Below, piece by piece: positions 1 to 64,000 of a stretch of 64,000 nt of DNA. Under the pieces are notes generated by a model, which made no database searches, was not told where the DNA came from, and saw only the letters and a list, made by a program, of their open reading frames with translations. A program made the translations under genes and the position numbers. How positions within the stretch are numbered: position 1 is the stretch's first letter; each line of letters starts with the position of its first letter. This DNA comes from a bacterium. Its GTDB lineage: Bacteria > Desulfobacterota > Deferrisomatia > Deferrisomatales > BM512. The stretch is taken from the NCBI GenBank assembly GCA_004322275.1, contig SCTA01000022.1, forward strand, positions 1 to 64,000, in the 5' to 3' direction.

Positions 1-142
1 TCAGGTGGCTCTCGCTATGGACAACATACGGCAGGCGAGCGAGCAGAACGTCACCGGCATGAGGCAGGTGGAACTTACCGTCCAGAACCTCCACGACCTT
101 GGGCAAAAGCTCAAACGGCTGGTGGAGCAGTACAAGGTGTAG
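1..142 (+). CDS. Methyl-accepting chemotaxis protein, C-terminal end (partial)
   Basis: Only the last 46 codons are in the window, read from base 2 to a TAG at 140-142. The peptide starts QVALAMDNIRQASEQNV and ends in a hydrophilic helix (LKRLVEQYKV). The 'AMDNIRQASEQN' pattern is typical of the tail of the cytoplasmic signalling coiled coil of chemoreceptors, past the hairpin tip. No CheR-binding pentapeptide (NWETF type) is present at the end. It lies 15 bases before the cheA-like gene, so it is probably the receptor that feeds that kinase. The sensor and membrane parts lie outside the window, so the ligand cannot be judged. Confidence 0.8.
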   Translation, partial: QVALAMDNIRQASEQNVTGMRQVELTVQNLHDLGQKLKRLVEQYKV

Positions 143-157
143 GAACCCGAGGTTTTA

Positions 158-2521
158 ATGGTTAACAAGGACGCTGAATTTCTCAAAAGGCTGCTCGCCA
201 CCTTCAGAATAGAGGCGGACGAGCATCTGAAGGGCATTTCTTCCGGCCTTTTCGAGCTGGAAAAATGCCGGGATCCCGAGCGTGAAGCCCAGCTCGTGGA
301 GACGATTTTCCGTGAAGCCCACAGCCTCAAGGGGGCCGCGCGCGCGGTCAACCTCACCGACGTCGAATCCCTCTGCCAGCCCCTTGAGAGCGTCTTTTCC
401 TCGCTGAAAAAGAAGGAGACGCACCCCTGCCCGGAACTCTTTAACCTCCTTCAGGAAGCCCTCGACCTCCTCGACCGCTTGCTAAAGACCACCGGCGCGG
501 AGCGAAGTCCCAAGGACAAGGCGCTCCACGAGGAGATGGTGAGGCGGCTGAGAACGGCCCCCGCCGGAGAGAGAGGGCAGAGCCGGGAGCCAAGTCCGCC
601 GGTGGAAACCCCGGCGGTGGAAACGGGGGAGACGAACTGGTGCGAATTTCCGCCCGTCTGCTCCCCGGAAGAGAAAGAGGAAATCCCTTCCCCTCCCCCG
701 GCGCGGGCTCCCGGATATCCGCCTCCCCAGCCTCCCCCGGTCATCGCGGAGACCGTGCGGGTTTCCACTGCGAAGCTCTCTTCGATGCTCCTCAAGTCCG
801 AGGAGATGCTTTCCGCTAAACTGGCGGCGTGGCAACGGGCGCTCGACCTGCGCTCGGCCAACGAGGCTTTCGGAGTCTGGAAAAAGGAGTGGGCGAGAAT
901 CCACCCCCTCGCGCAGGAGCTGCGGTCCGCCGCGAAGCAGGGCGGCGGAAGGATAAACGGCGACGGGGAGACCCTTCGGCTTCTGGGCAGGGTTCTGGAT
1001 TTCATGGAATGGAGCGGAATCTTCGTCAAAGCGCTCCAAGAGAGATACTCCGCCGAGGCGAGGAGCATCGAGCGTGACGGCCGGGCTCTGGGGGGGATGG
1101 TGAACAGCCTTCTGGAGGACATGAAGAAGGTTCTGATGTTCCCCTTCTCCTCTCTCCTTGAAATTCTCCCGAAACTCGTGCGGGATCTCTCGCGCGACAG
1201 CGGCAAGGAGGTGGACCTCGTCCTTCGCGGCGAGGATATCGAGATTGACCGGCGGATTCTGGAGGAGATGAAAGACCCTCTGGTTCACCTGATACGAAAC
1301 TGCATCGACCACGGCATCGAGACCCCCGCCGAACGAAGGCGAAAAAACAAACCTGAGCGCGGAACGGTCACGGTCTCGGTAGCGCCCAGGGACGACAAGG
1401 TAGAGCTCATCGTCGCCGACGACGGGGCGGGAATATCCCTCGCCGAGGTTCGCTCTTCTCTGGTCAAGCTCGGCGTCTTCTCCGGGGAGAAGGCGGAGGA
1501 ATTGTCCGAGCGGGAGCTTTTGCCGTACGTCTTCCAGTCGGGAGTCTCCACGACCCGGATAATAACCGAATTGTCCGGCAGGGGACTCGGCCTAGCCATC
1601 GTCAGGGAAAAGGTCGAGAAGCTCGGCGGAACGGTGACCCTTGAAACCGCGCCGGACGCCGGAACCACCTTTAGCATCGTGCTCCCCCTTACGGTAGCCA
1701 CTTTTCGCGGCATACTCGTGAGGGCGGGCGGACGCGACTTCGTCCTGCCCACCATGCACGTCAAGCGGGCCGTCCGGCTGAATAAAAGCGAGATAAAGAC
1801 GGTTGAAAACCGCGAGACAATACTTATGGATAAAGAGCCGCTCTCTCTGGCGCGGCTGACGGCGGTGCTGGGGCTCCCTTCGGGAAAAGCCGCCGATTCC
1901 TCCGATATGGCGTCGGCGGTCGTGCTCACCGGCTCGGGCGCGCAGATCGCCTTTCTGGTGGACGAAATACTGAACGAGCAGGAGGTATTGCTGAAAGGGC
2001 TGGGGCGGCAGCTCTCGCGGGTCCGCAACGTCGCAGGGGCGACCATCCTCGGCAGCGGCAAGGTAGTGCCGATACTGAACGTCCCGGATCTCCTCAAATC
2101 CGCCGTGAGGGTCGCCGCGCCTGCCGCCGTCGAAACGGGCGGGGAAGAAGCGGAGCGAAAACGGTCCGTCATGGTAGTCGAGGACTCCATCACGACCAGG
2201 ACCCTGCTCCAGAATATCATTGAGGTCGCGGGCTTCGAGGTCGTCACCGCGGTTGACGGCATCGACGCTCTGACCAAACTGCGGACCTTCGATTTCGACA
2301 TTGTGGTTTCCGACGTGGACATGCCCCGGATGAACGGGTTCGAGCTCACCTCGAAGATACGCGGCGACAGGAAGCTGGAGAGCCTGCCGGTGGTGCTGGT
2401 GACCGCGCTTTCCTCCCGCGAGGACAGGGAGCGGGGCATCGACGTGGGAGCGAACGCCTACATAGTAAAGAGCAGCTTTGATCAGGGCAACCTTCTTGAG
2501 GTTATCAACCGGCTGGTTTAG
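158..2521 (+). CDS. cheA: Hybrid chemotaxis kinase CheA with C-terminal receiver domain
   Basis: This 787-residue protein is a chemosensory histidine kinase. Domains in order: HPt (residues 1-130, phospho-accepting His55 in EAHSLKGAAR), a Pro/Glu-rich linker (about 140-195), a helical region, an HATPase_c domain (about 340-510, N box HLIRNCIDHGIE, G boxes DDGAGIS and GRGLGLAIV), a CheW-like domain (about 515-655), and a receiver (about 665-787, phospho-acceptor about D719 in SDVDMPRMNG). There is no recognisable P2 CheY-binding domain, and the fused receiver is the layout of FrzE or WspE rather than of flagellar CheA. GAGG lies upstream of the ATG. It sits between a receptor tail and cheB, 8 bases before the latter. 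Inference: it controls an alternative output such as surface motility, c-di-GMP or development; the two-component proteins downstream are candidate partners. Confidence 0.93.
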   Translation: MVNKDAEFLKRLLATFRIEADEHLKGISSGLFELEKCRDPEREAQLVETIFREAHSLKGAARAVNLTDVESLCQPLESVFSSLKKKETHPCPELFNLLQEALDLLDRLLKTTGAERSPKDKALHEEMVRRLRTAPAGERGQSREPSPPVETPAVETGETNWCEFPPVCSPEEKEEIPSPPPARAPGYPPPQPPPVIAETVRVSTAKLSSMLLKSEEMLSAKLAAWQRALDLRSANEAFGVWKKEWARIHPLAQELRSAAKQGGGRINGDGETLRLLGRVLDFMEWSGIFVKALQERYSAEARSIERDGRALGGMVNSLLEDMKKVLMFPFSSLLEILPKLVRDLSRDSGKEVDLVLRGEDIEIDRRILEEMKDPLVHLIRNCIDHGIETPAERRRKNKPERGTVTVSVAPRDDKVELIVADDGAGISLAEVRSSLVKLGVFSGEKAEELSERELLPYVFQSGVSTTRIITELSGRGLGLAIVREKVEKLGGTVTLETAPDAGTTFSIVLPLTVATFRGILVRAGGRDFVLPTMHVKRAVRLNKSEIKTVENRETILMDKEPLSLARLTAVLGLPSGKAADSSDMASAVVLTGSGAQIAFLVDEILNEQEVLLKGLGRQLSRVRNVAGATILGSGKVVPILNVPDLLKSAVRVAAPAAVETGGEEAERKRSVMVVEDSITTRTLLQNIIEVAGFEVVTAVDGIDALTKLRTFDFDIVVSDVDMPRMNGFELTSKIRGDRKLESLPVVLVTALSSREDRERGIDVGANAYIVKSSFDQGNLLEVINRLV

Positions 2522-2529
2522 AGGTAGAG

Positions 2530-3615
2530 ATGACAAGAGTTTTGATTGTGGAAGATTCACCGGTGGAACAGGCGCTGCTGGCCCATATCCTGAACTCGGA
2601 CCCCTCGATTGAGGTGGCCGGAGTGGCCGACGACGGCCAAAAGGCGCTTTCGGCGGTGGAACGCCTTAACCCCGATCTGGTCACGATGGACATTCACATG
2701 CCGAATCTCAACGGCTTCGAGACGACCCGCCGGATCATGGAGGAAAATCCCCTGCCCATCGTCATCGTCAGCGGAAGCACCAATATAATGGATGCCGACA
2801 AGACCTTCCGGGCGATGGAGGCGGGTGCTCTGGCTCTGGTGCGGAAACCCAGGGGGGTAGGTCATCCGGACCACGCCGGGGACGCAAGGGAGCTCATAAA
2901 AACCGTAAAGGCGATGAGCGAGGTGAAGGTGGTCAAGCGCTGGGCGCGCGCCCGCGCGCCCCTTCCCCAGCCCAATCCCGTGATAATCGACCGCGCCCCC
3001 GCCGAGATCAGGGCGGTGGCCATCGGAGCCTCCACCGGCGGACCGGCGGTGCTGCAGACCATCATCTCGGGCCTGCCGGCGGACTTTCCCGCCCCGGTTC
3101 TGATCGTTCAGCATATGTCGGCGGGCTTCATGGAGAGCTTCGTCGCGTGGATAAGCTCTTCCACCCGTTTCCCGGTCAAGCTCGGCGTTCACGGCGAGAT
3201 TATCGTCCCCGGCACGGCTTACCTCGCGCCCGACGGTTTCCACATGCTGGCGGGAAAGGACGGCCGGATAACCCTCGCCAGGAACGGCGATGCATCCGGC
3301 CTTTGCCCCTCGGTGGCCCGCCTCTTCCGCTCGGTGGCGGAAGCCTTCGGCCAAAACGCCGTCGGGGTGCTCCTGACGGGAATGGGAAGAGACGGGGCGG
3401 ACGAGCTGAAACTGATGAGGAGCATGGGGGCCGTGACCATAGTTCAGGACAGGGAAAGCTCGGTGGTCTTCGGAATGCCGGGAGAGGCGCTACGGCTCGA
3501 CGCCGCTGATTACGTCCTCCCTCCGGAAAGAATCGCGGGGTTCCTCGCCGGTATCGTAAAGCCGCGTAGCGGCGGAGCAAGCGACAGAAAGCTCCTGCCG
3601 CTGTACCGGACATAA
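2530..3615 (+). CDS. cheB: Chemotaxis response regulator protein-glutamate methylesterase CheB
   Basis: CheB removes methyl groups from, and deamidates, chemoreceptor glutamates to reset adaptation. The 361 residues hold an N-terminal receiver (phospho-acceptor Asp54 in VTMDIHMPN) and a C-terminal methylesterase domain with the full catalytic triad: Ser168 in GASTGG, His195 in VQHM and Asp288 in GMGRDGAD. Length and spacing match E. coli CheB (Ser164, His190, Asp286). A GAGGTAGAG ribosome-binding site precedes the ATG, 8 bases after cheA. The matching methyltransferase cheR and the coupling protein cheW are not in the window and probably lie upstream of base 1. Confidence 0.95.
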   Translation: MTRVLIVEDSPVEQALLAHILNSDPSIEVAGVADDGQKALSAVERLNPDLVTMDIHMPNLNGFETTRRIMEENPLPIVIVSGSTNIMDADKTFRAMEAGALALVRKPRGVGHPDHAGDARELIKTVKAMSEVKVVKRWARARAPLPQPNPVIIDRAPAEIRAVAIGASTGGPAVLQTIISGLPADFPAPVLIVQHMSAGFMESFVAWISSSTRFPVKLGVHGEIIVPGTAYLAPDGFHMLAGKDGRITLARNGDASGLCPSVARLFRSVAEAFGQNAVGVLLTGMGRDGADELKLMRSMGAVTIVQDRESSVVFGMPGEALRLDAADYVLPPERIAGFLAGIVKPRSGGASDRKLLPLYRT

Positions 3616-3698
3616 CTACCGGCCAGGCGAGCTCCGGATGAGCACGCGACGAAAAAAATACAGGCTCGCAGCGGTTTTTCAGCGGCAGCCGGGAAAGG

Positions 3699-5111
3699 AT
3701 GGGGGAAATGAGCGAACGGCAAACGGAGAGGAATCCAAGCCTCATAATGATAGTCGAGGACAGTCTGACCCAGCTTGAGGAACTAAGGTACGTCCTTGAG
3801 AAAAACGATTATCAGGTGGTCTCCGCCTGCAACGGGCTCGAAGCCCTGTCGGTTCTGAAAAGGGAAAAACCGATCGCCGTGGTAAGCGACATTGTCATGC
3901 CGGAGATGAACGGTTACGACCTGTGCCGCCGCATAAAGGGATGCGAGGATTTAAAGAGCACTCCGGTCATTCTCCTTACCTCCCTTTCCGATCCGGACGA
4001 CGTGATAATGGGCCTCGAATGCGGAGCCGACTATTTCATAATGAAGCCCTACAACGAGCAGTTCCTCCTCTCCCGGCTCCAGCACATCATCGCAAACCGC
4101 CAGTTCGACAACAACAACAGCGCCAAAATGGGGCTCGTTATCTTTTTTCGGGGCAAGAAGTACTTCATTACCTCCGACAGACTGCAGATACTGAACCTCC
4201 TCCTCTCCACCTACGAAACCGCCATCCAGAAAAATCAGGATCTCACCAGGGCCACCGAAGAGCTGTCAGTCCTCAACGAGCGGCTGGAAATGAAAATGGA
4301 GGAGCTCGCGGAGGCGAACCGGAAGTTCAAGGACATGAATGAAGAACTTCACCAGCAAAGGGAGGTCGCGGAGAGGGCGAAGCTTCAGGCATGCGAGGCG
4401 AGCCGGGCCAAGTCCGATTTTCTCGCCAACATGAGTCACGAACTTCGGACGCCGCTCAACTCCATCATCGGCTTTTCCGAGCTGCTTGAAGACGAGGTGT
4501 CCGGGCCGGTCAACGAAAAGCAGAAAGAGTACATAAAATACATCTTCGCAAGCGGGCAGCACCTTCTGAAGCTGATTAACGATATTCTCGACATCTCAAA
4601 GGTCGAATCGGGAAAGATGGCGCTGGAGCCAAGCGAAGTGAATCTGCAAGAAGCGGTCACGACCGCGCTGGCGATGCTGCAGGAAAAAGCGCTCAAACAC
4701 TCCATAAAATTCGCCTTCGAGATATCTCCCGAGGCGGAAGTCCCGATAGTCGCCGACGAAAGAAAATTAAAACAGATTATGTTCAATCTTCTGTCAAACG
4801 CGGTCAAATTCACCCCGGACGGAGGCAGCGTGCGCGTATCCGTCAGGAGAAACCGGGGGACGGGGGCCGAAGGCGACTCCGTCGAGATTTCAGTCATCGA
4901 CACCGGCACAGGCATAAGCCGGGAGGATTTGCCCAAGCTTTTTAAAGAGTTCAGCCAGCTTGTCACGCCCTCCGGCAAGAGAGGCGAAGGCACCGGTCTC
5001 GGCCTGGCCCTGACCAAGAGGCTCGTCGAGCTCCACGGCGGCAGAATCTGGGTCGAAAGCGAACTCAAAAAGGGGAGCGTATTCGCCTTCACAATCCCGG
5101 TGAGGCAATGA
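3699..5111 (+). CDS. Hybrid sensor histidine kinase with N-terminal receiver domain
   Basis: Receiver-HisKA-HATPase_c protein of about 467-470 residues. The receiver (residues 10-130, acceptor D61 counted from the second ATG, in VSDIVMPEMNGY) is followed by a coiled-coil linker (about 165-230), the H box MSHELRTPLNS (His244) and an HATPase_c domain with GTGLGLALT. There is no membrane segment, so the kinase is cytoplasmic and probably works inside a relay. Two ATGs compete: 3699 and 3708. GGAAAGG at 3692-3698 is well spaced for 3708, which is the likelier start. It lies 83 bases after cheB and its stop overlaps the next receiver gene. Its receiver could accept phosphate from the CheA upstream; this is inferred from position. 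Confidence 0.92.
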   Translation: MGEMSERQTERNPSLIMIVEDSLTQLEELRYVLEKNDYQVVSACNGLEALSVLKREKPIAVVSDIVMPEMNGYDLCRRIKGCEDLKSTPVILLTSLSDPDDVIMGLECGADYFIMKPYNEQFLLSRLQHIIANRQFDNNNSAKMGLVIFFRGKKYFITSDRLQILNLLLSTYETAIQKNQDLTRATEELSVLNERLEMKMEELAEANRKFKDMNEELHQQREVAERAKLQACEASRAKSDFLANMSHELRTPLNSIIGFSELLEDEVSGPVNEKQKEYIKYIFASGQHLLKLINDILDISKVESGKMALEPSEVNLQEAVTTALAMLQEKALKHSIKFAFEISPEAEVPIVADERKLKQIMFNLLSNAVKFTPDGGSVRVSVRRNRGTGAEGDSVEISVIDTGTGISREDLPKLFKEFSQLVTPSGKRGEGTGLGLALTKRLVELHGGRIWVESELKKGSVFAFTIPVRQ

Positions 5112-5500
5112 GGGAGGGCATGGCGCGCAAGATACTCATCGTGGAGGACAACGAAAATAACCGCATATTGCTCCGCGACGTTCTGGTTTTTAACGGCTAT
5201 ACGGTTCTCGAAGCGTGCGACGGCGCGGCCGGGGTCAGGATGGCGCGGGAACAGAGGCCCGACATCATCCTCATGGACCTCCACATGCCCGTCATGGACG
5301 GTTTCACCGCCCTTCGAGTGCTGAAAGAGGACCCGGCGACTAAAGACCTGGGGATTATCGCAGTGACCTCTCTCGCCATGAGGGGGGACAAAGAAAAGAT
5401 AATCGAAGCGGGTTTTGACGATTACATACCGAAACCCGTCAATACGAGAGAACTGCCGGTAATTGTGGAGAACAACCTCCTGCGCCGCGAAAGCCCTTAG
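5108..5500 (+). CDS. Single-domain response regulator (CheY/DivK-like)
   Basis: A lone receiver domain of 130 residues with the acidic pair ED (13-14), phospho-acceptor Asp57 (MDLHMPVMDGF), the switch Thr/Ser in AVTSLA and Lys in YIPKPV. The fold has no output domain, so it acts by binding a partner or as a phosphate shuttle. The KPVN ending resembles DivK-type receivers paired with hybrid kinases. The ATG at 5108 overlaps the upstream TGA (ATGAG), which implies translational coupling with the kinase. A second ATG at 5120 follows GGGAGGGC and is also possible. It is the last gene before a strong terminator. Confidence 0.92.
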   Translation: MREGMARKILIVEDNENNRILLRDVLVFNGYTVLEACDGAAGVRMAREQRPDIILMDLHMPVMDGFTALRVLKEDPATKDLGIIAVTSLAMRGDKEKIIEAGFDDYIPKPVNTRELPVIVENNLLRRESP

Positions 5501-5536
5501 GCGCAAGCCCCGCCTTCTCCAGCCCGTATTCCTTAA

Positions 5537-5569
5537 ATACCTCCGGTTGTTAAGCCGGAGGTATTTTTC
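5537..5569 (+). terminator. Rho-independent terminator of the chemosensory cluster
   Basis: Perfect 10-bp stem ATACCTCCGG / CCGGAGGTAT (5537-5546 and 5555-5564) with an 8-base loop, running into TTTTT. It lies 37 bases after the last receiver gene. Confidence 0.9.
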
Positions 5570-5583
5570 ATTCGCGAATTCAC

Positions 5584-5599
5584 GTAGGACAACTCCTAC
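5584..5599. promoter_or_regulatory. Short inverted repeat upstream of the multicopper oxidase gene
   Basis: GTAGGA-CAAC-TCCTAC is a perfect 6+6 inverted repeat about 190 bases before the oxidase start. A related string (AATTCCTACAG, then ATAGTCC) follows within 40 bases. It could be an operator for the oxidase gene, but no regulator can be named. Confidence 0.3.
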
Positions 5600-5786
5600 C
5601 GTTTCAGGGAAAAATTCCTACAGAAAAATAGTCCTTTCACCCTCTGGCTTTTTGTGCGCCCCGGTCTAACGTTAACCCATCAGAATATTTTTGTGGCTGT
5701 GCGCCGGGGTTTACGCCGCGGAGGGGATGGTTTTTTTCCATGCGCCCGACTTTTATATGCATCGACCAACCGGAAAGGAGCGGAAA

Positions 5787-8700
5787 ATGAAAGTCAGTAG
5801 TAGTAAAGGCCCTAAAATATCTTCGAGGCCAAAGCCGTACGGGATATTGCTGCTTATAGCGATATTCCTCTCCCTGGGAATTTGCAGCACTTTCGCGCAA
5901 GCGGAGGATCTGCTTTACGGTCGTAAGGCCCCGACCAAGTTCAGGGCGACGACGATGGAGGAAAGAGCGGCCGCAGCCGAGCGCGCCAGAATCCAGAGGG
6001 AAGCGGAAGCGGCGGCGGGAGGGACTGCTCCATCCGCTGCTCCCGGCGCACCACCGGTGATTTCGCTTTACGATCTTTACTTCGGTCCTTATCCGAACTA
6101 CGCTTACAGCCCCTTCCCCGTTGTCGACCCCGTCACGGGCGCGATAACCGGAGGAATAAGAAAGTTCGTAAACACCCTCCCCGGCGTAGGGGCGGCCAAC
6201 GCCAACAATCTCGGCAACTACATCCCCCTCGCCACAGCCGATACCACTACTTACCCCGGTTCGGATTATTACGAAATCGGCCTGGAGCAATATACCCAGC
6301 AGGTGCATTCGGATCTTCCGGCCACCACCTTCCGGGGATACAAGGATATGCTCGGGGTCGGGGCTGACGCGAACCCCCACTATCTCGGCCCGCTGATCCT
6401 CGCCCAGAAAAATAGGCCTGTCCGCGTCAAGTTCACCAACCTTCTCCCCACGGGGGCCGAGGGCAATCTTTTTCTGCCCGTCGATACCTCCATTATGGGA
6501 GCGGGAATGGGCCCGGACGGCACCAATTACGCGCAGAACCGCGCGGGCCTCCACCTCCACGGAGGCAACACCCCGTGGATAAGCGACGGCACCGCCCACC
6601 AGTGGACCGTCCCGGCGGGCGAAACGACCTCTTTCCCCAAGGGACTTTCCACCCAGAACGTGCCGGATATGCCGGTCGCCGGCCCCGGCGAAATGACCTT
6701 TTACTACCCGAACCAGCAAAGCGGCACGCTGCTCTTCTACCACGACCACGCTTACGGCATCACCCGCCTTAACGTCTACGCGGGCGAGGCTGCGGGCTAC
6801 CTGTTAACCGATCCGACGGAAGAGGGTCTGATCAACAACGGCGTAATCCCCGGACTCGGCGAAACAGTCTACCGCTACGGCATACCTCTCATCATTCAGG
6901 ACAAGACCTTCGTACCGAACCCTGCGGCTATCGCCGCGCAGGATCCGACCTGGATATGGGGCCCCGAGGGCGGCCTCTGGCTCCCCCACGTCTACATGCC
7001 CAACCAGAATCCGAACGACCTGGCGGGTGCAAGCGCAATGGGCCGTTGGGACTACGGGCCGTGGTTCTGGCCTCCCTTCGTGGGAATCGCGAATGACCCC
7101 ATTACCCTGCCGGACGGCAGGGTGGTGCCGAACATTCCCCAGCCCTCGATCGTGCCGGAAGCCTTCATGGACACTCCGATCGTCAACGGCACTCCGTACC
7201 CCACCCTTCCGGTCGCGAGAAAAGCGTACCGTTTTCGCATCCTGAACGCCGCCAACGACCGCTTTTTGAATCTCCAGCTCTATTACGCGGATCCGACCAT
7301 CCTCCCCGGCCAGCCCGGATACGGGACTGAAGTCAAAATGGTTCCCGCCCTGCCATTCGCCGGCCTGCCGCCGAGCTGGCCCACCGACGCGAGAGAGGGC
7401 GGTGTGCCCGACCCCGCCACCGCCGGCCCCTCTATGATCCAGATAGGCACAGAGGGAGGCCTTCTGCCCGCGCCGGTCGTTATACCGCCCACGCCGGTCG
7501 GCTACAATTACAACCGCAGGGACATAACCGTTCTGAACGTTCAGAACCGCGCCCTTTTTCTCGGCCCGGCGGAGCGCGCCGACGTCATAATCGACTTCTC
7601 GGGGGTTCCCGACGGAGCGAAGCTGATTCTTTACAACGACGCCCCCGCGCCGGTTCCCGCTTTTGACCCGCGCTACGACTTCTACACCGGAAACCCCGAT
7701 TACACCACCACGGGAGGCGCGCCCTCGACGCTGCCCGGCTACGGCCCCAACACCCGCACCGTCATGCAGTTCACGGTGTCCGGCGCTACGCCTGCGCCCG
7801 CTTTCGATCTCGCCGGTTTGCAGGCTGCTTTCATCTCTACCCCCACGGCTCCGGGCGCTTACGCCTCGGCGCAGATGGCGCCCCTCGTGCCCGAATCCGC
7901 TTACGGCCCGGCCTTCGACGCTGTCTATCAGGACAACTACGTAAGGATTTCGGACAACACCTTCACCTTCAGCCCGGACGCCGCAACTCCGCCGACTACC
8001 GTCGCCCTGCTGCCCAAGACGATAGCGGAGGAATTCGAGCTCATCTACGGGCGCATGAACGCCACTCTGGGTGTGGAATTGCCCCTTACCAACTTCGCGA
8101 ACCAGACGACGGTAATGTTGTCGTACATCGATCCTCCCACCGAAATCATAAACGACGGAGAGACGCAGTACTGGAAGATCACCCACAACGGCGTCGATAC
8201 CCACGCCATACATTTTCACCTCTTCCAGGTGCAGATTATAAACCGCGTCGGCTGGGACGGAGCGATTCGCGGGCCGCTGCCGAACGAACTCGGCTGGAAA
8301 GATACGGTCCTGATGAACCCGCTGGAAGACATCGTGGTCGCGATGCGGCCTTTCAAGCAGGTTTTGCCCTGGGGGCTGCCCAGAAGCATACGGCCTCTGG
8401 ACGTCACCGCGCCGGTGGGCTCTACGGGCCAATTCACAGGCACAGACCCTTACACCGGCAACCCGGTCAGGGTAACAAACGAGCTTACCGACTACGGTTG
8501 GGAATACGTCTGGCACTGCCACCTCCTGGGTCATGAAGAAAACGACATGATGCGTCCCATCGTGTTTAACATCTGGGAAATAGTGCCCGACGCGCCCACC
8601 CAGCTTTTGGCGATAACCGGCATACGCCCGACGCGAATCAATTTGACCTGGAGCGACAACACCGCAATCGAAGTCGGCTATAAAGTCGAACGCGCTACGG

Positions 8701-9755
8701 GCACCGGGCCATTTTCCCTTATAGCCACGCTTCCCGCGGACACGACTTCCTACGCCGACACAACGGCCTCTTTGTTTGTCGCCTACACCTACAAGGTTTA
8801 CGCCTACAACACGACAGGTAATTCGCCCCCGGCAACCGCGCTTGCCACCGGCGTGACCCTCACGGCGAGCCCCGCCTCTCCCAGGACAGTCGGCACCTCC
8901 GTTGTCTTTACCGCAGCCGGCTTTGGCGGAGCAGGCGCTTACCAGTACGAATTTCATCTCAAGGGCCCGCCCACCGGCAACGTGGACACCATTGTGCGGC
9001 CCTACTCAACCGTTCCGACCTGGACACTGAACTCCTCGGCTTCGTATGTCGGGGTGAACAGCGTAACCGTATACGTGCGCTCCGGGGGCGTTACAAGCGC
9101 CTTCGAGTCCGGGAAAACCTTAAACTACACATTCACCGGCCTGTCCCCCGCGACGGGAGCGACCCTGACCTCAAGTCTTTCAAGCCCGCGTCTTGCGGGG
9201 GTGACGGTCACTTTTACCGCATCGGGTAGCGGCGGTACGGGCAATTACCAGTACCAGTTCGTCCTCAAGGGGCCGTCCACCGGCAACGTCGCCCAGGTGG
9301 TCAGAGCGTATTCCACGACCACTACGTGGAGCTGGGTAACCTCGGCCGCGAACATCGGAAAAAATACGATTACGGTGAACGTACGTTCAGCGGGCAACAG
9401 TTCGCCTTACGACGTACAGAAGAGCATGTCTTTCGACATAACGTCGCTGGCTCCCGCGACGGGCGTTACTCTCACCTCCAACGTCCGCAGCCCGCAGATT
9501 CTGGGCTCCACCATCAACTTTACCGCCAGCGGCACAGGCGGCACCGGAACCTACGAGTACCAGTTTATACTGAAGGGGCCGGCCACCAACAACATCAGTA
9601 CGGTGATGCGTCCGTACTCCGCGACTCCGACCTGGATGTGGAACACCAGCGAACTCGATCAGGGTTCAAACATAATCACCGTGTACGTGCGCTCGGTGGG
9701 CAATACCACAAAGTATGACACCGCCAGGAGCGTACTCTACTCGATAACCCCCTGA
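5787..9755 (+). CDS. Secreted multicopper oxidase with FN3 domain and three C-terminal 102-residue repeats
   Basis: The start is ATG 5787, preceded by GGAAAGGAG; a signal peptide follows at once (LLLIAIFLSLG...FAQA). An in-frame extension to 5691 lacks a ribosome site. All four copper motifs are present: HLHGG (about residue 254), YHDHA (about 318), HAIHFH (about 805) and HCHLLGHEENDM (about 909), giving type 1, 2 and 3 copper sites. The oxidase part (about 930 residues) is much longer than usual laccases because of large loops. An FN3 domain (about 935-1018) and three tandem repeats starting at bases 8844, 9150 and 9456 follow. The family oxidises metals, phenols or cuprous ions with O2. Geobacter OmpB is a multicopper oxidase linked to Fe(III) reduction and is a possible functional relative. 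The repeats probably hold it at the cell surface or in the matrix. Confidence 0.93.
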   Translation: MKVSSSKGPKISSRPKPYGILLLIAIFLSLGICSTFAQAEDLLYGRKAPTKFRATTMEERAAAAERARIQREAEAAAGGTAPSAAPGAPPVISLYDLYFGPYPNYAYSPFPVVDPVTGAITGGIRKFVNTLPGVGAANANNLGNYIPLATADTTTYPGSDYYEIGLEQYTQQVHSDLPATTFRGYKDMLGVGADANPHYLGPLILAQKNRPVRVKFTNLLPTGAEGNLFLPVDTSIMGAGMGPDGTNYAQNRAGLHLHGGNTPWISDGTAHQWTVPAGETTSFPKGLSTQNVPDMPVAGPGEMTFYYPNQQSGTLLFYHDHAYGITRLNVYAGEAAGYLLTDPTEEGLINNGVIPGLGETVYRYGIPLIIQDKTFVPNPAAIAAQDPTWIWGPEGGLWLPHVYMPNQNPNDLAGASAMGRWDYGPWFWPPFVGIANDPITLPDGRVVPNIPQPSIVPEAFMDTPIVNGTPYPTLPVARKAYRFRILNAANDRFLNLQLYYADPTILPGQPGYGTEVKMVPALPFAGLPPSWPTDAREGGVPDPATAGPSMIQIGTEGGLLPAPVVIPPTPVGYNYNRRDITVLNVQNRALFLGPAERADVIIDFSGVPDGAKLILYNDAPAPVPAFDPRYDFYTGNPDYTTTGGAPSTLPGYGPNTRTVMQFTVSGATPAPAFDLAGLQAAFISTPTAPGAYASAQMAPLVPESAYGPAFDAVYQDNYVRISDNTFTFSPDAATPPTTVALLPKTIAEEFELIYGRMNATLGVELPLTNFANQTTVMLSYIDPPTEIINDGETQYWKITHNGVDTHAIHFHLFQVQIINRVGWDGAIRGPLPNELGWKDTVLMNPLEDIVVAMRPFKQVLPWGLPRSIRPLDVTAPVGSTGQFTGTDPYTGNPVRVTNELTDYGWEYVWHCHLLGHEENDMMRPIVFNIWEIVPDAPTQLLAITGIRPTRINLTWSDNTAIEVGYKVERATGTGPFSLIATLPADTTSYADTTASLFVAYTYKVYAYNTTGNSPPATALATGVTLTASPASPRTVGTSVVFTAAGFGGAGAYQYEFHLKGPPTGNVDTIVRPYSTVPTWTLNSSASYVGVNSVTVYVRSGGVTSAFESGKTLNYTFTGLSPATGATLTSSLSSPRLAGVTVTFTASGSGGTGNYQYQFVLKGPSTGNVAQVVRAYSTTTTWSWVTSAANIGKNTITVNVRSAGNSSPYDVQKSMSFDITSLAPATGVTLTSNVRSPQILGSTINFTASGTGGTGTYEYQFILKGPATNNISTVMRPYSATPTWMWNTSELDQGSNIITVYVRSVGNTTKYDTARSVLYSITP
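8844..9755 (+). repeat. Three tandem repeats of about 102 codons inside the multicopper oxidase gene
   Basis: Units begin at 8844, 9150 and 9456 (spacing 306 and 306 bases; the last is 300). Each starts with ATGVTLT/ATGATLT and shares 'YxYxFxLKGPxTxN', 'RxYSxxxTW' and 'NxxTVxVRSxGxxxxx(Y/F)(D/E)'. They look like beta-sandwich modules of the Ig or SprB-repeat kind. Sequence divergence between units shows an old duplication. Confidence 0.9.
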
Positions 9756-9769
9756 GACTGGAAAAAGCA

Positions 9770-9798
9770 CCGGAGGGAGGTTTGAAGCCTTCCTCCGG
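9770..9798. terminator. Hairpin after the multicopper oxidase gene
   Basis: CCGGAGGGAGG (9770-9780) pairs with CCTTCCTCCGG (9788-9798), 10 of 11 pairs Watson-Crick, loop of 7. No T-tract follows, so it may protect the 3' end rather than terminate. Confidence 0.5.
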
Positions 9799-9832
9799 CG
9801 CTCCGGTTCAACCAAAGTCCATTTGACACCTG

Positions 9833-9862
9833 AAAAGCCCTCCCGCAAAGGAGGGCTTTTCG
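9833..9862 (+). terminator. Rho-independent terminator after the multicopper oxidase
   Basis: Perfect 11-bp stem AAAAGCCCTCC / GGAGGGCTTTT (9833-9843 and 9850-9860) with loop CGCAAA and a short T-run. Confidence 0.85.
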
Positions 9863-10062
9863 TTGTCTTGAATCTTCCCTGCCCATGCCCTCAGGCCGCT
9901 CCCGCTACGCGGTTTTCGCCCACACATTATGGCCTCCGATATTCCCCGCCGCCTCTTGACTTTTTTTGCCCCCGGGTGTAATTAAAACGGTGTATGTAAA
10001 ATATTTCACGCGTCGAACTCACCATACCCTCACCTCACAATCAAATTGCGGGAGAACGGATC
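9863..10062 (+). promoter_or_regulatory. Promoter region of the NtrB/NtrC-like pair
   Basis: A candidate sigma-70 promoter is TTGACT (9956-9961) with TGTAAT (9977-9982), 15 bases apart, or TAATTA (9979-9984) at 17 bases. It lies about 80 bases before the GTG start. The rest of this stretch holds nothing else recognised. No -24/-12 element was seen. Confidence 0.4.
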
Positions 10063-11310
10063 GTGGAAAGAGCGGAAATAATACCGCTCGGCGGCAAAGA
10101 GCGATTCTGCGGGAAAGGCGACCTTCCTGACCCGCTCTCTTCGCACTTTTCTCTCTTCGGCTCCTCCCCGCACTGTCAGGCGATATTAAACCGCCTTCTG
10201 GACGCGGTTTTGCACATTCTGCCCTGCGAGGAGGCGCACGCGGTAATCTTTGAGGACGACTCCCTCGAAATCCTCTCGGAGACAAGCCGCTGCCGCCGCA
10301 GCCTTGTCCCCTCGCGCCCCTTCACCCCTTCAGCTCTTTCAAAACTCCCGAAACTCGCGGACAAGTCGGCAATCATCTGCTCCTCTCCCGAATCGGAGTC
10401 GATCCTTCACATCCCGATGCAGCTTGAGGAGCGCCTTTACGGCGCCGTGACGGCGGTCTTTGAAAAAAAATGGAGGCCGTCTCCGGGGGAAAAGACCTCC
10501 GTTTCCTCTATCGCGCTTCTTTCGGAGTGCGCGCTCTTCACGGTTCTGGAGCTTGAGCGGAGGCAGGCCCGGTACGACGAACTGGTGGTTCAGACCGAGA
10601 AGCTTACGGCCCTCGGCCGCATGGCGGCGGGCATAGCCCACGAAATAAACAACCCCCTGACCGGCATCCTTCTCTTCAGCTCCTCCATGGCCAACAAGAT
10701 GACTTTAGCCGACCCCCGCCGCGAGTCTCTCGAAGTGATAATCGAGGAGACGATACGCTGCCGGAGCATCCTTCGGGACCTTCTGGAGTTTTCGCGGGGC
10801 TCGCGCCCCTGCAAGGAGCTGGCGGACCCCAATTCGGTAATCGCCAAGGCGGTCTCCATCACCGAAAACGAGTTTAGAATCCGCAGGGTGCGGGTCGAGC
10901 AGAACATCGACCCCGGTCTGCCCGAGATACTCATCGATTCCTCGCAGATCGAGCAGGTTCTCATAAACCTTCTCATAAACGCCGCCGAGGCGACCCCCGC
11001 GAACGGGCGCGTTTTGGTCAAAAGCCTGATCGACAGGCAGAAAAGCACCGTTTCCATCGAGATAAGCGATACCGGCTGCGGCATACCGGCGGAAAACATC
11101 GACAAGATTTTCGAGCCCTTTTTTTCGACCAAGGACAAGGGAACGGGGCTCGGGCTGGCCGTGAGCTATGGAATCGTCCTTAACCACGGCGGCAAGCTCC
11201 GCTACTCGAAACCTGCCGGTTGGTCAACGCGCTTTACGGTAGAGCTTCCCCTCTACCCCCCTTCCGACCCCGACACCTCAAAAATCAGGAAATCAGATGG
11301 ACCCGATTAG
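10063..11310 (+). CDS. Sensor histidine kinase, GAF-like and NtrB-type
   Basis: A soluble 415-residue kinase. Residues 37-165 look like a GAF domain, followed by a HisKA domain with H box MAAGIAHEINNPLTG (His193) and an HATPase_c domain (about 290-400: N box NLLINAAEA, G boxes DTGCGIP and GTGLGLAVS). It starts with GTG after GGGAGAA; an ATG with a ribosome site is absent. No membrane segment exists, so the signal is sensed in the cytoplasm or through a partner. Its last 14 bases overlap the sigma-54 activator that follows, so the two are almost surely a cognate pair. The trigger and the target genes cannot be read from the sequence. Confidence 0.92.
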   Translation: MERAEIIPLGGKERFCGKGDLPDPLSSHFSLFGSSPHCQAILNRLLDAVLHILPCEEAHAVIFEDDSLEILSETSRCRRSLVPSRPFTPSALSKLPKLADKSAIICSSPESESILHIPMQLEERLYGAVTAVFEKKWRPSPGEKTSVSSIALLSECALFTVLELERRQARYDELVVQTEKLTALGRMAAGIAHEINNPLTGILLFSSSMANKMTLADPRRESLEVIIEETIRCRSILRDLLEFSRGSRPCKELADPNSVIAKAVSITENEFRIRRVRVEQNIDPGLPEILIDSSQIEQVLINLLINAAEATPANGRVLVKSLIDRQKSTVSIEISDTGCGIPAENIDKIFEPFFSTKDKGTGLGLAVSYGIVLNHGGKLRYSKPAGWSTRFTVELPLYPPSDPDTSKIRKSDGPD

Positions 11311-12706
11311 AATCGCCATTATCGACGACGAGCGTTCGATACGAAACGGCTGCAAGCTCATCCTCTCGGAAAGAGGCTACGACATCAGCCTCTTCGAGAC
11401 CGGCGCGGCGGGGCTCAAAGCTCTTTCCGACAAGAACTACCACCTCGTGCTTCTGGATCTGAAGCTCCCCGACATCGACGGGATGGAGATACTTAGCCGG
11501 ATGCGGCGCATAAAGCCCGGCCTTCATTTCATCGTGATGACCGGCTATTCCACCGTTCAGGTGGCGATAGAGGCGATGAAAAACGGGGCCTTCGACTACC
11601 TGCCCAAACCCTTTTCGGAAGACGAGCTTCTCCTCTCGATAGATCAGGCGATAGACAAGATCAAGCTGATAGAAGAAAACCAGTACCTCAAAAAGGAGCT
11701 TATCAGCCGCTTCCGGTCGCACGAGATAGTGGGGGAAAACCAGAAGATGCTGGAGGTCTTCGCAAAGGCGAAAAAAGTCGCCCCCACCGATTCCACCGTC
11801 CTTTTTATCGGGGAGAGCGGCACGGGAAAGGAGCTTTTCGCCAGCTTCATCCACACGAACTCCGACAGGGCGACGAAGCAGTTTTTCGCGGTGGACTGCT
11901 CGACCTTTTCCCCCAGCCTCCTCGAAAGCGAGCTCTTCGGCCACGTCAAGGGAGCCTTTACCGGCGCGGTAATGGACAAGCCGGGGATCTTCGAGATCGC
12001 CGAGGGCGGCACCCTCTTTCTCGACGACATAGCGAACCTCAGCCTCGAAACCCAGACAAAGCTCCTTCGCGTCCTCGAAATGCGCGAATTCAAGCCCGTG
12101 GGCGGCACCAGGGTCAAGACAGCAAACATAAGGGTCGTCGCTGCGACCAACAAGGAACTCAAGACGATGGTGGAGGAGGGAACCTTCCGGGAGGACCTCT
12201 ACTACAGGCTTAACGTCTTCCCCATCTATCTGCCGCCCCTCCGCGAGAGGCGCGACGATATTCCCCGCCTCGCCTACACCTTCCTTCGCCTCTTTTGCCG
12301 CAAAACCGGCAAACGCATAAACGGCTTCACCGAAAACGCCCTCTCCGTGCTGGTCGGCAGGGACTGGCCGGGCAATGTGAGGGAGCTGAAAAACGTGATT
12401 GAAAGGCTCTTCATCCTCGCGGAAGGTGAGATGATAGACTCGGCGGTGCTGGCGGCGCACCTTCACCCCCACCAGTCGATTCTGACCAATCCCCTCGTCC
12501 CGGAAACCCTCGAAGAACTCAAGGAGGCCAAAAAGCGCATCCTCGAACAGACCTTCGCCCAGGTCGAGAGAAGCTTTTTGCTGAACGCCCTTCGCCTCTG
12601 CGAAGGCAACGTCACCAGGGCTTCCGAACGCACGGGGATGAAGCGTCCGAACTTCCACGCACTGATGAAAAAGCATTCCATCAGGTATACCAGATCGCTC
12701 TCTTGA
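11297..12706 (+). CDS. Sigma-54-dependent response regulator, NtrC family
   Basis: A 469-residue activator of sigma-54 RNA polymerase. It has a receiver (residues 1-120, phospho-acceptor Asp54 in LLDLKLPDIDG), an AAA+ domain (about 143-380; Walker A GESGTGKE 172-179, sigma-54 contact loop GAFTGA 219-224, Walker B GGTLFLDD 238-244 where DE is more common than DD) and a Fis-type helix-turn-helix near the end (about 430-465, 'GNVTRASERTGMKR'). The start overlaps the kinase gene by 14 bases. Expected to turn on genes with -24/-12 promoters when phosphorylated. No such promoter was found by eye in the window, so the targets may lie elsewhere. Confidence 0.95.
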   Translation: MDPIRIAIIDDERSIRNGCKLILSERGYDISLFETGAAGLKALSDKNYHLVLLDLKLPDIDGMEILSRMRRIKPGLHFIVMTGYSTVQVAIEAMKNGAFDYLPKPFSEDELLLSIDQAIDKIKLIEENQYLKKELISRFRSHEIVGENQKMLEVFAKAKKVAPTDSTVLFIGESGTGKELFASFIHTNSDRATKQFFAVDCSTFSPSLLESELFGHVKGAFTGAVMDKPGIFEIAEGGTLFLDDIANLSLETQTKLLRVLEMREFKPVGGTRVKTANIRVVAATNKELKTMVEEGTFREDLYYRLNVFPIYLPPLRERRDDIPRLAYTFLRLFCRKTGKRINGFTENALSVLVGRDWPGNVRELKNVIERLFILAEGEMIDSAVLAAHLHPHQSILTNPLVPETLEELKEAKKRILEQTFAQVERSFLLNALRLCEGNVTRASERTGMKRPNFHALMKKHSIRYTRSLS

Positions 12707-12993
12707 ACCTCCGAGAAAAGACAATCAGGGCTCTAATTGCCGTATAGTATTTCATACATATCCAAGTTACCGTAATCTCTGGGCTTTATTGATTTTACGC
12801 GCTTTGCGGTGTATCCCGTTACATTCACGCCGTCATATCTTCTTTTTTCCTCTTCTGAATTAACCAATTAATTCAATGGCTTGCGGTTCCATTCTCTAAT
12901 CCGGCACGCGCCGTTTCCGGGTACGGACCTTGCTCTATACGGTCTTGTAGCGACGTTTAAATCACCGTCTACAGGACCTAAGGAGCTTGAACG
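12707..12993 (+). other. Non-coding stretch before the 34-residue peptide gene
   Basis: AT-richer than its surroundings. It holds a probable long 5' leader for the peptide gene with a few short inverted pairs (for example GACC...GGTC near 12925-12945 and GTAG...CTAC near 12946-12973). I compared it with the c-di-GMP (GEMM) pattern and did not find that consensus. No promoter stands out. Confidence 0.3.
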
Positions 12994-13098
12994 ATGAATC
13001 CCGGAGTCTACTTTCTTTTGAGCGAAGCCATACTTTGCGGAATAATTGCGCCCCTGGCCGCAATCGCGATTCTGATACACCGCAGATATCATATCTAA
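12994..13098 (+). CDS. 34-residue predicted membrane peptide (unknown)
   Basis: A small gene with AAGGAG 8 bases before the ATG. The product is 34 residues: a short polar start (MNPGVYFLLSE), about 20 hydrophobic residues with one Cys (AILCGIIAPLAAIAILI) and a basic end (HRRYHI). This is the shape of a single-span inner-membrane peptide with the C-terminus in the cytoplasm, like small subunits or modulators (CydX, CcoQ, KdpF), though it matches none that I can name. It stands alone between a regulator gene and a strong terminator (13154-13209), so it has its own transcription unit. Coding status is inferred from the ribosome site, composition and placement. Confidence 0.6.
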   Translation: MNPGVYFLLSEAILCGIIAPLAAIAILIHRRYHI

Positions 13099-13153
13099 AG
13101 CGGAACCCTTTTTGCGGCGACGGCAGGCTGTCCGGCGCCTCAGGCAGAAGAAC

Positions 13154-13209
13154 GGGTAAACGAAAGCTGTAACGGACTTGTCCGCCCGGTTTTCGTTTGC
13201 CTTTTTTTA
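13154..13209 (+). terminator. Strong rho-independent terminator
   Basis: GGGTAAACGAAAGC (13154-13167) pairs with GGTTTTCGTTTGCC (13188-13201), allowing G-U pairs. A smaller hairpin CGGAC-TTG-TCCG is nested in the loop, and a run of seven T follows. It closes the unit of the 34-residue peptide. Confidence 0.8.
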
Positions 13210-13403
13210 TTGCGCCCCGGGCAACCGTTTCGCCCGTAACCGCGCTTGCCCATTGACAGAAACCCGGTATTAGTCCAAGATTTATACTTGACGTTAAGTT
13301 TATGCGCGCCAAAGGTGACAGCCGCAAGGTTTCCGCACCGGCCGGCGATTGGGCGGTCGCCCAAACCAATTTTTTTAAGTCCTCTTGCTACGGAGCTTCG
13401 GCA
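13210..13403 (+). promoter_or_regulatory. Promoter region of the roadblock/MglA operon
   Basis: TTGACA occurs at 13253-13258 and TATACT at 13283-13288, but they are 24 bases apart, so only one of them may be used. A second TTGACG follows at 13288. The reading frame is open upstream to an ATG at 13302, but the better start of the next gene is 13404. Confidence 0.3.
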
Positions 13404-13799
13404 ATGGAATTCGTTCTTTCCGAAAAGACCCTTCAGGAAATCGACCGGGTACTTGATGAAGACCTCCTCTCATCCGGTGCCTCGTGCGCCATGATAGTCG
13501 ACCGTTCGGGGTATCTGATAGCGAACAGGGGCGACCCTTCCGACATGGACGTGGTGGCCCTGGCCGCCCTTTCCGCGGCCAATTACGGCGTTACGGAAGA
13601 GATTGCGCGCCTTGTGGGCGAAGACAACTTCAGCCTCCTCTTCCACAAGGGCAAAAACGAGTCCATCCATTACACCAAGATCGGGGAGGACTTCTTTCTC
13701 ATAACCCTCTTCGCCAAAGACGTTTCTCTCGGGCTCATGAGGCTTAAAACCGCTAAGGTGAAAACCCATCTGACTCCGCTTTTGAGGGAGGATATCTAA
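13404..13799 (+). CDS. Roadblock/LC7-domain protein (MglB-like GTPase-activating protein)
   Basis: 131 residues that match the roadblock/LC7 fold: an N-terminal helix (LSEKTLQEIDRVLDEDL), then the strand 'SCAMIVDRSGYLIANRG', a helix rich in Ala/Leu and a closing strand set. Members of this family next to MglA act as its GAP and dimerise at one cell pole (known for Myxococcus and Thermus MglB). ATG 13404 is chosen because CGGAG lies 7-8 bases before it and the domain starts there; the frame is open to an ATG at 13302 without a ribosome site. The next gene, an MglA-type GTPase, begins 2 bases after the stop, which supports the role. It is shorter than Myxococcus MglB at the C-terminus. Confidence 0.85.
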   Translation: MEFVLSEKTLQEIDRVLDEDLLSSGASCAMIVDRSGYLIANRGDPSDMDVVALAALSAANYGVTEEIARLVGEDNFSLLFHKGKNESIHYTKIGEDFFLITLFAKDVSLGLMRLKTAKVKTHLTPLLREDI

Positions 13800-13801
13800 A
13801 A

Positions 13802-14428
13802 GTGTCTTTCCTTGATCTCTCAAAGCGCGAGGTTCACGTCAAAATCGTTTATTACGGCCCCGGCAGGGGCGGAAAAACAACGAATCTCATTCATATTCAC
13901 CGCGCTATGACCGACGCCGTCCGCGGGCAGATGGTGTCAATCGACACCAAGCAGGATCGCACGCTTTTTTTCGACTTCCTGCCCCTTAGCCTCGGCAAGA
14001 TCTTCGGCTTCGACATCCGCATCCAGCTTTTCACCGTCCCCGGCCAGGTCATCTACAACGCCACCAGAAAGCTTGTGCTAAAGGGCGTGGACGGCGTCGC
14101 CTTCATCGCCGACGCGCAGGAGACCCAGCGGGAAAAGAACATGGAGAGCCTTGACAACCTTCGGGACAACCTGAAGGACATGGGCATCGACATGGCGCAG
14201 ATTCCGCTGGTGCTTCAGTACAACAAGATGGACCTCGCCGCCGAGGGGATTCCCCTTCTCACCATCGATCAGATGCAAAAAGACATGAATTCGGTCTACA
14301 ACGCCCCGTATTTCACCTCGAGCGCCGTCACCGGCGAGGGAGTCTTTGAAACCCTTCGCGAGATCAGCAAGCTTACGGTGAAAAACGTGGCCAGGAAGTT
14401 GATGCCCACTTTAACTGCAAAAAAGTAG
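13802..14428 (+). CDS. mglA: MglA-type small Ras-like GTPase
   Basis: A 208-residue GTPase of the MglA family, which sets front-rear polarity and drives gliding or type IV pilus reversal in Myxococcus. Visible motifs: KIVYYGPGRGGKTTNL with the P-loop GPGRGGKTT (residues 19-27), DRTLFFDFLPL, the switch II/WB region TVPGQVIYNATRKL, and the base-specificity motif QYNKMDL. The start is GTG 13802 preceded by GGGAGG, right after the roadblock gene. The usual MglA P-loop is GPGLCGKTT, so 'RG' replaces 'LC'. The following gene may be a third partner. No pilus or gliding motor genes are in view. Confidence 0.93.
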   Translation: MSFLDLSKREVHVKIVYYGPGRGGKTTNLIHIHRAMTDAVRGQMVSIDTKQDRTLFFDFLPLSLGKIFGFDIRIQLFTVPGQVIYNATRKLVLKGVDGVAFIADAQETQREKNMESLDNLRDNLKDMGIDMAQIPLVLQYNKMDLAAEGIPLLTIDQMQKDMNSVYNAPYFTSSAVTGEGVFETLREISKLTVKNVARKLMPTLTAKK

Positions 14429-14436
14429 GAACATCC

Positions 14437-15381
14437 ATGAAACCTGGCGAACTGAACAAAATGGGCATAGACAACATCGATTCGATGATCGATCAGGCGA
14501 TTGAGGACCTTTTCGTCCCGACCCGCCCGAAAGTTGAAGCGGCTCCCGAGCCCGCCGCGGAGGAGGCGCCCAAGGCCCCCGCGGAAGAGAAAACGGAATC
14601 GCTGGATTTCGAAATCTCCTGGGAGAAGACCCCCGCTACTGAAAAGCCCGCCGCCCCCGTCTTCGCGCCCGAGCCTCCCCCGCCGCCGCCCGCTCCCGCC
14701 GCTGAGGAACTCTTCGCGGCACCACCCCCGGCGGAGGAAAAGCTCGACGTTTCGATCTCCCGCCACCTCGCGGAAGCGGCTTCCTCGATGGAGGGAGAGG
14801 ACGACGAGGAGGGGGCTCCGAAGATGACTATCTTAAAACCCCTCTACGAGAAGCTTCTTTCCCTCGACTGGGAGATAAACTCGGCGAACCTCGCAGCGGT
14901 TGAAAAGGCCCTTGCTGACCTCGCCCTCCAGACCCAGAGCAACATGCACGCGCAGACCGGGATAAAGATGATCGCCGTCTGCTGCAAATACATACGGGCT
15001 TCCAGGACCCTCGCCTCTCCCTTGGCGATGAAGTTTTTGCGCAAATCCCTCATGGCGCTGGATATCTTCCTCCAGCCCCCGAGCCCGGAGAGGCCGAGCA
15101 AGGACGCCCTTGTTAACGAGCTCATGGGCCTTTACAACGATATGAAGGAAGACGCAAACCGCCTCAGGGCGGTGGCTCTCCGCCAGCGTCAGGCCGCACA
15201 GCCCAAAGCGCCCGCCGTGGAGCCCAGGGTTTCGGCGCAGCCGATGCCCTCCGCTTTCGCCCCGCTTTTCTCAGCCCCGGCCGCGGACAACCCCGCCGAC
15301 CTCCGCACCCAGATCGCCGAGGTGAAGCGCACCCTGAAGCTCCTTTTGGAAACGGTGGAGCGCATAGAGAGCCAGATGTAG
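14437..15381 (+). CDS. Unknown protein with Pro/Ala/Glu linker, co-transcribed with MglA
   Basis: I do not recognise this 314-residue protein. It has a short N-terminal helix (IDNIDSMIDQAIEDLF, residues 11-27), a low-complexity Pro/Ala/Glu linker with a run of six prolines (about 28-125), a helical domain (about 128-235, 'ILKPLYEKLLSLDWEINSANL' region with two adjacent Cys), a second Pro/Ala linker, and a C-terminal amphipathic helix (about 285-314) that looks like a coiled coil. No signal or membrane segment, so it is cytoplasmic. It starts 8 bases after mglA and is followed by two terminators, making a three-gene operon. Inference: an adaptor or effector of the MglA switch. Confidence 0.8.
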   Translation: MKPGELNKMGIDNIDSMIDQAIEDLFVPTRPKVEAAPEPAAEEAPKAPAEEKTESLDFEISWEKTPATEKPAAPVFAPEPPPPPPAPAAEELFAAPPPAEEKLDVSISRHLAEAASSMEGEDDEEGAPKMTILKPLYEKLLSLDWEINSANLAAVEKALADLALQTQSNMHAQTGIKMIAVCCKYIRASRTLASPLAMKFLRKSLMALDIFLQPPSPERPSKDALVNELMGLYNDMKEDANRLRAVALRQRQAAQPKAPAVEPRVSAQPMPSAFAPLFSAPAADNPADLRTQIAEVKRTLKLLLETVERIESQM

Positions 15382-15407
15382 AAATCAAGCCTCAACACGG
15401 CGTTAAA

Positions 15408-15432
15408 AAAGGCTGCCCGAAAGGCAGCCTTT
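15408..15432 (+). terminator. Terminator 1 after the MglA operon
   Basis: Perfect 10-bp stem AAAGGCTGCC / GGCAGCCTTT (15408-15417, 15423-15432), loop CGAAA. It may also work on the opposite strand. Confidence 0.85.
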
Positions 15433-15442
15433 GATTGCTGAC

Positions 15443-15470
15443 AAAAACCCCGCGGAAGCGGGGATTTTTG
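15443..15470 (+). terminator. Terminator 2 after the MglA operon
   Basis: CCCCGC-GGAA-GCGGGG stem (15448-15463) flanked by AAAAA on the left and ATTTTT on the right, so it can act in both directions. Confidence 0.85.
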
Positions 15471-15567
15471 TTATAGCACTATATGCGGATATTTCACCTC
15501 ATTCGTAGTTGTAAAAAATACCTTCGAGCCGATAAGCAAACAAATACACTGCTTATCGGCGAGCCTT

Positions 15568-15768
15568 CTTTTCGTTCCCCACGCCCTCCGGCGCCAGCGA
15601 GTGAGGGAACGAGGGTGTTCCGAGCTCAATCTGAGCCGCAGCGAATTTGAGCTCGCCGAGCGACGAACGAGCGCCTTGGCGCAAAGGGGGCGCGCCTTTT
15701 CTTCCCGCTGCTTCTTTTGGGCGGTCAAAAGAAGCGGTGCCGGGTGCGGGCGGGCAGCCCGCAACCAT
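15568..15768 (-). repeat. Intergenic repeat element, copy A
   Basis: Read on the minus strand this 201-base element starts ATGGTTGCGGGCTGCCCG, has a hairpin GCTTCTTTTG / CAAAAGAAGC (15710-15735), then TCGCTC-rich sequence, and ends GGGAACGAAAAG. The same start, hairpin type, order and end occur in copy B at 49564-49780. It holds no convincing gene and fills most of the 420-base gap between the convergent MglA operon and the minus-strand run. Confidence 0.7.
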
Positions 15769-15802
15769 TTAACTACATTCAGGGTTTTTTCTATGCTTTC
15801 TC

Positions 15803-17017
15803 TCAGTTCTTCTTCAGCTTTACCGAAAACAGCCTTCTCCATCTCTTCTCGTCGTCCTTCTCACCGCCGCCCTGCGCCGCGTAGATAAGATACGACGAGC
15901 CGCCGACGGTAAAGGAATTGAGGTCGGTGTTGAGCTGCGTTCCGGTCTTTTGCCTTTCGCGCTTCCTGGAGGGGTCGAGGGGCACGAAGGAGATCGGATT
16001 CATGTTAGCGGCGCTCTCCTCCACGGCGAAGATACCCGAGCCGTCGGGCGCCCAGCAGGGGCCGCCCCTGCTCGGAGGAATCACGTTTTCCATCAGCAGT
16101 ACCGGCTCTCCCACGCCGTCCGCCCTTACGACGTAAAGATCGGTTCTGGTCTGATGGCTCTTCGGGTGGGCGAAAAAGGCGACCCTCTTGCCGTCCGGAG
16201 AAAAGCTCGGTCCGAGGCAGGAGTTCTGCCAGCCGGGAGTCAGGTCTCTGGTGGCGGTCCTCGCGACGACCTTCCTCACCCCCTCGTCGTTTTCCTTTAT
16301 GAGCTTTTGCAGATCCTCGATTATGAAGAGGTGATCGACTCCGCCGAGGTGGCCGATGTAGGCGAGCTTCTTGCCGTCTGGGCTGAAAGCGGCGTAAAGC
16401 TCGGAGCCCGCCTCCTCGAAGGTGATCCGCTTCGTGGGGGAATTTTCGTCGAAGAAGGAGTAGAGGTAGAGGTCGCCCTCGCCCGTCCTGCCGCTGGCGT
16501 AGACGAGGTAATCGCCGTTTGGCGAAAAGGAGGGCTCGGAATCGTTCTCCGGGTGCTCGGTGATGAACCTTCTCTTGCCGGGGGCCTTGTAGAAGATGTC
16601 GAAGTTCACGCGGCTGGCGCCTCTGGAGGCTTCCTTGCGCGTCACGGCGACGGCGAGGGTCTGCCCTCTCGCGGTAGAGGGACCCCAGGCCGGGTGCTCG
16701 CTCACTATCTGGTCTCCCGGCCCTCCGAGGGAGAAGACGTCCTGCTTGTTTGAAGGTACCGCCTGCTCGACGGTTTTGAGCGCGAGGGGGTATGCGGCGG
16801 GATTTTGCAGTTCGGCCAGGTACACTTCGGCCGAATCGCCGTTGCCCCCCAAAAACTCGAAGAAAAGGGCTTTTCCGTCGGGGGAGAGGCGCGGGTTCGA
16901 TATCTGCCCCTTGCCGTCAAGGCCTGCGACCGGCACGGGCTCCGCCGTTTCGGCCTGGTAGCCCGCGAATGCGTTAGCCGATGCCAAAACAAGTGCAGCG
17001 ATAAGTAGCTTTTTCAC
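15803..17017 (-). CDS. TolB-like beta-propeller (PD40) secreted protein
   Basis: 404 residues with a clear signal peptide (MKKLLIAALVLASANAFA) and at least four PD40/WD40-type blade motifs: 'NPRLSPDGKALFFEF', 'EPSFSPNGDYLVYASG', 'YAAFSPDGKKLAYIG' and 'GPSFSPDGKRVAFFAH', plus 'CWAPDGSGIFAV'. The fold is like the TolB C-terminal propeller, but it lacks the TolB N-terminal domain and no tol/pal genes are near. The start is GTG 17017 with GAGGGGAG 6 bases upstream. It is the last gene of the minus-strand run, 11 bases after the unknown secreted protein, so the two probably act together in the periplasm, maybe as a binding scaffold. Confidence 0.85.
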   Translation of the reverse strand: MKKLLIAALVLASANAFAGYQAETAEPVPVAGLDGKGQISNPRLSPDGKALFFEFLGGNGDSAEVYLAELQNPAAYPLALKTVEQAVPSNKQDVFSLGGPGDQIVSEHPAWGPSTARGQTLAVAVTRKEASRGASRVNFDIFYKAPGKRRFITEHPENDSEPSFSPNGDYLVYASGRTGEGDLYLYSFFDENSPTKRITFEEAGSELYAAFSPDGKKLAYIGHLGGVDHLFIIEDLQKLIKENDEGVRKVVARTATRDLTPGWQNSCLGPSFSPDGKRVAFFAHPKSHQTRTDLYVVRADGVGEPVLLMENVIPPSRGGPCWAPDGSGIFAVEESAANMNPISFVPLDPSRKRERQKTGTQLNTDLNSFTVGGSSYLIYAAQGGGEKDDEKRWRRLFSVKLKKN

Positions 17018-17028
17018 GATACTCCCCT

Positions 17029-18774
17029 CTACTCTCTGGGATAATGTTCGTATTTGAGATCCACTGAAAGGATGGGGACTTCCTGCCTGTCTCCGGTGAG
17101 GGCGAACACCCGTATCTTGCTCTCCCGACCCATGAGTTTAGTCTGAAGCCCCGATAATTCCAGATAAATTTCGCCGATAATCATTTCCTTCTCGCCGACC
17201 CGCACTATGTAGCGGGTAGCCTCCGGGTAGGGGTCCCAGGCAAGAGCGATGTCTCCGATGGCGGTCCTGCCGCCGCGCGCCCTCTTTTCAAAGGGAATCT
17301 GGGGCTTTTCGGCGCTGGCCTCGAACTCCGCCGGCATTACGAGAAACCTGTCGCCCACGTAGGGTAGGACGAAGTGGCGAAGCTGGGCGTTGTCGGCGAG
17401 CTCAACCTTAGGGACGTAGGAAAACTCCCTGGCGTGGGCGTTGTCCACCCTCGCGACGAGCTCGCCTATTATGCCCTTCATCCCGGTGACGTAAATCGCG
17501 TACCCCTGCGCCAGCGCGTCGCGCGGGAAGGTGGACCATTCGATCGTTACCCTGTCGGGCTGGACCTCCTCGCTTATCCCCTCTATCCTCGCGACCTGCG
17601 GGGGAACGGGGAGAATCGTCTCCGCTAAGGCGCTGGGTGCGGCGGCCCCGTCCAGCCACGCCTCGATCCTGAATTTTATCGCCTGCTCGGCGGGTTTCAG
17701 GGTCAGTGGCCCCTCGCTCACCTCTCCGGCCCGAACTATCTCCTCGCCGCGAAGGTCGAAGAGGGTCTTTTCTTCCGTTTCGCTCTTCATGAGGAGCACA
17801 AGCCTGTCGAGGGTTCCGCCGGGGAGCTCCCAGGAAACGGTCGCCGTAAGGTCGCTCTCTATGGACGCCGCGATGGCCGCCGAGGAGACCGGCGACATCG
17901 CCCACGCCTGCAGATCCGCAAAGGCCAGCGGCAGCCCGTCTTTGTCGAGGGAATAAAGCCGGTAGCTCACGGTTTCGCCCAGAGGAACGTCGGCGTCGAG
18001 GAAGGCGTCCTTGTCGCCCTCGTACCTCACCTCCCATTGGGTCGCCGCCCTCTTCCGAAGCAGCCTGTAAGACGCCGCCCCCTCAAGCAAAGGCCAGGAA
18101 AAGGAGACCGTGCGGTTGCCCGGAAGGATCTTGACGGTTTTGGGCTCCGGGTAAAGGGATACGAGCCTTTGTTCGAGCTGGTCGCCGGCCCATATCTCCA
18201 GTTCGACAAAATGGGTGTCCCTGTCGTCTATCGGGGCCGAGAAGGTTATCTTGTATTTGCCTTCCGGGATCATGAGCGTGAGCCCCCCGGGCCCCAGTTC
18301 GCGGGGGCGGGAGAGGTACTGCCTGAGCTTGTCTACGGCTTTTCTCGCCGAGACGTCCAGCCGGGCCTCGTTCAGGGGCTCGATGGAGCCGGTAAGCCCC
18401 GCGTAGGGAACGGCGTTTATCAGGCGAAGCCTCCCCGCTCCGGTTTCGTTCAGCAGAAAATCCATCAGAGCGGCGGTCTTTTCATTACCCTTCCCCGCCT
18501 TGTCGAGTTCTTCGATAGCCATGTAAGCCTCGGAGTACCTGAAAACCCCCGAGTAAGCCTTGGCCACTGCTGCGACGAACCTCGCATCGGTCTTCGCGCG
18601 CGCGGGATCGACCTCTTTTGCCTGCTCAAGCGTCTTGACGGCGTCCGAGGCGTAGGCTGACCCCTTCTCGTTGAAGAATTCCCCCTTTTCGAGCAGGTTG
18701 TCGAACTCCGCCGGGAAGGCGGGCAGGGCCAGCGCCAAAAAGGCGAACAGCAAAAACAGGGTCTTAAAATTCAT
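17029..18774 (-). CDS. Unknown secreted protein with TPR-like start and FN3-like domains
   Basis: About 581 residues with a signal peptide (MNFKTLFLLFAFLALALPAFPA). Residues 25-110 form helices like a short TPR block; the rest is mostly strand, with FN3-like segments ('RTVSFSWPLLEGAASYRLLRK', 'DIALAWDPYPEATRYIVRV') that suggest two or three FN3 modules. The ATG at 18774 overlaps the TGA of the ABC ATPase gene upstream (ATGA), so it is translationally coupled to the transporter; a longer GTG start at 18792 is less likely. Function unknown. Its tie to the peptide importer suggests a periplasmic partner role, but this is inference. Confidence 0.75.
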   Translation of the reverse strand: MNFKTLFLLFAFLALALPAFPAEFDNLLEKGEFFNEKGSAYASDAVKTLEQAKEVDPARAKTDARFVAAVAKAYSGVFRYSEAYMAIEELDKAGKGNEKTAALMDFLLNETGAGRLRLINAVPYAGLTGSIEPLNEARLDVSARKAVDKLRQYLSRPRELGPGGLTLMIPEGKYKITFSAPIDDRDTHFVELEIWAGDQLEQRLVSLYPEPKTVKILPGNRTVSFSWPLLEGAASYRLLRKRAATQWEVRYEGDKDAFLDADVPLGETVSYRLYSLDKDGLPLAFADLQAWAMSPVSSAAIAASIESDLTATVSWELPGGTLDRLVLLMKSETEEKTLFDLRGEEIVRAGEVSEGPLTLKPAEQAIKFRIEAWLDGAAAPSALAETILPVPPQVARIEGISEEVQPDRVTIEWSTFPRDALAQGYAIYVTGMKGIIGELVARVDNAHAREFSYVPKVELADNAQLRHFVLPYVGDRFLVMPAEFEASAEKPQIPFEKRARGGRTAIGDIALAWDPYPEATRYIVRVGEKEMIIGEIYLELSGLQTKLMGRESKIRVFALTGDRQEVPILSVDLKYEHYPRE

Positions 18775-19748
18775 TCGTGGCATGGCGAACACAGGTGGCA
18801 GGCGATGCGGTGGCCGGGACTAACCTCTACCAGCATCGGTATCTCGTCGGCGCAAAGGGAGTTCCCCCTCCCTCCGACCTGACAGCGGTGACGGAAGGAG
18901 CAGCCGGTCTTCCAGCGCTCCGGGGCTTTTCTGTGGTTCTGAATGGTCAGATTCGGCCGGGGGTCGTAGGCGCTCTTTAAAAGCTCCTTTGAATAGGGGT
19001 GGCCGGGGCCCTCCCTGAAGAAGGAGGAGGCCGGGGCGTCCTCCACTATCCTGCCGTGAAGAAGCACGAGGACTCTCGTGGCCAGAAATTTGACCAGCCG
19101 AAGGTCGTGGGAGATAAAGATCATCGTGGACTTCTGGCGCTCGTGAATCTGCCGCAGGAGGTCCAGAAGCTGGGTCTGTATCGGCTGGTCGAGCCCGCTG
19201 ACCGGCTCGTCGGTTACTACGAAGCTGGGCCGCGTGGCGAGGGCTCTCGCGAAAACGACTCTTCGCTTTTCTCCTCCCGAAAGGCTGGTGGGGAATTCGT
19301 CCAGGCGCTGGCTGGGAAGCTGGACGAGGCGGGCCAGTTTTTCCACCTCTTCCCTCGCATGCTGTCTGGTGGCCTGGGGAAAGTGGGTCTTGACCGCCTC
19401 GACCAGGGCGTCGCGAACCTTGAAGGCGGGGTTCAGGCTAGCGTAGGGATTCTGGAAGACCATCTGCGCGGTCATCCTGAATTTCTTTTCCTCTCTCCCC
19501 TTGAGCGCCTTCATGTCGAAGCCGTTTACCGTGACCCTCCCCTCCTCGAAGGGGACGAGGCCGAGAAGGCACCTGCCGAGAGTCGTCTTGCCCGAACCCG
19601 ATTCGCCGACCAGCGCGGCAAGCTCGCCCCGCTCAAGGGTAAAATCAATCCCCTGAAGGGCGGGCACCTTCTTCGCCCAGCGGGCCAAAAGCCCCGAGGC
19701 GCCGAAGTATTTCCAGAGGTTGTCTACGACTACCGCCGCTTCACTCAT
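18771..19748 (-). CDS. oppF: Peptide ABC transporter ATP-binding protein, OppF/DppF type
   Basis: 325 residues. ABC motifs: Walker A GESGSGKTT, signature LSGGEKRR, Walker B FVVTDEPVSGLD, H-loop ISHDLRL. The C-terminal extension found in peptide/nickel ABC ATPases is present, with Cys in CSFRHRC. It forms the ATPase pair with the gene before it, overlapping it by 4 bases (ATGA), and hydrolyses ATP on the inner face of the membrane to import oligopeptides or a related solute. Substrate cannot be fixed: the family also moves nickel, which matters because a NiFe hydrogenase lies 15 kb away, but no nickel-specific binding protein is evident. Confidence 0.93.
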   Translation of the reverse strand: MSEAAVVVDNLWKYFGASGLLARWAKKVPALQGIDFTLERGELAALVGESGSGKTTLGRCLLGLVPFEEGRVTVNGFDMKALKGREEKKFRMTAQMVFQNPYASLNPAFKVRDALVEAVKTHFPQATRQHAREEVEKLARLVQLPSQRLDEFPTSLSGGEKRRVVFARALATRPSFVVTDEPVSGLDQPIQTQLLDLLRQIHERQKSTMIFISHDLRLVKFLATRVLVLLHGRIVEDAPASSFFREGPGHPYSKELLKSAYDPRPNLTIQNHRKAPERWKTGCSFRHRCQVGGRGNSLCADEIPMLVEVSPGHRIACHLCSPCHE

Positions 19749-20785
19749 AGGTCATCCACGAAACAGGCTATGTTGTGGCCGGGCGAAAATTCTCGCAGGG
19801 TGGGGCATTCGAGAAGACACCGGGAGGTCGCCGCTTCGCACCTCGGCGAGTAGGGGCAGCCCACCAGCGGCGCGGGCTCCTTGACCGCGAGGCGCGGAGA
19901 AGCGCCCTCTATAAGCTTTTTCTCCGATTCCAGCAGAAAACTCGTGTAGGGATGCTTCGGCTCGTGGTCCCAGTCCAGAACCTCGTCGACGGATCCTGTT
20001 TCGACGATTGTTCCCTCGTAGAGTATCGCCACGTCGGAAGCCAGTATCCTGGCCGCCGCAAGGTCGTGGGTGACCAGAAGAAGGGTTGCTCCCTTTTCTT
20101 CCACCATAGAGTGAAGGAGGGAGATAATCGAGATGCGGAGCGTCGCGTCAAGGCCGGTGGTGGGCTCGTCGGCGATGAGGAGCCTGGGCCCCGGCGCAAG
20201 GGCCAGAGCAATCGCCGCCCGCTGCGCCATCCCGCCCGACAGCTCGTGAATGTAGCACTCGGAGACGGTCTCTACGTCGTACATCTCCACCCGCGAAAGC
20301 CAGGAAAGCGCGAGCCCCCGCGATTCCTCGCTCTCTATGCCGGGGTTTGCCCGCTCCAGCACCACCGAGAGCATCTGCCCTATTGTGTGAAAGGGGGAAA
20401 GGGAGGTCGAGGCGTCCTGCGGTATCAGCGTAACGTCTTTGCCGAGCATGTCGCCCCAGGCCCTTGCCTGTGCCCGCCTCCACCCTGCCAGGTCTTTTTT
20501 TATCAGAACTTCGGGGTGTTTCCGGTACTCCACATAGCGGTCGAGCTCGCCGAAAATCTCCTGACCCAGAACCTTCGCGCTGCCCGAGACTACTCCGGGC
20601 TGCCCCTGATGGACGCCGAGAACCGAGTGTATCAGGCAGGTCTTGCCGGAGCCGGACTCCCCCAGAAGCGCGAAGGTCCTCCCCTGACGCACCGTAAGCT
20701 CCACGTTGGAGAGAATCTTCCGCATATCCCTGCGGCCTTCGAGATAGACCGTAAGGCCGTGCGTTTCAAAGGCGGGATGGCTCAC
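19745..20785 (-). CDS. oppD: Peptide ABC transporter ATP-binding protein, OppD/DppD type
   Basis: 346 residues. Walker A GESGSGKTC (Cys where Thr/Ser usually stands after KT), signature LSGGMAQR, Walker B LLIADEPTTGLDA, switch His in VTHDLAA. The C-terminus carries the oligopeptide-ABC motif with CPYSPRC and two more Cys; in some OppD/DppD proteins these Cys bind an Fe-S cluster. It overlaps the permease gene before it and the OppF gene after it by 4 bases each, so all parts are made in fixed ratio. Cytoplasmic face of the inner membrane. Confidence 0.94.
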   Translation of the reverse strand: MSHPAFETHGLTVYLEGRRDMRKILSNVELTVRQGRTFALLGESGSGKTCLIHSVLGVHQGQPGVVSGSAKVLGQEIFGELDRYVEYRKHPEVLIKKDLAGWRRAQARAWGDMLGKDVTLIPQDASTSLSPFHTIGQMLSVVLERANPGIESEESRGLALSWLSRVEMYDVETVSECYIHELSGGMAQRAAIALALAPGPRLLIADEPTTGLDATLRISIISLLHSMVEEKGATLLLVTHDLAAARILASDVAILYEGTIVETGSVDEVLDWDHEPKHPYTSFLLESEKKLIEGASPRLAVKEPAPLVGCPYSPRCEAATSRCLLECPTLREFSPGHNIACFVDDL

Positions 20786-21633
20786 CCTCGCTCCTCCACG
20801 ACGCTCAGAAGACCCTGGCCGACGAGGGTGAAGCCCACGAGCGTAACCGAGATCATCAGCGCGGGCAAAAAGGCCTGCATGAGGTGGCCCGTGAAGACGC
20901 CGTCTCTGGCGAGCGAAATCATGTTGCCCCAGCTCGGCGTGGGCTCCTGAACCCCGAGTTCGCCGCCGAGGTAGGAAAGGCTGGTCTCGACCAGAAGCGC
21001 ATAGGCCATAAGGCTCATCAACTGGGCGAGGATTACCCTCCTTGCGTGGCCCCAGAGTATGTGGACGAAGACTATTCTCGCCATGCTGACGCCAAGGCAG
21101 CGCTCCGCTTCGATGAAGGAGGCCATGCGGAGCCTCTCGACGCTAGAACGTATGGCTCCGGCAATCTGGGGAGCGAAGGTGACTCCCACCGCCGTCATTA
21201 TCCAGACGAGATTGCTGCGCGCTATCGAGGCTACGAGGAGAACCAGAACGAACTTGGGCAGGGAATCGAGCACCTGCAAGAGCCAGTAGGTTATCGCTCC
21301 CCATATCTTGCCGCCGAGGGATTCCGCCACGCCCAGAACGCCGCCGACAAAAAGCGCTACGCCCATCGCGAGCGCGCCGGGGGGGGTGAAATAGGCCGAA
21401 GCGGCGCCGAGGCGGCTGAAAAGATCTCTGCCGAGGGCGTCGCAGCCCAGAAAAAATTCCGCGGAGGAGGGGGCGTTGGGCTCGCCGACGAAGGCCATCG
21501 GATTGTGGGGCAGCCAGCCGAAAGTCCCGGCCAGCATGCCCAGCGTCGAGGGAATGAGGCACAGCGCGCCGATGGTCAGGCTGATGAGGCGGCTTTGCCT
21601 GCTCGCTGTCGGAAAGCGCTTGACCTTACCCAT
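20782..21633 (-). CDS. oppC: Peptide ABC transporter permease, OppC/DppC type
   Basis: 283 residues with about six membrane spans, including the N-terminal span 'LISLTIGALCLIPSTLGMLAG' and the BPD_transp_1 core with the EAA-like loop 'EAERCLGVSMARIVFVHILW'. The segment before the second span ('FFLGCDALGRDLFSRL') is the conserved GTDxLGRDxxSR signature of OppC/DppC, here with C for T. It pairs with the OppB-type permease, whose gene it overlaps by 8 bases. Confidence 0.92.
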   Translation of the reverse strand: MGKVKRFPTASRQSRLISLTIGALCLIPSTLGMLAGTFGWLPHNPMAFVGEPNAPSSAEFFLGCDALGRDLFSRLGAASAYFTPPGALAMGVALFVGGVLGVAESLGGKIWGAITYWLLQVLDSLPKFVLVLLVASIARSNLVWIMTAVGVTFAPQIAGAIRSSVERLRMASFIEAERCLGVSMARIVFVHILWGHARRVILAQLMSLMAYALLVETSLSYLGGELGVQEPTPSWGNMISLARDGVFTGHLMQAFLPALMISVTLVGFTLVGQGLLSVVEERG

Positions 21634-22672
21634 TGCTGCGCTGTCTCGGGTCCGCGAGGTACCCCACGAAGTCGCAGAACATGGAAAAAACCCTGAGCAC
21701 CGCCGCCATTACAAGCGCCGCGCCCAGAAGCACCGGCATGTCGCGCTCTGCCGCCGCGCGCCAGGCGAGGTAGCCCAGCCCCGGCCAACCCAGCGCCGCT
21801 TCGAGGACAACCAGCGAGCCGAGAAAAAAGGATACGCGCCGGGCGACGTGGGAGGCCGCGCCGGGGATAAACCCCCTGGCTATGACCTTGGGCACGCTAA
21901 GCCCCATTATCCGGACGCCGGTGATGTGCTCGCCTGTAGAGGAGTGGCGAAGCTCGTTCTGGAAGCGGCCGAAGAGGTCGGAGAGTTCCCCGTCGCCCAC
22001 GGCAAGTATGAGCGCCGCGAAGAGCCAGGGGAGGAAAGCGGCTTCCACCGGCAGGGGAAACCAGTGCGGCATCGACCAGTAGCCCCCGTCAACCCCCCAG
22101 GCTATCGCCCTGTTGCCCCCCGCAACGAAGATATAGACGTACAAAAATACCGGTATGGAGGAAAGAAGACCTATGCTCCAGCCCAGAGAACGGCAGAAAA
22201 GCGAGTTGGGACAGAGAATTCTCCCGGCGGCCCCGCCAAGGGCGAGGACGACCGAGATACCGAGACCCGCGAAGAGGAGAGAGAAGGAGCGCCAGGCCGA
22301 GGGCCAGATGAGGTCTTCGGCGGGCCTGCCGCGCTGAAGGGCGGAGCTGTGGCCGAATTGCCCGGTCATTACTCCGCCTAGCCAGAGGAAATATTCCTTG
22401 GCTGCAAAGCGCTCTGAATCTTCGACCTTTACAGCGCCAACGTTTACCCCGGCGGGTTCGCTCTGAAGGCGAAGCCCGCGCGAAGTGTCTACCGGCGCGG
22501 CCTTAAGCACTATGAAGAGCAAAAGACTCGCACCGATTAGAACCAGTAACGTCGCCGCCAGTTCCCGTCCGGCAAAGGAGAGTAGGCCGAAAATCAGGCG
22601 ACCGGTGTCACTTCTCCTTCCAGTCCGCAACGTAGGAGAAGAAGTAGAAGGGGTGGAGTCGGACATTTTCAA
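21626..22672 (-). CDS. oppB: Peptide ABC transporter permease, OppB/DppB type
   Basis: 348 residues in the longest frame, with an N-terminal span (ELAATLLVLIGASLLLFIVL) and five more, and the EAA-like loop. The family usually starts a few residues before the first span, while this frame adds about 30 Ser/Thr-rich residues that overlap the end of the binding-protein gene by 65 bases. No good inner start codon is visible, so the overlap may be real. It differs from usual OppB in the periplasmic loop after span 1 (short, with 'SRGLRLQSEPAGVNVG'). Forms the channel with OppC. Confidence 0.85.
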   Translation of the reverse strand: MKMSDSTPSTSSPTLRTGRRSDTGRLIFGLLSFAGRELAATLLVLIGASLLLFIVLKAAPVDTSRGLRLQSEPAGVNVGAVKVEDSERFAAKEYFLWLGGVMTGQFGHSSALQRGRPAEDLIWPSAWRSFSLLFAGLGISVVLALGGAAGRILCPNSLFCRSLGWSIGLLSSIPVFLYVYIFVAGGNRAIAWGVDGGYWSMPHWFPLPVEAAFLPWLFAALILAVGDGELSDLFGRFQNELRHSSTGEHITGVRIMGLSVPKVIARGFIPGAASHVARRVSFFLGSLVVLEAALGWPGLGYLAWRAAAERDMPVLLGAALVMAAVLRVFSMFCDFVGYLADPRQRSNG

Positions 22673-24143
22673 TCCGGCTGCTTATTGCCGCATAGCGGTT
22701 CAGGCTCCAGAGGAAGATGTAAGGCAGGTCCTCGTTGAGCGTTTTGTGCAACTCGCCGTAGGTGGCGCGCAACATCTCGGAATTTTTCGCTTCGCGGCTC
22801 TCGTCGAGGAGACGGTCTACCTCGGGGTTTGAATAAGCCCCGAAATTGTTCTGGTTTTGTCCGGTCTGGGTGGAGTGGAAAAGGGTGTAGACGTTGACGC
22901 TGTTGTCGAAGGTCCACTCGGCCAGCACAAGGTCGAAATCGTGGTCCTCGAAAACCGCGGTCTTCCAGGCCATCGGTTCGAGGAAGCGGACGTCGGCGTT
23001 AAGGCCCATGTTCTTTATCTGCTGCTGGAGGTCGAGAACCACCGCCTTTTGAACCTCGGACTGGGCGAGGGAGAGTATCTTCAGGGTGACGGGCTTGCCG
23101 TCGAATTCCTTTATGCCGTCCTTGTTGGTATCGACGACTCCGGCCTCTTTGAGAAGCTGATTCGCGCGCTCGCTGTTGTAGGGCCAGGGCTTTACGTCGA
23201 AGTTGTACGCCCAGGAAGCCGGGGGAAAGGGGCCGGAGATGATGGTGCCGCGATTGCCGTAATGGGCCTTGAGCATCTCCGGGCGGTTAAGCCCGGCCAT
23301 GAGGGCCTGGCGGAAAAGCTTCTGGCGGATCAGCGGGTTTCTGAAATTAAGCCCCAGATAGCTGTAGGACAGCGTCGAATAGGGGTAGAGCCTTACGCTG
23401 GAGAGTTCCTCCAGGGCGGGGATGTCCTTCGGCCTCACCTGGGGAAGGAGGTCCACCGCGCCGTAGCGCAGAAGCTCGTTTCTGATGTTGTCGTCCGGCA
23501 CAGGAGACACCTCCACCGCGTCGATTCCGCCCTCCTTGGCCTTGGGGTAGTAGGGGCTGCGGTTGAAGCGTATCTCGCCCGCGTGGGTCCATTCGCCGAA
23601 GGAAAAGGGGCCGCTGCCGATGGGCGACTCGATGGCCGATTCGGCGACCACGTAGCCCTCGGGAAAGCGATGCGCGGGAAGAATCTTGAAATCGAAGTAC
23701 AGAAGAGGATTTAAAACCTTGCGCTTGAAGTTGACTATCACCGTGGAGTCGTTCGGAGCCTCTACCTTGTCAAAAGCCTCGAACTGGGCCCCGAGGGCCG
23801 TGGCGGTTCTCGGGTCCCTTCCGGCTTCGATGGTGAAGAGGACGTCCTGAGCGGTAACGGGCTTACCGTCGTGCCACTTCAGCCCCTTTTTGATTTTGAA
23901 CTTCACCGAGGTTTCGTCCGGGGAGACCGTCCAGGATTCCGCCAGCGCGGGCTTCACCTCTCCGGCTTCCGGGGGGCTGACCAATCCTTCGTACATCAGC
24001 TCGGTCGCACGAAGACTCGGCATGTCCGCAACCAGCATCGGGTTCAGGCTGGTCGGCGCAGTGGACTCCGCGTAGCGAAGCCCTGCGGCGGCAGGCAAAG
24101 CAAGCAAGGAGACAAAGAACAACAGGCCAAGCCGTCGTCTCAT
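22608..24143 (-). CDS. oppA: Peptide ABC transporter substrate-binding protein (SBP_bac_5)
   Basis: 511 residues with signal peptide (MRRRLGLLFFVSLLALPAAAG) and no lipobox, so probably a free periplasmic protein. SBP_bac_5 family marks: an early 'PTSLNPMLVADMPSLRATELMYEGL' region, 'FKIKKGLKWHDGKPVTAQDVLF', 'SPIGSGPFSFGEW', and the C-terminal 'ILSLAQSEVQKAVVLDLQQQIKNMG'. The family binds oligopeptides, dipeptides, nickel or related solutes. It is the first transporter gene, 70 bases after the TPR lipoprotein gene, and all later genes overlap or nearly touch. Confidence 0.93.
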   Translation of the reverse strand: MRRRLGLLFFVSLLALPAAAGLRYAESTAPTSLNPMLVADMPSLRATELMYEGLVSPPEAGEVKPALAESWTVSPDETSVKFKIKKGLKWHDGKPVTAQDVLFTIEAGRDPRTATALGAQFEAFDKVEAPNDSTVIVNFKRKVLNPLLYFDFKILPAHRFPEGYVVAESAIESPIGSGPFSFGEWTHAGEIRFNRSPYYPKAKEGGIDAVEVSPVPDDNIRNELLRYGAVDLLPQVRPKDIPALEELSSVRLYPYSTLSYSYLGLNFRNPLIRQKLFRQALMAGLNRPEMLKAHYGNRGTIISGPFPPASWAYNFDVKPWPYNSERANQLLKEAGVVDTNKDGIKEFDGKPVTLKILSLAQSEVQKAVVLDLQQQIKNMGLNADVRFLEPMAWKTAVFEDHDFDLVLAEWTFDNSVNVYTLFHSTQTGQNQNNFGAYSNPEVDRLLDESREAKNSEMLRATYGELHKTLNEDLPYIFLWSLNRYAAISSRIENVRLHPFYFFSYVADWKEK

Positions 24144-24213
24144 TTAAATTCCCTCCAAAGGCGAAAGTAAATACTGCCGGTCCTTCTCTTCCCCAAGTCA
24201 GACCGAAAAATCT

Positions 24214-25824
24214 TCATCGCGGGGGCGCCTCTCCCCCTGTTCGCGACGCGTAAAGTCTTTTAAGGCTCTCGTAACCCAGCCGGACAGCGGGGTACTGGTT
24301 GCTGAGTTCAAAGAGTATCTCCGTCGAAGGAGCATACTGGCCGGTCTGGGCGTAAGCGCTTGCCAGGTCAAGAAGGAAGGCGGGCGGATTTATGAAATCC
24401 GGCTTGTAGCCTTTTCTCTTCTGGTGGGCGCTGTCGAGGAGGTCGAGCGCCTCGCGGGATTTGCCCCCGGCCCTCACGACAGAGGAAGCCTTCCGGCAAA
24501 TCTCCGCTTGCCTCGCCCCCAGAATCGCCGAAGCGATTTCGCCGTTTTCAACCTCCAGCATCTTTATCCGGTCCATCCGGATTGCGGTGATGGAGTCATT
24601 CACGGCCTGCTCGGGATTGCCCAAAGGCCCTTTTATTCCCATGCCGACCTGCAGTTCGGCGAGATACGCGAGGGTGAAAGCGCCGGGATCGCCGTCCAGC
24701 AGTTCCTTTAAAACCGCCGTCCCCTCCGCGGTTTTCCCCGCCCGGATCAGCGACGCGCCGCGAAGCGCCGTCGAGACTTCGAGCATTTCTTGCCCGTCGA
24801 TGATCACCCCGAACAAAAGGGCGGGGTGCAGCGTGCCGCTTTGCTCCCCGGTTACGCCAGCCAGCGCCGAGACGCTTGCCTCGTAGTCCTTGAGAAGCCA
24901 TAAAGCGCGGCCGGAAAGCCAGGCGGCCTCCTGCCCTCCCACGGTCTTTAGCGACGCCAGGGCGTATTTCGCGTATGTGATTCTTAAAAGATCGTACAAA
25001 AAGAGATCGGGCCCCGCCTCCTCGGCGCTGCCGTAACCGGCCCGCTCCAGGGCTCCTGCGGCAGCTCCGAAATCGCCGCCCGCAAGAGAGGAAACGGCGC
25101 TGGAGTACTGGCTCTTGTCCTTTATTCCGGCCGGGCGGCCCCAGCTGTAGGAGGCCGTCAATGCCAGGGAGGTCTTGTCCGCCGGGGCTTCCTTTACCGC
25201 CTTCTCAAGGGCTGCGCCGCCGGAGGATTTGCCGGAGATGACTTCGACTCCGGCCCTCCCCAGGCTCCAGACCGCCTCCTGCCCTCTCGGGGGAGCGGCT
25301 GAGAATATTTTTCCGGCCGCATCCGTGTCGCCCTGCCTCAATCTTATGAAGCCAAGCCGCCCGGCAGCCCCGGGAATCCCCTTCACGGCGGGGGAACCGA
25401 GATACTCGGCCTCGGTCTTGAGATAAAAGCCGTCAAGGACGGCGAAAGTCTCCGCCAGCTGGAGACAGGCCCTGGCCTTGCCGATGCGCTCCGGGATGCT
25501 CGTGCCCGAAGAGAATGCCGTAATGGCGGCGGGAAGAGCCATCTCCCTGAAATTAACCCACCCTTCGCCGTCGGAAAGAAGGCGGGCTATCTTCTCGTTT
25601 CTCTGGGCGTAAAGACCCACCCAGCTGTTTTTAAGCCGGTCAACCTCGGTCGCCTTCGTGCCGATGGAAGATCCCCCTTCGGATTTCCCGGAAGGGGAGC
25701 AGCAGCAAAGACAGACTGCAAGAAGTAAAATCGCGCTAGCGACCCAGCTTCTTTTCGAGATAACTGAGATTCTTCTGGTGTTTCTTGGCTTTTTCAATCC
25801 AGCTTGTTCCAAGGGTTTCTTCAC
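24214..25824 (-). CDS. TPR-like lipoprotein (unknown)
   Basis: Up to 536 residues. A hydrophobic stretch (ASAILLLAVCLCCCSPS) with three adjacent Cys works as a lipoprotein signal. The mature part is helical with repeated Ala/Leu/Gly pairs as in TPR or Sel1 proteins ('GAAGRLGFIRLRQGDTDAAGKIF', 'SAYAQTGQYAPSTEILFEL'). The longest frame overlaps the PEGA gene before it by 89 bases; no ATG lies further in, so the start may be ATG 25824 or one of two TTG codons (25812, 25797). Probable periplasmic scaffold. It sits between the PEGA protein and the peptide transporter, so it may link the two, but no family function can be given. Confidence 0.75.
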   Translation of the reverse strand: MKKPLEQAGLKKPRNTRRISVISKRSWVASAILLLAVCLCCCSPSGKSEGGSSIGTKATEVDRLKNSWVGLYAQRNEKIARLLSDGEGWVNFREMALPAAITAFSSGTSIPERIGKARACLQLAETFAVLDGFYLKTEAEYLGSPAVKGIPGAAGRLGFIRLRQGDTDAAGKIFSAAPPRGQEAVWSLGRAGVEVISGKSSGGAALEKAVKEAPADKTSLALTASYSWGRPAGIKDKSQYSSAVSSLAGGDFGAAAGALERAGYGSAEEAGPDLFLYDLLRITYAKYALASLKTVGGQEAAWLSGRALWLLKDYEASVSALAGVTGEQSGTLHPALLFGVIIDGQEMLEVSTALRGASLIRAGKTAEGTAVLKELLDGDPGAFTLAYLAELQVGMGIKGPLGNPEQAVNDSITAIRMDRIKMLEVENGEIASAILGARQAEICRKASSVVRAGGKSREALDLLDSAHQKRKGYKPDFINPPAFLLDLASAYAQTGQYAPSTEILFELSNQYPAVRLGYESLKRLYASRTGGEAPPR

Positions 25825-27673
25825 TCGAATTCAGACGGGCAAAGAACATTTCCCAGGCCTGAACGCCTTTTTTGACGTATTTTTTCTCGTTGGTGAGGCC
25901 GAAGAGAAGCTCGGAGGCTATCCCCGTATAGTAATGGGCCTTCAGGGCAAGCGACTGGCGCTCGTCCGCCGGGAAGTAATCCACCGATTCGACGCAGCGG
26001 TCAAGCGCGTCGATGCCCTTTGAAAGATAGTCGGACCCTTCGCCCTTTCCAGCCTGTTTCGCCGCCTGAATCGCCCAGTAACCCATCCCGAGATTGAGCA
26101 CCGGGTTTTTCTTGTAGATGGGCTGGGAGAAAAGCTTTTCAAATTCCGCCGGTATTTCGCTGGTTCTGCGGAGATTCTGGAGAATGCGTATCATCATTAT
26201 TCTTGATTCGGGGTAGCTCGCCTTCGCCGGGTCGACGCGGTCGAGAAAAGAGATGGCTTCCTCGTCCTTGCCCGCCTCGAAGACTTTCTGCGCGCTGAGG
26301 TAGGCCTCGTCGATTACCGGGAGCTTTATCGGATTTGCCTGGTAATCCACCGAATCTTCGGTGAAGGAGACCGAGACCTGAAGGGGACGGTAACCGGCGG
26401 TTATCGCGGGATTGAGTTCCATCTTCAGTACGTGGGTGCCCTTTTCGGTCACGAAGCCGACGCCCTCGGGACCTGCGACGCCGAGTTCCTTGCCGTCGAG
26501 CCAGACCCTCGCCCCCTCCGGATCGGTGAAGATGCGGACAGCGGCTTCGCTACGCTGCGCCTGCAGCGAGGCGAGTATGGTCTCCGTTTTTTCGCGGGTA
26601 ACCTTCACGTTGTTGCGCGACCAGGGGATGAACCCCTCCTTGTCGACGCGGATTTCGTGGATTCCGGCCGGAACGTCGGCGATGCGGAGGGGAGCGTCGG
26701 CCACGCCGACGGCGTTGCCGTCGAGGAAGACCTTGCCGCCCGTCGGGGTGACGATTATCAGCAGCGCGCCCGCCTTTTCCTCGAGGGTTTCCTTTATGGC
26801 CTGGGTGGCCCCCGCCTTGACTTCGACGGTGAACTCCCTGTCAACGTAACCATCCTTGGAGAGGAGAACCTTGTGTTTCCCGGAGACTACCGGCTGATTT
26901 ACAGGGCTGAGGCCGAGGCGCTTGCCGTCGAGGTCTATCCTCACGTTGGAGGGGGTCGTCTCGATATTGAGAAAGCCGACTCCCAGTCCGCCCTGAGTGG
27001 AGAGATCGATGAAAATGCGTCCGCTTCCGCTTTCCACCATCTGGCTGAAAGCGCCCTTTTGAGGATGGAACAGGATGATTTCGTGCGGCGAATCGGCGAG
27101 CCCTTCGACCGCAATCGGCGTCACGCCAAGCTCTTCGCCGTCGATGAAGACCTTTATGCCCTCGGGAGACGATTCCACCACCAGGGTTCCGCCCGCTCTG
27201 GGGGCTTCTTCCTCAGCGATCTCCTCCGCCACGGCGGCGTCGGCTTCCCTTCTCTCTTCCATTGCGGCCGAACTCGCGGGAGCAAGGCTGGGGGCGGGAA
27301 CGGGAGCCGGGGCGGCGGCTTCTTCAGCCGCGGGAGGAGCTTTTTCCTCGGCCGCAGGAGCGGCTTCGGTTTTGGGAGCCTCCTGAGCGGGAGGAGGCGG
27401 GGGAGGGGGAGCTTCCTTGACCGCCTCGGGAGCCTTTGGGGGCGGGGGAGGCGGAGCTGCCGGGGGCGGCGCACTCGGCGCGCTTCCGGCGGCTTCGGGA
27501 GCTTTCTGGGTCATCAGCTTCAGGCCGGCGACAACGGTGTCGTCGCCGAAAATCGAACCGGCTTTGGCTTGCGCCACGCCGGGCGCCGCCGAAACCAGAA
27601 GGGCGGCGAGAACAAGCGAGATACAGACACCCGGGAAACCTGCCAGGATTTTTCTTATTGAAAGAGAGTTTCG
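25736..27673 (-). CDS. Exported protein with four PEGA domains
   Basis: 645 residues from ATG 27673 (AGAGGGA 4-5 bases upstream); an upstream ATG at 27706 lacks a ribosome site. After the signal peptide (ILAGFPGVCISLVLAALLVSAAPGVAQA) comes a Pro/Ala/Glu linker (about 45-155), then four PEGA-type beta modules in tandem (about 160-450): cores 'EGIKVFIDGEELG', 'SNVRIDLDGKRLG', 'GGKVFLDGNAVG' and 'EGARVWLDGKELG'. The last 180 residues are helical. PEGA domains are found in surface-layer and envelope proteins of deltaproteobacteria; the exact ligand is not known. The Pro-rich linker suggests it spans periplasm or peptidoglycan. Confidence 0.85.
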   Translation of the reverse strand, partial: RNSLSIRKILAGFPGVCISLVLAALLVSAAPGVAQAKAGSIFGDDTVVAGLKLMTQKAPEAAGSAPSAPPPAAPPPPPPKAPEAVKEAPPPPPPPAQEAPKTEAAPAAEEKAPPAAEEAAAPAPVPAPSLAPASSAAMEERREADAAVAEEIAEEEAPRAGGTLVVESSPEGIKVFIDGEELGVTPIAVEGLADSPHEIILFHPQKGAFSQMVESGSGRIFIDLSTQGGLGVGFLNIETTPSNVRIDLDGKRLGLSPVNQPVVSGKHKVLLSKDGYVDREFTVEVKAGATQAIKETLEEKAGALLIIVTPTGGKVFLDGNAVGVADAPLRIADVPAGIHEIRVDKEGFIPWSRNNVKVTREKTETILASLQAQRSEAAVRIFTDPEGARVWLDGKELGVAGPEGVGFVTEKGTHVLKMELNPAITAGYRPLQVSVSFTEDSVDYQANPIKLPVIDEAYLSAQKVFEAGKDEEAISFLDRVDPAKASYPESRIMMIRILQNLRRTSEIPAEFEKLFSQPIYKKNPVLNLGMGYWAIQAAKQAGKGEGSDYLSKGIDALDRCVESVDYFPADERQSLALKAHYYTGIASELLFGLTNEKKYVKKGVQAWEMFFARLNSSEETLGTSWIEKAKKHQKNLSYLEKKLGR

Positions 27674-27735
27674 CATCGGTCCCTCTACCTTTTTCAAAAT
27701 CGTCAACGTAATGCCCTGCCGATTGTTTTCCAGGC

Positions 27736-29070
27736 TCAGCGGTTGAATTTCGGCCCGCTGCCGGCAGGCACGACGAATTGCATCAAATCGAGATTGGCGC
27801 GCAGATCGACGTCAAGGTCCGGAACACCCTCTTCGTAAGGGTCCTGATTCGCCAGTCTGAGATCGGGCGCCTTGTTTTCCTTGAAATTGCCCGCTGCGAT
27901 TTCGACGCTCTCGGCGCCGAACCCCTTGCGGTAAGCGTAAATCTTGTAGTCCCTGCCGAGAAGGGGCTCGTCTCCTTCGAGGAGTCCGCCCGAAGCGTCG
28001 ATCTTTTTCTTTCTGGAGATGCGGAACTGGCCCTTTTCGTCGGTCAGCACTTCCATTGTATAGGGGCTCGTCCAGACCTCCGCCTCGCGTATCGGAGCGC
28101 CGCTCGAATCCTGCACGGTTCCGACGAGGTAGGTCGGAGTGAGCTTGACCGGAAGGTCCATCTCTATCTTCGCCGGTGCTGCCGCCGGGATTTCGACCAT
28201 GATTTCCTTGGCCATCTCGAACTTTTCATCCCGGACCGTCAGCTTCAGCGAAACCGGGTACTCGGCTACGGGGATGCCGTCCAGAGAGAATTTCCCGGCG
28301 TCGTCGGTCATGCCGATGACGAAACGGTCCAGCTTTATCATGGCCCTGGCGAGGGGAATGTCCTGGCTGACCTGCTCTTCGAGCTTGACCTGCCCGAATA
28401 TGGCACCGCCGTCGGGCGCCGGGAAGGTCTCGCGAAGGTTCAGCCGGAACATCCTCTGGGCGACACGTCCAACCAGCGGAGACTGGGGAAAGACCTGTAG
28501 GAATTCCTTGTAGGCTTCTACGGTGTCGGCGCTGCGGACTCTCGTGTAGGCCTCTTTTTCCGTCTCCCTCGCGAGCCGGTCTCCCTGCGAACCGCCGCCG
28601 CGCTGCACCTTCAGCATGAACATGCCCTTGCTGACCTGGCGCTCGACTATCGCGCGGCCGAGGCGCTTTAGCCTTGTGCTGTAGACCATGTAGCGTTCGT
28701 TCTTTTTGGCGCCGCCGGGGATCTCTGCGAGTATTTTGTCCCCCCTGACGTAAACGACGCTGCCGACGAAGGACTCCGCGGTAATCTTCCTCGGCTTCGG
28801 CTCTTCTTCGGCAGCGGGGGCGGAAACCAGCGCGCCAGCCGGAGAGGAAGCCGGAGCGGAAGAGGGAGGGGCTGCGGCTTCGCCTGCGGGGGCGGGCGCG
28901 GCGGTTTGCGCCGGAGCCGCGGGAGGAGCCCCTTCAGCCGGAGCGCCTCCGGCAGGCGCTTCGCCCCCTGTTTTTTTGCGGATCTGCATTGCCGCGAACC
29001 CCTGCTCGGCGGCGACGCAAACCGCAAACATTGCGATAACCATTAAGGCAGTCACGCTTTTGATTTTCAT
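27736..29070 (-). CDS. Exported protein with carboxypeptidase-regulatory-like domains
   Basis: 444 residues from ATG 29070 (AAAAGGTG upstream); a longer ATG at 29124 adds 18 residues without a ribosome site. Signal peptide MKIKSVTALMVIAMFAVCVAA, a Pro/Ala-rich linker (about 35-95), an SH3-like strand segment ('SFVGSVVYVRGDKILAEI'), then two CarboxypepD_reg-like/SdrD-B-like modules, seen as 'KFSLDGIPVAEYPVSLKL' and 'TPTYLVGTVQDSSGAPIREAEVWT...GQFRIS'. It is the first gene of the 13 kb minus-strand run, 62 bases before the PEGA gene. Similar linker composition suggests the two form one envelope complex. Confidence 0.8.
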   Translation of the reverse strand: MKIKSVTALMVIAMFAVCVAAEQGFAAMQIRKKTGGEAPAGGAPAEGAPPAAPAQTAAPAPAGEAAAPPSSAPASSPAGALVSAPAAEEEPKPRKITAESFVGSVVYVRGDKILAEIPGGAKKNERYMVYSTRLKRLGRAIVERQVSKGMFMLKVQRGGGSQGDRLARETEKEAYTRVRSADTVEAYKEFLQVFPQSPLVGRVAQRMFRLNLRETFPAPDGGAIFGQVKLEEQVSQDIPLARAMIKLDRFVIGMTDDAGKFSLDGIPVAEYPVSLKLTVRDEKFEMAKEIMVEIPAAAPAKIEMDLPVKLTPTYLVGTVQDSSGAPIREAEVWTSPYTMEVLTDEKGQFRISRKKKIDASGGLLEGDEPLLGRDYKIYAYRKGFGAESVEIAAGNFKENKAPDLRLANQDPYEEGVPDLDVDLRANLDLMQFVVPAGSGPKFNR

Positions 29071-29403
29071 AAAACACCTTTTCAAGCCGGTGGGCGGATG
29101 CCCCACAATGCGGTTGAACTCCACATCCTGAAACTTTTCTTAAATACCACAACTCCTTCGCCCAAGGCAATTCCGCATATCGCTCATTTTTACCGTACCC
29201 GGCAAAAAGATGTCCGCATGCCTTTATGTCAGGTTTTTTTCGGGGACTCCCGAAAGCCTCGCGCCGCCGCAGCCGTCCGCCGTCAAATTTTTGGGGGTTT
29301 TTGTCTCTCCGCCTGTTGCGGCGCGAAACATTATTAATGTATAAAGGCACATTCCGTATCTTGAGAGATTTTGAAAAACCTTAACTCGGGATGAACTGAA
29401 AGA
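29071..29403. promoter_or_regulatory. Divergent promoter region between the envelope run and the 31-heme cytochrome
   Basis: This 333-base region must carry promoters for both directions. For the + strand a candidate is TTGCGG (29316-29321) and TATAAA (29340-29345), 18 bases apart, about 58 bases before the cytochrome ATG. I looked for a GEMM-type c-di-GMP or cGAMP riboswitch, which precedes some Geobacter multihaem genes, and did not see its conserved core. No other gene is supported here. Confidence 0.4.
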
Positions 29404-31899
29404 ATGATTTCGGGTTCGCGCCACAGCTTGTCCACGCTGACGCTCCTAATTGCAATTTTTCTGGCGGCTTTCGCTCCTTCGGCCAGTGCGGTTCAGATAC
29501 TGTCACCCCCCTTCAACACGGCGCTGGGTGACGATTTCGTGACCGTAATCGGCAAGGACCAGCCCGGCAAAACCATTGCCTGGCAACATATCCGTCCCAC
29601 CGGGCTTGAACAGGCCGAGGCCGTCGCAGGGCCTTCCGGGATATTCAATTTTTCAGCCAAGCTCGATCCCGGGATAAACCGCTTCAACGTTTCCGGCACC
29701 TATATAGAGGTTTACTTCGTTCAGGACAAAGACCCTGTGCCCTCCGGCTTCATCCGCCGCCACATGCATTCCCGCGACATCTCCCAGTGCTCCGATTGCC
29801 ACGACGAAAACATGAAGCTCGTCGAGGGCGGTCAGCCTTACGTCTGTCTGGCGTGCCACGTCGTCGTATCCCAGAACCCCGAGAACGACGCCGACCCGAT
29901 GTCCAACAACCATTTCAAGTCGACCGTCGCGACATGCACCGAGTGCCACGAACCGCACCTCAGCCAGAACGTAAAGCTGATGGCCCCCCAGAAGCTCGAG
30001 CCCTGCAAATCGTGTCATGCGAAAAACTACGCGGGGGCTAAAAATCACGCAGCTTTCGAGGAGGGCGGCTGCATGGCCTGCCACGACCCTCATTACACCG
30101 GCTTCCCGTACAGGCTTTACAAGGGGCTTCGGCTGACATGTCAGGAGTGCCATTCCCAGGCGAAGTCGGTCCCGGACAAAAAATTTCATCCCCCGTCGGC
30201 TAACGAGAGCGGCAAATTCTGCGACGACTGCCATGATCCCCACGGCACCACTCCCCGTCTCATCAAGGGTGACAAGAACGACCTTTGCGTCCAGTGTCAT
30301 CCCAAGGTCCTCAAGGAAGGACACGGCAAGGAGCTCAAAGGCTGCGCCAAGTGCCACGATCCCCACCGCGAGATCGGAACCAGGCAGCTTAGGGCGGATT
30401 TCCCCGCCGGTTGCGAGGAGTGCCACGACGGGTACAGGGACGGCGCAACCGTACATCAGCCCGTCAAGGAAGGCTGCCAGAGCTGCCACAGCCCCCACAA
30501 GGACGGAAACCTGGCCAAGGCCAAGGAAAAGTGCCTGCAGTGCCACAACTTCAAGAAGGATCTCGAAGTCTCGACCCTGCACGGCAATCTGCCGTTGACC
30601 GTCGAGCAGTGTCTGACCTGCCACCCCGTGCATGACTCCAGCCAGACGAAACTCGTCAAAGGCAAAATCCATTTCCCTCTCACTCAGGGAAAATGCGACG
30701 CCTGCCACGGACAGGGCGCTGCCGCGGCCATAAAGATTAAAGACGTTACTGCGAAGTGCAACGTTTGCCATACCACCCTCAAAGACCTCCAGCAGAGCGG
30801 CCAAAAGGTACATTCCCCGGTTTCCGACGACGGCTGCACCGCCTGCCACAATCCGCACATGTCGGTTCAGAAGGCGTACCTCGCAAAACCCATGGAGAAA
30901 CTCTGCAGGGAGTGCCACGACGACGTTCCCCAGGCCGGAAACGGCAAGGAGCTTCATCCCGCGGCCAAGGACTGCGCCGACTGCCACAAACCCCACGGCG
31001 GCGAAAATAAAAAGTTCCTCGTGAAAGCAAAAGACCTCTGCCTAGACTGCCATGACAATCCGGTAACGGGGGCTTCGGTTGTTCACGCGGCGCTGGACGA
31101 GGGCTGCACCGCCTGCCACGACGCCCACGCGGGCTTTGGGAAAAAACTGCTTAAAGCTAAAATCCCCGGTCTTTGCACCCAGTGCCACACCGATCCCGCC
31201 AAGGGCAAGGTCGTCCACACGGCCATGGACGAGGGCTGCAACGCCTGCCACAAACCTCACGCCACAAACACGAAGAAGCTTTTGAACGCCGCAGGAGACA
31301 AGCTCTGCCTTAACTGCCACACCGTTCCCGGCAAAGAGGGCAAGATTCCCCATACCGGCCTGGAGGAGGGCTGCACCTCCTGCCACGCGCCGCACAGCTC
31401 CGAAAACAAAAACCTCGTCAAGGCGAAGGGCAACGCGCTCTGCTTTAATTGCCACAGTGACCCGGCGAAATCCGGCAAGGTTCATACCGCCCTGGACGAG
31501 GGCTGCTCCTCCTGCCACAAGCCCCACGGGTCGGATCAGAAGAACCTCCTGACCTCCGCCGGAGACAAACTCTGCTTCGCCTGCCACAAGGACCCCGCGA
31601 AGGACAAGAAGGTTCGCCACGACGCCCTCGACGAAGGCTGCACGCAGTGCCACAAACCTCATTCCTCCGCGGAATATCCGCTGCTGAAAAAGCCGGTAAA
31701 CACCCTTTGCAAGGAATGCCACTCCAGCCACAAAAAACATGTGCTGGACGCAAAATCCGCAAAGGATTATCCCGGCCCCGCGCCTTTCCCCGTCTCCGGA
31801 AACGAACTTTCCTGCGCCGGCTGTCACAACCCGCACGCCTCAAACGAAGCGCACCTTTACGCAAAGCCGCAGAAGGAACTGTGCAACAGTTGTCATTGA
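29404..31899 (+). CDS. Secreted 31-heme c-type cytochrome
   Basis: 831 residues with a signal peptide (STLTLLIAIFLAAFAPSASA), an N-terminal beta domain (about 33-105) and then 31 CXXCH haem motifs by direct count, in about 715 residues. Most belong to doubled-CXXCH units of about 40-46 residues, such as 'DEGCxxCHKPH...DKLCxxCHxDP', typical of the cytochrome c7/doubled-CXXCH family. The last residues are CNSCH followed directly by the stop. Many motifs are followed by xPH, giving distal His ligands. Haem is attached in the periplasm; such proteins act as electron wires at the outer surface or between membranes. No outer-membrane porin or lipoprotein cytochrome is next to it. It stands alone on +, divergent from the envelope run. 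Confidence 0.95.
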   Translation: MISGSRHSLSTLTLLIAIFLAAFAPSASAVQILSPPFNTALGDDFVTVIGKDQPGKTIAWQHIRPTGLEQAEAVAGPSGIFNFSAKLDPGINRFNVSGTYIEVYFVQDKDPVPSGFIRRHMHSRDISQCSDCHDENMKLVEGGQPYVCLACHVVVSQNPENDADPMSNNHFKSTVATCTECHEPHLSQNVKLMAPQKLEPCKSCHAKNYAGAKNHAAFEEGGCMACHDPHYTGFPYRLYKGLRLTCQECHSQAKSVPDKKFHPPSANESGKFCDDCHDPHGTTPRLIKGDKNDLCVQCHPKVLKEGHGKELKGCAKCHDPHREIGTRQLRADFPAGCEECHDGYRDGATVHQPVKEGCQSCHSPHKDGNLAKAKEKCLQCHNFKKDLEVSTLHGNLPLTVEQCLTCHPVHDSSQTKLVKGKIHFPLTQGKCDACHGQGAAAAIKIKDVTAKCNVCHTTLKDLQQSGQKVHSPVSDDGCTACHNPHMSVQKAYLAKPMEKLCRECHDDVPQAGNGKELHPAAKDCADCHKPHGGENKKFLVKAKDLCLDCHDNPVTGASVVHAALDEGCTACHDAHAGFGKKLLKAKIPGLCTQCHTDPAKGKVVHTAMDEGCNACHKPHATNTKKLLNAAGDKLCLNCHTVPGKEGKIPHTGLEEGCTSCHAPHSSENKNLVKAKGNALCFNCHSDPAKSGKVHTALDEGCSSCHKPHGSDQKNLLTSAGDKLCFACHKDPAKDKKVRHDALDEGCTQCHKPHSSAEYPLLKKPVNTLCKECHSSHKKHVLDAKSAKDYPGPAPFPVSGNELSCAGCHNPHASNEAHLYAKPQKELCNSCH

Positions 31900-31926
31900 G
31901 CGCATAGCGGGGTTTATAACCGCACC

Positions 31927-31948
31927 GGCGTCCCTAAAGGGACACGCC
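31927..31948 (+). terminator. Weak hairpin after the 31-heme cytochrome
   Basis: GGCGTCCC-TAAA-GGGACACGCC forms a stem with a 2-base bulge; the following CTTGTTTG is only partly T-rich. It may be a poor terminator. Confidence 0.35.
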
Positions 31949-31971
31949 CTTGTTTGCGTCTGCACTGAAAA

Positions 31972-32568
31972 ATGCTTTATAAAAACATGGAACCCCTAAA
32001 AGCCATCGACCAGATCAGGTCCCGCCTGTCCTCCCGCCGAAGGCTGGTTATGCCTGCAGAGGAGCTCTCTCCGGCGGCGGTCGCGCTTCTTTTGTCACCC
32101 GGCCGTCGCGGTCTGGACCTCCTCTTCACCCTTCGCACCGGCACCGTCCTTCACCACAAGGGGGAGGTCTCCTTTCCCGGCGGGCGGGCCGATCCCTGCG
32201 ACTCCTCATTTCTGGACACCGCCCTTCGCGAGACCTGGGAAGAGATAGGGGTGAGACCAAAAGACCTTGAGATTCTCGGCGTCCTCGACGACCGGACCTC
32301 GGTTTCGGGTTATCTGGTGACTCCCGTGGTCATGTTCCTTCCCGAGAAGGACTATTCCTTTAAACCGGAGCCGGCGGAGGTTTGCGAGGTCTTCACCGTC
32401 CCGCTCCCCCACCTTTCCGGCCCGGACAGCCACCTGAAGAGAATCAATTCAAGGCACCCCGACGATCTCTATTCCTTCACCTGGGAGCACAGGGTTATCT
32501 GGGGTCTTACCGCCTCCATACTTCACGGCTTTTTGACGGTGGCTTTCGATTACGAGTTTCGCGGGTGA
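31972..32568 (+). CDS. Nudix hydrolase, CoA pyrophosphatase (NudL) type
   Basis: 198 residues. The Nudix box appears as 'GEVSFPGGRADPCDSSFLDTAL' followed by RETWEEIG, which matches the CoAse subgroup pattern (FPGGxxDxxDxSxxxTALRExxEEIG). Catalytic Glu residues are in REtwEE. The subgroup splits CoA and its derivatives into 3'-phosphoadenosine... and 4'-phosphopantetheine parts. Two ATGs (31972 and 31987) are possible and neither has a clear ribosome site. It begins 72 bases after the cytochrome and is followed within 4 bases by a small unknown gene, so a short operon is likely. Confidence 0.85.
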   Translation: MLYKNMEPLKAIDQIRSRLSSRRRLVMPAEELSPAAVALLLSPGRRGLDLLFTLRTGTVLHHKGEVSFPGGRADPCDSSFLDTALRETWEEIGVRPKDLEILGVLDDRTSVSGYLVTPVVMFLPEKDYSFKPEPAEVCEVFTVPLPHLSGPDSHLKRINSRHPDDLYSFTWEHRVIWGLTASILHGFLTVAFDYEFRG

Positions 32569-32572
32569 GGAT

Positions 32573-33076
32573 ATGATGGCAAACGGCTCAGGAAACAACC
32601 TTTTTGAAAATTTCGTGGAAATGGACGGGCGCGCACGGGGCTTTCTCGGCCTCTTCTACCAGTGGCTGCGCTCCGGGACCGGCCCGGCGCTTGCGGACCA
32701 GAAGGCAAGCGATCTGGCGCACAAGGCGGACAGGTACCTTCGGGATTTCGTCGTGGACATACTTGAGCTCGCGCCCGAGAAGAGCGACGCCGAAACCGTC
32801 CGCAAGTACCTCGGCAACTGGTATATCATCAACACCCTCGGTCCGACCCTCGAAGAGCTTGACCTTATCGGGGAATCGCTTAGACTTTTCCATCAGTGGG
32901 CGGCGCTTCGGGGAATCATCGGCAAGGACACCGAAGCCGGAGTTATCGCGGCCCTCTCGAAGATGGATTTTTTTCACGGACGGCTGGAATCCTTTTGGTC
33001 GCTGAGGCCGGAGGGGATAACGGGATGGCGGGCTGTAGACGATTACCGGAAACCGCACTCATCGCCCTTGGGATAG
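32573..33076 (+). CDS. Unknown soluble protein
   Basis: 167 residues, mostly helical, with no signal peptide or membrane span. The start ATGATG follows GAGGAT, 4 bases after the Nudix stop. Visible features: a Trp/Phe-rich N-terminal helix ('FLGLFYQWLRSG'), a mid part rich in Leu and Glu and an end 'WSLRPEGITGW'. I do not recognise a family. Its last 52 bases overlap the monoheme lipoprotein gene in another frame, so both belong to one transcript. Confidence 0.7.
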   Translation: MMANGSGNNLFENFVEMDGRARGFLGLFYQWLRSGTGPALADQKASDLAHKADRYLRDFVVDILELAPEKSDAETVRKYLGNWYIINTLGPTLEELDLIGESLRLFHQWAALRGIIGKDTEAGVIAALSKMDFFHGRLESFWSLRPEGITGWRAVDDYRKPHSSPLG

Positions 33077-33309
33077 CTCTTTTTCTCGCGGCGGGAGGAT
33101 GTTCGAGGTCGCGTTCCGCGGATGAGATGGTATTTGAAAGGGGCTGCGGCGCCTGCCACACCACCGAAACCCCTCTGTCCAAAAGAAAATCCCTCGAAGA
33201 CTGGCGAAGGACGGTCAAGGTGATGCGGGAGCGCGGCGCGAAGATAAGCGACGAGGAAGAAAAAATGCTGGCCGAGTACCTGTACGAACTGCGGCCGGAT
33301 AAAAGATGA
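33025..33309 (+). CDS. Small monoheme c-type cytochrome lipoprotein
   Basis: 94 residues. ATG 33025 has GGAGGGG 8 bases upstream. The N-terminus is a lipoprotein signal (ALIALGIALFLAAGGC), and the mature part has one haem motif CGACH followed by 'TTETPLSKRKSLEDWRRTVKVM' and an acidic helix 'ISDEEEKMLAEYLYEL', as in small cytochrome c / quinohaemoprotein-type domains with a downstream Met ligand (VKVM). It is lipid-anchored in the periplasm, probably an electron shuttle. The start lies inside the previous gene (52 bases overlap), and a longer frame to 32896 has no support. Confidence 0.85.
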   Translation: MAGCRRLPETALIALGIALFLAAGGCSRSRSADEMVFERGCGACHTTETPLSKRKSLEDWRRTVKVMRERGAKISDEEEKMLAEYLYELRPDKR

Positions 33310-33313
33310 ATAT

Positions 33314-33355
33314 AAACGTGAAAGGGCCGCCCGGTTGGGCGGCCCTTTCACGTTT
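33314..33355. terminator. Bidirectional terminator between convergent genes
   Basis: A perfect 19-bp stem (33314-33332 with 33337-33355, loop GGTT; core GGGCCGCCC/GGGCGGCCC flanked by AAA/TTT) lies exactly between the monoheme gene on + and the hydrogenase protease gene on -. The arm ends are A-rich and T-rich, so it can stop transcription from both sides. Confidence 0.9.
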
Positions 33356-33873
33356 CAGGCCTTTAGCGGAGTCAGTCCTATCCCCCAGGATTTCAGAACT
33401 CCGGCCATCGTTTCCACGGCCTCGTCGATTGCGCCCGCTACGGCGCGGGTGAGTTCGGTCCCCAGTTCGACGGCCTCGCCCTCGATGCCTACCACCGTCA
33501 TTTGCTCGGGCATCCTGCCCTGAAGCCGAAGTACGGCGATAAGGTCCTTGAGCCCCATCTGGTGGGGCGAGAGGCAGTTGGCGAAGACCGTCTCGATTTC
33601 ATCGGCCTCGACCAGCACGACCTCGCCGGGGTTTTTCGTCCTCATCACGCAATCGACGATGAGTATCCGCTTGTAACCTTCCATATAGTAAAGAAGGTCG
33701 AGCCCGAGGGTTCCCCCGTCGAGGAGGTCTACCCCCTCGGGCGCCAGGTATTTTTCTTTAAAGCGGCCAAGGGCGACCAGTCCCGCCGAGTCGTCGGTCA
33801 TGACCAGATTGCCCAGAGCCAGCACCAGGGTGCGGTTACTCCTTGAGATTGGGGTCGCCGTACTTGTATCCAT
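33355..33873 (-). CDS. NiFe hydrogenase maturation endopeptidase (HyaD/HoxM/HupD type)
   Basis: 172 residues. The family cuts the C-terminal tail of the large subunit after Ni insertion. Seen here: 'LVLALGNLVMTDDSAG' (family GxGNxLxxDDGxG with the nickel-binding Glu/Asp region), 'VDLLDGGTLGLDLL' and 'ILIVDCVM' (Asp ligand), and a C-terminal 'LSPHQMGLKDLI' (His ligand). The longest frame starts 38 bases inside the cytochrome b gene at ATG 33873, with GGGAAG upstream. A GTG at 33825 after AAGGAG is an alternative that would trim the first strand. It is the last gene of the hydrogenase operon. Confidence 0.9.
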   Translation of the reverse strand: MDTSTATPISRSNRTLVLALGNLVMTDDSAGLVALGRFKEKYLAPEGVDLLDGGTLGLDLLYYMEGYKRILIVDCVMRTKNPGEVVLVEADEIETVFANCLSPHQMGLKDLIAVLRLQGRMPEQMTVVGIEGEAVELGTELTRAVAGAIDEAVETMAGVLKSWGIGLTPLKA

Positions 33874-34504
33874 TGAACATGCTTCCCGAACACCCGTCGC
33901 GCTCCGCGATATCGGACATCCACATTGCGTACACGTGGAACATCGCGAAGGCGATAAACACGTACGTCATAAAGTAATGTATCAGGCGGACGTACCCGTT
34001 GCTCATGAAGACGAAGATTCCGCCGAAGAGGCTGTTGGCCATGCCGGCGGGATCGTACTGCCCGAAGAGTGCGAAGCCGGAGATGATCTGGAAGATCATG
34101 CAGGCCCCTATCGCCAGATAGGCCATGCTGGCCATTGCGTTGTGGCCCAGCCTCGGGGGCAGCCGGGGAGACATCAGCGTATAGTAGCGGAAGACCGCCA
34201 CCAGATTTTCGCGGCCGCTGGCGTAGGTGAAGGGGACGAAGGTGCGCAGTTTGGCGTATTTGTTGCCGACTATGCCCCAGATTATCCTCCCCGCGACTCC
34301 GATCATGAGCATCCAGCCGCTTACGAAGTGGACCGTGCGGGCCCAGCCCATCACGAAGAGGTCCGGCATGTGGGCCGTTGCCAGAAACGGGTAGTGGATA
34401 TATATCCCGGTGACGATGAGGGATACTATCGCCAGAAAATTGGTCCAGTGAATCACCCTTACCGGGAATTCCCAGACCTTGACGGGTTTCATGACGCTTT
34501 CCAT
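33836..34504 (-). CDS. Ni/Fe-hydrogenase b-type cytochrome subunit (HyaC/HupC type)
   Basis: 222 residues with four predicted membrane spans and His residues that can bind two b haems: 'VRVIHWTNFLAIVSLIVTG' (first span), 'HFVSGWMLMIGVAG', and 'RLIHYFMTYVFIAFAMFHVYAMW' (last span). It anchors the small/large subunit pair to the periplasmic face of the membrane and passes electrons to the quinone pool. It starts 16 bases after the large subunit gene. Length and layout match uptake hydrogenases of group 1. Confidence 0.93.
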   Translation of the reverse strand: MESVMKPVKVWEFPVRVIHWTNFLAIVSLIVTGIYIHYPFLATAHMPDLFVMGWARTVHFVSGWMLMIGVAGRIIWGIVGNKYAKLRTFVPFTYASGRENLVAVFRYYTLMSPRLPPRLGHNAMASMAYLAIGACMIFQIISGFALFGQYDPAGMANSLFGGIFVFMSNGYVRLIHYFMTYVFIAFAMFHVYAMWMSDIAERDGCSGSMFNGYKYGDPNLKE

Positions 34505-34520
34505 GTCGCCTCTCCCGGCC

Positions 34521-36290
34521 CTAAAGGACCTTAACCGTGGTCAGTTCCTTGCCGTTTTCGTCCAGGACGTGTACTGCGCAGGCCAGGCACGGATCGTAGG
34601 AGTGGATGGTGCGGAGAATCTCGATCGGCTTTTCCGGATCCGCGATGGGCGTCCCGATGAGGGCCGATTCGTAGGGACCGCGCTGACCCTTGGCGTCGCG
34701 CGGGGAGGCGTTCCAGGTGGAGGGAACAACCGCCTGGAAATTGGCGATCTTGGTATCCCGTATGTTTGTCCAGTGGCTCAGGGTGCCGCGGGGAGCCTCG
34801 TGGAAGCCCACGCCCCTGCACTCCTTGGGCCAGGTCGCGGGGTCCCACTTCTCTCCGGCGTGGACGCGAAGGTCGCCGGCCTTGATGTTCGCCGCGAGCA
34901 TGTCGAGCCATTCGAGGTTTTTCGTCGCGGTGACGAGGGTTTCGATGCCGCGGGCGGCGGTGCGCCCGAGGGTGGAGAAGAGAGCCGACGCCGGTATGCC
35001 GAGGTCAGAGAGAACCAGATCGACGACTCCCTTGAACTCCTTTTGTCCCTGAGCGTAGGCGATGAGGACGCGGGCCAGGGGGCCGACCTCGACGGGGCGG
35101 TCGAGATAGCGCGGGGCCTTTACCCATGTGTACTTGTTGTCGGTGTCGAGGTAGTCGTACTTGCCGGAGCCGGGGTTCGGTCCGGTATAGTTTTCCTTCG
35201 TCTCGCCGACGAAGGGGTTCAGCCCCTTGTCGTCGCCGCCGTTGTAGGAGTACCACGAGTGGGTGACGTACTCGGTGATGTCCTCGGGCCTTACCGGGTG
35301 AAGCGTGGGGAAGTCGGCTGCTGTCACTCTGCCGGGCTTGAGCCAGAGCGCCTTGTCGTTGTGCTTCACCGCCGACTGGGTCGGGTAGTCGCCGAAGCTG
35401 ATGAAGTCGAAGTTTCCGCCGCCGCCGCCGATTGCGCCCCATTCCTTGTAGAAGGAGGCCACCGCGAGAAGGTCGGGAATGTAGACCTGCTCGACGAAGT
35501 TCTTGGCCGAAACGAGAAGCTCCCTGATATGGGCGATCATGTCGGCGTTGATGGCGTTCTGGCTGTTCGGGTCGACGGGAATCGACATGCCGCCGACGAG
35601 AAAGGTCTGCGGATGGGGATTCTTCGAGCCGAGGAGGGCGTGAATCTTGATGACGTCCTTCTGCCAGTCGAGAGCTTCGAGGTAGTGAGCCACGCCCATG
35701 AGGTTGGCCTCGGGGGGAAGCTTGTAGGCCTTGTGACCCCAGTAGGCGTTGGCGAACGGCCCGAGCCTCTTGGTGCCCGCGAAGGCGGCGACGCGCTTTT
35801 GAATCGTCTCGAAATACTGGGCCGAGCTTTTGGCGTAGGGGCGGTTTCCAAGGACGCCGACGGCGTACTTCTGCCCGATGGCCTGCGCCAGGGCGGAGGT
35901 CTTGGCCGGATCGGCCTGAAGGGCGGAGGTGATGTCTACCCAGTCGAGGGCGTGGAGATGGTAGAAGTGTATGACGTGGTCCTGAACGGCCTGAATGCCG
36001 ATCATGAGGTTTCTGATCAGCTCGGCGTTCAGGGGGACGGCGATGTCGAGGGCGTCTTCCACGGAGCGGACGGAGGCTATGGAGTGAACGGTGGTGCAGA
36101 CGCCGCAGAAGCGCTGGGTCCAGTACCACAGCTCGCGGGGGTCGCGCCCTACGAGAATCTGCTCGATGCCGCGCCACATCGTCGAGGAGCTCCAGGCGTC
36201 TTTGACGACGCCGTTTTCTATTACGGCCTCGATTCGAAGGTGGCCTTCGATTCGAGTCAACGGATCAATAACAAGTTTCTTGGTGGCCAT
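34521..36290 (-). CDS. NiFe hydrogenase large subunit, group 1 uptake type
   Basis: 589 residues carrying the Ni-Fe(CN)2CO active site. Both Cys pairs are present: RFCGVCTTVH (C62, C65) and DPCLACAVH (C568, C571, H574). Another conserved part is 'IDPLTRIEGHLRIE' near the start. The 15 residues after His574 form the tail that the maturation protease removes. It oxidises H2 in the periplasm with the small subunit encoded just upstream (39 bases away). It carries no signal peptide of its own; it is carried through the Tat system with the small subunit. Confidence 0.96.
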   Translation of the reverse strand: MATKKLVIDPLTRIEGHLRIEAVIENGVVKDAWSSSTMWRGIEQILVGRDPRELWYWTQRFCGVCTTVHSIASVRSVEDALDIAVPLNAELIRNLMIGIQAVQDHVIHFYHLHALDWVDITSALQADPAKTSALAQAIGQKYAVGVLGNRPYAKSSAQYFETIQKRVAAFAGTKRLGPFANAYWGHKAYKLPPEANLMGVAHYLEALDWQKDVIKIHALLGSKNPHPQTFLVGGMSIPVDPNSQNAINADMIAHIRELLVSAKNFVEQVYIPDLLAVASFYKEWGAIGGGGGNFDFISFGDYPTQSAVKHNDKALWLKPGRVTAADFPTLHPVRPEDITEYVTHSWYSYNGGDDKGLNPFVGETKENYTGPNPGSGKYDYLDTDNKYTWVKAPRYLDRPVEVGPLARVLIAYAQGQKEFKGVVDLVLSDLGIPASALFSTLGRTAARGIETLVTATKNLEWLDMLAANIKAGDLRVHAGEKWDPATWPKECRGVGFHEAPRGTLSHWTNIRDTKIANFQAVVPSTWNASPRDAKGQRGPYESALIGTPIADPEKPIEILRTIHSYDPCLACAVHVLDENGKELTTVKVL

Positions 36291-36328
36291 CGGGTCTTTC
36301 TCCTATATCAAATCGTTTAATCGCGTTT

Positions 36329-37426
36329 TTAATGTTCTTCGCCGTCGGTGGCCTTGAGCTGCAGCGATTTGGCGACGCCGTGCACGGCGATGCCGGCGGC
36401 GGCCGCTCCAACGAGGCCGAGGCCGATCTTTGTCGCCGTAACGTCCGCGCCAAAGCCCGGTACGTTGGGCACGCGATCGTAGAAGGGACCCATGGTGTCC
36501 CAGAAGCCGGGCTCGGAACAGCCCACGCAGCCGTGACCGGCCTGAACGGGCCAGCTCTGGCCGTCGTTCCAGCGGACGGTGGGACAGTTGTGGAAGGTGC
36601 TCGGGCCCTTGCAGCCCATCTTGTAGAGGCACCACCCGTCGCGGTGTCCCGCGTCTCCCCAGGCTTCCACGTACTGGCCCTGATCGAAGTGGGCTCTGCG
36701 CTCGCAGTTGTCGTGGATGCGCTTGCCGAAGGCGAAGAGGGGGCGTTTGAGCTTGTCGAGGGCGGGCAGTGAGCCGAAGGTCAGGTAGTGGACCACGGTG
36801 GCGGTCAGGTTGACCACGTTGACCGGGCAGCCGGGGAGGTTGACGATCGGAACTCCGGAGATGATGTCCATAACCGCCTTGGCGCCGGTGGGGTTCGGAG
36901 CGGCGGCCTGAATGCCTCCGAAGGAGGAGCAGGTTCCGACGCAGATTATCGCTGCGGCGTTTCCGCAAACCTCCTGGGCGACGGCCATCGCCGTCCTGCC
37001 GCCGACCATGCAGTAGATGCCGTTCTTGGCCGTGGGTATCGCGCCTTCGACTATGGCGATGTACTTGCCCTTGTAGTTGTTGACCGTCTGGTACAGAAGT
37101 TCGTCGGCCTGATGGCCCGCGGCGGCCATGATAGTCTCGTGGTAGTCTAGCGAAAGATAATCGAGTATGAGTTCGGCTGCGGTGGGCCGGGTAGCGCGAA
37201 GGAGCGATTCGGTGTCTCCCGCGCAATCCTGGAACTCCAGCCATACTACCGGGGGCCTGTTGTCTGCAGTCAAAGCCGCGGCGGCCTTTTCGGCAAAGCT
37301 CGCCGGAAGGGCTAACGTCGCGCCGACGGCGCTGCAAAACTTCAGGAACCCGCGACGGCTGACTCCGCGACTCTCCAGATACGCTTCGAGAGTCGATTCC
37401 TTCAAGATTCCTTTTTCCCTGCTCAT
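36329..37426 (-). CDS. NiFe hydrogenase small subunit with CxGD proximal cluster motif
   Basis: 365 residues. A Tat signal (SRRGFLKF, residues 23-30) and a C-terminal membrane helix (about 335-352) show a periplasmic, membrane-held protein. The Fe-S ligands: proximal cluster C68, then D71 in place of Cys (CAGD rather than CTGC), C166 and C200; distal H238, C241, C266, C272; medial 3Fe-4S C281, C300, C303. The typical run 'LSLDYHETIMAAAG' follows. An Asp ligand at the same place (CDGD) is known from the actinobacterial-type (group 1h) hydrogenase of Ralstonia eutropha. First gene of the operon. Confidence 0.95.
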   Translation of the reverse strand: MSREKGILKESTLEAYLESRGVSRRGFLKFCSAVGATLALPASFAEKAAAALTADNRPPVVWLEFQDCAGDTESLLRATRPTAAELILDYLSLDYHETIMAAAGHQADELLYQTVNNYKGKYIAIVEGAIPTAKNGIYCMVGGRTAMAVAQEVCGNAAAIICVGTCSSFGGIQAAAPNPTGAKAVMDIISGVPIVNLPGCPVNVVNLTATVVHYLTFGSLPALDKLKRPLFAFGKRIHDNCERRAHFDQGQYVEAWGDAGHRDGWCLYKMGCKGPSTFHNCPTVRWNDGQSWPVQAGHGCVGCSEPGFWDTMGPFYDRVPNVPGFGADVTATKIGLGLVGAAAAGIAVHGVAKSLQLKATDGEEH

Positions 37427-37909
37427 GACGTATTCTTGCTCCTTATTATGGGTAGAAAGGTATGAAGATAATAAAAACGCCGTTCCTGGTTAACGTATTT
37501 GTCCAATCAAAATGTCATCTGAAAAACAGCCGTTCGTTATTTCCTGTTAACCAACCGCCGTTCGCCTTATTTTGCCATGAAGCCGGTGGAATGACCGTTA
37601 CATGTACATTAAAGAAAAACAAAGTTCCAATCAAAATGATGGCTTTCGCTTTCGGGCCGTATTTTCGGGCCTTTATTTTCTTTAAAACGATTTTTTCGAT
37701 TTCATGATATTTAAAATAATAAAAACGGAGTTTCGATTATCTCTGTTGATGAAACGTCGTTTTACGGGTTTTTATTTTATTCTGGGTGCGCCTTTCGGAG
37801 GCCGTCCGCGTTTAACAAATTTTGCTCCGGTTTTACTCTTAATTTTAAGGGGTATCGCCACCCCCCTGAAACAGAACTCTTTTGCGGGGGATTTTGGGGT
37901 AAACTAGTC
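37427..37909 (-). promoter_or_regulatory. Hydrogenase operon upstream region
   Basis: About 480 AT-richer bases without a supported gene. GCCGTTC occurs three times in the same direction (37479-37485, 37529-37535, 37557-37563); the first two are each followed by GTTAAC (37489-37494 and near 37545). These may be operators of the hydrogenase operon. No -24/-12 sigma-54 promoter was recognised on the minus strand. Two open frames on + (37462 and 37704) are not convincing genes. Confidence 0.35.
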
Positions 37910-38052
37910 AGAGACCGTTTAAAAACTGTTGCGAGCCCCATTTTCATCGTCGCGTGCTCGCTCGTCGCTCGCCTAACTACTGGTTATGTCTCGCTTCTCG
38001 CTCCGCGTCTCCTTGAAACCGGGGCTTCTCTCGACGTTTTTTAACGGTCTCT
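37910..38052. repeat. Long imperfect inverted-repeat element before the M48 peptidase
   Basis: The 143-base element begins AGAGACCGTTTAAAAAC and ends GTTTTTTAACGGTCTCT, which pair. Inside, GCCCC and the TCGCTC-rich parts pair again, so most of the element can fold into one long imperfect hairpin. The loop region is near 37978-37986. It stops 12 bases before the peptidase ATG. The structure is like a non-autonomous or REP-like element. Confidence 0.7.
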
Positions 38053-38064
38053 TGGGAGACTTGA

Positions 38065-39900
38065 ATGTACAACTCGATACTCACGTTCCTTATAGCCCTT
38101 ACCATCGTGGCTCTTTCGCCCGTTGACGGGCAAAAAAGCGCCGGGCTTGCGGGGCTTTTGCTCATCCCCCTGATAATTGCCGGGGTCTGGGGAATGCTTC
38201 GCTGGCGCTTTCGCCGGATGATGATCGCGGCGATAAACAGCTCAGCGGCAACCGCCTACTACCGTCCGCTGGTCTCGGGAATGCTTCAGAGATACCAGCT
38301 TCTGCTCACCGTCCCCTTCGCCGTGCTGATCTTTTCGACGCCCTTTCCGGCGCTGGTGATAAGCCCGCTGGCGAAGCACTCGGAACTTCTGGGCTCCCTC
38401 GCCGGTCTTCTGCCGTTCTTTTTCTTCCTGATCGTTCTATGGTGGGAAGTTTACCCCCTCAAATCTGTTTTGCTAGGCCAGTCGACCTCGAGAAAATCTT
38501 TTGTTTTGTCCAACGCCAGGACGGAATTCTCTATCCTCGTGCCCTGGTTTCTCATCGCGCTCATCGGAGACGGCATATTCCTTCTCTTCCCGTCGCTTGA
38601 AAGCGCCATCGAGGCGAATCCTTTTCTTGAATTTCTCTACGCCCCCTTCTTCCTCATCGCGGTCGCGATATTCCTGCCGGTGGCCATCACCGCGCTGTGG
38701 GGGTGCAGGCCGGTGGCGGAGGGACATCTGCGCGAGCGGCTGACCCTCCTGACGAAATACATGGGGCTTAGAGTGCGAGAGATAATGGTCTGGCCGCTCA
38801 TGGAGGGTAAAATTCTCACCGCGGGGATTATCGGCCTTGTGCCGAGATTCCGCTATCTGCTCATAACTCCGGCCCTTCTCAACGCGCTCGACGAGGACGA
38901 GATATCCGCCGTGGTGGCGCACGAGGCGGGCCATGTCCGCTACAATCACCTCTGGTTTTACCTCCTCTTCTTCGCGGGGCTTTTGATTGCGCTTATGTCG
39001 CTTATCTACGAGCTTGCAGACCTTGGAGCGATATGGGCGAGGTACGCCCACCCGGACCTCTTCGCGGAGGGGGGCGCAAAGGGAACCCTCTCCTTCGCGG
39101 TCGCCGTACTGACGATAGTTGTGCTCGTCGTCGGTTTCCGCTACGCCTTCGGGGCAATTTCAAGGGCCTTCGAGAGGCAGGCCGATCTCTACTCCCTTGA
39201 GGTGCTAAACACCTTCCGCCCCTTTAACAGCGCCCTTGAAACCATCTCCCGCTACTCCGGCGATATTCGCGACCTTCCCTCCTGGCACCACGGCTCGCTC
39301 GGGGAACGGATGGATTTTCTCGCCGCCGCGAGCGAAAACCCCTCCCTTGTCGAGGGCCATCACAGAAAAGTCCGCAACATTAAAAGGCTGATGTGGGCTA
39401 TACTCGCCGTGCTCTTCGTCTGCGCCGGGGTCCTGCAGGCTCCGGGGCTCGGGGAAAGCCTCCAAAGAAGCGTGGCGATAAGGGGCCTTGACGGGTATAT
39501 CGCGGCCAATCCGGGGGAAGCGGGTTCCCTCGTCCAGCGCTCGATCTTCCTCGCCGGCGAAGGAAGGGAAAGAGAGGCTCTTTCGGACCTTTGGGAGGCG
39601 CTCGCCCTCGAACCGGGAAACCCCTTCATCCAGAACGCTCTGGCGTGGACCCTGGCGACCGCGAAGGACGAAGGGCTGAGGGACTGCCCCCGCGCGGTGG
39701 AGCTGGCCGAAAAAGCCGTCTCCTCCATGCCTCTGCCCGCCCTGCTGGACACCCTCGCCGAGGCCAGATACTGCGCGGGAGACCCCGAAGGGGCGCTAAG
39801 GGCGATAGATCTCGCCGTAGAAGGGGCGAAGACGGGTGAAAGCCTCACCGATCTGGAGTATTTTCTGGGCCAGAAGAAGCGGTTCGGGGAAAAAAACTGA
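38065..39900 (+). CDS. M48-family membrane zinc metallopeptidase with C-terminal TPR
   Basis: 611 residues. N-terminal spans (about 3-25, 27-45, 75-100, 112-130, 150-172, 188-210) precede the catalytic site HEAGH (H286, E287, H290) with the third zinc ligand in 'RAFERQADLYS' (Glu near 370), as in HtpX/Ste24 peptidases. Two more spans lie at about 300-318 and 345-365, one near 432-448, and the last 130 residues contain about three TPR-like repeats. GGGAG is 6 bases before the ATG. HtpX-type peptidases degrade faulty membrane proteins; the TPR tail may bind substrates or a partner. Confidence 0.9.
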   Translation: MYNSILTFLIALTIVALSPVDGQKSAGLAGLLLIPLIIAGVWGMLRWRFRRMMIAAINSSAATAYYRPLVSGMLQRYQLLLTVPFAVLIFSTPFPALVISPLAKHSELLGSLAGLLPFFFFLIVLWWEVYPLKSVLLGQSTSRKSFVLSNARTEFSILVPWFLIALIGDGIFLLFPSLESAIEANPFLEFLYAPFFLIAVAIFLPVAITALWGCRPVAEGHLRERLTLLTKYMGLRVREIMVWPLMEGKILTAGIIGLVPRFRYLLITPALLNALDEDEISAVVAHEAGHVRYNHLWFYLLFFAGLLIALMSLIYELADLGAIWARYAHPDLFAEGGAKGTLSFAVAVLTIVVLVVGFRYAFGAISRAFERQADLYSLEVLNTFRPFNSALETISRYSGDIRDLPSWHHGSLGERMDFLAAASENPSLVEGHHRKVRNIKRLMWAILAVLFVCAGVLQAPGLGESLQRSVAIRGLDGYIAANPGEAGSLVQRSIFLAGEGREREALSDLWEALALEPGNPFIQNALAWTLATAKDEGLRDCPRAVELAEKAVSSMPLPALLDTLAEARYCAGDPEGALRAIDLAVEGAKTGESLTDLEYFLGQKKRFGEKN

Positions 39901-40008
39901 CGGGCTTTCCCCCGCGCGGGAAAAAGGGCTGTTTTTGCGTTTCGTTTTCCCGCCTTTGTCTGCAATAATTTCAGTAATATACACCGGTCCATGAGGAGTG
40001 CGGGTCAA

Positions 40009-42081
40009 GTGACTCAGGCTTTCGCCGAAGAGAAGGACAACATACTTTCGTGGTACATCCTGCACCACGCCGTAGACGACAACGAGCTGCAGGAGCTTTC
40101 CACGCGGCTGACCAAAGCCGTGGAGGTGGCGAACCGCCTTCACGCCGGGTCGCTGCGGAAAACCGGCGAGCCCTACATCTATCACCCCCTTCGCACGGCG
40201 ATGGAGGTCAGCCGCTTCGGAAGAATCGTAGACTGGCCCTCCATCGAGGCGGCGATACTCCACGATACGATAGAGGACACCGACTACAGCCTTGAGGAGC
40301 TTCGCCGCGACTTTCCCGACTCGGCGGAACTTGTCGAGGCGCTGACGAAGATAAAGGACGACAAGGAACTCTCCTACCGACGCCTCTTCGAGTACGCGCT
40401 AAAAGACATCCGGGTGCTGCTCATAAAGATCGCCGACAGGGTGGATAACCTCGGCACCCTCCACATCTTCAGCCCCGAAAAACGCCTTCGGATAGCCCGC
40501 GAATCGGCGACGATGTACGCCAACACCTGCGAGAGGCTCTGTATGCTGGACCTCGCGAGCAGACTCCGCGAGCAGGTGGGGGAATACCTCACCCCCGAGA
40601 AGTACGCGGAGTTTCAGGAGGCCCAGAAGAAGGCGAAAAAGGAACTGGAGCGCCCCCTCGTCCACCTGCGCTCCCGCCTCGCGGAAGTCTTCCCCGGCGA
40701 CCTTACAGTCCGCATAGACATCCACTGGAACCGCTTCGACCACACCCTCCCGGTGATAAACGAGAACCTCTTCACCGTCCGCATCATCGCGGAGTCCAGG
40801 GAAGCCGCTTATCAGGCGCTTGGCAGGGTCCACATCTCCTTCCCCGCGATTCCCGGCACTTTTAAAGACAACATCTCCAACCCCCGCGAAAACGGTTTTC
40901 GCGCCCTCGAAACCTCGATCTCCAACAGGGGCATGATCGTGCGCTTCTACATAGCCAGCAGAGAGGACGACCGCTACAACCGTCTCGGCCTCCTTTCGAT
41001 GGACGTGGAAAGCGCCCACTTCAACACGCGCTACCTGAAGGACCTGCGGGAGTTTCTTGAGGCGGAGGATTTCGCCAACATACAGGATTACCTGCGCTTC
41101 AACCTGCCCGACGGGATACAGGTCACGACTCCCAAGGGTGAAACGGTGAACCTTGAGGTCGGCGCCACCGCTCTCGATTTCGCCTTCGCCCTTCACAAGG
41201 GGCTCGGCCTTCGGGCCACGGGGGCTATAATAAACGACATACCCACCTCTATAGCCACCAAACTGAAGATGAACGACAGGGTCATCATCAAGACCGCCGA
41301 CCACCCCGTCTGCAACGAAAAATTTCAGCAGTGGGCGACGACTAGGCGGGCGATGAGCGCCATTAAACGCTATCTTCGCCAGGAAGAGCTCAGGAAGGCC
41401 TCCGAGGAGGGGAAAAAGCTCCTTCTGGGGGTCGGCACCGCCGCCGGCATGGACAGCTGGGAGGTGGACAACCGGGTAAAGGCGCTGGCCGCCCAGTCCG
41501 GAGAGAAGACCGATAAAATTTACGAGGAGGTCTTCTTCGGAAAGATGCCCCTCGAAAAAGTGCTCGGCCCCCTCGCGAGGCCGGGCTGGAACCCCGTGAG
41601 CGCCCTCCTCCAGAAGGTCATGCCCCCAAAGCCGGTCGCAGCCCGGACCGTCCGCAGGTACGATTTCTCCTCGAATCTGCGCTTTTGTACCAAGTGCGTT
41701 CCGGTCCTTGGCGACGAGATAGAGGGAGTCGCCGGGGAGAGGGTGCTGACCGTCCACCGCAAGGGGTGCTTTTCCGACGACTCGGTCCCGAGGGTAACGG
41801 TCGAATGGGACCGCCAGAAGAAGATCGAGCTTCGCGATCCGGGCCCGGTAAAACTCGAAATAGTCACCACCCCCACCCCCGGCCTTCTCTACAGGACGAT
41901 GGCTCCCTTCAGAAACCTCGAAATAGAGATAAACTCCATCAGCCTTCCGGGGGAGGACAACATCCTCCACCTTGAGTTCCGTCCGGGCACCTCCCGTGCC
42001 CTCGACCGCCTCCTTCGGGAACTGCGGAAGCTTGAATTCGTGCGCGAGATCGAGCTCGGCCACTCCGAAGCACCCCACTGA
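40009..42081 (+). CDS. RelA/SpoT-type protein with intact hydrolase and degenerate synthetase domain
   Basis: About 690 residues; GTG 40009 is preceded by GAGGAG, while ATG 39991 lacks a ribosome site. The N-terminal HD domain is intact: 'YIYHPLRTAMEV', AAILHDTIEDTD and IKIADRVDN. The middle region aligns with the (p)ppGpp synthetase but has lost its marks: 'PGTFKDNISNPRENGFRAL' stands where PGRFKDYI..PKxNGYxSLHT is expected, the DL(x)AVRVI Asp is Asn (ENLFTVRII), and EVQIRT is missing. A TGS domain (about 375-435) and a C-terminal ACT-like part follow. It probably degrades but does not make (p)ppGpp. Next gene is rsmB. Confidence 0.9.
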   Translation: MTQAFAEEKDNILSWYILHHAVDDNELQELSTRLTKAVEVANRLHAGSLRKTGEPYIYHPLRTAMEVSRFGRIVDWPSIEAAILHDTIEDTDYSLEELRRDFPDSAELVEALTKIKDDKELSYRRLFEYALKDIRVLLIKIADRVDNLGTLHIFSPEKRLRIARESATMYANTCERLCMLDLASRLREQVGEYLTPEKYAEFQEAQKKAKKELERPLVHLRSRLAEVFPGDLTVRIDIHWNRFDHTLPVINENLFTVRIIAESREAAYQALGRVHISFPAIPGTFKDNISNPRENGFRALETSISNRGMIVRFYIASREDDRYNRLGLLSMDVESAHFNTRYLKDLREFLEAEDFANIQDYLRFNLPDGIQVTTPKGETVNLEVGATALDFAFALHKGLGLRATGAIINDIPTSIATKLKMNDRVIIKTADHPVCNEKFQQWATTRRAMSAIKRYLRQEELRKASEEGKKLLLGVGTAAGMDSWEVDNRVKALAAQSGEKTDKIYEEVFFGKMPLEKVLGPLARPGWNPVSALLQKVMPPKPVAARTVRRYDFSSNLRFCTKCVPVLGDEIEGVAGERVLTVHRKGCFSDDSVPRVTVEWDRQKKIELRDPGPVKLEIVTTPTPGLLYRTMAPFRNLEIEINSISLPGEDNILHLEFRPGTSRALDRLLRELRKLEFVREIELGHSEAPH

Positions 42082-42088
42082 GGCGGCG

Positions 42089-43447
42089 GTGCAAAGCGAT
42101 AAAATAAATAACGGCGCCCGGAGCCTCGCGGCGAAGGCTCTCGACGAGATCGAGAGGCGGGGAGCCTACGCGGACCAGTACCTCGACGGACTTTTCAGGC
42201 GCGAAAGGGCGCTCGACCCCAGAGAGCGCGGGCTTGTCACGGCGCTGGTCTACGGCGTTCTCCGCCGGAGAAACCTCCTCGACGCCGCGATAAAAAACGC
42301 CTATCAGCGGCCCCTCAAAAAGCTCCACCCCGCCCTCCTCACCATCCTTCGCACCGGAGCCTTCCAGCTTCTCTATTTCGACCGCATCCCCGCGCCCGTC
42401 GCGGTCTCGGAGACGGTCGAGCTCGCCGCCCGCAGCGGCCACGCGAAGGCGAGGGGGCTCGTCAACGCCCTGATGCGCAAGATCTCCTCGGTGGGGATGG
42501 ATTTCCCCCGGCCGGAAGGGTTCGACGAGAGAACCGGCCTCGAAACCGGCTTCCCGGCGTGGCTTGTCGGGCACTGGCGGCTTCAGGAGGGCGAGGAGGG
42601 GGCGAAACTGATGGCCGAGACCTTCGGCGCGGTTCCCCCGGTATTTTTGAGGGTGGACACGAGGAAAATATCGCGGGAAGAGGCGCTGACCTCACTCGGA
42701 GAGACGAAGGAATACGGCCCCGGCGAGTACTCGCCGCAGGGGATATGGCTTTGCGGAGGCGGCGACCTTCGGGAACTCGAACTCCTGAAAAAGGGGCTGG
42801 CCGTGGCGCAGGGTCAGGCTTCCCAACTCGTCTCGCTGCTCCTCGCCCCGGCTCCCGGCTGGAGGATACTCGACGCCTGCGCCGCCCCCGGCATAAAAGC
42901 GACCCATCTGGCCTCTCTGATGGAGGACAGAGGAGAAATCGTCGCGCTGGACATCCACCCCGGAAGGGTGAGCATGATCGGAGAACTCGCCGGAAAGCTC
43001 GAGCTCCGCTCGATAAAGCCGGTACTCTCCGACGCCGCCCTCTACAAAGACGAGAATCCCTTCGACGCGGTTCTCGTGGACGCCCCCTGCTCCGGTCTCG
43101 GCGTGCTCGCCCACAACCCCGAGAAGAGGTGGCGGCTGACCCCCGCCGAACTCGCCGGATTCCCTCCCCTGCAGGAGCGGATACTCGCAAACACCGCAAA
43201 GATGGTTAAGCCCGGAGGCATTTTGGTGTATGCTACCTGCACCACGGCGAGGGAGGAAAACGAGGAGGCCGTAAAGGCTTTCCTCAAGGAAAACCCCGCT
43301 TTCTCGGTTGAATCCGCCGCCGGTTTCATCTCCCCCCGGCTGGTGACGAAGGAAGGTTTCGTGCGGACCTTTCCGAGACCCCCCGCCTCCTCGCCGGGAG
43401 GCTATCTTGAGGGATTTTTCGCGGCGCGCATGCGCCGGAGTCAGTAA
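42089..43447 (+). CDS. rsmB: 16S rRNA (cytosine-C5)-methyltransferase RsmB
   Basis: 452 residues from GTG 42089, 7 bases after the RSH stop; the open frame to 41972 lies inside that gene. An N-terminal NusB-like helical domain ('AAKALDEIERRGAYADQYLD...RERGLVTALVYGVLRRR') and a SAM-binding methyltransferase domain with 'ILDACAAPGIKATHLA', the catalytic motif VDAPCSGLGVLA and 'ILVYATCTT' (second Cys). This is the RsmB/Sun family, which methylates C967 of 16S rRNA. A one-base stop/start overlap (TAATG) couples it to the PASTA protein. Confidence 0.93.
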   Translation: MQSDKINNGARSLAAKALDEIERRGAYADQYLDGLFRRERALDPRERGLVTALVYGVLRRRNLLDAAIKNAYQRPLKKLHPALLTILRTGAFQLLYFDRIPAPVAVSETVELAARSGHAKARGLVNALMRKISSVGMDFPRPEGFDERTGLETGFPAWLVGHWRLQEGEEGAKLMAETFGAVPPVFLRVDTRKISREEALTSLGETKEYGPGEYSPQGIWLCGGGDLRELELLKKGLAVAQGQASQLVSLLLAPAPGWRILDACAAPGIKATHLASLMEDRGEIVALDIHPGRVSMIGELAGKLELRSIKPVLSDAALYKDENPFDAVLVDAPCSGLGVLAHNPEKRWRLTPAELAGFPPLQERILANTAKMVKPGGILVYATCTTAREENEEAVKAFLKENPAFSVESAAGFISPRLVTKEGFVRTFPRPPASSPGGYLEGFFAARMRRSQ

Positions 43448-44160
43448 TGCGCCGATTTTTAATCGTAATTTTATACTCCATGCTCGCCCTGGCGGTGGCC
43501 GGCCTCGGCGCCTACCTCGTCGTCGCCTTCATGGTCGAAAAGGCGCCGGAGGTAGAGGTGCCCGATGTCTACAACATGTCACTCACCGACGCCCTGGACA
43601 CCCTGAACGCGCGCGGACTCGAACTTGAGGTTCGGGACTTCGCCTTCTCCGACGGGGTGGAGGAAAACCGGGTGCTTCGACAGCGGCCTTCGGCGGGCAG
43701 CGTGGTCAAGGCAGGCCGGGGCGTGGGCGTGGTCCTCTCGCGGGGAGGCGAGCGCCAGTTCGTCCCCGATCTCATCGGCCAGTTCGAGGAGGACGCAAAC
43801 ATCCAGTTGGCGCAGGCGGGGCTGACTCCCGCTCCGGCGGTAAGGATACCCGGAGAACCCGCCGGAACCGTCATCGCCCAGAGCAGGGTTCCCGGGACGA
43901 AGATGAGCAAGGGGGATCAGGTTTTTCTGCTCGTCGCAACCGGTCCCGAGCAGCCTTACATGAGAATGCCCAATCTCAGCGGCGCCCCCCTCGCCGAAGC
44001 GGAAAAAACGCTGTCGGAACTGGGCCTCAAGATCAGCAGGGTCGAGGACACCCAGCTGGGCGACCCTTCCCGCTCCGGCAGAATAATCGGGCAGGAGCCA
44101 ATGCCCGGCTCAAAAGTTCAAAAGGGCTCGGAGGTCACACTTTCCGTCTCCGCAGACTAG
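43447..44160 (+). CDS. Membrane-anchored PASTA-domain protein
   Basis: 237 residues with an N-terminal membrane anchor (FLIVILYSMLALAVAGLGAYLVVAFMV) and three PASTA domains: 'VEVPDVYNMSLTDALDTLNARGLEL' at about 38-103, 'FVPDLIGQFEEDANIQLAQAGL' at about 104-172 and 'MRMPNLSGAPLAEAEKTLSELGLKI' at about 175-237. No kinase or transpeptidase domain is fused, unlike PknB or PBP2x. PASTA modules bind peptidoglycan or muropeptides. The gene follows rsmB with a 1-base overlap, a layout seen in other deltaproteobacteria. Probable cell-wall sensing or scaffold role in the periplasm. Confidence 0.9.
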   Translation: MRRFLIVILYSMLALAVAGLGAYLVVAFMVEKAPEVEVPDVYNMSLTDALDTLNARGLELEVRDFAFSDGVEENRVLRQRPSAGSVVKAGRGVGVVLSRGGERQFVPDLIGQFEEDANIQLAQAGLTPAPAVRIPGEPAGTVIAQSRVPGTKMSKGDQVFLLVATGPEQPYMRMPNLSGAPLAEAEKTLSELGLKISRVEDTQLGDPSRSGRIIGQEPMPGSKVQKGSEVTLSVSAD

Positions 44161-44191
44161 GCACTGCGCTCCTCTTTCGTCAAATGTCTCC

Positions 44192-44239
44192 TTCCATCCG
44201 GAAGACTTTGCCAATATAATTATCAGTTCACATTGGCAA
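44192..44239 (+). promoter_or_regulatory. Promoter with overlapping inverted repeat before rpe
   Basis: A perfect -10 box TATAAT (44215-44220) with a weak -35 (TTCCAT, 44192-44197, 17-base spacer). The inverted repeat TTGCCAAT (44208-44215) / ATTGGCAA (44232-44239) with a 16-base gap covers the -10 box and the transcription start. The layout fits an operator for a dimeric repressor. Confidence 0.55.
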
Positions 44240-44272
44240 CTATACCGATTCTCCCCTTTGCGAGGCTATTAG

Positions 44273-44932
44273 ATGTCTATAATCGCCCCCTCTATCCTCT
44301 CCGCCGATTTCGGGAGGCTGGCCGAAGAAATACGCGCCGTCGAAAGCGCCGGAGCCGACTGGATTCACGTAGACGTGATGGACGGCCGCTTCGTCCCCAA
44401 TATAACTATAGGCCCTCTGGTGCTAAAGGCAGTCAAAAAGGCTACGAAACTCGTTGCCGACGTCCATCTCATGATAGTCGAGCCGGAAAAATACGTGGAC
44501 GAGTTCGCGGCGGCGGGAGCGGACTACATCACCGTCCACGCCGAAACCAGCCCCCACCTGCACCGCACCATCCAGCAGATAAAGCAGGCTGGAGCGAAGG
44601 CGGGAGCAGCCCTGAACCCTTCCACTCCCCTTTCGGCGCTCGAATACGTGCTGGAAGAGCTGGACATGGTGGTCATAATGAGCGTCAACCCCGGCTTCGG
44701 CGGTCAGGCGTTCATTAAAAGCGCCTCGCAAAAGGTCGGGGCGCTGCGCAGGATGGCGAGCGAACGGGGACTAAGCCCGATAATTCAGGTAGACGGCGGG
44801 ATAAATCACGATACAGCCAGGGAGGTTGTCGGCCAGGGAGCGAATGCGCTGGTAGCGGGAAGCTACATCTTCGGCGCACCCTCCTACGCCGGGGCGATTG
44901 CCCGTCTCAAAGAGTCCTTCGCGGGAAAGTAA
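44273..44932 (+). CDS. rpe: Ribulose-phosphate 3-epimerase
   Basis: 219 residues, a TIM barrel that interconverts ribulose 5-phosphate and xylulose 5-phosphate. Seen: '[22 protein letters not shown]' at the start, [17 protein letters not shown] (metal ligands His, Asp), [18 protein letters not shown], '[10 protein letters not shown]' and 'IQVDGGI' with the second Asp. Length is standard. It is cytoplasmic, in the pentose phosphate pathway. It begins the rpe-ileS-lspA-ChaN cluster, 34 bases after the candidate promoter's inverted repeat. Confidence 0.97.
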
Positions 44933-44986
44933 AATCTTCCCTTTTAATAATTTTTAAATTCAACGCTCTGGGAGAAGTTCCTTAAA

Positions 44987-47770
44987 ATGGATTACAAAGA
45001 TACGCTGAACCTTCCAAATACCGAATTCCCCATGAAGGCCAATCTGGCCGCCCGAGAGCCGGAGATAATGGTTCGCTGGGAAAACGAAAAGGTCTACAAG
45101 ACCCTGCTGGAGCAGGGAAAGGACCGCATACCCTTCATCCTTCACGACGGCCCCCCCTACGCAAACGGCCACATACACATGGGCCACGCGATAAACAAGA
45201 TACTCAAGGACATAATCATAAAGTTCCGCTCGATGCAGGGGCGGCGCGCGCCCTACATCCCCGGCTGGGACTGCCACGGGCTTCCCATCGAGCATCAGGT
45301 TGACAAGGAGCTGGGCGAAAAGAAGACCGGCATGGGCAAGGCGGAGTTCCGCCGTTACTGCCGCAAATACGCCCAGAAGTACGTGGACATCCAGCGCGAG
45401 GAATTCAAGCGCCTCGGAATCTTCGGCCACTGGGAAGACCCCTACCTGACGATGAACTACGGGTATGAAGCCCAGATAGTGCGGGAGCTGGGGAAGTTCA
45501 TGGATACCGGCGCGGTCTATCAGGGAAAGAAGCCGGTTTACTGGTGCATCGACTGCAAGACGGCCCTGGCCGAGGCTGAGGTCGAGTACGCCGACAAAAA
45601 AGACCCCTCCATCACCGTCGCCTTCCCTATTCCGAAGGATCTCGGCTACATAGACCAGGCGCTGGCGGGTAAAAAGTCCCACGTCGTAATCTGGACGACG
45701 ACGCCGTGGACCATTCCGGCAAACCTCGCGGTGGCCCTCGGGCCCAACTACGAGTATTCGGCCTACGAACACCCCGCCGGTTCCGGCATGGTCTACATCC
45801 TTGCCAAACAGCTCGCGCCCGGGGTCTTCGAGTCGATGGGCTGGACCGATTACAAGGAGATCGCCGCCATCGACCCGGCCCGCCTCGAAAGGGTGGAGGC
45901 GCGCCACCCCCTCTATGACAGGGCAAGCCTGATAATCCTGGGCGACCACGTCACCCTCGACGCGGGCACCGGCTGCGTCCACACAGCTCCCGGCCACGGT
46001 CAGGAAGACTACGAGATCGGGATGAAGTACGGCCTCGACGCCTACGCGCCGGTGGACGACAAGGGGCTCTTCACCGCCGAGGTCCCCGACCTCGCGGGAA
46101 TCGACGTCTTCACCGCTAACGGCAAGGTCATAGAGGCTCTCAAAAACTCCGGCTACCTTCTCCATCTGGGCCGGATAACCCACTCCTACCCGCACTGCTG
46201 GAGGTGCAAGAAGCCGGTCATCTTCCGCTCAACCCGCCAGTGGTTCATCTCGATGGAGGAGACGAAGCTTCGCGAAAAGGCGCTCTCGGAGATCGAGCGG
46301 GTCGAATGGATTCCCGCCTGGGGCCGCGACCGCATCTACAACATGATAGCCGCCCGCCCGGACTGGTGCATCTCGCGCCAGCGCACCTGGGGCGTTCCGA
46401 TAGTCGCGGCGCACTGCGAAAAGTGCGGCGAAACGATCGCCACTCTCGAACTGGCCGAAAAAGCCGCCTCCTACTTCGAGAAGGAGGGAGCGGACGCCTG
46501 GTACGAGCGGCCGGTGGGGGATTTTCTCGCCAGGGGGACGAAGTGCAAGAAGTGCGGCAACGACACCTTCCGCAAGGAGGAGGACATCCTCGACGTTTGG
46601 TTCGACTCGGGCGTCTCCTTCGCGGCGGTGGCGGAAGCACGCCCCGAGCTGGGCTTCCCCGCCGACCTCTACCTCGAAGGCTCCGACCAGCACCGCGGCT
46701 GGTTTCACTCCAGTCTTCTCGCCTCGGTCGGGACTCGCGGCATAGCACCCTACCGCTCGGTGCTCACCCACGGCTTCGTGGTTGACGGCGACGGAAAGAA
46801 GATGTCCAAGAGCTCGGGCAACGTCATCGCCCCCGAGTCGATAGTCAGCCGCCGGGGAGCCGAGGTGCTCCGCCTCTGGGTGGCCGCCGAGGACTACCGC
46901 GACGACATCCGCGTCAGCGAAGAGATACTAAAACGGCTTGAGGAGGCTTACAGGCGCATCCGGAACACCTCGCGCTTCATCCTCGGCACGATCAGCGATT
47001 TCGACCCGGCGGTGGACACGGTATCGCGCGAGGAGCTTTACGAGATAGACCTCTACGCGCTCGACACCCTGAACCGCCTCGTGGAAAAGTGCGTGAAGGC
47101 TTACGACGACTACCAGTTCCACGCGATCTTCCACCGGCTGCACAACTACTGCTCGGTGGATCTCTCCGCCTTCTACCTCGACATCCTGAAAGACCGTATC
47201 TACACCTTCCCGAAGAAGAGCCTCGGCAGGCGGGCTGCGCAGACGGTGCTTTACGAAATATCGCAGAAGATGACGAAGATAATGGCGCCGATACTGGCCT
47301 TCACCGCCGACGAGGTGTGGCGCTACATCCCCGGCTCCACCGAATCGGTGCATCTGGAGACCTTCCCGGAGATCGATTTCGCCGCGCTCGACGACGAGCT
47401 CGCCGACCGCTGGCAGAAGCTGCGCGACATCCGCCGCCTCGTCTCCAGGGCCGCCGAGGAGAAGCGGGCCAAAAAAGAGATCGGCCATTCCCTCGACGCG
47501 AAAATCATCCTCCACGTGAACAACCGCTGGGAGGACTTTCTCGGCCCCTACACCGACGAGCTCCCCTTCCTCTTCATCGTCAGCCAGGTAGACCTTGTCG
47601 AGGGCGGCGAGGGAGCGGTCGGCGACGAAGCGCTGCCGGGCCTCAGCGTGGACGTGGAGAAGGCGGAGGGGCAAAAATGCCAGCGCTGCTGGAACTACTC
47701 CACCACCGTCGGCGAGGTAGCGGACAAGCCCGAAATCTGCACCCGTTGCGCGGGCCACCTGACTGAATGA
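44987..47770 (+). CDS. ileS: Isoleucyl-tRNA synthetase
   Basis: 927 residues, class I tRNA synthetase. HIGH motif as GHIHMGHA (about residues 57-64), KMSKS motif as KKMSKSSGN (about 604), the editing domain CP1 ('WTTTPWTIPANLAVALGP', 'TGCVHTAPGHGQEDYE'), and a C-terminal zinc site (CQRC...CTRC). Extra CxxC pairs lie in the insert (CEKCGE, CKKCGN). Type is the bacterial one. ATG 44987 follows GGGAGAAG. The stop overlaps the lspA ATG (ATGA). The IleS-LspA pairing is common in bacteria. Confidence 0.97.
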   Translation: MDYKDTLNLPNTEFPMKANLAAREPEIMVRWENEKVYKTLLEQGKDRIPFILHDGPPYANGHIHMGHAINKILKDIIIKFRSMQGRRAPYIPGWDCHGLPIEHQVDKELGEKKTGMGKAEFRRYCRKYAQKYVDIQREEFKRLGIFGHWEDPYLTMNYGYEAQIVRELGKFMDTGAVYQGKKPVYWCIDCKTALAEAEVEYADKKDPSITVAFPIPKDLGYIDQALAGKKSHVVIWTTTPWTIPANLAVALGPNYEYSAYEHPAGSGMVYILAKQLAPGVFESMGWTDYKEIAAIDPARLERVEARHPLYDRASLIILGDHVTLDAGTGCVHTAPGHGQEDYEIGMKYGLDAYAPVDDKGLFTAEVPDLAGIDVFTANGKVIEALKNSGYLLHLGRITHSYPHCWRCKKPVIFRSTRQWFISMEETKLREKALSEIERVEWIPAWGRDRIYNMIAARPDWCISRQRTWGVPIVAAHCEKCGETIATLELAEKAASYFEKEGADAWYERPVGDFLARGTKCKKCGNDTFRKEEDILDVWFDSGVSFAAVAEARPELGFPADLYLEGSDQHRGWFHSSLLASVGTRGIAPYRSVLTHGFVVDGDGKKMSKSSGNVIAPESIVSRRGAEVLRLWVAAEDYRDDIRVSEEILKRLEEAYRRIRNTSRFILGTISDFDPAVDTVSREELYEIDLYALDTLNRLVEKCVKAYDDYQFHAIFHRLHNYCSVDLSAFYLDILKDRIYTFPKKSLGRRAAQTVLYEISQKMTKIMAPILAFTADEVWRYIPGSTESVHLETFPEIDFAALDDELADRWQKLRDIRRLVSRAAEEKRAKKEIGHSLDAKIILHVNNRWEDFLGPYTDELPFLFIVSQVDLVEGGEGAVGDEALPGLSVDVEKAEGQKCQRCWNYSTTVGEVADKPEICTRCAGHLTE

Positions 47771-48249
47771 ACAAATACCGCAAGCTTGCACTCTTCACGG
47801 CGCTGACCGTGGGCCTCGATCTGGGAACTAAAGCCCTCGTCGAGGCCCGTTTCTCGCTCTACGAGACCGTCCCGGTGATAAAGGGGTTTTTCAACCTCAC
47901 CTACGTCCAGAACACCGGTGCGGCCTTCAGCATCCTCTCCAACGCCGGGAGTTTCCGTACGCCCCTCTTCGCGGGCGTAACCCTCGCCGCCGCCGCCTTC
48001 ATCCTCTGGCTCACAAAAACCCAGGGCGACGAAGACAAATATCTTCCGGCATACCTCGGCCTCATCCTCGGCGGAGCGCTGGGGAACCTCGCGGACAGGC
48101 TGCGCCACGGCGCGGTGGTGGATTTTCTAGATCTCTACATAGGCAAATACCACTGGCCGGCCTTCAACGTCGCCGACAGCGCCATCTGCGTGGGCGTCGG
48201 ACTGATCCTGCTGATGGAATTTACGAAACACCGCAAGCACTCTTCCTGA
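47767..48249 (+). CDS. lspA: Lipoprotein signal peptidase (signal peptidase II)
   Basis: 160 residues with four membrane spans. Conserved parts: 'FFNLTYVQNTGAAFSIL', 'GGALGNLADRLRHGAVVDFLD' with the first catalytic Asp, and FNVADSAIC with the second. The enzyme cuts prolipoproteins before the lipidated Cys; the window has several such substrates. The start overlaps the ileS stop by 4 bases. Confidence 0.96.
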   Translation: MNKYRKLALFTALTVGLDLGTKALVEARFSLYETVPVIKGFFNLTYVQNTGAAFSILSNAGSFRTPLFAGVTLAAAAFILWLTKTQGDEDKYLPAYLGLILGGALGNLADRLRHGAVVDFLDLYIGKYHWPAFNVADSAICVGVGLILLMEFTKHRKHSS

Positions 48250-48279
48250 CGGACCTGCTTTAACACGGAGAAAAAAATT

Positions 48280-49554
48280 ATGAGAGCCCTCTTCACGCTC
48301 CTTCTGATGTCTCTTCCCGTTTTCTTCCTCGCGGGCTGCGCGACGCAGCAGCTTGCCGGAGAAGGCGCCCCGGCCTCGCCCTATTTCAATCTAGCGGAGC
48401 TCAAGGAAGAGCAGATAATTCACGTCCCCACCGGGCGCGTTGTCACCGAAGACGAACTGATCGATTACCTCTCGCGCTTCCGCGTCATCTACATAGGCGA
48501 GGCGCACGATTCCGTCAACGACCACAGGATACAGCTGATGGCGATCCAGCGCCTTTCGCGAAGGTTCCCCGGCAAGGTCGCGGTCGGCATGGAGATGCTG
48601 CGCCTCCCCTATCAGGAGGCGGCGGACCAGTGGGTAAAGGGGGAGATCGACGAGAAGGAATTTCTGCAGAAGTGGACAGAGACTTGGGGGCAGTACGAAT
48701 ACTACAAGGATATACTCGCCTACGCGCGGGACGCAAAGATTCCCCTCGTCGCCCTCAACAGGGAAAAACCCAAGAAGTCCATGGAAGCCATGATGCCCGC
48801 CAAGGCGGCCGAACCTCCCTCCGGGGAAAACGCCATGGCGAAGGCGATGAGCGCGGAGCCCTCAAAGGCCGAGGTCGAGCTCGACGAAAACGACCCTTAC
48901 TATAACGCCTACATCGGAGCTTTCTTCGTAGGCCACGGCGACGGGAAGCCCGAGATAGGGAAGATGTTCCTTCGCGGCCAGATGCTCTGGGACGAGACGA
49001 TGGCGGACACCGCCGCCAAATACCTTTCCGCCAATCCCGACCACAAGCTCATCGTGCTCGCGGGGGGCAACCACGTCCGCTACGGCTTCGGGATTCCGCG
49101 CCGGGTCTTTCGCCGCGTCCCCGAGCCCTTCGCGATTGTCGATCCCTGGATAGTCGAATTTCCCGAGGATAAACTGGACCGCCTGATGGACGTGAGCCCT
49201 CCCCCGCTCCCTCTCCCCATCGCCGACTTCGTCTGGGGAGTAGCCTACAAGGACCTCGAAGGCCAGAAGGCAATGCTCGGCGTGGGCATAGAGGACTCGG
49301 AAGAGCCCAAAGGGGTGAGGATACGGAGTGTCATGGAACTCTCGCCCGCTTCAAAAGCCGGGCTTTTAAAGGACGACGTCATAACCGCCGTGGACGGCGC
49401 AGAGGTAAAGGTGCTTTTCGACCTCACCTTCGAGATGACCAAAAAAGCCATCGGTCAGGCCGGGGAGGTGAAGGTCATTCGGGAAGGGAAAGAACTAACC
49501 GTTCCGGTGACTTTCGACAAGGTGGAGCATAAGAAGGCAGAGAAAAAACCTTAA
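48280..49554 (+). CDS. ChaN-family haem-binding lipoprotein with C-terminal PDZ domain
   Basis: 424 residues. Lipoprotein signal (LLLMSLPVFFLAGC). The ChaN domain (about 60-300) shows 'VIYIGEAHDSVNDHRIQLMAI', 'VAVGMEMLRLPYQ' and 'VLAGGNHVRYG'. An insertion of about 50 residues rich in Ala/Lys/Met (about 165-205) interrupts the usual ChaN fold. The last 95 residues are a PDZ domain ('MELSPASKAGLLKDDVITAVDG'). Family proteins of the Campylobacter type bind haem as dimers at the membrane. GGAGAAAAAAATT precedes the ATG. Placed at the end of the rpe-ileS-lspA cluster. Confidence 0.85.
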   Translation: MRALFTLLLMSLPVFFLAGCATQQLAGEGAPASPYFNLAELKEEQIIHVPTGRVVTEDELIDYLSRFRVIYIGEAHDSVNDHRIQLMAIQRLSRRFPGKVAVGMEMLRLPYQEAADQWVKGEIDEKEFLQKWTETWGQYEYYKDILAYARDAKIPLVALNREKPKKSMEAMMPAKAAEPPSGENAMAKAMSAEPSKAEVELDENDPYYNAYIGAFFVGHGDGKPEIGKMFLRGQMLWDETMADTAAKYLSANPDHKLIVLAGGNHVRYGFGIPRRVFRRVPEPFAIVDPWIVEFPEDKLDRLMDVSPPPLPLPIADFVWGVAYKDLEGQKAMLGVGIEDSEEPKGVRIRSVMELSPASKAGLLKDDVITAVDGAEVKVLFDLTFEMTKKAIGQAGEVKVIREGKELTVPVTFDKVEHKKAEKKP

Positions 49555-49563
49555 TGTAATTGG

Positions 49564-49780
49564 ATGGTTGCGGGGCTCTGCCCCGCTCCCCTTGGCACTT
49601 CTTTTAGAAAGAAGTGCCCAAGAAATCGGCCCGGACCCGTCGCTCGCGCTTTAAAAAGCGCGACCACTTCGTTCCGGCTGGGCCGTACGGGGCACCCGCT
49701 CCGCTAGCGCTTCGCTAAGACCCCGCGCCGGCCCGACGCCTCCACTCGTTGCGCCGCGTATGGGCCCCGGGAACGAAAAG
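49564..49780 (+). repeat. Intergenic repeat element, copy B
   Basis: A 217-base element that starts ATGGTTGCGGGGCTCTGCCCCG, has the perfect 11-bp hairpin GGCACTTCTTT / AAAGAAGTGCC (49594-49604 and 49608-49618), a TCGCTCGCGC-rich middle, and ends GGGAACGAAAAG. The hairpin CGGGGC-TCT-GCCCCG (49571-49585) at its start could end ChaN transcription. It matches copy A (15568-15768, other strand) in start, hairpin, order and end. Confidence 0.7.
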
Positions 49781-49783
49781 TTG

Positions 49784-49943
49784 CGTAGGTTGCGGTTGAG
49801 CGACCCAGCCACGGAAGAAAAATCGGTTATCAAAGCACGGTCAACCGCGAAACACGATTACCCGTACCGTCAAGCGAAACCCAACAATTACAACGACATG
49901 CGCCTCGCAAATGTTGGGTGTCGTACTCTCCACCTAACCTACG
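49784..49943. repeat. Nested inverted-repeat element
   Basis: Outer arms CGTAGGTT (49784-49791) and AACCTACG (49936-49943); inner arms ACCCAACA (49879-49886) and TGTTGGGT (49912-49919). Motifs of this kind (CGTAGGTT...ACCCAACA) are known in several proteobacterial intergenic palindromic repeat families. It lies directly after copy B, so the elements are stacked. No gene is supported here. Confidence 0.6.
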
Positions 49944-50168
49944 AAACTAAGTCTTACATATCCTACCCAGCTAACCGGGCGGAATTGACATTAACCCATC
50001 AAAATGGATATAATGCGTCACCGAATCGGCAGTAGCATCGCTGATCATCGCCTAAAAAAGGTGCTGCATGTAGTTTTTTTGCGAACCTCTTGCGCCGTAT
50101 CAAACGCGTGCTATGATTTACCGCCAAAGGGTTTCGCGTGGCGAAATCCAATTCCAAGGAGACCGGAT
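49944..50168 (+). other. Leader of the low-GC lipoprotein gene
   Basis: Lower GC than the flanks. It includes an upstream open frame continuous with the lipoprotein gene from ATG 50004, but the ribosome site AAGGAG lies right before ATG 50169, so this stretch is more likely non-coding leader. No clear promoter was identified. Confidence 0.4.
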
Positions 50169-50771
50169 ATGCGTACAACGACACTTTTTGCATTGATAGT
50201 TGCAGTGGTTTGTTCCGTTTGCATAGGTTGCACGCATCTCTCGGCCAAAGTTGTTGAACAGAAGGCTGGGTGGCTATTTGATGCTAATGGCAGTCAAAAT
50301 AAAATTAGCAATGGATACGACCTCTGCAAGGCAAAAGGACCAATTGTTTTCGTAAGAGACTCTGAGACAGCAGACGGTTCAATGCGGCTGAGCCTAAGCG
50401 CAGAGATGGACAAACCAATTGAGTGGGTCGGCTATACTTTTGAGAGTACTGATAAGGATTACCCTGCGGACAAAACCAAAAATCACATTTCCCGTCTATG
50501 CTTAATCGACGGTGCCCATGATACGACTGGGGCCCCTGTAAGCAGGACTGTCATTCCAGATACAGAGTATTGCAGGGAAGTTGCCCCTCCTACATCTCCT
50601 AGGCTTATTCAGATAGACTTTGAAGTATTAACCGCTGACTTCGCTCCGCTTAATATGAATAAACTCAAGGTCATGGCACAAGAACAAGGCGGGAAAACCC
50701 TAAGTTGCGAGGTTGACATTATGGTAACCAGGCCTTCCAACATCGGTTTGGTTCCTGCCGGTAGCAGGTAG
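50169..50771 (+). CDS. Low-GC lipoprotein (unknown), probably acquired
   Basis: 200 residues. AAGGAG lies 7 bases before ATG 50169; a lipoprotein signal follows (ALIVAVVCSVCIGC). The mature part has four Cys (near positions 61, 124, 148 and 183) but no motif that I recognise. Codon use is AT-richer than the neighbours, with many ATA, TTA, ACA and AAA/AAT codons, in contrast to the GC-ending codons elsewhere. It is flanked on both sides by inverted-repeat elements. These signs suggest horizontal transfer. Function unknown. Confidence 0.7.
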   Translation: MRTTTLFALIVAVVCSVCIGCTHLSAKVVEQKAGWLFDANGSQNKISNGYDLCKAKGPIVFVRDSETADGSMRLSLSAEMDKPIEWVGYTFESTDKDYPADKTKNHISRLCLIDGAHDTTGAPVSRTVIPDTEYCREVAPPTSPRLIQIDFEVLTADFAPLNMNKLKVMAQEQGGKTLSCEVDIMVTRPSNIGLVPAGSR

Positions 50772-50866
50772 CACTAAGACCAAAAGCCGTGTAGACATTT
50801 CATTAATTGTTTGTCGCCTCGCTTCGCTCAAAGAGACCTGCATAACTGGTACTTTCGTTTCAAATA

Positions 50867-50987
50867 CGGCTTTGGATTTTTTCGTCAGGCGAGGCGCCGC
50901 CGAGCAAGGGCGCGCAGACAGTAGCGTGACTACGGCAAGCGCCCGGCGCAAGGCGGCAACGAAGCATGACGGGAAAAGCCGAAGCCG
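50867..50987. repeat. 121-base inverted-repeat element next to smpB
   Basis: Arms of 21 bases (50867-50887 and 50967-50987) match at 17 of 21 positions when one is reversed and complemented (CGGCTT.GG.TTTT..CGTCA). The inside is GC-rich (GGCGAGGCGCCGCC and CAAGCGCCCGGCGCAAGG) and can form further hairpins. It ends 6 bases before the smpB stop, so it may also act as its 3' end. Confidence 0.65.
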
Positions 50988-50992
50988 TCCTG

Positions 50993-51469
50993 CTATTCGC
51001 GGCCTCTCCCCCTGGTCTCCCGCTCCATCTCCCGCATGGCATCCTTCTTCTTCATATCCTCGCGCTTGTCATAGAGCTTCTTGCCCTTGCCGAGGCCGAG
51101 CTCGACCTTGGCCCGGCCGCGCTTGAAGTAGACCCGCAGGGGGAGGAGGGTGTAGCCCTTTTCGTTGACCTTGGCTTCGAGCTTGCGTATCTCAAGCGAG
51201 TGCATGAGTAGCTTTCGCTCGCGGTCGGGCTCCTGATACTCGATGCGGGTGTTGGTGTAGGGGGTTATGTGAAAGCCGGTGACCCACGCCTCTCCGTTGC
51301 GGAAGTTGACGTAGGCGTCCGTCAGGGTGGCCCTCGCGTCGCGCAGGGACTTGACCTCGTTTCCCCAGAGGACGATTCCGGCCTCGAAGGTATCCTCGAT
51401 CTCGTAGTCGCGCCACGCTTTCTTGTTGGTGCAGACTACCTTTATCCCCTCGCCTCCCTCCTTGGCCAT
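50993..51469 (-). CDS. smpB: SsrA (tmRNA)-binding protein SmpB
   Basis: 158 residues. Family marks: 'IKVVCTNKKAWRDYEIEDTFEAGIVLWGNEVKSLR', 'YVNFRNGEAWVTGFHITPY', 'RERKLLMHSLEIRKLEAKV' and a basic, disordered C-terminal tail (KKKDAMREMERETRGRGRE) that enters the ribosome mRNA channel. It pairs with tmRNA to free stalled ribosomes. The tmRNA gene is not in the window. It is 28 bases after the M42 peptidase gene. Confidence 0.97.
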   Translation of the reverse strand: MAKEGGEGIKVVCTNKKAWRDYEIEDTFEAGIVLWGNEVKSLRDARATLTDAYVNFRNGEAWVTGFHITPYTNTRIEYQEPDRERKLLMHSLEIRKLEAKVNEKGYTLLPLRVYFKRGRAKVELGLGKGKKLYDKREDMKKKDAMREMERETRGRGRE

Positions 51470-51497
51470 TTAAAGCGCTCCAGCCTCTCCCGCCAAC

Positions 51498-52568
51498 CTA
51501 TTCGGGCTTCCAGGAGATGGTGGGATCGATGGCGAGGAGCGTCGCGGTGACGAGTTCGGCGGCGTTTTCGACATCCACGAGGCTAAGCACCTCGGCGGAG
51601 GTGTGCATGTAGCGAAGCGGAATGGAGATAAGCGCGGTGGCTACTCCGGCGCGGTTGAGCTGCATTACGTTGGCGTCGGTGCCGGTAGCCCTCGCGGAGG
51701 CGTCTATCTGCACGGGAATCTTGTTCTTCTTTGCGGTTTCCCGGATGAGGTCGAAGAGGCGGTGGTTTATGTTGGCGCCCCGCGTGATCACCGGGCCCTT
51801 GCCGAGGCGGATGTCGCCGGTGGATTTCTTGTCGCTGCCGGGGTGGTCGGTGGCGAAGGTGACCTCCACGCAGATGCCAACGTCGGGGTCAATGCCGAAG
51901 GAACTGGTGGTCGCGCCGCGAAGGCCGAGCTCTTCTTGCACGGTGGAGACTCCGTAGACGGAGCAGGCGAGGGAGTCCTTCTTCTTCGCCACCCTCCTGA
52001 GAGTTTCGGCGACTATGAGGGAGCCGACCTTGTCGTCGAAGCCGCGCCCCATCACGTTATTTCCGAGAAGGAGCTCAAGCTCGTCGGCGAAGGTGACGGC
52101 GTCGCCGACGGCGACGTGCTTTTCCGCCTCGGCCCTGTTGGAGGCTCCGATGTCGATGGCGAGGTCTTTTTGCCTGGCGACCTTGGTGCGCTCCTCCGCT
52201 TCGAGGAGATGAATCGGCTTTCTGCCGATTATTCCCTTTGTCTGCCCTTTCGCGCCGTGGACGTTCACCCTCTTGCCGGGCATCAGGTGGAGGTCAACAC
52301 CGCCGATGGCGGAGAAGAACAAAAAGCCGTCGTCGTCTATGTACTTGACCATGAGGCCGACTTCGTCGGCGTGGCCCGCCAGCATAACGCGGGGCTTCTC
52401 TTTGCCTTCGAGTACGCCCCAGGTGTTGCCCATCACGTCGGAATCTATCCGGTCGACGAAGGGGCGCACGTATTCGCGCCACTGCCTCTGGGCGGGCTGC
52501 TCGTATCCGGAGGGGCTGGGGCTGTCGGCGAATTTCTTGAAGAAGTTGAAGACCTTTTTATCCATCAT
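51498..52568 (-). CDS. M42-family metallo-aminopeptidase (glutamyl aminopeptidase/FrvX type)
   Basis: 356 residues. Metal ligands of the M42 family are seen in 'LAGHADEVGLMV' (His), 'GRGFDDKVGSLI' (bridging Asp), 'STVQEELGLRGA' (catalytic and binding Glu), 'EVTFATDHPG' (Asp) and 'ANINHRLFDL' (His). The family forms large tetrahedral 12-mers that trim peptides in the cytoplasm. It is followed by smpB and preceded by argJ (10 bases away), all on minus. A role in peptide turnover fits the peptide importer elsewhere in the window, but this link is a guess. Confidence 0.93.
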   Translation of the reverse strand: MMDKKVFNFFKKFADSPSPSGYEQPAQRQWREYVRPFVDRIDSDVMGNTWGVLEGKEKPRVMLAGHADEVGLMVKYIDDDGFLFFSAIGGVDLHLMPGKRVNVHGAKGQTKGIIGRKPIHLLEAEERTKVARQKDLAIDIGASNRAEAEKHVAVGDAVTFADELELLLGNNVMGRGFDDKVGSLIVAETLRRVAKKKDSLACSVYGVSTVQEELGLRGATTSSFGIDPDVGICVEVTFATDHPGSDKKSTGDIRLGKGPVITRGANINHRLFDLIRETAKKNKIPVQIDASARATGTDANVMQLNRAGVATALISIPLRYMHTSAEVLSLVDVENAAELVTATLLAIDPTISWKPE

Positions 52569-52578
52569 GAAAGCTCCG

Positions 52579-53750
52579 TTATGATCTGTAATTTGCGTTT
52601 ATGCTTATGTAACCGGCTGAAAAATCACAGGTGGTGACGGTCGCCCGCCCCTCGCCCTCGAAGATTTCCACCGTTATCCCGAATTCGTTTCCCTGCATAA
52701 TCTCTCTGGCGGCCTTCTCGGCCTCGGTTCCCAGCCAGGCGCCGGCCTTTACTATCGGGACGTCCCCCACGGTTATGCCGAACTCCCCGCCCTTGAAGTG
52801 GCCGCTTCGCCCGAGCGCCGCGGCGATCCTTCCCCAGTTGGGGTCTTCGCCGTGGAGGGCGGTCTTTACAAGGGGGCTCTCGGCGATGGTGAAGGCTATC
52901 GCCTTTGCCGCCCTGTCGTCCGCCGCGCCCGTGACGGTTATGTCCACCAGCTTTGTCGCCCCCTCGCCGTCGCGCACGATCATCCGGGCAAGGTCGCGGC
53001 AGACCTCCTCAACGGCTTTGGAGAAAGTCTTCATCGCCTCGGGAGAAGATTCGACGGCGGGAGCGCCGGAAAGTCCGCTGGCCAGCATCAGCAGGGTATC
53101 GTTGGTGGAGGTGTCGCCGTCCACCGTTATCCGGTTGAAGCTGAGCTCCGCCGCCCCGGAAAGCACCTCCTGAAGGGTCTTCGGGGATACCTTCGCGTCG
53201 GTGACGACAAAGCCGAGCATCGTCGCCATGTCCGGCTTTATCATGCCCGAGCCCTTGGCCGCCCCGGTGACGACGACATCCACGCCGCCGATCTTAACCC
53301 GGCGGGAGGAGACCTTCTCTACGAGGTCGGTGGTCATTATGGATTTCGCGAAGGGGGCTATATCGCCCGCCAGCGCCTCCGCCAGCCCCGGCATCGCCCT
53401 CTCCATCGTCTCGACGGGGAGGGGCGCGCCGATGACGCCGGTGGAGCAGACCAGAATCTCCTCGGGGGAGATTCCAAGGGTTTTGGCCATCGTCGCGGTG
53501 GTGCGAAGGGTGTCCTCGTAGCCCTGCTTCCCCGTACAGGCGTTGGCGTTCCCCGCGTTGACCAGAATGGCGCGGCAAAAGCCGCTTTTCACGCGTTCCC
53601 GCGACACCACCACCGGGGCCGCGACCACGGTGTTTCTGGTGAAGACACCGGCGGCGGCCGCAGGGGCCTCGCACAGGACGAGCCCCACGTCCAGCCTGTC
53701 CTTGTATTTTATTCCCGCCATCACGGCGGAAAATTCAAAGCCCTTCGGAA

Positions 53751-53754
<4 letters not shown>
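52579..53754 (-). CDS. argJ: Bifunctional glutamate N-acetyltransferase/amino-acid N-acetyltransferase ArgJ
   Basis: 391 residues. ArgJ moves the acetyl group from N-acetylornithine to glutamate and in some species also makes N-acetylglutamate from acetyl-CoA. The self-cleavage site is in '[16 protein letters not shown]' with nucleophile Thr178 of the KPDMATML motif; the chain breaks there into alpha and beta subunits. ATG 53754 overlaps the secA TGA by 4 bases (ATGA); an upstream start at 53781 lies inside secA and has no support. The coupling to secA is notable because the functions are unrelated. Confidence 0.96.
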
Positions 53755-56414
<2,660 letters not shown>

Positions 56415-56416
56415 TA

Positions 56417-56444
56417 TTTCACTCCCGGGTTTTGCCCGGTGAAA
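56417..56444 (-). promoter_or_regulatory. Hairpin that covers the secA ribosome-binding site
   Basis: On the minus strand TTTCAC-CGGG, loop CAAAA, CCCG, bulge GGA, GTGAAA forms a 10-bp stem with a 3-base bulge. The ribosome site GGGAG is in the 3' arm and bulge, 7 bases before the ATG. This could limit secA translation until unfolded. Confidence 0.55.
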
Positions 56445-56551
56445 GGCGCTTCGCCGTAAATTTTAACGATTTGCCGCACGCGCGGCCCTGAAAACAGCTA
56501 ATGCTAACACCGCGCCGCGCCCCAGTCAAAAACGAATCGGTTTATGGATTT

Positions 56552-57358
56552 TCAGGAGGAAATCGCGCTCAGCAGGCGGCTTATTTCCGCCACCTGCTCC
56601 TGGGGCAGGACTTCTTTTTGAGGGCCGACCGCCGCTTCTTCCCGCCGCGGCTCCCTCCGGTCGAAAAGGAGGCGGCCAAGGCAAGCCGAGGCCAGTTCCA
56701 TAGAGCGGCCCACGCCTTTGGCCTCTTCGCAGATCGCCTCAAGCGCCGGTCCGGGTATCGCTTCGCGGTTGCCGAAGGTCTCAAGCCTGTGGCGGAGGCA
56801 ATTGTACAATTCTTCCGGTGAAAAGGGCGAAAGCGGGATCTCTTTAAAATCCGTGAACGGAGAAGAGCCCTCTCCGCAGAGGACGAAACAGCAGAGGGGA
56901 GCGCCCTTTATGCGCGCCGAGGCCAGGTGCGAGACCTCTCTTAACGCTCCTTCGCCCCGAAGCGGCGAGGTTCCGGGGACCACGATTACCGTGCCGCCCT
57001 GCCAGAAGCGCCGAAGAAGCTTCGTGTAGAGTTTTTCCGCCGTCGAGGGAAGATCGCCGGAGACTTTTTCAAAGGAGGCGCTGTAATAGAGGGAGGCGAA
57101 AAATGGGAGGGTTTCGCCGGGAAGTTCTCCTTTTGCAAAGAGAAGGGGCGTGGTTGCGTCCGCAGCCGCGCCGAGGAGCTTTTGGATGAACCAGCCCCTG
57201 CCCGAACCTTCCTGACCGCGTATCCAGATATTTTTGCGTTCCCGAAGGTGGTTAGCTCCTTCTTCGAGGAGAGCTTTTCGCCCGGCTGTTTCGCGGTAGA
57301 GTCTCGGGTCGAATCCTCCGGCGAAAGGATCGCCGCGAAGGCCGAGAAGATTGTACAC
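56552..57358 (-). CDS. ExeA/GspA-like AAA protein with degenerate nucleotide site
   Basis: 268 residues. The start 'MYNLLGLRGDPFAGGFDPRLY' is the signature of ExeA/GspA-type secretion ATPases (xxxLGLxxxPFxxxPDPxxxY). At the Walker A place it has RGQEGSGRGW, so the invariant Lys is Arg and the Ser/Thr is Gly. At the Walker B place there is 'VIVVPGTSP' without the DE pair. The protein is therefore probably unable to hydrolyse ATP. No membrane span is obvious. Its ATG overlaps the stop of the TPR gene by one base, so the two are co-translated and likely partners. Confidence 0.8.
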   Translation of the reverse strand: MYNLLGLRGDPFAGGFDPRLYRETAGRKALLEEGANHLRERKNIWIRGQEGSGRGWFIQKLLGAAADATTPLLFAKGELPGETLPFFASLYYSASFEKVSGDLPSTAEKLYTKLLRRFWQGGTVIVVPGTSPLRGEGALREVSHLASARIKGAPLCCFVLCGEGSSPFTDFKEIPLSPFSPEELYNCLRHRLETFGNREAIPGPALEAICEEAKGVGRSMELASACLGRLLFDRREPRREEAAVGPQKEVLPQEQVAEISRLLSAISS

Positions 57359-59481
57359 TAGTCCGCCAGGGTTGACTTGAGTGCTTCGAGACGCTCCGCG
57401 ACATCGCGAAGTCCGGGGCTGAGGGCCGCAGCCTGTTTGAAGCAGGCGAAAGCGTCGCGGTATTCCTTCAGCTCTTCGCAGACCGCGCCGAGCTCGTAGA
57501 GCACCGCCGCGCGGTCCTCCCTGCTCTTGGTCGCCGCCGAGAGGGCGAGGTTAAGCGCCGAGCGGGCCTCCTGCAGTTGCCCCGTATCGCGGTAGATCAT
57601 CGCCATCGAAGCGTAGGCGTCTTTCGCCTTCTCGGAGCCGCGGGAAGCCTGCTGGAATTCGTAGAGAGCCTCGTCGAGGAGCCCCATCTCCTTGTAGGCG
57701 ACGCCGAGATCGTAGTGGGTCTCGAAATCGTCGGCGTCGAGCTTCTCGGAAACTCCCGCCTTGAATTCCTTGACGATGTCGTCCAGTTCGGAGATCTCTA
57801 CATCCTCGAAACCGGCGATGCCGGAGGCGATGTCGTATTCCAGCTCGCCCAGTTCGGTCTGGGTGGCGATATCGCTGTCGCGAAAGCCTCCGACCAGGTC
57901 CTCAAGGTCCTGCCAGCCGAATTTTTCAAGCCTGTTGGCGATCTCCAGAGAATCGGGGAACTGCTCCCGGAGGCGGAGAAGGGTTTCGACGGCCTCGCCG
58001 ACCCTGTCGCTGGCCGCCAGTCCATCCACCTCGTCGATGACCTCCTGAAATATTCCCTTTCCCGTAGCCGTGGCGAGTTTCGGAGGAGCGGGCTGCGTGG
58101 GCCGCAGCTTTTCGAGAGCATCCGCCGCCAGCCTGTTCCCGGGATCTTCCTCCAGAATCGCGTGGTAAACGCCTCTGGCTTCCTGCAGATGGCCTTCGTC
58201 CTTGAATATTTCGGCGATGGTCACCTGCTCGCGAATCCAGGCGCCGGTATCGTTCTGGCGGTGGTAGAGGTCGCGCAGTTTCTGGTGGACCTCAAGGTTT
58301 TCGGGGCTTATGTTGGACAACTCCAGAAGTTTCTGGCGCGCCTTGTCTTCGAGGCCGTATTTGAGGTAGAGATCCGCCTCCTTTACTCCGTCGGCGATAT
58401 CCACCTCTTCGACCGGAGCGGCCCAGGCGGGAGACTCGGTTTCCTTCTCCGGAATGACAAGGGTGTCCAGCACCATGTCGAGCTCGCCGCCCTCGAAGGA
58501 GAAGGAGTCCTCGCTCTCTTTCGGGAGTATCTCCTGGGCCTTGCGCTCGTACTGCCCGGCTTTGACCTCCTGCCCCTGTTCCTTGCAGGAGTGCGCCAGC
58601 CTCTGGTACCAGGCCGCCTGCTCTTCTATCTCGCCCTTCTGCTCGGCGAAATGAGCAAGCTGCTCCATTATGAAGATGTCGTTCGGACTCTCTTCATAGA
58701 GCTCGTGGGCCATTCTTCTGGCTTCGTCGGTGTTGCCCAGCGCTATGTGGGCGCTTATCGCGTCGAGGCGAAGGCCGTGGTCTCCGGGGAGCTTTCCCAG
58801 CCCTTCCCTGATGAACTCAAGGGCCTTTTCGTGCTGCCCCATGTTGACGTAAAGCTCGGCCAGCGGCCTTATGATCTCGGGGCGCTCGTATTTTTTGTAA
58901 AGGGTTTCCAGCGAGCCGAGGAGCTTTGCCCCGCGCCCCACCTCTTTGAGCTGACCGATGGCGGCATCGAGGTGGGCGGCGAATTCGGGGATGTTTCCGC
59001 TTATCAGATCGTGCTCGGCGAGGAGAAGCTTGATGGAGGGGTTCTTGGGGGCCAGTTCTTCCATGCGGCGGAGCATCGACCCCGCCTCGTCCGTCTTCCC
59101 GGCCTTGCGGTAGAGCGCCACCGCCCTCTGGAAGACCCCGAGGGCGTCGCCCACGAGTTTTTGCTTGATGTACAGCTCGCCGAGGTTTTTGTAGATCTCG
59201 GGGTTGTCCTGGTCGAGCCTCGCGGTCTTCTTCCACTCGGCTATGGCCCTGGGGACAAACCCCTGCGCGACGTAAAAATTGGCGACGATCCGGCATTTGT
59301 CGAGAGCATCTTCTTTTTTCCCGAGCCGGAGGTAGAGATCGAGAAGCTTCGCCTGCGCCCTCATGTCCTTCGGGTCGGCGGCGACAATCTGCTCATATTC
59401 GGTCGCGGCTTTCCGGTACGCCCCCTTCTGGATGTACTGGACCGCCCTTTTTTCTATTTTGCTCTTGTCTATCGCTGCCAT
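57358..59481 (-). CDS. Long TPR-repeat protein
   Basis: 707 residues made mostly of TPR units, for example 'AVQYIQKGAYRKAATEYEQIVAADPKDMRA', 'PEIYKNLGELYIKQKLVGDALGVFQRAVALY' and 'THYDLGVAYKEMGLLDEALYEFQQA'. No signal peptide or membrane span, so it is cytoplasmic. The region near 330-400 is acidic and low in repeats, so it may be a linker between two TPR superhelices. Similar long TPR proteins occur near type IV pilus or secretion genes in deltaproteobacteria. Here it precedes the ExeA-like gene and touches it, hence a scaffold role in a secretion or pilus system is likely but not shown. Confidence 0.85.
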   Translation of the reverse strand: MAAIDKSKIEKRAVQYIQKGAYRKAATEYEQIVAADPKDMRAQAKLLDLYLRLGKKEDALDKCRIVANFYVAQGFVPRAIAEWKKTARLDQDNPEIYKNLGELYIKQKLVGDALGVFQRAVALYRKAGKTDEAGSMLRRMEELAPKNPSIKLLLAEHDLISGNIPEFAAHLDAAIGQLKEVGRGAKLLGSLETLYKKYERPEIIRPLAELYVNMGQHEKALEFIREGLGKLPGDHGLRLDAISAHIALGNTDEARRMAHELYEESPNDIFIMEQLAHFAEQKGEIEEQAAWYQRLAHSCKEQGQEVKAGQYERKAQEILPKESEDSFSFEGGELDMVLDTLVIPEKETESPAWAAPVEEVDIADGVKEADLYLKYGLEDKARQKLLELSNISPENLEVHQKLRDLYHRQNDTGAWIREQVTIAEIFKDEGHLQEARGVYHAILEEDPGNRLAADALEKLRPTQPAPPKLATATGKGIFQEVIDEVDGLAASDRVGEAVETLLRLREQFPDSLEIANRLEKFGWQDLEDLVGGFRDSDIATQTELGELEYDIASGIAGFEDVEISELDDIVKEFKAGVSEKLDADDFETHYDLGVAYKEMGLLDEALYEFQQASRGSEKAKDAYASMAMIYRDTGQLQEARSALNLALSAATKSREDRAAVLYELGAVCEELKEYRDAFACFKQAAALSPGLRDVAERLEALKSTLAD

Positions 59482-59492
59482 GGCGCTTGGAG

Positions 59493-59879
59493 TCAGACCG
59501 CTTCAATCAGTATTTTGTAGTCGTGAGCGGACAGCAGTATTTTCGTGTCCGGCTTCGCCGACAGCCTGACCTTTATCATCCATCCCTCCCCGTAGGGGTC
59601 ATCGTTTATCTTTTCCGGAGCGTCGGGCAGAGCCGCGTTGAACTCGATTACCTCTCCGTCAACCGGGCTGAAGAGATCGGAGACGGATTTGGCCGATTCG
59701 ACGGTGCCGAAGGGCTTGCCGGTCTTTACGATCTTTCCCACTGCGGGTAGGTCTACGAAAATAATCTCACCAAGTTCATCCTGGGCGAAATCGGTGATTC
59801 CGACCGTGCAGATATCGCCCTCGACGCGCGCCCAGGCGTGTTCGGGATGATACAGGAGATTATCCGGAATCTTCTTCAT
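59493..59879 (-). CDS. gcvH: Glycine cleavage system H protein
   Basis: 128 residues. The lipoyl domain has the lipoylation site Lys64 in ESAKSVSDLFSPVDGEV, with 'HAWARVEGDICTVGITDFAQDELGEIIFVDLPAVG' upstream. It carries the aminomethyl group between the P, T and L proteins. No gcvT or gcvP is present here, so this is a lone gcvH; single copies can also serve as lipoate carriers in lipoyl transfer. It begins 27 bases after the M24 peptidase stop. Confidence 0.95.
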   Translation of the reverse strand: MKKIPDNLLYHPEHAWARVEGDICTVGITDFAQDELGEIIFVDLPAVGKIVKTGKPFGTVESAKSVSDLFSPVDGEVIEFNAALPDAPEKINDDPYGEGWMIKVRLSAKPDTKILLSAHDYKILIEAV

Positions 59880-59906
59880 CTGGCTCTTACCTCGGTGAAA
59901 TTAATT

Positions 59907-60992
59907 TCAGGAATACGCGCCGGGCTCCTTGCTGAGCCTTGTAATGTAATCAAACCCGTCCTGGGTCACCACAATCGTGTCTTCAAGCCTCACGCCGAAC
60001 CTGCCGGGCAGATAGACGCCGGGCTCCACGGTGAAAGTCATGCCAGCTTCGGCCACTCCCTCCGAACGGGGCGAAACCGAAGGCGTCTCATGCACCATAA
60101 AACCTATTCCGTGGCCTGTGCCGTGGCCGAAAAAGCCGCCGTATCCGGCCTCTTCTATCGTGGCGCGGGCCGCCTTATCAATATCCGCGAGAGAAATTCC
60201 CGCCCTTATTGAATTTAACGCCCCAATCTGCGCTTTTGCAACTGTTTCATAGACCAGACGCGCTTCGCCTTCGATTTTGCCGATGCAGGCGGTGACCGTC
60301 TCGTCGGAACAAAAACCGTCGAGCAATACACCGAAATCGAAAACGACCAAGTCGCCGTTTTCAAAGGTTCTCTCTCCCGGCTTCGCGTGGGGAAGCGCCC
60401 CTCTCGGGCCTCCCGCGACTATCGTGTCGAAAGCCGGGGCGGCGCCCCTCTTGACGACCTCCATCAAATAGCTTCTCGCCGCTTCCCGCTCGCTTTTCCC
60501 CGGACGAAGGAGCGGAGTTGTTGCGAGAAAAGCCTCCTCCGAAAGCGCCGAGGCCTCCCTCATCTTCTCAAGCTCGAAGGGGCTCTTGACGGCGCGGATG
60601 AGCGAAATCCTGCTTTTTAAGTCCACCAGTTCGAGGCCGCCCCCGGACTCCGAAAGGCGAAGCCAGCTCCCGAAGGTGAGGTCGTCGCCCTCGAAGCCGA
60701 TTCTCTTCGCTCCCAGCGTTTTCGCCCTGGCCAGAGCGGCGAGAAGGAGGTCTTTTTCCTCGGCGACGGTAACGCCGTGAGTTTCTTCCCCGGCCTGCAG
60801 AGTATAGCGGGAATCCGTGAAAAGAACAGCCTCTCCGGCGTCGATTAACAAAAGCCCGTTCGAGCCGGTGAAGCCGCAGAGCCGGCGCACGTTGGGAAGG
60901 TCGCTTACGAGCAGGGCGTCGAGACCGAGTTCGAGTCCCGTTTCCCTCGCCTTTTTTAACCCGTTCTCATGGTAGGAGGAGAGTTCGGACAA
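59907..60992 (-). CDS. Xaa-Pro aminopeptidase, M24 family
   Basis: 361 residues with a creatinase-like N-terminal domain (about 1-125) and the pita-bread catalytic domain. Metal ligands: two Asp in 'VVFDFGVLLDGFCSDETVT', His in 'GHGTGHGIGFMVHE', Glu in 'FTVEPGVYL' and Glu in 'VRLEDTIVV'. It removes the N-terminal residue from X-Pro peptides in the cytoplasm. In many bacteria aroQ and a PepP-type gene are neighbours, as here (12 bases apart). Confidence 0.94.
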   Translation of the reverse strand: MSELSSYHENGLKKARETGLELGLDALLVSDLPNVRRLCGFTGSNGLLLIDAGEAVLFTDSRYTLQAGEETHGVTVAEEKDLLLAALARAKTLGAKRIGFEGDDLTFGSWLRLSESGGGLELVDLKSRISLIRAVKSPFELEKMREASALSEEAFLATTPLLRPGKSEREAARSYLMEVVKRGAAPAFDTIVAGGPRGALPHAKPGERTFENGDLVVFDFGVLLDGFCSDETVTACIGKIEGEARLVYETVAKAQIGALNSIRAGISLADIDKAARATIEEAGYGGFFGHGTGHGIGFMVHETPSVSPRSEGVAEAGMTFTVEPGVYLPGRFGVRLEDTIVVTQDGFDYITRLSKEPGAYS

Positions 60993-61004
60993 AAAATTCG
61001 CCTG

Positions 61005-61439
61005 TTACTTCCGAAGGTGCGCCACTAGCCCGCGCAGCGCCGAAAGGTAGCTTTCGACGCCGAGCCCCGCCACTACCCCGACGGCCACGTCGGAAAAGTA
61101 GGAGGTTTTGCGGAACGGTTCGCGGGCGTGGACGTTTGAGATGTGCGCTTCGACAAAGGGTATGCCGGAACCGGCGAGCGCGTCGCGCAGGGCGACGGAG
61201 GTGTGGGTGTAGCCGCCGGGATTTATCACTATGCCGTCGATGGCCCCGCGCGCCTCCTGAACCCTGTCTATCAGCGCCCCCTCCGAGTTGGACTGGAAGA
61301 AGGCTGTTTCGACGCCCAGAGAGGAGGCGAGATTACTGAGGGCGGAATTTATGTCGTCGAGAGTCGTCTTCCCGTAAATTTCGGGTTCACGCGTTCCCAG
61401 GAGGTTTAGATTCGGGCCGTGAATGACGAGTATTTTCAA
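61005..61439 (-). CDS. aroQ: 3-dehydroquinate dehydratase, type II
   Basis: 144 residues from TTG 61439, which follows GCGGAG; the open frame to 61550 has no ribosome site and adds a basic, unrelated tail. Motifs: '[22 protein letters not shown]' with catalytic Arg and Tyr, '[14 protein letters not shown]' , '[20 protein letters not shown]' and '[15 protein letters not shown]' with the catalytic His. It makes 3-dehydroshikimate in the shikimate pathway. Length fits the family (about 145). Confidence 0.93.
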
Positions 61440-61530
61440 GGTTGTCTCCGCAGGGCCTGACCCTAATGGCAGCGACGCCGGGGGTCTCCGGCGTCGCTTT
61501 GAATCTCCAGAAGATTTACAGCTATTTTTT

Positions 61531-63663
61531 CTATTGCTTGACCTTGACAACCGTTATGGTTCCGCCGGCGCCTACGGCTACCTGCGCCTCGGCCGCTGAA
61601 ATCGCGTAGGAAAAATAGATCTTGCCTTCGCAATCAGTAACGAGGGTGGCTGAGGTTTCGCCCGATCCGGCCCACCACAATTCGCCGCCGCTGACCGAAA
61701 CGCCGACCGGCAGGAAGGGTATCGGGTACCCGGTCGGGATCGCCGAATCGGAGACGTAAACGCTGTAATCGTAGGGAATCCCGGCGATCAGACCTTCAGC
61801 GGGCCCCAGAAATCCCAGTTTTGTAGGCGCTACCCAGGAAAGCCTGAATATCTCGGCGTCGCCGATGCCCCTGATCTTTATGGGATTGTTGAGGGCGTCG
61901 TAGACCGTTTCATCCTCGGTGCCCGCCCATATCGCCACTTCCTGATTCACATGGGCGCTTCTGACGGGGGCGCCAAATTCGTCGACGGAACAGTTGTCGC
62001 TTTCGCCGGGATAAGTGTTTCCGCCGAAAGCTATGCCATCGGTTGTGGTACTCATACCGCCGCCGAGATTGCCCTGGAAAACGCCGCCCCTGTCGTTATT
62101 GCCCGCGTAGAACTCCACGTCTATGCTGCCGTCGGCGTTGACCAGGTCTATTGCATCCGGTGCGCCGGCCTTGATCTCCTTGGTCGATACGGGAGAAGCG
62201 AATACGACGGTGTTGCTATCCGTTACGGAGCTTACGATGAAACCGCCCCGAAGCGCCGTGATCATGTCGGTTATTACGACGGTGTCGCCTTCCTTGAGCA
62301 CATCGCCGATGCCGGCGTAGGTGAAGGTGGTGCCGTCGGCGGAGACGGTGCCTTTTTTCTTGTACAGGAGGATGTTGACGATCTGGCCGAAGTAGACGCC
62401 CGTGCCGTCGGTGATGTCGTTGCCCCACTTGTCGGAGACGAGCCCCAGATAGTTGTGGGTCAGCGTGCCGTTATTGTTGTCGATTATCCCGTTTTCCCTT
62501 TGCAGCACAAGGCTGAAGGGAGGGCCCGAGCGGATGTAGACCAGGGGAATGGTCTGCTTGACCGTGGGGCTCAGCGTTTTGCCTTCGGCGTCCAGCAGGA
62601 CTTCGGCTTCAATCGTCACGGCACCGGGGTATCTTCCCGCTGAAAGGGCAAATTCCAGCACGCCGCCGTGCGAAGTCAGGTAAACGGGCTGATTTATGAT
62701 GTTGCCCTGAATGTTCTCGCCGCCGTTCGGCCCCTGCAGTATGGTGACCTTGACGTTGTTGAGAACCTGCGAGTCGTCGATGAGGTTGTTGAGGTAATCG
62801 TAGATGCTTATGGTGATTTTTGAAACGCTGATGCCGCCGGTCTCCTTGACCGAGATTTCAGGCGGTTCGACGACGGCGTCGATATGGTCGGGAACTCCCA
62901 GATAGGAGGTGTAGACGGCTATGCTGACGGGGGGGTTTGAAGTTATGTTCGGCGTTACGCTCGTCACCGTGGCGGTAATGTGCGCAACGTCCGAAACCGT
63001 AGACTTGAAATCCACGGTGGCTACGCCGTTGGAGGTGGCGATAGCTCCCGGAGGGGTTATGGTGCTTCCAACGAGGTCGGAGGCGACCGTGACGGTCCCG
63101 TCGGTGTTGTTGCCGAAGCTGTCCTTCAGGGTAATCGTCAGCTCGCTTTTGTCGATGCCGTCAGGAGCGACCGTCGACTTGCTCGCAAGTATGGAAATAG
63201 AATTGACAGGCCCCGCTGTGAAGGCAACTGGAGCCGAATCGGAGCTGTAATTCCCGACTACCGCGGTAACCGTCGATGTTCCTATAACTTCCGAGGTCAG
63301 CTTGGCGGTATAGTGGCCGTTGTTGAGGTTCGTCACGCCGACGATGCTGCCTATGCCGAGGGAGAAGGTGAACTGGGCGTCTTCGCCTGCGGTTGTGAGA
63401 TTCGTCTTGGGGGCGCCGCCTGCCGTTACATAGGCGTCCAGAAGTATCCCCGCGCCGCTGGAGCCGCTTACGACGGCAGTTGAACTGGAGGTCGTCAGAA
63501 CGATATTGAGGGGGCCAGTTACAACCGGGTTGGGGTTTTCGCCTCCGCTTAAACTCTTTGAATTGGAAGACCTCTGGCCGCAGGCGGCCAGGAATAAAAC
63601 CGCAGCGGCTATAAGCGCTAAGGCGGTCAGCGTGGATATTCTGCCGAAAATCTTTCTCTTCAT
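61531..63663 (-). CDS. Ig-like (Big/invasin-type) repeat lipoprotein
   Basis: 710 residues from ATG 63663, with CGGAGGTG 5 bases upstream. Lipobox LAACG follows a signal ([16 protein letters not shown]). The mature part is Ser/Thr/Val/Gly-rich beta sequence with Big_1/invasin-like modules: '[31 protein letters not shown]', '[26 protein letters not shown]', '[20 protein letters not shown]'. These folds mediate adhesion or matrix contact. An in-frame ATG at 63693 overlaps the stop of the gene before it (ATGA), so the two are linked in one operon. Low-complexity, secreted, surface location likely. Confidence 0.85.
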
Positions 63664-63689
63664 GTTGCACCTCCGGGTGCTTTTACTGT

Positions 63690-64000
63690 TCATTCAAACA
63701 GCACGACAACGGCCGCGCTGTCGGAGACGGAAAGCGAGTCTCCAAAATTGCCGTTAATGTCTACTTCCTTGGCGGTAATGACCATGTCAGCCCTGAAATT
63801 GCCGAAAACATCCAGAGTTCCGGGGTCAGCCTGGATCGCTTCGATTATCGCAAAGGGCACTACGCCGAAAAGAGTGATATCCGCCTCACCGTTTGGCGAA
63901 ATTCGCATATTGCCGGGGTATGTCACCACAGGGTAGGCAGTGCCTTCCAGATCCACCAGTTGCACTTTGACGCTGGTTACTATGACGTCGAGCGACTGTT
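63690..64000 (-). CDS. Unknown protein, C-terminal part (start beyond window end)
   Basis: The frame is open from the window edge (base 64000) to a TGA at 63690-63692, so the 5' end is missing. The 102 visible codons read '...QSLDVIVTSVKVQLVDLEGTAY' and end 'DSAAVVVLFE'. It is a beta-rich, acidic sequence without clear motif ('FGNFRADMVITAKEVDINGNFGDSL'), probably the tail of an exported or Ig-like protein. The stop overlaps an ATG of the next gene by 4 bases. Confidence 0.7.
   Translation of the reverse strand, partial: QSLDVIVTSVKVQLVDLEGTAYPVVTYPGNMRISPNGEADITLFGVVPFAIIEAIQADPGTLDVFGNFRADMVITAKEVDINGNFGDSLSVSDSAAVVVLFE

Follow-up and report, generated by a model that had tools for sequence, protein, structure and literature searches.

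Among described multihaem cytochromes, the closest to the protein analysed here is MtrA, whose ten haems cover 80 Å (PMC7198977). Longer chains have been described in the PCC3 cytochromes, which occur in Fe(II)-oxidising Gallionellaceae, Leptothrix and others, carry 21–27 haems on a periplasmic protein and 10–35 or more on an extracellular one, and have been proposed to act as long wires, some with a length that would suffice to cross the periplasm (PMC5566968, PMC10734462). GSU2495 of Geobacter holds 26 haems in ~70 kDa (PMC12977616), cytochromes with 30–53 haems per protein have been reported (PMC7399161), and numbers reach 43 haems per protein in MBNT15 bacteria (PMC9386147) and 45 haems in ANME MAGs (PMC10052568). 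As proteins of 20–60 haems are documented in PCC3, Geobacter, ANME and MBNT15, the 31-haem cytochrome encoded in our window (the whole stretch of 64,000 nucleotides that was analysed) belongs to an already known kind, that of long multihaem proteins; its architecture and locus are specific to its lineage, and no description of its family, which bears an Ig-like head, was found in the open-access literature. The view of an earlier note on this DNA that so many haems are rare outside metal-reducing and methane-related microbes is overstated: besides the published proteins with 30–53 and 43 haems, one scan returned relatives with 20–42 haems in Geobacter/Geomonas, Gemmatimonas, Fibrobacter, Nitrospirae, Latescibacterota and other MAGs.

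The cytochrome gene (Table 1) is a single unbroken frame with an ATG start, encoding 831 residues with 31 CXXCH motifs, zero CX3CH and zero CX4CH. The motif is absent from all other frames of the stretch 29404–31899, and copies of the protein shuffled with composition kept contain 0.35 CXXCH on average and 4 at most; the count of 31 given in the earlier note was reproduced, as was its observation that the final five residues are CNSCH. Successive motifs lie 19–35 residues apart, giving doubled units of ~40–50 residues, and the Paired_CXXCH_1 profile (PF09699) matches over 13 stretches with E = 7.8e-123 and 400.4 bits (cut-off 20.6), which bears out the near-regular doubled-CXXCH units claimed before. 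At 26 residues per haem, the mature protein has a computed mass of ~87 kDa as the apo form and ~106 kDa with haem. A frame-breaking sequencing error, which the earlier note had named as the point at which its count could fail, is very unlikely, since relatives of equal length and motif order exist under strong constraint: those in G002 and G004 (sister genus) have 831 residues and 31 haems, without a tail and with the motifs in the same order, and comparison of their two genes gives dN 0.060, dS 2.3 and dN/dS ~0.03, dS being near saturation. The relative in G003 (same family) has 808 residues and 29 haems. The 31-haem cytochrome gene is real and conserved.

Table 1. Coordinates of the cytochrome, its parts and the neighbouring genes in the window
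Feature	Position	Strand	Basis
31-haem MtrA-type secreted cytochrome, 831 aa	29404..31899	+	Motif count, Pfam/NCBIfam, ligand pattern, Foldseek
Sec-type signal peptide, residues 1–29, likely cleavage between SASA and V	29404..29490	+	Sequence, hydropathy scan
N-terminal Ig-like beta domain, residues 30–119	29491..29760	+	Alignment of relatives, weak Pfam matches, order-wide occurrence
Conserved 15-haem head, haems 1–15, pattern ddPdPdPdPdPdPdd	29761..30813	+	Identical in 10 orthologues and 24-haem paralogue
Variable-length tail, haems 16–31, last residues CNSCH	30814..31896	+	Ligand pattern, orthologue comparison
Modelled ten-haem segment, residues 468–697, predicted MtrA-like fold	30805..31494	+	pLDDT 84.4, Foldseek
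Divergent partner, secreted, Ala/Pro-rich linker and CarboxypepD_reg domain	27736..29124	-	Pfam, synteny
Secreted protein, Pro-rich linker and PEGA repeats	25736..27706	-	Pfam, synteny
TPR protein, maintained in the divergent run	24214..25824	-	Pfam, synteny
Opp/Dpp/Nik-type ABC transporter: binding protein, two permeases, two ATPases	18771..24143	-	Pfam
NUDIX hydrolase, beside most orthologues too	31972..32568	+	Pfam, synteny
Small conserved protein without Pfam match, near the cytochrome across the order	32573..33076	+	Pfam, synteny
[NiFe] uptake hydrogenase set: small subunit (Tat signal), large subunit, cytochrome b, maturation protease	33355-37426	-	

The Sec-type leader contains no lipobox Cys, and a hydropathy scan of the remaining protein gave no helix clearly hydrophobic enough for a later transmembrane segment, in agreement with the previous description of a secreted multihaem protein and indicating one that lacks an anchor. 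The beta domain that follows had been judged not to be a cytochrome fold, and this holds: relatives give weak Big_6 and Glucodextran_B matches in Pfam, pointing to an Ig-like domain that is conserved in their alignment, although the sequence of the 831-aa protein itself yields no Pfam match here. Just past this domain lies a His120/His122 pair, one member of which, as judged from the sequence, probably ligates haem 1; from residue 120 onwards, CXXCHxxH (distal His at +7) mostly alternates with CXXCH whose further His comes at +12 to +18. Not counting the leader and the Ig-like domain, the sequence offers 33 His beyond those of the motifs to 31 haems, enough for every haem to be bis-His, and we infer that the 31 CXXCH sites are loaded with haem. 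No tandem repeat was found at the DNA level within the gene, which suggests that the expansion of the haem units is old.

Ten orthologues from the order carry 22, 23, 25, 29, 31, 31, 31, 35, 35 and 35 haems (the 22-haem protein being a second copy in G005), and the ligand order of the first 15 haems is the same in all ten: a fixed 15-haem order combined with variable totals indicates that the lineage keeps the head constant and varies the tail. The Ig-like domain and the same 15-haem head are also found in a 24-haem paralogue in the same genome (contig C5, 8866-11034; L061) and in a 24-haem counterpart of the latter in the Deferrisomatales MAG C14-16 (L015). This paralogue has nine tail haems against 16 in the 31-haem cytochrome and, unlike it, lies away from the conserved divergent run of genes described below; its relatives across the order form a second, shorter series. 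The Ig-like head is present in all genomes of the order examined bar G001, whose gene is cut at a contig end, and outside the order it recurs more weakly in 18 other sampled genomes (395 of the phylum searched), in proteins with mostly 5–18 haems.

The relationship to MtrA was apparent from both sequence and predicted fold. The NCBIfam model TIGR03508 (DmsE family, MtrA-like) scores 282.8 bits against a cut-off of 192.2, a value inflated by 9 repeated stretches, and the top phmmer match in the PDB is 6r2q chain A (E 6.6e-13). A full-length AlphaFold2 model, calculated with 15 distant relatives as input, reached a pLDDT of 39.9 and was set aside. One ten-haem segment (Table 1) was modelled from an alignment with 19 equivalent segments of the cytochrome and its relatives, mostly non-overlapping windows, with the orthologues from the whole-genome search left out of the inputs for all structure models; the best of five models is the one listed, and the remaining four reached 59 or lower. 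In a Foldseek search of 350,542 PDB chains with the best model, the sole significant match was 6r2q_A (E 3.4e-6, TM 0.50, rmsd 5.4), a chain of the Mtr complex that we read as MtrA from its length and CXXCH content; for a predicted structure, these values amount to likeness at the level of the fold and not to the same curvature. The linear haem wire anticipated in the earlier note is thus borne out by prediction for one MtrA-like segment of ten haems, but not for the full 31-haem chain with its full-length model at pLDDT 39.9. The surface decahaem family OmcA/MtrC (TIGR03507) stays below its cut-off (21.9 versus 209.3 bits), and no match to the OmcS/OmcZ nanowires was found in the PDB by sequence or fold, OmcE appearing only at E 2.8.

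Set against MtrA/DmsE (TIGR03508; 6r2q chain A), the cytochrome shares doubled CXXCH motifs, the pattern of distal His residues, Sec export and, for one ten-haem segment, the predicted fold; it differs in having 31 haems instead of 10, in being about three times longer and in its N-terminal Ig-like domain. Moreover, MtrA has MtrB as a partner, whereas none was recognised at this locus or detected in the genome: Pfam searches with MtrB_PioB (PF11854) returned nothing here or in 8 of the 9 kin, a result that leaves room for other porin types. PCC3 proteins, compared by description only, resemble the cytochrome in their ~26 residues per haem (median 26, PMC5566968) and in a haem number that differs among relatives (PMC5566968, PMC10734462), but are defined by an adjacent porin and a five-helix inner-membrane protein, neither of which was recognised among the Pfam-annotated neighbours, several further neighbours having no Pfam match. 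The large Geobacter/Geomonas cytochromes are 33% identical to the cytochrome along most of the haem-bearing part and are peptide-minimised in the same way; however, the 26-haem protein of this group has a differing initial ligand order and no Ig-like head by domain profile, and its gene adjoins that of a 16-haem cytochrome. From size and haem count, our guess is that the Geomonas 26-haem protein is the orthologue of GSU2495. A 25-/26-haem cytochrome followed by a 15-/16-haem one is a recurrent pair in Geomonas, a Nitrospirae MAG and other genomes (L009-L011, L014, L045, L046), and Gemmatimonas and Fibrobacter MAGs (L013, L016) contain a single 41-/42-haem protein that looks like a fusion of such a pair.

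The cytochrome had been described as sitting alone, which it does not: it is followed after 72 bases by the NUDIX gene, which has the same orientation, and a divergent run of genes adjoins the cytochrome in 9/9 orthologues with complete flanks, which represent four families of the order (G006 being counted among these although its contig ends before the ABC transporter). The run, described before as one of envelope genes, consists largely of an Opp/Dpp/Nik-type ABC transporter, to which the PEGA, CarboxypepD_reg and TPR proteins of Table 1 and one or more PD40 proteins (Pfam) are added. The first gene of the run, whose true start is probably the internal ATG of MKIKSV at ~29070, turned up in 5 of the 148 genomes sampled across the phylum, each of them a member of the same order, and where synteny was looked for around head-domain proteins outside the order the run did not adjoin them. 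Such conservation of gene order within one bacterial order suggests, though it does not prove, a functional link. In the divergent intergenic gap, where the earlier note had suggested a shared promoter region, no convincing promoter was found, either sigma-70 or sigma-54-like, and the intergenic region gave no Rfam family; a short stretch 5' of the divergent gene is alike in three genomes, its folding being no better than that of shuffles. Six loci of other families also have a histidine kinase and an NtrC-type regulator 3' of the cytochrome. A small cytochrome-like protein with a single CXXCH (32896-33309, plus strand), whose start is probably further in, overlaps the preceding gene in another frame; in four genomes of the family, relatives of this small protein likewise come after the cytochrome locus.

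Since the ten-haem segment has its sole significant structural match in MtrA, we favour the reading of the protein as an elongated MtrA-type haem wire, most likely placed in the periplasm, that would link donors in the inner membrane to acceptors in the outer membrane or outside the cell (probability about 0.55). The protein would be exported by Sec and then receive its haems from the usual c-type maturation system, and each paired unit, with two CXXCH and two distal His (CXXCHxPH and xH), would align bis-His haems as in MtrA; given such a line-up, we propose that the chain passes electrons by hopping from haem to haem. Its constant part would be a head made up of the Ig-like domain and haems 1–15, at which docking probably takes place, and the count of later units would set the length of the wire. 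Extrapolated at MtrA pitch, 31 haems would extend to ~270 Å if straight, about the width of the periplasm, and could then bridge inner-membrane donors and outer-membrane or extracellular acceptors. Straightness over 31 haems, location, electron direction, partners and substrate are all inferred here. Besides the negative MtrB_PioB search and the model values given above, further observations count against or strain this picture: the genes next to the cytochrome include none recognised as a porin, a quinol oxidase of the inner membrane or another large cytochrome, and totals of 22–35 haems among orthologues fit poorly to a periplasm of fixed width unless the chain overlaps or bends. A more specific version, in which an order-specific conduit replaces shuttles by a periplasm-long wire, with its Ig-like 15-haem head docked on a scaffold of the CarboxypepD_reg and PEGA proteins, two-haem units tuning the tail length and an outer-membrane step other than MtrB, appears doubtful to us at this level of detail.

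The main rival to a periplasmic position is an extracellular one: a wire of the same fold, exported for example by type II secretion, whose Ig-like head would hold the cell surface or the PEGA/CarboxypepD_reg neighbours and which would pass electrons to minerals or partner cells. We regard this as a possible but less probable arrangement. It would suit the order-wide Ig-like head, the adhesive-type neighbours and a large multicopper oxidase in the same window, a secreted protein bearing FN3-like repeats, and cytochromes with 30–53 haems were predicted only as extracellular or of unknown location in PMC7399161; against it, the cytochrome contains no sorting signal, lipobox or S-layer domain that we could find, and its best relatives are of the MtrA/DmsE type, which enter their porin from the periplasm.

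Two further explanations carry less weight. Were the protein a periplasmic electron store, a capacitor holding charge in its haems in the absence of acceptors, its length and the order of its chain should matter little, and both the high haem load and the drift of haem number from 22 to 35 among orthologues could be understood in this manner. However, the strict 15-haem ligand order, the alternating pattern and the wire-like predicted fold are unnecessary for storage alone, which renders this explanation unlikely. Weaker again is the case for a hydrogen-to-metal chain in which the cytochrome takes up electrons from the [NiFe] uptake hydrogenase nearby: the hydrogenase set lies 1.5 kb from the cytochrome and is retained at the same position in G001, G002 and G004, but this adjacency is limited to the family of the window and is absent in G003 and in the other families of the order although they keep the cytochrome, and the hydrogenase has a cytochrome b of its own; such a partnership seems most improbable. 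Should the preferred reading of an elongated MtrA-type wire be correct, a lineage that has been little studied and probably respires iron has carried the MtrA wire fold as far as 31 haems. The orthologues supply a natural length series, with totals from 22 to 35 behind an unchanging head, in which to ask what the length of the chain does to electron transfer and whether a single protein is able to span the periplasm; as candidate partners, the genes of the conserved divergent run are concrete choices.

The rpoB of the host has 75% identity to that of the Deferrisomatales MAG C14-16 and 63–64% to Geobacter/Geomonas, so that the host probably belongs to Deferrisomatales or stands close to them (within Thermodesulfobacteriota as named by NCBI). 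Deferrisoma species are Fe(III) reducers (PMC10052568), and the host bacterium is probably Fe(III)-respiring. Its genome encodes many more doubled-CXXCH proteins. Elsewhere in the window, the multicopper oxidase mentioned above (5691-9755, plus strand) is a secreted CotA-like protein of 1354 residues with C-terminal FN3-like and other repeats, its best PDB matches being CotA (E 9e-40); it is reminiscent of OmpB/OmpC, large multicopper proteins of Geobacter with a link to Fe(III) oxide reduction. A ChaN-like haem-binding domain fused to a PDZ domain is encoded at 48280-49554 (plus strand), and a 720-residue protein at 61531-63693 (minus strand) contains Ig repeats of the invasin-D3/Big_1 type.
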